Shown one piece after another: positions 1-28,110 of a stretch of 28,110 bases of DNA; the first letter of the stretch is position 1, and every line of letters starts with the position of its first letter. Source of the stretch: a virus; the IMG/VR virus record IMGVR_UViG_3300020410_000049, positions 1-28,110 of that record. One strand, written 5' to 3'. The notes beneath the pieces were generated by a model. It saw nothing but the letters and a program-made list of their open reading frames with translations, had not been told where the DNA came from and ran no database searches. The translations under genes were made by a program, and so were the position numbers.

Positions 1-957
1 CCTAAAGTAGATGAAGAATTTTCAGAGGTTGTGTATGATTTCGAGAATGCTGCTTTAAAGAATGAGATTAAGGAACTTGCAGAAAAGGTACAGGAGTATG
101 AGAAACATATTGTCGCGCCTCAATGGGATGACGAGTGGGATGGGGATTCTGAGTGGACTCGCGCAGAAAAGAAAAGTGCGAAGAGAATTGAAAAGGAGAC
201 GCTTAGAGGAAGATTTGACGTTCACTTTCCTAGTGGACCCATCGCAATCTCAGTTATCTCCGACCAGCACATCGCCCCCGGCACCGCATGTGACTTCAAG
301 CGAATGCGAGAAGACGCAGAGCTTATTAGGGACACTCCGGGGTTTTACGCAGTATTTGGAGGAGACGGGGTTGATAACCACATTAAGCACCGTTCCGCAC
401 TCATTGGAGCCAACTCTACACCTGATGAGCAATGGAAGCTGTTCGATTACTACCTCCAATTGTTTGGAGATAAAATCCTCGCCATTATCAGTGGTAATCA
501 CGATGCTTGGACAGCCCAGATCGGCGGAGTGGATTACCTGTCAAAGATAGCCCAGCAGAGGAAGATATGTTACGCACCTGCTGAAGCGAGACTTGAGATT
601 ACTGTTGGTGAGCAGCCATACAAAATGGTCGTGCGACACCAGACTGGTAGGTTCAATTCAAGCCTGAATCAGACTCATGCAGTAAAAAGGTTTTACGAAT
701 ATGGTGAGGAAACATTCGACATCGGTGTAATTGGTCACCACCATGAGGCAGCGATTGAAATGTTTATACGACATGGGCTTAAGCGGTATGCAGCAAGGCC
801 GGGATCCTATCAGATTACCAGTCCTTATTCCCATCAGTATGGCTTCTCACGAGCCATACCAACTTGCCCTACGTTTATGTTATTTCCAGATGAACGGAGA
901 ATGATTGGGTTCGCAGATGTGAGAGATGCAGTATGGGCATGGAACAAAAACAAGTAG
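1..957 (+). CDS. calcineurin-like metallophosphoesterase (5' end outside window)
   Basis: This is a metal-dependent phosphoesterase of the calcineurin-like superfamily. All the usual metal-binding motifs are present in order: SDQH at about 259-270, GGD at about 361-366 (DNH follows), GNHD at about 493-504, an isolated His in VRHQTG at about 631-648, and GHHHE at about 733-747. The frame is open back to base 1, so the protein probably starts upstream; a GTG at 31 is possible but has no convincing ribosome site. The first 60 or so residues are charged and helical, likely a coiled coil, and an N-terminal domain may be missing. The substrate cannot be read from the sequence: family members cleave nucleic acids, nucleotides or phosphoproteins. 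It sits upstream of capsid genes, and its last 25 bases overlap the next gene. Family assignment is firm, biological role unknown. Confidence 0.9.
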   Translation, partial: PKVDEEFSEVVYDFENAALKNEIKELAEKVQEYEKHIVAPQWDDEWDGDSEWTRAEKKSAKRIEKETLRGRFDVHFPSGPIAISVISDQHIAPGTACDFKRMREDAELIRDTPGFYAVFGGDGVDNHIKHRSALIGANSTPDEQWKLFDYYLQLFGDKILAIISGNHDAWTAQIGGVDYLSKIAQQRKICYAPAEARLEITVGEQPYKMVVRHQTGRFNSSLNQTHAVKRFYEYGEETFDIGVIGHHHEAAIEMFIRHGLKRYAARPGSYQITSPYSHQYGFSRAIPTCPTFMLFPDERRMIGFADVRDAVWAWNKNK

Positions 958-1106
958 CAGTAATTTGTCCTTCTTGCATGAAGGTCATGACGCTTATAAT
1001 AAATCGCAAGGAGGGTGAGGTTAATAAGTGTCCGCACTGCGGTGCGGTACGAATTAGATGGAGAGGCAAGGAAAATGACAAAGCCGAGGTGTCAGATAGC
1101 GTTTAA
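933..1106 (+). CDS. small zinc-ribbon protein
   Basis: A 57-residue protein too short for most gene finders. It has two Cys pairs, CPSC at residues 12-15 and CPHC at residues 33-36, spaced as in a zinc ribbon, then a basic stretch (RIRWRGK) and a short acidic tail. Such small zinc ribbons bind nucleic acid or act as protein adaptors; nothing here says which. The start could be ATG 933 or ATG 939. The gene overlaps the phosphoesterase end by 25 bases and the following membrane protein start by 32 bases, in different frames, suggesting translational coupling. The four correctly spaced cysteines argue for a real gene rather than a shadow frame. Confidence 0.7.
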   Translation: MGMEQKQVAVICPSCMKVMTLIINRKEGEVNKCPHCGAVRIRWRGKENDKAEVSDSV

Positions 1107-1320
1107 TTTTTTTGGTACTATTTTTTTCATAATGGCTACAGCGTACTTTGGGATGCTTCTGTGGAAGTCCTACGTTTGGTACAAGTGGCTCAGCGAAATG
1201 GAAAAAGCACTAATACGACAGACTCCGCCAACCAGCGATCCACTCGTTAATCCCAGAGGTAGATGGGATGTCACTCACTGGTACGGCCCACTAACTAAGG
1301 AAGAAAGAGATGCCGTTTAA
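1075..1320 (+). CDS. small single-pass membrane protein
   Basis: An 81-residue protein with a short basic N-terminus (MTKPR), one strongly hydrophobic segment at about residues 8-30, an aromatic Trp/Tyr border (WKSYVWYKWL) and a hydrophilic C-terminal half. By the positive-inside rule the N-terminus should be cytoplasmic and the C-terminus periplasmic. The start was placed at ATG 1075 because an AGGCAAGGA ribosome site lies just upstream; the frame extends back to a GTG at 1015, but that would overlap the zinc ribbon more deeply. A lysis role (holin or spanin) is possible from size and topology, but there is no diagnostic motif and the C-terminal part is short for an inner-membrane spanin. 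Function unassigned. Confidence 0.7.
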   Translation: MTKPRCQIAFNFFGTIFFIMATAYFGMLLWKSYVWYKWLSEMEKALIRQTPPTSDPLVNPRGRWDVTHWYGPLTKEERDAV

Positions 1321-1627
1321 CGATCATAGGATTCCAGAGATTGGCGACAAGGAACCACTTCCCCCGTGGTCTGGAATGGGGTCGCCTAAGGGAGGTTGGA
1401 TGTCGGATACATTCAGAAATCAACCACAATTCCCAGTCCCCTCACGGCCCGAGGTACCAAGGAGCGAAGAACTGTTTCACAAACTTGAATTTAAGAGAAT
1501 GCAAGATCAGTCTAAACAAAGAGATATCGAAGACATGAAGAAGCTCAAGTATCCACCTAATCAGAAGTGGATGCTTGATAATAGAATTGCTTTTGACTCG
1601 CCATTCAGAGATGCATTTGGAGGATAG
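1310..1627 (+). CDS. hypothetical protein with PLPPW motif
   Basis: A 105-residue protein of unknown function that starts inside the last codons of the membrane protein (11-base overlap). It is polar, rich in Pro, Arg and Asp, and probably largely disordered in its first half. The second half (about residues 50-80) is helical and charged. It carries PLPPWSGMGS near residues 17-26, resembling PVPPWQDNES in the next gene, so the two may be distant duplicates or may share a short linear motif for the same partner. No catalytic motif or membrane segment was seen. Position just upstream of the scaffold and capsid genes suggests a late or minor structural role, by inference only. Confidence 0.7.
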   Translation: MPFNDHRIPEIGDKEPLPPWSGMGSPKGGWMSDTFRNQPQFPVPSRPEVPRSEELFHKLEFKRMQDQSKQRDIEDMKKLKYPPNQKWMLDNRIAFDSPFRDAFGG

Positions 1628-1629
1628 AT

Positions 1630-1950
1630 ATGCCTAGACGCGGCCCACTGTACAACGCATTGTCAGGTACAAAGTCAGACTACGATAATATGCCAGTTCC
1701 ACCGTGGCAAGATAATGAATCTTTGGGTGCGTTCGAGCCGATGGTTAAAAATCCATTAGGTAAGACTCACCAAAGAATATATGACCAGAAGATGGCAGAT
1801 GAAGCATTCGGTCGTCAGTCAATCTACGAGCAGCAGTTGAGGGAGTTTGCGCTAGATCCACAGGCTCAGTTCGAAGCTGAGGGTGAGCGTCAAAGACAGA
1901 TTCGCATGAATCGAAGGCAGCATTTTGAACCTTGGCGCCAACACGAGTAG
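1630..1950 (+). CDS. hypothetical protein with PVPPW motif
   Basis: A 106-residue protein starting two bases after the stop of the preceding gene, with GGAGG-type sequence (GGAGGATAG) just upstream of its ATG. The N-terminus is polar and carries PVPPWQDNES near residues 22-31; the rest is charged, Gln/Arg-rich and predicted helical (about residues 50-95). It resembles its upstream neighbour in size, position of the PPW motif and overall composition, though full-length similarity is weak by eye. No known family was recognised. It is probably expressed with the small genes around it ahead of the capsid operon. Confidence 0.7.
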   Translation: MPRRGPLYNALSGTKSDYDNMPVPPWQDNESLGAFEPMVKNPLGKTHQRIYDQKMADEAFGRQSIYEQQLREFALDPQAQFEAEGERQRQIRMNRRQHFEPWRQHE

Positions 1951-1973
1951 AGATCCATTCAAAGGAATTAATA

Positions 1974-2162
1974 ATGAAAAGAAGATTTATCGTTCCACAC
2001 GAAAAGCGAAGAATCATGGTTCGCTCTCGATGCTGTGAAGACTTATGTACTCTAGCTAAGGGTGTAAAAGCCTTGGGCTATGAAGAGGTAGGACTTGTTA
2101 AGTTCTTACTACATATAGCTTTATGGTGGAAGAAGCCCAAAGATGCTATTGCAGAGGAGTAG
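1974..2162 (+). CDS. small basic cysteine-containing protein
   Basis: A 62-residue protein. The start is placed at ATG 1974, preceded by AAAGGAATT at good spacing; the longer reading from a TTG at 1932 has no ribosome site. The N-terminal half is strongly basic (KRR at 2-4, EKRR at 10-13) and holds a CCEDLC cluster at residues 20-25. The C-terminal half has a hydrophobic/aromatic helix (LVKFLLHIALWW). It could be a nucleic-acid-binding or membrane-associated peptide, but no family was recognised. It is the last small gene before the scaffold/capsid block and is followed by a 60-base gap. Confidence 0.6.
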   Translation: MKRRFIVPHEKRRIMVRSRCCEDLCTLAKGVKALGYEEVGLVKFLLHIALWWKKPKDAIAEE

Positions 2163-2222
2163 TAAAAATATTTATTGTAGTAGTAACCAAGACACTATTA
2201 CCCATACCCAAGGAAAGTAGCA

Positions 2223-3395
2223 ATGGCAGAAGAACAAGTAGTAGAGACTGAAGAACAATACGAAGAGGCCGTTTCTGAGCCAACAGAAACTACCGATCCT
2301 GTTGTTGAAGCTGATAGTCAGACAGCTTCTGAGGCAACGGATTGGTCCGAAGTATATGACGAGACTCCCGAAGAGCCGTCTTATTCGCCGGAGCCTGAAC
2401 CTGCTCCTGAACAGTACAGTCCCTCCTTTCATGAGCAGGTAAATACATACGGCTTCCGTACCGATAATGACGCGGATGCCCAAAATACATTACTGCAATC
2501 GTATCATGCTGCCCAGCAGCAGAACTACGCAATGCAGCAGCAGCAAATGCAACAGCAGCAATATATGCAGCAGATGCAACAGCTTGCTGAAGCGGGGCAG
2601 CACTACCAAGAGCTGTCCCAACAACCCGAATTCCAAGAGTGGGCTCAGGCCACATATGGTCCAGAGGAAGCCCAACAGGAAGATGTTTGGTGGAGTCCTC
2701 CCGAACTAACTGAGGATGATATCAAGAAATGGCGTGAACCTCGTCAAGACCAAAGGACGGGCCAGTGGTACTGGGACTGGAAAGTAAACGCGCCAGCGGA
2801 CATACGTGAGAGAGCAGAGGAATATATTGATTACCACAAACAGTGGACTCAAGATCTTGCTCAGCGACCTCACGAAGTATTACCCGAAATCATTGAACGT
2901 GAGTTCGATAAGTTGTTTGTAGATCGTTACGGTAAGCTACTCGATGAGTATCAAGACCGTCAGGATGTTCAAACTAGAGAAACCACAATCAATGATATTA
3001 ATAGGCGTAACGCTGATTGGATCTACCAGAGTGACCAGAGCGGTAATATCGTAATGGATTACAACGGTAACCCAGCTTTTACTCCCGAGGGGGCAGAGGT
3101 TGTTGGATACGTGAATTCGCTTCGCGAATCCGGCATGACTGATCCCGAACAGATGTGGGATGTTGCTACCAGAATGATGGCTGGCAAGTTAGCAACCCAA
3201 CGGCTGCAAGCGCAACAGCAAGCACCTCCTGTTTACGACAGGAACCGCGAGCACTTACAGCGTGGTGCGGGTCATATTACCAATCGGGAAGGTAGTGTGG
3301 CTCCACAGGGGTATCCATCAAGTACCTCACAGAACCAGAACCTGTCTGCTGGTGAAAAGTTAAGACAGCAAGCGCTGTCTGACGGTTTATTTTAG
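2223..3395 (+). CDS. putative capsid scaffolding protein
   Basis: A 390-residue, strongly acidic, Gln-rich protein directly upstream of the major capsid gene, the usual place for a phage scaffold. About the first 70 residues are Glu/Asp/Pro-rich and probably disordered. A Met/Gln tract follows at about residues 96-120 (bases about 2510-2585). Residues about 155-260 are charged, Trp-rich and helical, and the C-terminal 60 residues are again Gln-rich and polar. Scaffolds are typically acidic, helical and poorly conserved, so the call rests on composition and position. A ribosome site (CAAGGAAAG) precedes ATG 2223. A minor capsid protein is the main alternative. Confidence 0.65.
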   Translation: MAEEQVVETEEQYEEAVSEPTETTDPVVEADSQTASEATDWSEVYDETPEEPSYSPEPEPAPEQYSPSFHEQVNTYGFRTDNDADAQNTLLQSYHAAQQQNYAMQQQQMQQQQYMQQMQQLAEAGQHYQELSQQPEFQEWAQATYGPEEAQQEDVWWSPPELTEDDIKKWREPRQDQRTGQWYWDWKVNAPADIRERAEEYIDYHKQWTQDLAQRPHEVLPEIIEREFDKLFVDRYGKLLDEYQDRQDVQTRETTINDINRRNADWIYQSDQSGNIVMDYNGNPAFTPEGAEVVGYVNSLRESGMTDPEQMWDVATRMMAGKLATQRLQAQQQAPPVYDRNREHLQRGAGHITNREGSVAPQGYPSSTSQNQNLSAGEKLRQQALSDGLF

Positions 3396-3403
3396 TTTCT
3401 TTG

Positions 3404-3421
3404 TGAAAGGTAAAGAAAATG
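3404..3421 (+). promoter_or_regulatory. ribosome binding site of the major capsid gene
   Basis: TGAAAGGT lies seven bases before the ATG of the capsid gene, followed by an A-rich spacer. The leader of the decoration gene (4556-4573) has the same TGAAAGGT core at the same spacing, which is consistent with matched high-level translation of two abundant virion proteins. Confidence 0.6.
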
Positions 3422-4546
3422 GCCTATCAAGGTTTTAATCCTGTTGCATTTTCACGTACCGCCGCAACCACACTAGCTAAGCACATCCGTGACGTTGAAG
3501 AAGCTATGCTTCGCAACTATCAGCTGGGCGCTTTGTTGGAAGCAGCTGGACGAGTAAATTACAACAATAGTGGTGAAGGTTTAGATTGGCCGGTTCAATA
3601 TCGTCTACATACTGTAGAAGGTAATACTGGCGAAACTCAACGTAACTTCGCACGACGTAACTTGTGGAAGACGGCTAACTTGGAATATCGTGGCTACCAA
3701 GCTACGGACTCCATGTACTACCGTGAATTCCGTTCTAACCGTGGTGAAGAAGGCATCGTCAAAGTTTTTGATAACTTTGTAGAACGTCTTGAAACTTCTA
3801 TTACGCAAGCCCTCGGTGGTGAGTACTACGGTAATGGTGATAGCAATAAGCAGGCTTGGCACGGTCTTGAGTCTATGTTTGGAACAATTTCCCAGACATA
3901 TACTATTAATGATAATACGCCACGTACTGCTAATGCAGCAGATCAAGCTGGTGTTCCAACCGTAACTTATGCTGGAATTTCAACTATTCCGGGAACTTAT
4001 GGTGGTGAGCAGGAAGCAAGCACTTCTTGGCCTACTGGAATCGCTGACAGTGAGTACGACTTCTGGAGCCCGCTAGTTGTGAACTATAAATCAACTGCAT
4101 TTAGCGGTGCGACTGATGATTTCGCTGGTCAGGGTGATGAAGCAATGCGTTTTGCCATTATTCACGCACAGCGTAATAGTAGCCAGAATGGTCAGATTAC
4201 TAACGTAATGCTGGCTCGTGATCTGTTCATGGATCTTTTGAATCTTATTGATGAAAAAGAACGTATCCAGATTACTAGTGAACATCAGCTTCGAGCACTT
4301 GGTTTCAAGAATACTATCAACTTTGATGGTATTGAAGTTAGCTGGGAAGCTGCCATTCCTAATAGTGTTGGATATGGCTTGAACTACGATAATATCGAAC
4401 TTAAATCAATGGATGACGCACTGCTTCGCAGTGAAGGTCCTGAGTACGATATTCATAGTCAGGCTTTCAACGCTGTTGTTAGTACATTGTCTAACTTGAA
4501 ATTCTCAACTCCGAGAAACTTCTTCAAGTTGCAAGGTCTCGCTTAA
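3419..4546 (+). CDS. major capsid protein
   Basis: A 375-residue protein that fits a HK97-fold major capsid protein in length and layout. It has a helical N-terminal arm (about 20-45), a flexible region around residues 68-90 where the E-loop would be, a long helical stretch around residues 115-140 (the likely spine helix) and a mixed C-terminal domain. No short motif is diagnostic in this family, so the call relies on length, position between scaffold and decoration genes, and codon use: 20 of its 21 arginines use CGN codons (15 CGT), a sign of high expression unlike the AGA-rich late genes downstream. It would form the icosahedral shell with the scaffold as assembly partner. A strong ribosome site precedes ATG 3419. 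Confidence 0.8.
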   Translation: MAYQGFNPVAFSRTAATTLAKHIRDVEEAMLRNYQLGALLEAAGRVNYNNSGEGLDWPVQYRLHTVEGNTGETQRNFARRNLWKTANLEYRGYQATDSMYYREFRSNRGEEGIVKVFDNFVERLETSITQALGGEYYGNGDSNKQAWHGLESMFGTISQTYTINDNTPRTANAADQAGVPTVTYAGISTIPGTYGGEQEASTSWPTGIADSEYDFWSPLVVNYKSTAFSGATDDFAGQGDEAMRFAIIHAQRNSSQNGQITNVMLARDLFMDLLNLIDEKERIQITSEHQLRALGFKNTINFDGIEVSWEAAIPNSVGYGLNYDNIELKSMDDALLRSEGPEYDIHSQAFNAVVSTLSNLKFSTPRNFFKLQGLA

Positions 4547-4555
4547 TCCCTTAAA

Positions 4556-4573
4556 TGAAAGGTTAGAAAAATG
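4556..4573 (+). promoter_or_regulatory. ribosome binding site of the decoration gene
   Basis: TGAAAGGT is placed seven bases before ATG 4571 with an A-rich spacer, nearly matching the capsid gene leader at 3404-3421. It supports ATG 4571 as the start. Confidence 0.55.
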
Positions 4574-5146
4574 ATCCACGTAGATCCTCCTTTTGATCTG
4601 GGTGAAACCCTTAAGGGAACTCAGAAAATTGTCAATGATGACAATACAGTGACAACCACTACGATTAATTCGCATTGGGAAGGCGCTGTATTTCATTTTC
4701 CTGACTACGACAGATCCCCATCTCCTCGTGGAGACAGGAAGCGTCGTAGTGGGCGCACGTTGAAGTGTGTCTGTGTTCGCAACACCAAGGGATCAGCACT
4801 TACGGCTCCGGCTGGAAAGCTGCATCGCTTTGATCTAGGCCAAACAGGACGCGCAGTTGTTGGTTCAATCGACGACCTTGCGGGTGCTGCCGACTGGTGT
4901 GCTGTTGTAGACCCTGAACTGGGAAGCAATGATGTTGAAGATGACGACCTAGTATGGGTAGTTGTTGAAGGCATTGTTTCACTTACCGATTCAGGTTCAG
5001 GAATTTCAGCAGGTGATGTTGTTGCACCAGCAGCTGATGGCGATATTGCCTCAGCTAGTGCAAGCAGCATTGAAATCATCGGCCATGCATTAGACGCTAT
5101 TGGAGCTAATGCAACCGGATTGGTTTCAGTGAACATCCGAATTTAA
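4571..5146 (+). CDS. putative capsid decoration/stabilisation protein
   Basis: A 191-residue protein immediately downstream of the major capsid gene. Residues about 1-60 are polar and probably extended. The rest is rich in Val, Ala, Gly, Asp and Ser with alternating beta-type patterns (for example LVWVVVEGIVSL near residues 120-131), as expected for a small beta-rich capsid cement protein. It ends with a GLVSVNIRI strand. No named family was recognised; the call comes from position, the matched ribosome site shared with the capsid gene, and composition. A terminator follows, so this gene closes the capsid transcription unit. A head-closure or fibre protein is a less likely alternative. Confidence 0.6.
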   Translation: MIHVDPPFDLGETLKGTQKIVNDDNTVTTTTINSHWEGAVFHFPDYDRSPSPRGDRKRRSGRTLKCVCVRNTKGSALTAPAGKLHRFDLGQTGRAVVGSIDDLAGAADWCAVVDPELGSNDVEDDDLVWVVVEGIVSLTDSGSGISAGDVVAPAADGDIASASASSIEIIGHALDAIGANATGLVSVNIRI

Positions 5147-5154
5147 CCCTACTA

Positions 5155-5201
5155 ACCCCGGCTGCGTAGCCGCGCGAAATACACCCTATGGTGTATGGGG
5201 T
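5155..5201 (+). other. candidate three-way-junction RNA structure
   Basis: In this short intergenic stretch three helices can form together. The closing helix is ACCCC (5155-5159) with GGGGT (5197-5201). Hairpin one is GGCT (5160-5163), loop GCGT, AGCC (5168-5171). Hairpin two is ATACACC (5179-5185), loop CTAT, GGTGTAT (5190-5196). All pairs are Watson-Crick, and hairpin two directly abuts the closing helix. No known riboswitch or RNA family was recognised. It could be a processing or stabilising element for the capsid mRNA, or incidental. Confidence 0.4.
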
Positions 5202-5210
5202 CTTGGGTGC

Positions 5211-5245
5211 GACACCGGGTTCTTCGGGGCCCGGTGTCCTTTTTT
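5211..5245 (+). terminator. intrinsic terminator with UUCG tetraloop
   Basis: A nine-pair stem, GACACCGGG (5211-5219) with CCCGGTGTC (5230-5238), continues through two G-U pairs to a C(UUCG)G tetraloop at 5222-5227, followed by six Ts at 5240-5245. This is a textbook strong intrinsic terminator. It separates the capsid genes from the packaging genes and is the only clear terminator seen in the window. Confidence 0.92.
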
Positions 5246-5262
5246 AATACAAGGAACAAGTA

Positions 5263-5676
5263 ATGCCTAATTTGGTAAACGTACAAACAGGCCAGTCTCA
5301 ACCAATACCATATGAAGATCCTCAGGCATTACTGCAAGCAGCTCAGCTTGCTATGCAATCTGGTGGTCAGATAGTAATCGTTGATGACCAAGGCCAGCAG
5401 ATAGATCCTCAGCAAATTCTACAGCAAGCCGGTGGTGGCGGTGGAATGCAGGAGGGGGATTTAATGTCAACTATGCAGCACATTCAGCAAGGCATGCAGG
5501 ATGGAACTATTCAGCCATCAGCTGGTGGTGGAATGGGGCCAGCCGCATCGGGTGCTCCTGATCCATCTATGATGGGCCCAGATCCTATGCTAGCAGCAGG
5601 GCAGCAGGCACAGGCAACTGGACATCAACCGGGCCAAGTTCCCAACCTAATTCAGGAACGACTGCTCGGAGGTTAG
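5263..5676 (+). CDS. hypothetical Gly/Gln-rich small protein
   Basis: A 137-residue protein starting after the terminator, with an AAGGAACAAG ribosome site before ATG 5263. About the first 55 residues look like a small folded domain (VQTGQSQPIPYEDPQALL, then QIVIVDDQGQQI), a pattern reminiscent of short phage modules that read a tag and strand pair. The rest is Gly, Gln, Met and Pro-rich and probably disordered, ending in NLIQERLLGG. It is adjacent to the packaging genes and its stop is followed one base later by the next start. No function could be assigned. Confidence 0.65.
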   Translation: MPNLVNVQTGQSQPIPYEDPQALLQAAQLAMQSGGQIVIVDDQGQQIDPQQILQQAGGGGGMQEGDLMSTMQHIQQGMQDGTIQPSAGGGMGPAASGAPDPSMMGPDPMLAAGQQAQATGHQPGQVPNLIQERLLGG

Positions 5677-5677
5677 T

Positions 5678-6217
5678 ATGAGCCAAAGGGAATGCAAGAC
5701 TTGCCACGTAAAGTTTCCTCTAACTAAAGACTTCTGGCACAGAGACAATAGCTCATCTGATGGATACCGCAAGGTGTGCAAGATGTGTCGTGCTGAAGAG
5801 CTTGAGAAGAAGAGGAAGGACGAGGTTGATGACAGACTTAAGAAGCTAGAAGACGCTGGCTTCAGTATGTTAGATAACCTAGTTAATGGCGGGTCTGAAG
5901 TTCCTCATATGGCTGAAACATTCCAGAGAATCATGGAAGCCTTTGGTGGGCCGGGAGGGTTTGCTTCTCAGCTCATGTCTACATACTTCAGGGCAGCACC
6001 GGGATCTCAGCAACGACAGAGAATACTAGACTCTGTTCTTCGCCTTAATATAAAGGTGTCTGAGTCTGGAGCTGCCAAGAAGTCTCTGGATGAGCTAACA
6101 AATGAAGAGCTGGATAAAGAGATTGAAAAGTCTGTCATGTCCATGATGGATCCTGATATGTCCACCCTGTACAATTTGGCCCCACCTGATGGCAAAGAAG
6201 AAACCGAGGCCGGTTAA
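5678..6217 (+). CDS. zinc-finger protein in the small-terminase position
   Basis: A 179-residue protein. The N-terminus has a four-cysteine zinc finger (C6, C9, C34, C37) with the phage-typical sequence FWHR...DGYRKVCKMCR between and around the ligands. A charged coiled-coil helix follows at about 38-62, then a helical middle domain and an acidic helix at about 135-155. The gene overlaps the start of the terminase large subunit by 29 bases and sits where small terminases are commonly encoded, so a role in DNA recognition for packaging is plausible. Similar N-terminal zinc fingers also occur in phage HNH-type proteins, but no HNH catalytic set is visible. The zinc finger is firm; the terminase role is inferred. 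GGAGG lies just upstream of the start. Confidence 0.6.
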   Translation: MSQRECKTCHVKFPLTKDFWHRDNSSSDGYRKVCKMCRAEELEKKRKDEVDDRLKKLEDAGFSMLDNLVNGGSEVPHMAETFQRIMEAFGGPGGFASQLMSTYFRAAPGSQQRQRILDSVLRLNIKVSESGAAKKSLDELTNEELDKEIEKSVMSMMDPDMSTLYNLAPPDGKEETEAG

Positions 6218-7919
6218 TATACCGGAACCACAAAATATCATAACTTCTGTTACACAGCACCAGCGTTCTGTGGTCAGAGGTTTACATGCGGAGAGGGCTC
6301 GCAGGGAATGTGAAGCCCTACGTTTGTATGAACCCTTGCCGTTTCAAGAGAAGTACCATTCATGCCAGTCAAAAGAATGTCTGATACAAGCAGGAAATCA
6401 AGTCGGGAAGTCCTTGGCAGCATTTGTGGAAGATGCTCGTGCTGCGACTGGGCAGGATCCTTACGGGAAATATCCCAAAGAAAACGGGACGATGGTGTGT
6501 CTGGGAATGGACGAAGGTCACATTGGGCGGACGATACACAAGTACCTGTTCAGGGCTGGAGCATACAAGATCATCAGGGATCACATCAATGGCAAATGGA
6601 GAGCTTGGAAGCCTTGGTTAGAAGCAGACTGGGAAAGAAAGGCGGAAGCAAAGCCAGCCCCTCCTCTTATACCTCCTAGGTTCATTAAGCAGTTTGCTTG
6701 GAAGAAGCGTGCCCAGCATGTCTTTGAGATATGTGAGTTGCATAATGGCTGGACAATCTATGCCATGGGTTCAAAGGGTGATCCATCTCAGGGTTTCCAA
6801 GCAGACTTAGTACATATCGACGAGGACTTGGAGCGCTCTGAGTGGTATGACGAAATGATTGCACGTCTCTCCATGAGAGATGGAAAGCTACGTTGGTCTG
6901 CACTACCTCACTCCAAGAACGATGCATTGGTCAATCTTGTGGAAAGGGCTGAAGATGAAGAGGGAGAAGAGAACCCAAGCACAGTTGTCATTAGAGCTAC
7001 CATCTTTGATAACCCGTTTATGCCAGAACAAGTTAAGCAAGAAAATATTAAAAGATGGAAAGCAAAAGGGGAAGATGAGTTTAGAAAGCGGGCTCTCGGT
7101 GAGATGGTCACTGATAGCGTGCTTATGTACCCAACTTTCTCTAAAGATGCACACGGCGCTATTAAGTTCGACGAGCCAAGGAATAAAGTCCAAGAGTACC
7201 TCACCAGTAACAACGGAACCCCGCCGAGGGACTGGTGTCGCTATATGGTTGTTGACCCCGGCCACAGTGTATGCGCTGTTACGTTTTATGCCATCCCTCC
7301 TCCTTCTTGGGGCGATTATGCTGTTGTTTATGATGAGTTGTATATTAAGCATTGTACTGCTAGTAAATTTGCTGAGCATGTCAAAGCAAAAGTAGGGAGC
7401 GATCACTTTGAAGCGTTCGTTATTGATGCCCATGGTGGTCGTATCCGTGATATCGGTACTGGGGTTCTTCCTAGAGTACAGTATTCTAAAGAGCTGGAGC
7501 TTCGTGATGTTCGTAGTTACTCTACTGGTTTTGGCTTCCTTAATGGCAGCGATGACGTTGCTGGCCGAGAATTAAAGTTAAGGAACTGGCTAAACATTAG
7601 AAGCAATGGATATCCCAAGGTTTTAATTGTTACTCAGAGATGCCCCAATCTTGTTAAAGAGTTCAGTAGATTTAAGAAAAAAACAATCAATGGCTTCATA
7701 ACGGACGAAGGAAACAGACGAGGCCCGTGTCATGCCATAGAAACACTAGAATATGCAGTGGCTCACGGGCTAAAATATGTTAAGCCCAAAACGAAAGTTG
7801 TTAAGTCTGGTATAGTGCAAGACATACTTAAAGGTAGGAAGGCTAGGTCTGCTCAACGTAAGGCGAGGGATCGTGGTCTTGCTTCTTCAAATATCACCCT
7901 AGGACCCCGTGGAGAATAA
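6189..7919 (+). CDS. terL: terminase large subunit
   Basis: A 576-residue packaging motor, typical length for the family. The ATPase domain has a Walker A loop AGNQVGKS at residues 68-75 and a Walker B strand LVHIDED at 207-213 with the catalytic acid. The C-terminal nuclease domain (RNase H fold) begins around residue 350 with VVDPGHS (Asp 356), continues with VIDAHGG (Asp 413), and ends near a conserved HAIETLEYAV helix around residues 515-524. It cuts concatemeric phage DNA and translocates it through the portal. It overlaps the zinc-finger gene upstream and is followed one base later by the next gene's ATG, so packaging genes appear translationally coupled. Confidence 0.93.
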   Translation: MAKKKPRPVNIPEPQNIITSVTQHQRSVVRGLHAERARRECEALRLYEPLPFQEKYHSCQSKECLIQAGNQVGKSLAAFVEDARAATGQDPYGKYPKENGTMVCLGMDEGHIGRTIHKYLFRAGAYKIIRDHINGKWRAWKPWLEADWERKAEAKPAPPLIPPRFIKQFAWKKRAQHVFEICELHNGWTIYAMGSKGDPSQGFQADLVHIDEDLERSEWYDEMIARLSMRDGKLRWSALPHSKNDALVNLVERAEDEEGEENPSTVVIRATIFDNPFMPEQVKQENIKRWKAKGEDEFRKRALGEMVTDSVLMYPTFSKDAHGAIKFDEPRNKVQEYLTSNNGTPPRDWCRYMVVDPGHSVCAVTFYAIPPPSWGDYAVVYDELYIKHCTASKFAEHVKAKVGSDHFEAFVIDAHGGRIRDIGTGVLPRVQYSKELELRDVRSYSTGFGFLNGSDDVAGRELKLRNWLNIRSNGYPKVLIVTQRCPNLVKEFSRFKKKTINGFITDEGNRRGPCHAIETLEYAVAHGLKYVKPKTKVVKSGIVQDILKGRKARSAQRKARDRGLASSNITLGPRGE

Positions 7920-7920
7920 T

Positions 7921-8307
7921 ATGCCTGAAGAAAGAGATTATCGTGCTGAATCTGAGACATTTGAAATGCCAAAGATTTTAGTTGGAACACCCGTTTCATT
8001 TTACCCGCAGGCTAATACTGATATGCATCCCATACTTGCATTCGTAGCAAGGATATCCAGAACAGGTCGCAATATTATGTTGCGCGCACACTCTGGAGCA
8101 ATATTTGAAGGGGTTCGCCACTGCGACGACCCTAAGCTCCAGTGGAATGTAGACCATCGAGAGAATGGATGCTGGGATTATACAGACGAGTGGAAGCGAG
8201 TAGAAGCAGCCAGATCTGAGCTTGAGGAAAGAGTTGCAAAACTTGAGTCCTCTATTGGCAAAGGCAAGGTTAGTCGTCCAAAAAAAGAAGCGCTAGCCGC
8301 TGAATAG
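7921..8307 (+). CDS. conserved small phage protein with C-terminal coiled coil
   Basis: A 128-residue protein between the terminase and portal genes. The start is set at ATG 7921, seven bases after a GGAG, rather than the GTG at 7909 that would use that GGAG as coding sequence. Residues about 18-70 look like a small beta-barrel-type fold (GTPVSFYPQ, then LAFVARI and NIMLRAHSGAIFEGVRH), followed by CWDYTDEW and a charged helix at about 95-118. The strand pattern resembles small hypothetical proteins often found next to phage terminase and portal genes. Function is unknown; a portal or connector accessory factor would fit the position. Confidence 0.7.
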   Translation: MPEERDYRAESETFEMPKILVGTPVSFYPQANTDMHPILAFVARISRTGRNIMLRAHSGAIFEGVRHCDDPKLQWNVDHRENGCWDYTDEWKRVEAARSELEERVAKLESSIGKGKVSRPKKEALAAE

Positions 8308-8317
8308 GAACTGAGAG

Positions 8318-10627
8318 ATGCCTCCAGAAGATTCCGCAAATAATCCATTCAATGCTATATGCTCCCAATGGATGGAAAAAATTAAAAAGGCTAAGAAGCA
8401 GAAGGAAGAGCGATTTGGTAAATATGCCAAAGAAGCCTCCAACTTCTTCGATGGCTCACATGATTTCATGTGGAAGGGGGAATATGCGAAGTCTTCTGGA
8501 GGTTTTCTTGAGAAAGGAACTACGGGTGTAATGCCCACGTTCCGAATGACAGTCAATAGGGTATTTGAAGCTGTAGCCCTATTTGGCCCTGTGTTGTACC
8601 ACAGGAATCCTGCCATTCAGGTTAATCCCAAGATAACACCAGCCATAGATCCGATGGTTTTAGGTATAAACCCTGAAGACCAGAACCAGTTGCAACAATG
8701 GCAGCAGCTTCAGTTTCAGACGGATTACAATAATACCAAGAAGCGTAGCCACGCCAAGCTAAAAGAACATTTCCTTAATTGGGTTCAGCACGAGACGGAC
8801 AAGAAGGATCAGGCTCGTATGGCTATTAATGAAGCCATCATTAAGGGCATGGGACTTTTATGGACAGAGATGTATCAGCCCAGTGGAAGCGAGACAAAGT
8901 ATCCACGGAGCGTATATGTTTCTGTGGACGATCTTGTCATGGATCCTGATGCCCAGTACTGGGAGGATGTACAGTGGATAGCCCGTAGATGTGTTCATCC
9001 TGTATGGAAAGTTGAACGGGAGTACGGACTCGAAGAGGGTTACTTGCGTGGCAACATGGCTTCCCTGTCAGCACAGGCAGAGATAAATAACAAAAGCCAG
9101 AAGCCTAGCTCTGGGGACAAGCGGAAGGGTACTTCCTATGATCTTATAGAGTACTGGCAAATATTTACAAAGTCTGGATTTGGGGACAGGCTTAAGGTAA
9201 CGAACAGAGAAAAGAAACCTACCAAGTTTGATTATTCAGTATTTGGAGACTTCTGCTATTTGGCAGTTAGTGAGGATATTCCTTTCCCTCTTAATTTGCC
9301 TCCCAAGTCATTGAAAGAAGACGAAGAATCTATATTCATGCGTGCACAGTGGCCTATCCCATTCTGGACTGATGGTGGATGGCCATTCTCTAAATTACAT
9401 TTCTACGAGAAGCCTCGTGAAATATGGCCCATATCTCTAATCAAGCCAGCCATTGGTGAGCTACGATTCGTCAACTGGTGTATGTCTTTCTTAGCTGACA
9501 AGGTAGCTGCTGCAAGTACTACCTATGTAGCTATCGCCAAGGCCGCTGGTGCTGAGATCCAAGACCAGATTAAGTCTGGTATGGGCCCTTATACAGTTGT
9601 TGAAGTATCGGAGATATATGGAGGGAAGATTCAGGATATGATCTCCTTCTTGGACTCTCCTAGCTTTAATGTGGATATCTGGCGAATGGTGTCAGAAGTT
9701 CTAGACATGATAGATAAGAGAACGGGACTCACTGAACTTCTCTATGGTCTATCGGGATCAACGCAGATTAGATCAGCTACCGAGGCTGATGTTCGTAATC
9801 AGAATGTATCTGTTCGCCCAGATGACATGGCTAGCCGAGTGGAAGATTGGCTTAGCAACTGTGCTCTGAAAGAGATGGAAGCAGCTGAGTGGGCAATGGA
9901 TGGTCAGGACGTATTCCCAATACTTGGTCAGGTTGGAGCATTAGTCTGGGAACAGCAGATATCTCAAACAGACTTTGAAAGAACAGTCAGAGATTACGAT
10001 TATAGAGTCGAAGCTGGATCAGCAAGGAAGCCGAATAAGACTAATCGAGTGCGACAGCTAAACGATTTTGGTCAGATCGCTATGCCTATGCTGCAAGAAT
10101 TTGTTGGCATGGGGATCAGTGGTCCATATAACGCTTTCCTCACTGACTGGGCTAAGGCTAACGAATTAGATGTCGATCCTTACCTAATTGATATTGAGGA
10201 AATACGTGCCCAGCAACAGCAAGAAGAGGCAGCGGCTCAGGAGAATAACCCTGAGATGGAGATGCAGCAGCAACAGATGCAGATGCAGCAGCAGATGGCA
10301 CAACTTGAGATGCAAGAGAAGCAACTCGACATGCAATCCAAGCAGTTTGAGATGCAAATCAAGCAAGCCGAAGCACAGACCAAGCAATCAGACGCAGCGA
10401 ATTCACAGCAAGTGGCACTACAGAAGGCTCAGGTTGAACAACAGAAGATACAGATTGAGCAAACAAAGCACGTTCAAGAGATGCAACAAGATTCCGAGCG
10501 TCACATTATGGAGCTTGAGCAAGCAAAGGAGAAACATCAACTCGAACTTGAGTTTATGAAAGAGAAATCCCGCACCCAGAAAGAGATGACTAATGCCAAG
10601 AAAGCCCAATCCACGCAAAGCGATTGA
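8318..10627 (+). CDS. portal protein
   Basis: A 769-residue portal, the dodecameric ring at one capsid vertex through which DNA enters and leaves and to which the tail attaches. The N-terminal half has the alpha/beta core of large podovirus-type portals (about residues 60-450). A characteristic segment near residues 470-495 reads GLTELLYGLSGSTQIRSATE, matching the stem/clip region of this group. From about residue 629 the tail changes to a long Met/Gln-rich coiled coil of roughly 125 residues (bases about 10200-10600). Its length and placement after TerL fit the family; no paralogue is seen. The C-terminal coiled coil is longer than I would expect for a core barrel helix and may bind scaffold or internal proteins. 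Its 3' end overlaps the next gene by 35 bases. Confidence 0.88.
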   Translation: MPPEDSANNPFNAICSQWMEKIKKAKKQKEERFGKYAKEASNFFDGSHDFMWKGEYAKSSGGFLEKGTTGVMPTFRMTVNRVFEAVALFGPVLYHRNPAIQVNPKITPAIDPMVLGINPEDQNQLQQWQQLQFQTDYNNTKKRSHAKLKEHFLNWVQHETDKKDQARMAINEAIIKGMGLLWTEMYQPSGSETKYPRSVYVSVDDLVMDPDAQYWEDVQWIARRCVHPVWKVEREYGLEEGYLRGNMASLSAQAEINNKSQKPSSGDKRKGTSYDLIEYWQIFTKSGFGDRLKVTNREKKPTKFDYSVFGDFCYLAVSEDIPFPLNLPPKSLKEDEESIFMRAQWPIPFWTDGGWPFSKLHFYEKPREIWPISLIKPAIGELRFVNWCMSFLADKVAAASTTYVAIAKAAGAEIQDQIKSGMGPYTVVEVSEIYGGKIQDMISFLDSPSFNVDIWRMVSEVLDMIDKRTGLTELLYGLSGSTQIRSATEADVRNQNVSVRPDDMASRVEDWLSNCALKEMEAAEWAMDGQDVFPILGQVGALVWEQQISQTDFERTVRDYDYRVEAGSARKPNKTNRVRQLNDFGQIAMPMLQEFVGMGISGPYNAFLTDWAKANELDVDPYLIDIEEIRAQQQQEEAAAQENNPEMEMQQQQMQMQQQMAQLEMQEKQLDMQSKQFEMQIKQAEAQTKQSDAANSQQVALQKAQVEQQKIQIEQTKHVQEMQQDSERHIMELEQAKEKHQLELEFMKEKSRTQKEMTNAKKAQSTQSD

Positions 10628-11168
10628 TTACGAGAGACATAGAACCGAGTCCGAAAGGCTAGGTGTTTTAGAGTTCTTCGAGAAATTGATTGATGAAGGG
10701 AATAATCCCGGCTTTGCAGCGATGCTAGCCCAGAGGCAACCTCCGGGTTCCAAGGGTACAGAGCGTGCATTCCTAGAAGGTATGCATGGATGGGCAGATA
10801 ATATTAGCAAGGAAGCGGCTACTGAGTTGCATCGCCAAGCTAAGAATGCTGGAGTATCCACGCAGGGCAAGAAGTATGTAGGTGGACTTGGGCGACCGAC
10901 TGACCCCGGCGCTTGGGTTTCAACTATGGATGATGTTACTGAGACTGCTAAACGTAAAGGTTTGACAGTCACAGGTGCCATAAATTATCAGGCTCCCGCC
11001 CAAAAGCCTAAAAGAGTTAGAATGGCAGAAGACCTAGTTCAGCACCAAATGGCAGTCGAATGCCACAAAGATCCCGGTTTAGCCGAAAAAGTTAAGAAAA
11101 GCCCCAAGAAGATGAGAGATCTCAGGGAAAAAGTTATTAACAAACATTCTAAGCCTGTGAAGGAATAG
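10593..11168 (+). CDS. conserved hypothetical phage protein with GRPxDPxAWVS motif
   Basis: A 191-residue protein starting inside the portal gene end. The N-terminus is basic; a middle segment at about residues 90-130 reads GKKYVGGLGRPTDPGAWVS followed by a DDV helix and GLTVTGAIN. I recognise this arrangement (tyrosine, G-L-x-R, DP-x-AWVS, xDV, G-V-x-G) from uncharacterised phage proteins encoded close to portal genes, without a known activity. The C-terminal 60 residues are very Lys/Arg-rich and may bind DNA. The overlap with the portal indicates co-translation. Function unknown; a packaged DNA-binding protein would suit the charge, by inference only. Confidence 0.65.
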   Translation: MPRKPNPRKAIDYERHRTESERLGVLEFFEKLIDEGNNPGFAAMLAQRQPPGSKGTERAFLEGMHGWADNISKEAATELHRQAKNAGVSTQGKKYVGGLGRPTDPGAWVSTMDDVTETAKRKGLTVTGAINYQAPAQKPKRVRMAEDLVQHQMAVECHKDPGLAEKVKKSPKKMRDLREKVINKHSKPVKE

Positions 11169-11172
11169 TTAA

Positions 11173-13002
11173 ATGCCTCCTATGTATCCATTATTTAATT
11201 ACAATCACGGGGACGATCCTCGTCCTGCATTCGGGCAATATAACCATCCCTCTAGACCACTCAGTGAGAAGGATGCATTACAAAGTGAATTTCTGAATCA
11301 GACTATACAGAATGTAGATACTGCTCAATCGAATATGGCCCATGGGTTTGCTCCCGGTGCTATGGTTAATAATCCTGATGATTTCCTTGAGGATCCTCAT
11401 GGAACAGGCATTCCAGTGAGAAAGCCTAAGCCTAAGGAACCTAGCGTGCTTCCTCCCCGGAAGAAACGGCATGATCGTAATACTATCATCGGAGACAATA
11501 CCCTTCTTGAAGAGCACGATCTTGGTGACTACAGGGTAATCTTCACAGCAAGCCCCAGTGGACATATTTCAGGTCACGTAACATTTCGAGATAAGAACAG
11601 TCCTGATGGTTTTCGCACCGAGCATTACAGTCCTCAACACAGGAAGTTGCTGAAAGGTGGAACATATAAAGAGGTAGGAGCGGGCGAATCAAATCCCACC
11701 TATGAATATCTGGTGGAAAAATGGAGAAAAATGGATCATGAAGAGGCGTTTTTTACGAGCCCTAAAGCCGGTGGTGGCGGACATCGTATGCGCCCAAGCG
11801 TTAGTCTTACGCCTGTGCCACAAAGCTCTCAGAGCGGCCCTTCTCATGTTAATCCATCACATCATGGTACTGGCATGGGAGCCCCATCTCATCCTGATGC
11901 AGGACAGATGCCACAGTCAACTCCGCCCCTTAATCAGCCTGCTAAGCAGCCATCCACGAATCCACAAAAGATGGAACAACTGGATAGTAATTTTCATGGG
12001 TCATACCAAGCAGCTGGCTCTATGCCAATGATGTTTACGGGTATGGGGACATCCAATGTAGACTTGTCCGGCATTGGATCCCCGACTAGCCGCTTGCCGA
12101 ATCAGCATTCGATTAATCATCAGCCACCTCCATCTGATTCTGGTCCACCTATTAATGCTAAATCAAACAATTGGCCCTCAGACCTGTGGGGAGACCCGGG
12201 AGGCTTTGAGAAGCCTGCGTGGATTGACGACCAACCGCCAACCCATCCGGCGCCACCAACGCGGGTGCCAATGGCACCATCGGACCCATCCCTGACTCCT
12301 CCTTCGACACAACCTGCTCCCATAAGAACGGCGGATGTTGATCCTCCCGCGACTCAGGATATAGATAGTGTTCCCATTGCTAAGCTAGGGAGAGAAGTTG
12401 AGGAGATGGAGCGAGAACTCCTTAAGAGGCATCGTGAGTTTATAGATACATACGGGAAAACACCCCGATTTCAGCGTCCTCCCAGTGCCGCCACAGAGGA
12501 GGCAGAGCTTAGACGTAGGGATGTCGAGCTTCAAGGGAAAAAAAGAGAGCTTGAAAGATTGAGAAGAGAGCTTCAAGGGATAAGCAATGAGGCTGATCCG
12601 GCAGGCCCACCTCCACCACCTCCGGGGATGAGAGCATCTCCTATGGGGTATATACCAGATCAAGGCGTTTATACGGATCCACGGCTATCAGGCCAAGGTC
12701 AACACCCACATCTTACAGGCTTGTTTCAGAATACTCCGTATGAAGAAGTTCCTCAGGGATTATCTGGATATTACGGATACGAATCACCTCCTTCCGGCGA
12801 ACTGTCAGCTCCAAATAAACCGGGACACGGATATGGAGCTGCATCTGGAAGAGATCAAGTAGAGGGTGCAATGAATGAGGCAACGCAGGCAGTAGATGAC
12901 ATTGGAGTTCCCGGTGTGGGGGCAGATGCCGGTTTGCTTCAAAGGATCAGAGCGAATAGGCAGAAACGCAAGAAAGAACGACAACAACGTAGGGGCAGGT
13001 AA
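11173..13002 (+). CDS. large Pro-rich protein with coiled coil, function unknown
   Basis: A 609-residue protein between the portal block and the tail adaptor. Residues about 1-110 are polar. Residues about 114-180 look like a small beta-rich domain (LGDYRVIFTAS, HISGHVTFRD, then a KLL...YLVEKWRK helix). Residues about 195-395 are a long Pro/Ser/His-rich disordered stretch. A charged coiled coil occupies about 405-475 (VEEMERELLKRHREF and ELQGKKRELERLRREL), and the rest is Gly/Pro-rich with a very basic C-terminus (RIRANRQKRKKERQQRRGR). The stop overlaps the adaptor start (TAATG). This place normally holds no such gene in T7-like phages. It may be a virion protein ejected with DNA, but no motif proves it. 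Confidence 0.7.
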   Translation: MPPMYPLFNYNHGDDPRPAFGQYNHPSRPLSEKDALQSEFLNQTIQNVDTAQSNMAHGFAPGAMVNNPDDFLEDPHGTGIPVRKPKPKEPSVLPPRKKRHDRNTIIGDNTLLEEHDLGDYRVIFTASPSGHISGHVTFRDKNSPDGFRTEHYSPQHRKLLKGGTYKEVGAGESNPTYEYLVEKWRKMDHEEAFFTSPKAGGGGHRMRPSVSLTPVPQSSQSGPSHVNPSHHGTGMGAPSHPDAGQMPQSTPPLNQPAKQPSTNPQKMEQLDSNFHGSYQAAGSMPMMFTGMGTSNVDLSGIGSPTSRLPNQHSINHQPPPSDSGPPINAKSNNWPSDLWGDPGGFEKPAWIDDQPPTHPAPPTRVPMAPSDPSLTPPSTQPAPIRTADVDPPATQDIDSVPIAKLGREVEEMERELLKRHREFIDTYGKTPRFQRPPSAATEEAELRRRDVELQGKKRELERLRRELQGISNEADPAGPPPPPPGMRASPMGYIPDQGVYTDPRLSGQGQHPHLTGLFQNTPYEEVPQGLSGYYGYESPPSGELSAPNKPGHGYGAASGRDQVEGAMNEATQAVDDIGVPGVGADAGLLQRIRANRQKRKKERQQRRGR

Positions 13003-14180
13003 TGGCCGTATCTGAACATGTGTACACTTATAGTGATCTCATGGACTATGTGACCGCCATTACAGATGGTGGCGCTAGAACCAAAGATCTTCGTATGCAC
13101 AAGGAAACAATACTTGGTGCATATCGCGATCTATCCATGTGTTATGAGTGGAAGTACTACATAAAGGAAGCTCGTGTAGATCTTGTTGCTAATTATAATA
13201 CTGGAACCATACAGTATCTTGATGCTACGCGAGAAGTTGAACTTACTGACGGATCGTGGCCTACATGGTCTAAGTATGGTCGCATAAGAATAAATGATGT
13301 CGTTTATGATATTGAGGGTGATGCAACTGATGACGATAGAAAAGTTTTAACGACAGATTCAAACCCCGGTGCATCCATAGCGTCAGGTACTAGTTATGAT
13401 CTTTTTCGCAGTGTTTATTCCTTACCGGATGACCTCTGGCGTATTTACGATGTCGGAGTAGAAAAAAATCATTGGATCACTTACTACATTTCCCCAACCG
13501 AGTGGAGACAACGAGAGGCATTCCATCAAGCCTCTGGTCAAACTTGGGCGTGGACGATCATGAAAGACCCTGATAATGACGGGCTTTGGTCGCTGTGTGT
13601 TGATCCTAGTCCCAGTACCGCTGAACCTTTGATGTTTGTGTACAGACGTAAGCCAAGGGTGCTTCGGTGGGCAGGAACTGAAACTGCGGCACGCACTGGC
13701 ACAACATCAGGTTCGGTTTCAGCAGGTGGAACAGAAATCGCTATAGCTAGCGCTACAATGTCTCCTTCAATGGTAGGATCCATTATTCGTATAGGTGACA
13801 CTTCTACAGTTCCCACAGGTCTTGCTGGCAGCAGCCCTTATGTGGAGCAGGCCAAGATAAAATCTATTGCTGGTAATACGCTTACGCTTTCCGAAGGTGT
13901 TACCAATGCGATTTCATCAGGCACTAAGGTTATGATTACCGATCCGGTAGACATGTCAGACACAATGCTAGAGGCGATGAAGGCTCAAATTGAATATAGG
14001 TTTGCACGATTTGCCAATGACCAGAGAGGTGTAGCTACTGCACGTCAGGTCGCTGATTTTGAGCTAAGGCGTGCTTTGGAAGCTGACCAGTTACATCATG
14101 CTGGAATTGGGCAAGGTTCACATTCTCGCTACCACTATCTGTTCAGTAACTTAGATGGTCAGATCACAACGGATGCCTGA
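13002..14180 (+). CDS. tail adaptor (T7 gp11-like tubular protein A)
   Basis: A 392-residue protein matching the adaptor ring that links portal and tail nozzle in short-tailed phages. The N-terminal helical pattern (YSDLMDYV, then ILGAYRDLSMCYEW) and the region DLWRIYDVGVE to SPTEWRQREAFHQ are typical of this family, as is the C-terminal helix EYRFARFANDQRGVATARQVADFE that packs on the portal. It is about twice the length of T7 gp11 (196 residues) because two beta-rich segments are inserted, at about residues 57-138 and 233-314; these look related to each other and to segments in the nozzle downstream. It starts within the stop codon of the previous gene (TAATG) and is followed after two bases by the nozzle. 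Confidence 0.8.
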   Translation: MAVSEHVYTYSDLMDYVTAITDGGARTKDLRMHKETILGAYRDLSMCYEWKYYIKEARVDLVANYNTGTIQYLDATREVELTDGSWPTWSKYGRIRINDVVYDIEGDATDDDRKVLTTDSNPGASIASGTSYDLFRSVYSLPDDLWRIYDVGVEKNHWITYYISPTEWRQREAFHQASGQTWAWTIMKDPDNDGLWSLCVDPSPSTAEPLMFVYRRKPRVLRWAGTETAARTGTTSGSVSAGGTEIAIASATMSPSMVGSIIRIGDTSTVPTGLAGSSPYVEQAKIKSIAGNTLTLSEGVTNAISSGTKVMITDPVDMSDTMLEAMKAQIEYRFARFANDQRGVATARQVADFELRRALEADQLHHAGIGQGSHSRYHYLFSNLDGQITTDA

Positions 14181-14182
14181 TA

Positions 14183-16741
14183 ATGCCTTCTATAAGTAAT
14201 TTTAAAGGTCTTGTAACTGATGTTGATAAAGCTGATGTGCCAGCTGGAGCAGCTCAAAAGCAGACTAATCTGACTACAGTTAAAACTGGTGTTTTGCAGG
14301 CCAGAAAGGGAATACAGCCTATAACATTCTCTTCTGAGAGGACTATATCTACCTCGACTTATAACACATTCCAGAAGATGTGCTTTTGCAAGACAAGATT
14401 AGGGGAGATTATTGGTGTTAATGGGGTGCAGAGAGGGTTTAGATGGGACGGAGTATCTGAGACAGTAGATGTACTTGGCATAGATCAACCAGCTAATAAG
14501 CCCACTATTATTAGTCTTGTTATTCGAACCGGCGGAGTAACAGACAATGAGATTTCTGCCATTGCAGCTTCATCAGGAACAGGGACATATAAGCTAACGC
14601 TTACTAACGCATCTCATGGGTTATCCAACGACGATGTTATTCTAGTTGGAAATGTAGTTGGAACTGGGGCTATGCCCGGAGCACTCAACGGTAAGAAATT
14701 TATTATTGAGAATGTCGCAGGGGCTAATGTTGAACTTAAGAATACTACCCATGATGGTACATATACATCTGGAGGCACATGGTCAGTAGAGGGTGAGGGT
14801 GCAACCAAGTCTGACAAGGATGTTGATGGGGGATATTTATTGGCTTATAGATATAAGGACGATTCTTCCACTCCTGTTTATAGCCAGTTGAGTGAAGCGG
14901 AGAATGTATCTGCTTTAACTAATGATTACTTCTCTTGGCAAAATATTGCATACTCCACTAATGCTAGAGTTAAGACTATAGAGCTGTATAGAACTACTGC
15001 GGCTACATCAAATGTGTTTTATTTAGTTGGAGAAATAGACAATAACTCATCTGGTGGTAATGCAGTATTTACAACAGATAATGAGGGTGATGAGGTTTTG
15101 ATGCAGCGAACAGGATTGCCTATTCATGCCAATCCACCGGGAGATTTAACACTTATAGGCCGTCGCCAAGTCCCACCTCCTACTGACATGGCCTACGTGG
15201 TGATGTTTCAGGATAGATATTTCTATTTTGGAGCAGTTAATTACACATCTGGAACTGTAACTACAGCTAACGCAAGTAAAACTGTTACAGGAAATGGCAC
15301 TAGCTGGACTAGTGATATGGTGGATCGCTATATAGAGATAGGTGGCCACAGTAAATCTGTAAAAGTAACTGCCTTCACAGATGCATCCACAATTACAATA
15401 GAGACAGCCTCCACTATATCAGCCTCTAGTCAGTCTTATGTTATATATCCAGAAAAAAGCAGACGCAGACAGATACTGTATAGCTATATAGATGAGCCAG
15501 AGAGCGTTCCAGAGACGAATTCTATCTCCTTGCAGGAGAATGCTGGTGACGATGACGCTATTGTTGGCGCTATGCCCTATGGCCCATTCCTATATATCCT
15601 TGGTCAGCGACATAAATACGCTTTGAGCTACAGTAGGAATCCAGCACTGGATGGAAGTGTTCGATTCTTGGACGATAGGGGTGCTTTTAACCAGTATTGC
15701 TGGGATTATTTTGAGAATGAAGCATTCTTAATGGATGACAGTGGATGCTACAAGTTTGATGGTAAGGAATCTGAGACAATTTCAGCCCCAATTCAGGATT
15801 TATTTCGAAGAGACGGCACTGGCAACAGAATAGACTATACAAAGTCTGGTAACTTCTTTGTGAAAGTAGATCGTGCACAGGAAAAGGTGTACTTTTTCGT
15901 TGTTTATACCGGCGATTCAGGTGATTACCCAACTAGATCGTTGGTGTACAACATTAGGCGGCAAACATGGGATCCTATGCATTATCCTTTGCAGGTTAGC
16001 AGTGCTTCCAGCATAGAAAAGGATGGAGAATCTAGGCTTGTTCTTGGTGGCGAGAATGAAAAAGTTCTTATGCTTGATGAAGGAAGCACTGATATCGTCA
16101 CATCGGAAACAACAGGTACTGTTACGGGGGCTACTGGCACTACTCTTACTGATTCCTCTGCCTCGTTCGCTTCTGCTATGGTGGGCACTTCCGTTTATAT
16201 TACCGATGGTACTGGTAAAGGCCAAAGAAGAACTATTACGGCACAATCTTCTACGCAGCTAACAGTTGCGGCATGGGATACAAATCCTGATACCACTAGC
16301 ACCTATGTTATTGGGGCTATTGAGTGGAACTGGAAGAGTACAGCGTTCCCTATGAGTCCAACTGGTGACAGAGAAGATAGGAGCGTGGGGGTAAAATTCA
16401 ATCCAACATCAAATACGCACTCTATGGACCTTAGATTCTATTACAACAATGACACATCACCTATGATCCACGAGACATCATTTGGATTCGGAGATGCTGT
16501 AGAGATAAAGGACACTAACAAGGAAGATGTTGTTATACATATGGAAAAAGATCGCTCTGGCGCTGTTGGTTCCTCTACTGGTATTGAAAGGTATCCATTT
16601 GATGGCCTATATACCCACCATTCGACCAATGACCACCAAGTTGCAATAGAATTAAGGGGTTTTTCCGGTGCTAATCAGCCCGAAATACAGCAAGTTGATG
16701 TTCAGGGTGTAAGCCAAACCTCTGGGGGTGCCGGAACGTAA
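14183..16741 (+). CDS. tail nozzle (T7 gp12-like tubular protein B)
   Basis: An 852-residue protein in the position and style of the hexameric nozzle that forms most of a short tail. Typical features are the N-terminal NFKGLVTDVDKADVPAGAA segment, a beta-propeller-like run of strands with DRYFYFG and YGPFLYILGQRHKYALSYS, and a C-terminal YPFDGLYTHHSTNDHQVAIELRG strand set. Three inserted beta modules are visible: a 'HGLSNDDVILVGN...GTYTSGGTW' type at about residues 126-202, and two 'GTSWTSDMV'-type modules at about 355-423 and 640-712. Family length is usually near 700-850 residues, so the inserts explain the upper size. The final codon overlaps the fibre gene start (TAATG), indicating coupled translation. 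Confidence 0.82.
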   Translation: MPSISNFKGLVTDVDKADVPAGAAQKQTNLTTVKTGVLQARKGIQPITFSSERTISTSTYNTFQKMCFCKTRLGEIIGVNGVQRGFRWDGVSETVDVLGIDQPANKPTIISLVIRTGGVTDNEISAIAASSGTGTYKLTLTNASHGLSNDDVILVGNVVGTGAMPGALNGKKFIIENVAGANVELKNTTHDGTYTSGGTWSVEGEGATKSDKDVDGGYLLAYRYKDDSSTPVYSQLSEAENVSALTNDYFSWQNIAYSTNARVKTIELYRTTAATSNVFYLVGEIDNNSSGGNAVFTTDNEGDEVLMQRTGLPIHANPPGDLTLIGRRQVPPPTDMAYVVMFQDRYFYFGAVNYTSGTVTTANASKTVTGNGTSWTSDMVDRYIEIGGHSKSVKVTAFTDASTITIETASTISASSQSYVIYPEKSRRRQILYSYIDEPESVPETNSISLQENAGDDDAIVGAMPYGPFLYILGQRHKYALSYSRNPALDGSVRFLDDRGAFNQYCWDYFENEAFLMDDSGCYKFDGKESETISAPIQDLFRRDGTGNRIDYTKSGNFFVKVDRAQEKVYFFVVYTGDSGDYPTRSLVYNIRRQTWDPMHYPLQVSSASSIEKDGESRLVLGGENEKVLMLDEGSTDIVTSETTGTVTGATGTTLTDSSASFASAMVGTSVYITDGTGKGQRRTITAQSSTQLTVAAWDTNPDTTSTYVIGAIEWNWKSTAFPMSPTGDREDRSVGVKFNPTSNTHSMDLRFYYNNDTSPMIHETSFGFGDAVEIKDTNKEDVVIHMEKDRSGAVGSSTGIERYPFDGLYTHHSTNDHQVAIELRGFSGANQPEIQQVDVQGVSQTSGGAGT

Positions 16742-17733
16742 TGTATAGCTCCCATGCTAGGGCTTTTGACCGACTAATTGATGCAGGTATGACACCAGAT
16801 CAGGTTCATATACTGAAAAGCATACTATGTAACCCTGATTCAGAGCTGGAACACAACGGTAGCATAACTGTCCGTGGTGAATTTAGCGGGATGGACATAC
16901 GTACAGCTAGATGGGCTAAATGTTCCTATAATTGGGACTATTACTACGATATTCCAAGCAAAGAGGGTAAACCCGGCTTTGTTTTAGCCAGAGAATGCTC
17001 TGATTCAGCAGGAAGAGACATAACTGGAAGCCAGATTAAAATATTTTTACCTACCGGGCGAGGTCAGGATCCGAGCGTAGAGGCTGGCGACGTAATCATG
17101 TTCTTCAAAATGTCTGATGGTACATATATGGCTTCAGGCTACGGGGATGCACGCATTGGCAGCATAATGATGGGGATTCAGGGCGATAAGGCGGCTCGTG
17201 GCTGGGGAATCATGGACGGCACGGAGAATGATGAGACAAAGGGAGGGTCAGGGTACGATTATTCTGGAAAATTCCCAAGATGTTGGTCATCTACCGCACA
17301 GAACGGAACAACAGGTGGAGCTGCAACTCAGTCCATTACCGTTGCTGTAGCAAATCATAATATTTCGGATATTGCCTCTGGAATGGGGGCGCATAGCGGC
17401 AGTGATGTTGCCGGAACTCTTTCTGACCACCCCGCAAGTGGGCTTAGCCATAAACACGAGGTGTCAGACACAACTATAGGTACTGGAACTACGTCTACCG
17501 TAGGTGTTTTAACCGGAGATAGCGTTGGCGGTACTTTTTACACAAAACTTGCCAATGCTGGAGGAAGTGACTTAGCACACTCTGGTTCAGGTAGTTTGAG
17601 CCACAGCGGTAGTGGTACAATATCACATACGGTAACTGTAAATAGTGGGAATCCTGTTGATACAGTGCCTCCTTTTGGTTACGTCTCCATAATGGAGCGT
17701 CTAAATAACTCTCGTACCAAGATAGGTGATTAA
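16741..17733 (+). CDS. collar-domain tail fibre/receptor-binding protein
   Basis: A 330-residue protein following the nozzle. Residues about 1-150 would form the tail-attachment part. From about residue 153 it follows the phage tail-collar pattern: RGWGIMDGTEND (like GW-CDG-T), GKFPRCW, then a Gly/Ser-rich region with GLSHKHE (H237, H239) and repeated SHSGSG, ending in VPPFGYVSIMERL, the classic PPY-x-x-L-x-x-I-x-R terminal strand. In T4-type fibres His-x-His pairs bind iron or zinc along the needle; a similar role is likely here for HKH and the following His-Ser-Gly repeats. It should be a trimeric fibre that contacts the host surface. Start overlaps the nozzle stop. Confidence 0.78.
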   Translation: MYSSHARAFDRLIDAGMTPDQVHILKSILCNPDSELEHNGSITVRGEFSGMDIRTARWAKCSYNWDYYYDIPSKEGKPGFVLARECSDSAGRDITGSQIKIFLPTGRGQDPSVEAGDVIMFFKMSDGTYMASGYGDARIGSIMMGIQGDKAARGWGIMDGTENDETKGGSGYDYSGKFPRCWSSTAQNGTTGGAATQSITVAVANHNISDIASGMGAHSGSDVAGTLSDHPASGLSHKHEVSDTTIGTGTTSTVGVLTGDSVGGTFYTKLANAGGSDLAHSGSGSLSHSGSGTISHTVTVNSGNPVDTVPPFGYVSIMERLNNSRTKIGD

Positions 17734-17734
17734 T

Positions 17735-18832
17735 ATGAGTGTTCAATTTCCTAATCCCTCTAACTGGAGTGACGAGCGATGGGCGGCAACTTGGAACAGG
17801 ATAAACAAAAGACAGCAGGAGGCGGAGAGAAAACGCCTAGCTGCAATGGCAAGAAATAATCCTCAGGCTTATTTCCAGCATCTACTTGGCCTTGGTCATA
17901 CTCCTCAGCAAGTACAGCAAATGATGGGATTAGGTCCCATGAATGCAAATCAAATGTGGCTTGCTAATGCTGCAAACCAAGCGAACGCCAATGTCCAACA
18001 GGCTAAATGGAATGCTGCGGCTCAAAGTCCATTTGTTGCACAGAGACTTTTGGGCGGCAGAGGTGGCTGGGGAGGCATGGGGTCAATCCATGATTGGATG
18101 TGGAACCAATTTCAGCAGGCACCGAGAGACTACATGGCCGGTCTTGATAATATGAACCGGCTGCAGGATCAGAATTTAGCGCGGATGAGAGAAAATGAGT
18201 ATAATCGCGCTACTCTATGGAACCTTGAACAGGACAGGAAATTAAAGAGAGATATATATAGCCAAATGTTAGACAACCAGAATTCCATGACTGAGGCATT
18301 TTCTGATGCCTTGCCCGCGTGGGCAGATGCTTTTGGTAAAGGTTTATCTGGGATCAACTGGTTTAATACAGCCGGAGGTCAGGGCGCACGGGATATTGAT
18401 GGTGCGACAGTTACTTCGGAAGATATTCCCGCAATGATAGCTGAGCGCCGTAGTGGTGCACCAAGATTCTCAGCGCGAAATAACAGGAGTTCCGACATGG
18501 CGGGAGTATCTGATGTGGCTAGTGATGAGATTACTGGTGCGATAGCTGGAGCTAGACGATCTGGAGACTCTAGGTTCAGGGGGGCTACCGGATCTAAGCA
18601 TATAGATGCCAGAACTAAGTCTGATGCCACCAGAGCAGGGGTAGTCTCCGATAAAATTCTAGATAAGCTTGGGCTTTCTACGGAAGCCAAGCGCAATACA
18701 GCCAGAAATGAGCAGGCGGCAATTACTAATGCCGCTATACCTGCACTGGCTCAACAGAGTAATAGATATAAGGCTATTGGCGCTTTAGCGAATACCCTGT
18801 TTAACACACTAGGTGGAGCATTTAATGTATAG
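17735..18832 (+). CDS. Ala/Gln-rich protein with internal duplication, probable virion protein
   Basis: A 365-residue protein; ATG 17735 is chosen because AGGTG (17724-17728) lies at the right distance, whereas the upstream GTG would consume it. Residues about 1-130 are Gln/Asn/Ala-rich and helical (with QQVQQMMGLG), 140-190 form a charged helix. Residues 227-255 and 262-290 are an internal duplication: S-x-D/E-x-I, x-x-IA, RRSG, RF recur in the same order (RRSGAPRF and RRSGDSRF). The C-terminus is a hydrophobic helix (YKAIGALANTLFNTLGGAF). No family was recognised. Placement after the tail genes is where internal or pilot proteins are encoded, and the last helix could interact with membrane. 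Role inferred. Confidence 0.65.
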   Translation: MSVQFPNPSNWSDERWAATWNRINKRQQEAERKRLAAMARNNPQAYFQHLLGLGHTPQQVQQMMGLGPMNANQMWLANAANQANANVQQAKWNAAAQSPFVAQRLLGGRGGWGGMGSIHDWMWNQFQQAPRDYMAGLDNMNRLQDQNLARMRENEYNRATLWNLEQDRKLKRDIYSQMLDNQNSMTEAFSDALPAWADAFGKGLSGINWFNTAGGQGARDIDGATVTSEDIPAMIAERRSGAPRFSARNNRSSDMAGVSDVASDEITGAIAGARRSGDSRFRGATGSKHIDARTKSDATRAGVVSDKILDKLGLSTEAKRNTARNEQAAITNAAIPALAQQSNRYKAIGALANTLFNTLGGAFNV

Positions 18833-19523
18833 CAGCTATAACTCAAATCCATACGGCAGCTCAAATCCATACGGCAACTCAAATCCATATGGAAGCTCGA
18901 ATACATATGGCAACTCAAATCCATATGGCAGCTCAAGCCCTGTTTCTGGATATAGCAATGCTCTCGATCAGCATCTTTCTAAATTTCCATCCAATCGAAC
19001 GCCCTATTGGGGCAGCACTGGTGCGAACCAGTCATCCAATCAAACACCCTATGGTGGTGGCCTTGTTAATACGGGGGACGGTGGTGGGTCATTTGATCCC
19101 AGCAGCCCAACGCCGGGCTACTCTTCCCCCACTGGAAATTATCCAGAACCGGGATGGCCAGAACCCGGAGGTGCAGAGACTCCCACATATCCCACCCCAT
19201 CGCCGACAACTCCCACGACAATACCTCCAATTTATTCTCCCAATACACCAAGTCCTTCTGGAGATCTACCTCCAGTGGAGATAATTAGCCGGTCATGGAC
19301 ACCTCCAGCTATTCCACCGTTCATTCCTCCAGAGATCCTTGACATGCCTGAAATGTTCGATATTAAAAAGCTCAAGAAACCGGGTGCTATTGGATTTTAT
19401 AGTGCAGACGAAGGCGCTGCAGCATGGGCTGGTAAGGGTGGTAATACACCTGATTTAGACCTATTTGTTTCAGAGAAGGTTGGTGGACCAACTCCTATTA
19501 GATTTAGAGATTCTTTTGGATAG
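18825..19523 (+). CDS. SNPYG-repeat, Pro-rich protein
   Basis: A 232-residue protein overlapping the previous gene by 8 bases; ATG 18825 is preceded by AGGTGGAG. It opens with five copies of the hexapeptide SNPYG(S/N) at about residues 7-36, continues with a Ser/Asn/Pro/Gly-rich region to about residue 170 (PTYPTPSPTTPTTIPPIYSP), and ends with a short folded-looking segment (IPPEILDMPEMFDIKKLKKPGAIGFYSADEGAAAWAGKGG). Tyr-Gly repeats of this kind are typical of disordered, self-associating or elastic proteins. There is no catalytic motif or membrane segment. A minor virion or tail-tip protein is plausible from the position, but unproven. Confidence 0.65.
   Translation: MYSSYNSNPYGSSNPYGNSNPYGSSNTYGNSNPYGSSSPVSGYSNALDQHLSKFPSNRTPYWGSTGANQSSNQTPYGGGLVNTGDGGGSFDPSSPTPGYSSPTGNYPEPGWPEPGGAETPTYPTPSPTTPTTIPPIYSPNTPSPSGDLPPVEIISRSWTPPAIPPFIPPEILDMPEMFDIKKLKKPGAIGFYSADEGAAAWAGKGGNTPDLDLFVSEKVGGPTPIRFRDSFG
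18843..18932 (+). repeat. five tandem 18-base repeats encoding SNPYG(S/N)
   Basis: The unit TCAAATCCATACGGCAGC occurs five times head to tail with mainly synonymous changes (TAC/TAT, GGC/GGA, TCA/TCG) and alternating AGC/AAC endings. One unit has ACA in place of CCA (SNTYGN). It lies wholly within the Pro-rich coding region. Confidence 0.9.
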
Positions 19524-19565
19524 ACGGATTGGAAAAATTTTCCATTCGAGAATTAGGAATGCCCA

Positions 19566-21824
19566 ATGGCTAGTTACTTTGATATGAAGCGTAACAACAA
19601 GGGTACGCTTGCTGGACAGCTTAACAAGAATGCTATGTCTGCGCAGTCTCCTATGGGAATGCCTAGGAAAAGCAGTCAAAGAGGAAGATCTCCTAGCTTG
19701 TCTAGCGCATTCGCCTCTCCTTTCGGCGGTCTTTCAGGAAGCAGGCAGCAACAGCAAATCGGTGGGGGGGTAGAGCAAAGACGGCCTGCACAGCAGGGAA
19801 TCCAAGGCATGGGTCAGCAGCAACAGGCTCAGGCTCCTGCTATGGGGAATATCCTTGGGAAGAAGATAGGTGGATTTGGCGACAATCAACCCCAACAACA
19901 GGCTGGGATGGCTGGAATAGGCCAAACTGCTGGACTCTCTGGTGCTGCACGGGCAGATGCTAGCCTTGGTGGTGGCCCAGCAGCAGATCGCGGCCTGTCT
20001 GGTGGCGGAATGGCAAACCTCTCCAACGCTTACGGAACTGTTGAAGAGTGGGGACGTAAGCTGCAAGAGAATCTTGACCAGATGATAGGCCGTGGTGGAC
20101 GTGGACAGCAACCAGTTGGCCAAGGTGGTGGTCAGGGTCAAGGCGGAGGCCAAGGTGGTGGAGGTCAAGGCGGTGGCGTTGGCGGCGGTGGTCAGGGCGG
20201 TGGTGGTATAGTTGCTCCGCATGACGACTTTAATAACCCACGCGACCAAGACGATGGCATGTGGGAAGTCCCTGTTCCTACACCTGAAACTGAGGATAAA
20301 GGTGCAGCTGGAGTTTGGGGGGATTATGGATGGGGAACTGAAGAAACTCCGGGCGTAGGAACTCACGGTAGCCCAAACTGGGTAACAGCTAGTGGTGCAT
20401 GGATCGGAGAAGAAGAAGAGCTTCCTGAGTGGTGGAGTGGAATGCGAGGACAGTATGAAGACACCGCAGGAGGACAATTTCGTCCAATTGGCTCCAGTCA
20501 GTTCTGGGGAGGGCCTACCGGAGAACAAGTCAGGGAGTTGAGCTTTGGGGAAGGACATTTAGGAGATTTGTCTGGAAAGAATCCCATGCTTAATAGGGCT
20601 CTTTGGCATGAAGTGCATGACAATACCCCAATCCTTGGAAGATTCATAAAGACGGCTAGAGGACAGGCAGAGCAAGCTATAAAGATATTCAATTCTGCTC
20701 CCGGTCTTGAGGCTCTTAGGAGCATGGAGCAGTTTGGGTTAGATAGTGATGCAATGGCCATGATAACCGGCCTTACTATTGACGATGTGGGTCATGCATG
20801 GACTCAAACCCTGATAAATAAAATCAATAAGAGCATAAAAGATTCTAATAATCCAGACATCAGAAAGCCACCAATTAATGGCCATGAGTGGGATCCTATT
20901 GGGATGATATCTCAGTTTTCTTTTGCATTACCTGAACCTGTCACCCTTACGTGGAGGGAATTTGATCCTAATCATCCAGAGATACAAAGGTATCAGATCT
21001 TAGGCAATAACTTGCCTAAGACGCTTCCTGAGTATTACTTTAGCCAAGGAGGTCAAAGGTTTTATATCAGGTCTAGGCCGGAACATGAAGGTCTTACCGA
21101 CCATGCTGGGGTACCTTTTATAGATGACCCTAGAACCAATCCAGATAACTGGATCGAGCGTGAGAGAACCATGTCTTATATACAGATTCCTAAGACTGGT
21201 GACTCCCATCTTAATTACTTCCATAAGCCTACTGTTAGTAGACAGGATTTCGAAGACTTCGAGGCTTGGTGGAGTGGCATAGCTGTTGATGATCCGGGCC
21301 GTGATGCTGGCGGTGGAGATGTGGGAGAAGACATCGGCGGTGGTATAGGAGATGGCGGCGGTGGTGGTATTGGAGATGGCGGTGGCATTGGAGATGGCGG
21401 TGGCGGCGGCATAGGAGACGGTGGTGGAGTTATTGACGGTGGTGGTATAGGAGATGGAAGGCGGCGAGAGTGGGGAAATGATCTGGAACAGGGTCACGGT
21501 GGCGGTGGAATTGGTGGAGGCGGAATAGGTGGTGGCCAGCAACCAGTCGGAGGCCAACAACCAGTTGGAGGTCAACAACCGATAGGCGGCGGTATGAATG
21601 GATCTGCCAATATTGCAAGTGGACTTGTTGGTAGTGGAGGTCAAGGTGGCCAGTCTCGTGGATATGCGGCACCAACCGGAGGACAGCTTATGGATCAGCT
21701 AGGTGTTGGGCAAAATGTTGGAAACTTTGGTTCTCCTCAGCAACAGCAATCGCAGATTCAAGCCAGAAATAAAGCTAATGTGGCACTCGGTAATTATCTA
21801 TCTAATCTTTACAATATGGTGTAG
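19566..21824 (+). CDS. large Gly/Gln-rich protein with one central folded region
   Basis: A 752-residue protein of unknown function. The N-terminus (1-60) is basic and Ser-rich; 60-160 is Gln/Gly-rich; 181-215 is almost pure Gly/Gln. A central region at about 235-575 looks folded: several Trp-rich segments (GVWGDYGWGTEE, EWWSGMRGQYED), a helical part (LNRALWHEVHDNTPILGRF and following), then a beta/alpha part (PEYYFSQGGQRFYIRSRPEHEG). A second Gly-rich stretch (about 585-680) holds GIGDGG repeats and three GGQQPV units, and the C-terminus is a helix (ARNKANVALGNYLSNLYNMV). The motif GQQPVG occurs in both Gly-rich stretches. Probably a virion component, by position. The start has a GGAAT weakly matching a ribosome site. 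Confidence 0.65.
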   Translation: MASYFDMKRNNKGTLAGQLNKNAMSAQSPMGMPRKSSQRGRSPSLSSAFASPFGGLSGSRQQQQIGGGVEQRRPAQQGIQGMGQQQQAQAPAMGNILGKKIGGFGDNQPQQQAGMAGIGQTAGLSGAARADASLGGGPAADRGLSGGGMANLSNAYGTVEEWGRKLQENLDQMIGRGGRGQQPVGQGGGQGQGGGQGGGGQGGGVGGGGQGGGGIVAPHDDFNNPRDQDDGMWEVPVPTPETEDKGAAGVWGDYGWGTEETPGVGTHGSPNWVTASGAWIGEEEELPEWWSGMRGQYEDTAGGQFRPIGSSQFWGGPTGEQVRELSFGEGHLGDLSGKNPMLNRALWHEVHDNTPILGRFIKTARGQAEQAIKIFNSAPGLEALRSMEQFGLDSDAMAMITGLTIDDVGHAWTQTLINKINKSIKDSNNPDIRKPPINGHEWDPIGMISQFSFALPEPVTLTWREFDPNHPEIQRYQILGNNLPKTLPEYYFSQGGQRFYIRSRPEHEGLTDHAGVPFIDDPRTNPDNWIERERTMSYIQIPKTGDSHLNYFHKPTVSRQDFEDFEAWWSGIAVDDPGRDAGGGDVGEDIGGGIGDGGGGGIGDGGGIGDGGGGGIGDGGGVIDGGGIGDGRRREWGNDLEQGHGGGGIGGGGIGGGQQPVGGQQPVGGQQPIGGGMNGSANIASGLVGSGGQGGQSRGYAAPTGGQLMDQLGVGQNVGNFGSPQQQQSQIQARNKANVALGNYLSNLYNMV
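21331..21459 (+). repeat. imperfect GIGDGG-encoding repeat tract
   Basis: Repeated blocks of the form GGTATAGGAGATGGCGG, encoding (G)GIGDGGG, occur four to five times within about 130 bases. Codons for Ile and Gly vary between copies, so the tract is imperfect at the DNA level but regular at the protein level. Confidence 0.75.
21531..21584 (+). repeat. three tandem 18-base repeats encoding GGQQP(V/I)
   Basis: Three head-to-tail units with the plan GGN-GGN-CAR-CAA-CCN-(GTN/ATA) follow the GIGDGG tract in the same gene. Differences between units are nearly all synonymous. GQQPVG also appears once near base 20110 in the same reading frame. Confidence 0.8.
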
Positions 21825-21826
21825 AA

Positions 21827-22597
21827 ATGGCTGGCATTATTAGTCAAGAACATGCAGACAGGATAAACCGAGGGGATACGAGTAGGTATTCCACATCTAC
21901 TTCCAGTGGTAATAACACCTCGGGAAGCTCATCCAACAATGCATTATCTAGTGCATTTGGTAGCGATCAAGGACATCAGGTTCGGAGGCACCGCAATATA
22001 GGTACTCCAAGCGATGCTATCAAAGTTAGGACATCTATTGGACTAGATGATTTTAATACTGACTATTTAGGGTCTGAACAGAGAAAGATCATGGGGGCTA
22101 ATGCCGCACAGCAGTGGCAGAAGTATAATCCCATCTCGGCTAAGGAGAATGCACAGAAGAAGGGATTGAGTTTTGATGCAGGATCAGCCCTAAGAAGCAC
22201 GGCTCCTGCTGAGGCTACAGCAATAACTAATGTTGATGACATAATGGCTGGATCATATGAAGAGGGAGTCCTTAAGGATAATCTTCACAAGCTCAAGATG
22301 TCTGGGATGCAGTCAGACGAGGCTGTCAATCTTGTTAAGGAAATGATAAGTCAAGGTCAGCTTGGGATGGATGTTTATAATACATTACAAAATGTTCAAG
22401 CCAGAATGTTGGCAGCTGATATAACCGGCAGATCTAATCTCATGAACCAGATGTATGGTGGATTCGGTAACCTTATGGGCGGTATGCTTGGTTCAATTAG
22501 TCCGTTTGGCGGAATGGGCGGCCTTGGCGGACTTGGGGGCTTAGGTGGCTTGGGTGGCCTAGGCGGTTTGGGTGGATTTCAATCAGCATTTGGGTAG
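21827..22597 (+). CDS. hypothetical protein with GGL-repeat C-terminus
   Basis: A 256-residue protein starting three bases after the preceding stop. About the first 50 residues are Ser/Asn/Thr-rich and disordered. Residues about 65-215 are helical and charged (EGVLKDNLHKLKMSGMQSDE, then AVNLVKEMISQGQLGM). The last 30 residues are a hydrophobic Gly/Leu repeat (GGL)n ending in GFQSAFG. The GGL tail is encoded by six 9-base repeats. A flexible hydrophobic tail of this kind could associate with membrane or with itself, but this is inference. No family was recognised. It immediately precedes the giant gene, with which it is probably co-transcribed. Confidence 0.65.
   Translation: MAGIISQEHADRINRGDTSRYSTSTSSGNNTSGSSSNNALSSAFGSDQGHQVRRHRNIGTPSDAIKVRTSIGLDDFNTDYLGSEQRKIMGANAAQQWQKYNPISAKENAQKKGLSFDAGSALRSTAPAEATAITNVDDIMAGSYEEGVLKDNLHKLKMSGMQSDEAVNLVKEMISQGQLGMDVYNTLQNVQARMLAADITGRSNLMNQMYGGFGNLMGGMLGSISPFGGMGGLGGLGGLGGLGGLGGLGGFQSAFG
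22520..22573 (+). repeat. six tandem 9-base repeats encoding GLG
   Basis: Six head-to-tail units of the plan GGN-(CTN/TTR)-GGN encode the Gly/Leu tail. Four different leucine codons (CTT, TTA, TTG, CTA) are used across the six copies. Confidence 0.85.
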
Positions 22598-22601
22598 TTA
22601 A

Positions 22602-25600
22602 ATGGCTAAAAAGAAACAATCCCCACTCCGTGAGAGGACAATACGGAGCCTGCGAAAACTTGGGTTCACTAATCCAGCCGTCGAGGATTTATTAAGACGA
22701 CTTCTCACGGAAACTCCTGCGCATCTTACTCCCAGCCTGTTTCAAGCGGATCCATTTGAATATGCAGACAGGATGCAGATGTATGAGACTCTCTTCGGGG
22801 AGCAGGCACCTGTTCCAGAAGAGGTTGGCCCACCTCTATCCAAGGAAGAGCAGCAGCGACGTTTACATGAGGAGATACTACGTCGTAACGCTATTCAGAG
22901 ACAGCTGAATGAGTTTACAGGTGCTTCTGAGTTAGGGGCTCCCCCTCCACCTTCCCCAGATAGGCCAGCCCCTCCTCCATACCCACCCTTTCCCCCTACC
23001 TCAACGCCTCCAGCTCCTGTGGCAGAGGATCCATACTTAAGGCAGACATTATTTCCCTTCACTCGTAGCGAAATAGATCAGGAGAAATTAACTAAGATCG
23101 CTCATCTTATCGCACAAGATGATATCAATAGGGATGTAAATATTAAATCGTTTGATAAGCATCGCACTTATCAGAATGATCGTTTTGTGTCTAGTGAAGG
23201 TTTTCGGAATGCTGAAGGCGCATTGAAATCCATTAATGGAGATCTGAACCCCAGAAGATTCTTTTCTCCATTTGCTATAAAAATACTATCAGATAAGGAC
23301 ATAGATATACCGAGAGCTGTAAATGATATTCAGTATCTAGACAGCTTAATCAAAGATCGGACTATAAAAGCTGATGTTGCTAGGCAGGTATTAAACTTTA
23401 GTATTGCCCACCAAAGAATATCTGGGGCGACCGATCCGACATTGCCTACCGCAGGCAATCCTCGTGGGAACCCTAAGGATACAAAGATTATTGGGGTATT
23501 AGGGGCATCTCCCAAATATCTCAAATCAGATCATAGGCATAAAGAAACTGCTCCGGGAGAGAAGTACGCTTCTTGGAAAGAGGGGACTCCGGCATCCATC
23601 AAAGAGCGTGCCTCCGATGCTTTAAACGCATCTAAGTATGTAAAAGACATGCTTGATGCTGCTTATATAGATGCATTAGCCCGAGGTCAGACCTTTGTGA
23701 TTAGTACAGGTAATGGGCTTGGGGGTATAGACTCGTATGCACGCAAATGGGCAACAGAAGTACTTACGAGAAGGCTAGGAAGAACACCCACCCCCGAAGA
23801 GTTGAGTTATCACCTGCATCTTGAAGGTGCAGAGATGAGTACAACTAGGAATAACAATGTCATTAGCGGCCTTGATCCAAATCACGACGCAGCCATTATT
23901 GTTACAGCAGCCGGAGACCCATCCGAGAAAGCTAATGGGAGAGCCAAGCAGCTTGGAGTCCGCACAGCAACGGTTAGCTTAGACTCAGGGCAAATTAGTC
24001 ACCAGTCCGGCCCTCCAGAGCAGAAGGTTGATTTAATAGTAACCGAATCAGACTTTGCACCATCTCCTAAATGGTACTATCCAGAGCAAGCAGGGTCAGG
24101 AAGAGCCGAACAGGCCCAAGGTGGAACTAGAGGTCCAGTTCCGAGACAGACTACTGATGCTGAGGATATAATAGCCGCCCTTCTTTCTGATGATCCCCCA
24201 CCTTACAGCGAGAAGCTTGAAGCATTAAGGGATGTTCTTTACGATGTCTCTAATCCTCTAGTGGCAGAGCGAGGTTACGAAGGAGCCGGAGAGCCGGGAT
24301 CCGAGGAGGATCCACGGGTGATGCTTGAGGGAATGGAGACTCGTGATCCCAGAAGAGATACTGCTGTTGGCAGAACTGGGGATCAATCCAGAGAAGAAGT
24401 TCTGGAGAGAATACTAGAGGAGATTGCAGATAAGCAGCACCACACGGGGCAAACATCCGAAGAGGTGGTGGATGAGTGGATGTCACTGTATGACACTTAT
24501 CAGGAGGAAACTTCTCGGGCTATGGAAGATGATGCCATGGAGAAACTCCGTGGTGATTCACTAGAAGACCGTCAGATGCTACGTGTTGATGATGTCATTG
24601 ATACTTACTATGAGCTTGCCGAGCGATTTGGTATCAGTGAGAGTCAGATGCAGGCAATACTGGAGTCTTATCCGGGTAATATCGCGAATGATATCATAGG
24701 CAGTAATTACAGTGTTGCCGAGGCGCTGCCTGAGCATGCACAAAATATATATCGCTTCGAGCGTGATATTAAAAGCACTAAGGGCCCAGATGATCCCGGA
24801 AGCGTTTTCAATCCAGCTGCTCCAGATCCTATCGACCCCACACTTCAGGCCCAATCCAATGTAGGTGACGACTATATATCTAGGCCAGTTCCAAGAGAAC
24901 CATTTATCTCGGCTGAAGAGATTATTAGATCCGCCAGTGAGAGACAGCGAGTGGTGCATTCTGGAGGCGCTAAAGGTGCTGACAAAGCATGGGAAGATTT
25001 GTCTAGGGGGTTTGCTACACCTGTTCACTATCAAGTAGAAGGTCAACCCACGCCCCATGGAAACACCGATGTATCCAAAGGGGAAGCAGCCGAAGCAGAT
25101 CAGCATTTACGTAAGGCTAATGAGACCCTAGGAAGAGATCTGGACAAGGTAAAAGAGTACACAAAGAATCTCTTCAGAAGAAACTGGAGTCAGGTCAAGA
25201 ACTCTGATGCTGTATATGCCATTACTAATGGCTTTGATGCACCAAATATTGTAAGCGGTGGCACTGGATGGGCTGTCCAGATGGCTATAGATAACGGTAA
25301 GCCTGTATATATATTTGACCAGAGTGGAAGATCGGGAAACTGGCAGCAGTGGAATTACGACACAGGGCAGTTCGAATATATATCTAAACCACCTGTTCCT
25401 CCACAGAATTTTGCAGGGATCGGAACAAGGAAGATTAACCAGCGTGGCGTAGATGCAATCAAGACTGTTTACAGTGGTATTGCTACCGCTGAAATTTCTG
25501 GAATAGGATCAGTTGGTGGATCTGATTCCCAGAGAGGTGTGTCTGAGTATATTGTTGGCATGATGGATGATGTCCTAGACTTCCAGAGAAAGACTAAAAA

Positions 25601-28110
25601 GATTTGGACAGGAGAACATCTACATGATCGAAGTTCAGATTCCAAGTACACTCGCAAAACACTTGGCATTATCAATCCAGAAGGCAAGTGGGAGTACTAT
25701 GATGCTGGCGGAGAGGAGCTGGCAGGGGAGGAGCAAGTACGCAGGATAGTTGGAGAAGACCTAGCTCCATTCGGGATGGATGCGCTTAAGAGAAAAATAC
25801 GAGCTGTCCCTAGCACCCATAGATTATCCATGGACTTTGAGTTTGGCAAGAAAAAATACTCGCCAAAGTCTGCACCGCATGTTAGTGCTAAAAATACATT
25901 TGATGCCGTACTTGAAGGAACAAGAACAGCTACTACCGGAAAGCCTAGACAGTTTGAGAAGGTAAATATTGGCGACCTAATTGAGATCCATTCTAAGAAC
26001 GATGCAAGTGGAAGTAAGGTTCATGCAATTGTCACAGCTAAGCGGGACACAGACGGATTAACTCCTGAGCAGTGGGCAGGGAAGGAAGGCTATGATCCTA
26101 ACGTGGCTGAGGAATCTTGGAATATCTATAAGGAAGGCCACACTCAGATAGAGTACGAGGTTGTAGCCATCTCAAGAAAGGATGGTTCTACTCATTACTT
26201 CACTCCCGGTATTATGGAACCATACTACAGAGGACCAAAGGATCCACTCACTGAAGGTCTCTCTAAGTCACTTAAGCATGAAAAGAGAATTCCTAAGAGG
26301 ATGTTTGGTGCTGTAAGCTATATAGACAATATAGCCATGGGCAATGTTGAAGACTTTGCTGCGGAGATTAATAGAAAGTATACAGCGCAAGATGTTACCA
26401 ATGGACTTAAAAAGCCAGATGGAACACCTGTTACCAAGCAGGATGTAGGGAAGAATGTACTATCCGTTGATAATCTCAAGGAGTACATGAAAGATCTTTC
26501 GGATACATATCAATATAAGAGTCGCAAGAAGCTTGTTGAAGATCTAGGCACCCTTAAAAGATCAGGAAGACTTGTAAAGAGGATAGAGAGCAGGCTGTCA
26601 GAGTGGGAGGAACACCATCCTTCGCACCCAGCATCAGAGATGGAAAGCGCTCAGCGAGAAAGGGATGCGGAATCTACAGTGAGAGACTTAATTCAGGGAA
26701 CCCGAACCCAAAGATCTGTGCCTGATACGCCTCCTCTGTCTGGGCCTATGGCTGGCCCTCCAAGTATAAGGTTTAGCCCCCATCAGGAGGCACAAGGCGG
26801 TGCTCCTCCTCCTGAACCGAATCCTGAAATGTTAATAAGAGAACATTTACAGGATATGATAGACAAACGAAATGTTTATCCAAAAAACGGTGGATATACA
26901 ACAGCGGAGTACAGAAAGGCGGCTGGAGTAGATCCTAAAGATACTTCAGTAAGCAAACGCGATGCAGTTAAGATACTTAGGGGTATGCTCCCAGAAGTAA
27001 AAACACCGCAAGAGACTGTCATTGCAGAATCTGTAAAAGAATTGCAAGAGATTGCTCAACAGGCTGAACGTATAGATAGCTCTGTAGAAGAGGTCGCACC
27101 TGAACCACGCCGAATAGATTTATCTCAGAAAACGCCTGCAGAACTAATAGATGCGTGGCAAAGGGGACGGGAAGTTCTTGATACAGTGGGTGAATTCGAG
27201 GATCCTAGCCATCAGGAATGGTTTGATGCCGTTCGCAACGAGTTGGCTAAAAGAAAGCTAGACCCTCGTCCTGTTAAATTTAATGCTGTCATGGACAACG
27301 ACTGGCTGAGATTGGCAAGAGATGCTCAAAGTCTTCTTGAAAACATTGATGACCCTGCTAAGAAGCGGAGCTTCCATAAAACGTGGAGCGATAGTGACAT
27401 ACAGTGGGCATTAGATAATTGGGATAATGCTCCAAAAACTATGGAGCGGGATCTTTTGAATAATATCTTGGAAGTCGGTGACGCATTGCAGCTCCAGCTT
27501 CCAGAGTTCAGCAGGCCAATGTATGAATCACAAACATTCAATGTAGCTCCCGAAGGTGTTGAGAACCTTTCTGATTTACAGACGCGAGTAGATACGGATA
27601 CATCAGTTGAGCGGAAACATGGTATGGATACAGCATCAGCTGACATTGATGCTACTACCCTTGCAGAAACTCCAGCTCGAACTCCAACTCCACCACCACA
27701 GTCTCCTGATAGCGCAGTTCCACCAGTTGATCCTGCGACTACTCCTGCTGAGGAGGATATAAGCAGGGCGAGACAGCTTGGGCTAGGTGTTAGGGGAGCA
27801 ATAGGTAATCTATGGAGAGGTGCTTCCCAGCTTTGGAACCCTCAAACCTACAACGAAGCGGGTCAGCCAATCTATGACGATAGTGCTAAACATAAGTCAG
27901 TGGATCATGACCGGATAAAAGTTGGTGACTTCGTAATGTGGACTCCAACTGAAGATACCAAGAACGCTGACAAGCTAACAAGACCTCGCCGTGTAGAAGA
28001 AATAATCCGAAACAAGGATGGCAATATTCAGTACAAGGTCAGTGGGTTCACTGGTCTTGTCGATCCAGATAGTTTGACATCAGCCGAGAGGCGTACTGGC
28101 GGTGTCAGAA
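22602..28110 (+). CDS. giant multidomain protein with two SLOG-like domains and an ASCH/PUA-like domain (3' end outside window)
   Basis: The frame from ATG 22602 stays open to the last base, giving at least 1836 residues. It starts four bases after the previous stop. N-terminal part: basic MAKKK start, helices, then a Pro-rich linker (about 105-140). Residues about 294-484 form a Rossmann-like domain: KIIGVLGAS, VISTGNGLGGIDSYA (366-380), AAIIVTAAGDPS, VDLIVTESD. Residues about 783-957 are a clearer SLOG-type domain: VVHSGGAKGADKAW (784-797), a charged helix, RRNWSQVKNSDAVYAI, VSGGTGWAVQMAIDNGKPVY (884-903), NFAGIGTR (936-943). Residues about 1085-1190 resemble ASCH/PUA-like domains: SAPHVSAKNTFDAVLEGTRT, VNIGDLIEI, LTPEQWAGKEGYD, QIEYEVV. 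A small helical segment lies near 1420-1475 and an SH3-like strand set near 1767-1826. Linkers are Pro/Glu-rich. SLOG domains bind or process nucleotides and NAD-like ligands; ASCH domains bind RNA or modified bases. The layout fits a phage polyvalent protein delivered with DNA; that role is inferred. Confidence 0.8.
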   Translation, partial: MAKKKQSPLRERTIRSLRKLGFTNPAVEDLLRRLLTETPAHLTPSLFQADPFEYADRMQMYETLFGEQAPVPEEVGPPLSKEEQQRRLHEEILRRNAIQRQLNEFTGASELGAPPPPSPDRPAPPPYPPFPPTSTPPAPVAEDPYLRQTLFPFTRSEIDQEKLTKIAHLIAQDDINRDVNIKSFDKHRTYQNDRFVSSEGFRNAEGALKSINGDLNPRRFFSPFAIKILSDKDIDIPRAVNDIQYLDSLIKDRTIKADVARQVLNFSIAHQRISGATDPTLPTAGNPRGNPKDTKIIGVLGASPKYLKSDHRHKETAPGEKYASWKEGTPASIKERASDALNASKYVKDMLDAAYIDALARGQTFVISTGNGLGGIDSYARKWATEVLTRRLGRTPTPEELSYHLHLEGAEMSTTRNNNVISGLDPNHDAAIIVTAAGDPSEKANGRAKQLGVRTATVSLDSGQISHQSGPPEQKVDLIVTESDFAPSPKWYYPEQAGSGRAEQAQGGTRGPVPRQTTDAEDIIAALLSDDPPPYSEKLEALRDVLYDVSNPLVAERGYEGAGEPGSEEDPRVMLEGMETRDPRRDTAVGRTGDQSREEVLERILEEIADKQHHTGQTSEEVVDEWMSLYDTYQEETSRAMEDDAMEKLRGDSLEDRQMLRVDDVIDTYYELAERFGISESQMQAILESYPGNIANDIIGSNYSVAEALPEHAQNIYRFERDIKSTKGPDDPGSVFNPAAPDPIDPTLQAQSNVGDDYISRPVPREPFISAEEIIRSASERQRVVHSGGAKGADKAWEDLSRGFATPVHYQVEGQPTPHGNTDVSKGEAAEADQHLRKANETLGRDLDKVKEYTKNLFRRNWSQVKNSDAVYAITNGFDAPNIVSGGTGWAVQMAIDNGKPVYIFDQSGRSGNWQQWNYDTGQFEYISKPPVPPQNFAGIGTRKINQRGVDAIKTVYSGIATAEISGIGSVGGSDSQRGVSEYIVGMMDDVLDFQRKTKKIWTGEHLHDRSSDSKYTRKTLGIINPEGKWEYYDAGGEELAGEEQVRRIVGEDLAPFGMDALKRKIRAVPSTHRLSMDFEFGKKKYSPKSAPHVSAKNTFDAVLEGTRTATTGKPRQFEKVNIGDLIEIHSKNDASGSKVHAIVTAKRDTDGLTPEQWAGKEGYDPNVAEESWNIYKEGHTQIEYEVVAISRKDGSTHYFTPGIMEPYYRGPKDPLTEGLSKSLKHEKRIPKRMFGAVSYIDNIAMGNVEDFAAEINRKYTAQDVTNGLKKPDGTPVTKQDVGKNVLSVDNLKEYMKDLSDTYQYKSRKKLVEDLGTLKRSGRLVKRIESRLSEWEEHHPSHPASEMESAQRERDAESTVRDLIQGTRTQRSVPDTPPLSGPMAGPPSIRFSPHQEAQGGAPPPEPNPEMLIREHLQDMIDKRNVYPKNGGYTTAEYRKAAGVDPKDTSVSKRDAVKILRGMLPEVKTPQETVIAESVKELQEIAQQAERIDSSVEEVAPEPRRIDLSQKTPAELIDAWQRGREVLDTVGEFEDPSHQEWFDAVRNELAKRKLDPRPVKFNAVMDNDWLRLARDAQSLLENIDDPAKKRSFHKTWSDSDIQWALDNWDNAPKTMERDLLNNILEVGDALQLQLPEFSRPMYESQTFNVAPEGVENLSDLQTRVDTDTSVERKHGMDTASADIDATTLAETPARTPTPPPQSPDSAVPPVDPATTPAEEDISRARQLGLGVRGAIGNLWRGASQLWNPQTYNEAGQPIYDDSAKHKSVDHDRIKVGDFVMWTPTEDTKNADKLTRPRRVEEIIRNKDGNIQYKVSGFTGLVDPDSLTSAERRTGGVR

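What the first reader, a model, noticed from the sequence alone, without database searches (positions are those of the whole stretch)
22602..28110. Giant open frame at the end of the structural module looks like a phage polyvalent protein
At least 1836 codons without a stop, running off the window, directly after the low-complexity virion genes. Distinct folded domains are separated by Pro/Glu-rich linkers. The family-level precedent is phage and plasmid 'polyvalent proteins', which combine many effector or protection domains in one chain thought to be delivered with the DNA. The particular combination here (two SLOG-like domains, one ASCH-like domain, an SH3-like segment) is one I do not recognise as a described protein. 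Delivery and anti-defence function are inference.
Basis: partly seen in the sequence, partly recalled or inferred. Interest (0 to 1): 0.8.

Follow-up and report, generated by a model that had tools for sequence, protein, structure and literature searches.

The report
Phage giant ejection-type protein carrying effectors
A marine phage carries a giant gene at the end of its virion-gene block whose protein strings together nucleotide-binding-type domains that other, unrelated phages build into proteins they shoot into the cell with their DNA, so it is probably a pre-made counter-defence package, although neither injection nor activity has been tested.

Summary
The open frame is real: 22602-28109, 1836 codons, open at the contig end, in the codon usage of the virion genes. 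Seven related phage genomes carry a giant ORF at the same place (complete ones 1539-2682 aa).

Of the proposed domains: SLOG no. 2 (775-958) is solid (phrog_768, E 2.5e-18); ASCH (1058-1202) is supported by its fold (best PDB matches are all ASCH) and by a 21-locus family; SLOG no. 1 is an alpha/beta domain of unproven type; the SH3-like end was not tested.

New here: every ASCH relative (21/21) and 26 of 67 SLOG2 relatives sit in giant ORFs of unrelated phages. These include an N4-like virion RNA polymerase, crAss-like giants and two ORFs containing T7-type internal virion proteins. In two other phages ASCH is nested inside SLOG2, so the two look like one unit. Syntenic giants in sister phages swap these for NADAR, cpYpsA-SLOG, DUF7831 or FtsK-gamma cassettes.

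Best reading: a polyvalent, ejection-type cargo protein whose SLOG/ASCH unit probably binds or processes nucleotide immune signals on entry. Delivery is inferred, activity untested. It is a new variant of a known kind: SLOG and ASCH are not named in the polyvalent-protein paper, and the metallopeptidase theme is absent.

The parts
22602..28110 (+). giant open reading frame, >=1836 aa, 3' end beyond the contig
   Evidence: syntenic giants in relatives
22872..23084 (+). Pro-rich linker, residues ~91-161 (up to 41% Pro)
   Evidence: SLOG assignment inconclusive
24924..25475 (+). SLOG2 domain, residues 775-958 (SGGAxGAD ... GGTGWAVQMA ... FAGIGTR)
   Evidence: phrog_768 E 2.5e-18; tblastn; alignment A2; 158 relatives in IMG/VR
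25773..26207 (+). ASCH domain, residues 1058-1202, of a giant-ORF ASCH family with motif K-x-TFDAI-xx-GERTATTR; here the final R is G
26712..26864 (+). Pro-rich linker, residues ~1371-1421
27612..27794 (+). Pro-rich linker, residues ~1671-1731
27903..28091 (+).
   Evidence: sequence only; no relatives in loci held
19566..21824 (+). 752-aa Gly/Gln-rich protein, upstream neighbour in the same gene block
21827..22597 (+). 256-aa protein with Gly-Leu-rich tail; ends 4 bases before the giant's start codon
8318..10627 (+). P22-type portal protein, used to find the relatives
6189..7919 (+). large terminase
3419..4546 (+). major head protein (phrog_9953, E 3e-13)

Best explanation
The gene encodes the visible part of a giant polyvalent cargo protein at the 3' end of the virion gene block of a marine podovirus-like phage. 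Inferred: it is packed in the capsid and leaves it with or just before the DNA, as N4 virion RNA polymerase, crAss cargo and T7 gp16 do, so that its domains act in the cytoplasm before any phage gene is expressed. Shown: SLOG2 and ASCH are recurrent parts of giant phage proteins of several unrelated lineages, and the two form a recurring unit, adjacent here and nested in two other phages. Inferred function: this unit binds, and perhaps processes, nucleotide or ADP-ribose-type signals of host immunity, and the rest of the chain is a swappable set of further effectors. For SLOG2 I favour binding over catalysis. For ASCH, the Lys and Arg essential in the enzyme YqfB are replaced, so I favour binding there too.
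For: The frame is coding and lies directly behind the virion genes. A giant ORF sits at the same place in seven relatives. Pylas virion RNA polymerase, an N4-like protein, contains SLOG2 at residues ~986-1153 (48.6%); in the N4-like phage DEV that polymerase is an ejection protein (PMC10925440). crAss-like giants carry SLOG2 (cr113_1, cr109_1, cr130_1) or SLOG2+ASCH (cr272_1); phicrAss001 virions contain giant RNA-polymerase-associated cargo by mass spectrometry (PMC10172136). In L119 one 1997-aa ORF holds SLOG2 (843-1008) and an internal virion protein segment (1606-1992, E 3.6e-48). In L207 a 1859-aa ORF holds ASCH between two segments of a T7-type internal virion protein. 21/21 ASCH relatives and 26/67 SLOG2 relatives lie in ORFs of >=895 aa. 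ASCH is nested inside SLOG2 at two different places in cr272_1 and L227. Syntenic giants carry NADAR + cpYpsA-SLOG, DUF7831 or FtsK-gamma, and other SLOG2 or ASCH giants carry DUF7831, DUF4326 and NADAR. Iyer 2022 predicts viral SLOG, NADAR and DUF4326 act on ADP-ribose-type immune signals (PMC9503650). DNA identity to G006 is mostly 71-96% up to 22527 and no match is found beyond.
Against: No virion proteomics exists for this phage group as far as I could find. No segment of the window protein or its syntenic relatives matches an internal virion protein profile and hhalign finds nothing. The commonest form of SLOG2 is a stand-alone ~190-aa protein, in some phages beside DNA metabolism genes, which fits a DNA or nucleotide role equally well. 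No ligand is known for this SLOG family, and Pfam's YAcAr model hits neither the window nor Pylas SLOG2. Action on entry is a general argument, not a result.
Confidence: 0.55

Rival explanations
1. Same delivered giant protein, but SLOG2 works as a DprA-like or nucleotide-metabolism module that protects, anneals or primes the incoming phage DNA, and ASCH binds RNA or modified bases; no immune signal is involved.
For: phrog_768 is annotated DprA-like recombination mediator; stand-alone homologues lie next to recombination endonuclease genes in Cr30 and thymidylate synthase in an Asteriusvirus; two SLOG2 giants carry a Dda-like helicase.
Against: The partner set NADAR, cpYpsA-SLOG and DUF4326 is the ADP-ribose signal set of PMC9503650, and most viral SLOGs are read there as NAD-linked.
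Confidence: 0.22
2. It is a tail-fibre or adhesin-like host-range protein: long, Pro-rich and hypervariable at the end of the structural module.
For: It is among the fastest changing genes between sister phages (G005/G017: 69% and 46% pieces with large insertions, where most other genes are 90-100%), as fibres are.
Against: The recognisable domains are intracellular nucleotide-binding types, and relatives of those domains sit in virion RNA polymerase and in ORFs with internal virion protein segments, none in fibres that I saw.
Confidence: 0.1
3. It is mainly a structural ejection protein (T7 gp16 / P22 gp16 role: channel and DNA translocation), with the small domains decorative or decayed.
For: Gene order resembles an ejection operon (752, 256, giant); ASCH has lost residues essential in YqfB.
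Against: phrog_342 does not match the window or seven relatives, and SLOG2 keeps its family motifs.
Confidence: 0.1
4. Assembly or frame artefact.
For: The frame runs off the end of the contig.
Against: Coding statistics hold along nearly the whole length, and complete syntenic giants exist in independent contigs.
Confidence: 0.02

Closest known systems
Phage polyvalent proteins (Iyer et al. 2017, PMC5512222)
   Same: Multi-domain giant, disparate domains, encoded among late virion genes, modular domain swapping.
   Different: No SLOG or ASCH is named in that paper (text search), and no HExxH metallopeptidase motif occurs here or in the syntenic giants.
N4-like virion RNA polymerase of Klebsiella phage Pylas (NC_049444, YP_009882040)
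   Same: Contains the same SLOG2 domain at ~986-1153, 48.6% identical; gene lies at the end of the virion block.
   Different: Annotated as an RNA polymerase; no polymerase domain is recognised in the window protein or in its syntenic giants.
crAss-like giant proteins (cr113_1 gp38, cr130_1 gp79, cr272_1 gp23)
   Same: Carry SLOG2 or SLOG2+ASCH near the C-terminus of 4300-6400-aa proteins.
   Different: Different virus order, recoded stops, no similarity found elsewhere; their equivalence to the phicrAss001 RNA-polymerase cargo was not tested here.
T7-type internal virion protein gp16 (phrog_342 / phrog_6651)
   Same: In L207 and L119 the same ASCH or SLOG2 domains are in one ORF with it.
   Different: No gp16-like (phrog_342) segment is detected in the window phage or seven relatives.
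E. coli YqfB (ASCH amidohydrolase)
   Same: Best structural match of the ASCH model (9kyf, probability 1.00, TM 0.61 by target).
   Different: By motif alignment, catalytic Lys21 is Arg and Arg26 is Gly in the window; no activity implied.
ThsA SLOG domain and phage sponges Tad1/Tad2
   Same: SLOG sensing and sequestration of cyclic ADP-ribose signals is the functional analogy (PMC12043709).
   Different: Analogy only; no sequence comparison was made.

Membership tests
Phage polyvalent proteins | two or more domains of unrelated activity in one large chain | tested here: met
   SLOG2 plus ASCH; a third alpha/beta domain unassigned
Phage polyvalent proteins | encoded among late / virion genes | tested here: met
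Phage polyvalent proteins | modular architecture with domain exchange | tested here: met
Phage polyvalent proteins | zincin-like metallopeptidase (HExxH); common theme, not universal | tested here: not met
   no HExxH in the visible 1836 aa nor in seven syntenic giants
Phage polyvalent proteins | LPD38 domain (phage-type polyvalent proteins) | tested here: inconclusive
   PF18857 hit nothing, but the control genomes did not ring either
Phage polyvalent proteins | carried in the virion and injected | not testable with these tools
   needs proteomics; inferred from relatives of its domains
SLOG superfamily (SLOG2, 775-958) | profile match and glycine motifs | tested here: met
   phrog_768 E 2.5e-18; SGGAxGxD and GGT motifs invariant in A2. 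Pfam YAcAr PF10686 not matched in the window; no PDB sequence relative
SLOG superfamily (SLOG1, ~297-465) | profile or fold match | tested here: inconclusive
ASCH superfamily | ASCH fold | tested here: met
   top eight Foldseek PDB matches are all ASCH, best 9kyf prob 1.00 but E 7e-3 and model pLDDT 57; moderate support
ASCH superfamily | Pfam PF04266 match | tested here: not met
   no match in window or in four relatives' records while 6 of 14 controls rang
YqfB-type ASCH amidohydrolase | Lys21, Thr24, Arg26 (each inactive as Ala) | tested here: not met
   window GTRTATTG: Lys to Arg, Thr kept, Arg to Gly, by motif alignment; relatives keep the final Arg
T7 gp16-type internal virion protein | phrog_342 profile match | tested here: not met
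   (L207 positive in the same search)
N4-type virion RNA polymerase | single-subunit RNA polymerase domain | tested here: not met
   no such Pfam or PHROG match in the visible part or in syntenic giants; the unseen 3' part is untested

The most novel reading that the evidence does not exclude
SLOG2 and ASCH form a composite nucleotide-signal trap that T7-like, N4-like, crAss-like and this marine phage lineage have independently built into proteins ejected with the DNA. It would be a first-wave counter-defence delivered as protein before any phage gene is read, a delivery route I did not find described for SLOG or ASCH domains.
Probability: 0.3. Interest if true: 0.82.

Novelty: new variant of a known kind. 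Interest (0 to 1): 0.62.

Why it matters
Known phage sponges against NAD-derived immune signals (Tad1, Tad2) are described as expressed phage proteins, and viral SLOG domains as typically stand-alone proteins (PMC12043709, PMC9503650). If SLOG/ASCH units ride in the virion, phages would have an answer in the cell at the moment of entry, and giant ejection-type proteins become a searchable reservoir of counter-defence domains. The shared cassettes (SLOG2, ASCH, DUF7831, NADAR, cpYpsA, DUF4326) make that testable: phage Pylas, a named isolate with a known host, carries the SLOG2 domain in its virion RNA polymerase.

Tried and rejected
Whole-protein scans of IMG/VR and of 84,980 genomes found no relative; plasmids none; PDB sequences none; the portal in genome contigs gave no host. 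SLOG1: scan found only G006, PDB profile nothing, Foldseek best matches are Rossmann-type dehydrogenases at TM ~0.2, hhalign to SLOG2 nothing. C-terminal regions of the giants against gp16-like proteins and the downstream ~1270-aa protein: nothing by hhalign. Downstream ~1270-aa protein: no Pfam or PHROG match. PHROGs on the crAss giant gave only SLOG2, so the polymerase part was not confirmed. A combined SLOG2+ASCH alignment for folding was dropped because MAFFT laid ASCH rows on SLOG2. The weak Pfam hits Sigma70_r3 and Amidase_6 are below their cut-offs and were treated as noise; the Nuc_deoxyrib_tr hit falls in SLOG2 and is taken as the related Rossmann fold.

Full report
Observation. The window is a 28,110-base linear IMG/VR contig. 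One frame opens at ATG 22602, four bases after the stop of the preceding gene, and stays open to the contig end: 1836 codons. Chance is excluded: mononucleotide expectation about 1e-47, longest stop-free run in 200 shuffles 210 codons, GC by codon position 0.58/0.44/0.38, and codon usage agreeing with the structural genes in this frame. The window carries a major head protein, terminase, a P22-type portal and a virion structural protein, followed by two low-complexity genes and the giant.

Relatives. The portal found 72 IMG/VR loci and essentially nothing among phage records (one 21%-identity hit), so this is an uncultured lineage; marine is an inference from the environmental data sets, no host was found. 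In seven long relatives a giant ORF lies at the same place: 1576 (G006), 1557 (G005), 1618 (G017), 2682 (G007), 2515 (G002), 1539 (G018) and >=2170 aa (G004, cut by its contig end). In a shorter contig, G001, the place holds ORFs of 409 and 820 aa, possibly broken. A ~260-680-aa ORF and a ~1270-1520-aa ORF follow before the gene direction turns. The window's frame is therefore a real gene cut by the contig end.

Cassette exchange. G006 shares 92% portal identity and 71-96% DNA identity with most of the window up to 22527, but no DNA match is found beyond; at protein level only residues 185-524 align, at 31%. G005 and G017 are 96% alike in the portal. Their giants share 69% and 46% pieces, but G005 has an extra ~360-aa stretch holding FtsK-gamma and G017 an extra ~450-aa N-terminus holding DUF7831. 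G002 has NADAR (weak, below Pfam's cut-off) plus a circularly permuted YpsA SLOG domain at this locus.

Domain SLOG2 (775-958). PHROG 768 E 2.5e-18. The best phage-record matches lie inside giants: Pylas virion RNA polymerase, 48.6% identical, at residues ~986-1153 of about 3820, and the giants of crAss-like cr113_1 and cr109_1 (4328 aa) and cr130_1 (~5800 aa). Stand-alone copies occur in large phages. Of 67 IMG/VR loci measured, 26 are in ORFs of at least 895 aa (three of these only if TAG is read as Gln) and most of the rest in ORFs of about 180-360 aa; some loci are near-duplicates. In L119 the same ORF holds SLOG2 at 843-1008 and an internal virion protein match at 1606-1992, E 3.6e-48. 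Among 17 SLOG2 giants, DUF4326, DUF7831, NADAR, helicases and virion structural families recur. The LOG-type catalytic Glu position reads Gln in GGTGWAVQ (Ala in one of the eight); from general knowledge of the LOG motif PGGxGTxxE, I read this as favouring binding (inference).

Domain ASCH (1058-1202). The only phage-record match is in the 6386-aa giant of crAss-like cr272_1 (E 5e-4). Profile scans gave 21 IMG/VR loci, all in ORFs of at least 1463 aa (L210 read with TAG as Gln); several are near-duplicates. The closest, L207 (42%), is a 1859-aa ORF matching T7-type internal virion protein positions 268-416 and 783-1218, with ASCH in the stretch between. The AlphaFold model is moderate (pLDDT 57), but the top eight PDB matches are all ASCH, led by E. 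coli YqfB. Pfam's ASCH model does not match. YqfB needs Lys21, Thr24 and Arg26 (PMC6972931). Placing the shared motif on those residues, the Lys is Arg throughout, Thr is kept, and the final Arg is Gly in the window alone, so the same reaction is unlikely.

The unit. With HMMs of the three domains run over all ORFs held, ASCH and SLOG2 occur together in three unrelated giants: side by side here (100 residues apart), ASCH nested in SLOG2 after the SGGA motif in cr272_1, and nested before the FAGIGTR motif in L227 (a 245-kb contig). Three different geometries argue for a functional partnership rather than one inherited accident. A paper search for SLOG with ASCH found no description. DUF7831 ties the network together: it occurs in syntenic giant G017, in ASCH giants L211 and L217, in the cr272_1 giant's span and (weakly) in SLOG2 giant L118.

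Domain 1 and the C-terminus. Residues 185-524 include an alpha/beta domain, but the model is poor and Foldseek gives only weak Rossmann-type matches; whether it is SLOG is open. Residues 1-160, 505-755, 960-1055 and 1250-1836 have no relative in the loci held.

Mechanism. Shown: gene, place, cassette swapping, two domain assignments, their occurrence in giants of unrelated phages and in one ORF with internal virion proteins, and the SLOG2-ASCH pairing. Supported by literature: N4-like virion RNA polymerase is an ejection protein (PMC10925440), phicrAss001 virions contain giant RNA-polymerase cargo (PMC10172136), and viral SLOG, NADAR and DUF4326 are predicted to counter ADP-ribose-type signals and are typically stand-alone (PMC9503650). 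Inferred: this protein is packaged and injected; SLOG2-ASCH traps or processes a nucleotide signal; the other cassettes are further effectors. I put delivery at about 0.7 and an immune-signal target at about 0.4; the combined statement is scored 0.55 because it allows binding of nucleotide ligands in general.

Verdict. A new variant of a known kind (polyvalent, ejection-type proteins).

Noticed in passing
window 1-957: Calcineurin-type (MRE11-like) DNA repair exonuclease, phrog_7339 E 2e-35, 97% identical in G006.
   Followed up: no
window 5678-6217: Small protein with Lar-like / endonuclease VII similarity (phrog_5558 E 5e-7), inside the head gene block.
   Followed up: no
window 17726-18832: Hypervariable virion-block gene: 33% identity to G006 while most neighbours are 65-91%; possibly a host-range protein.
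   Followed up: no
window 19566-21824 and syntenic genes: 752-aa protein with long Gly-rich repeats; the syntenic gene grows to 1382-1592 aa in relatives (G001, G002).
   Followed up: no
L217 ORF of 4486 aa: Two ASCH copies and a DUF7831 domain in one giant ORF.
   Followed up: partly
G005 9953-14626, residues 822-877: FtsK gamma (DNA-binding) domain inside a ~360-aa insertion of a phage giant protein.
   Followed up: partly
NC_049444 (Pylas) 2187-2387: A separate small ORF with weak YAcAr SLOG similarity, E 1.4e-5, besides the one in the virion RNA polymerase.
   Followed up: no
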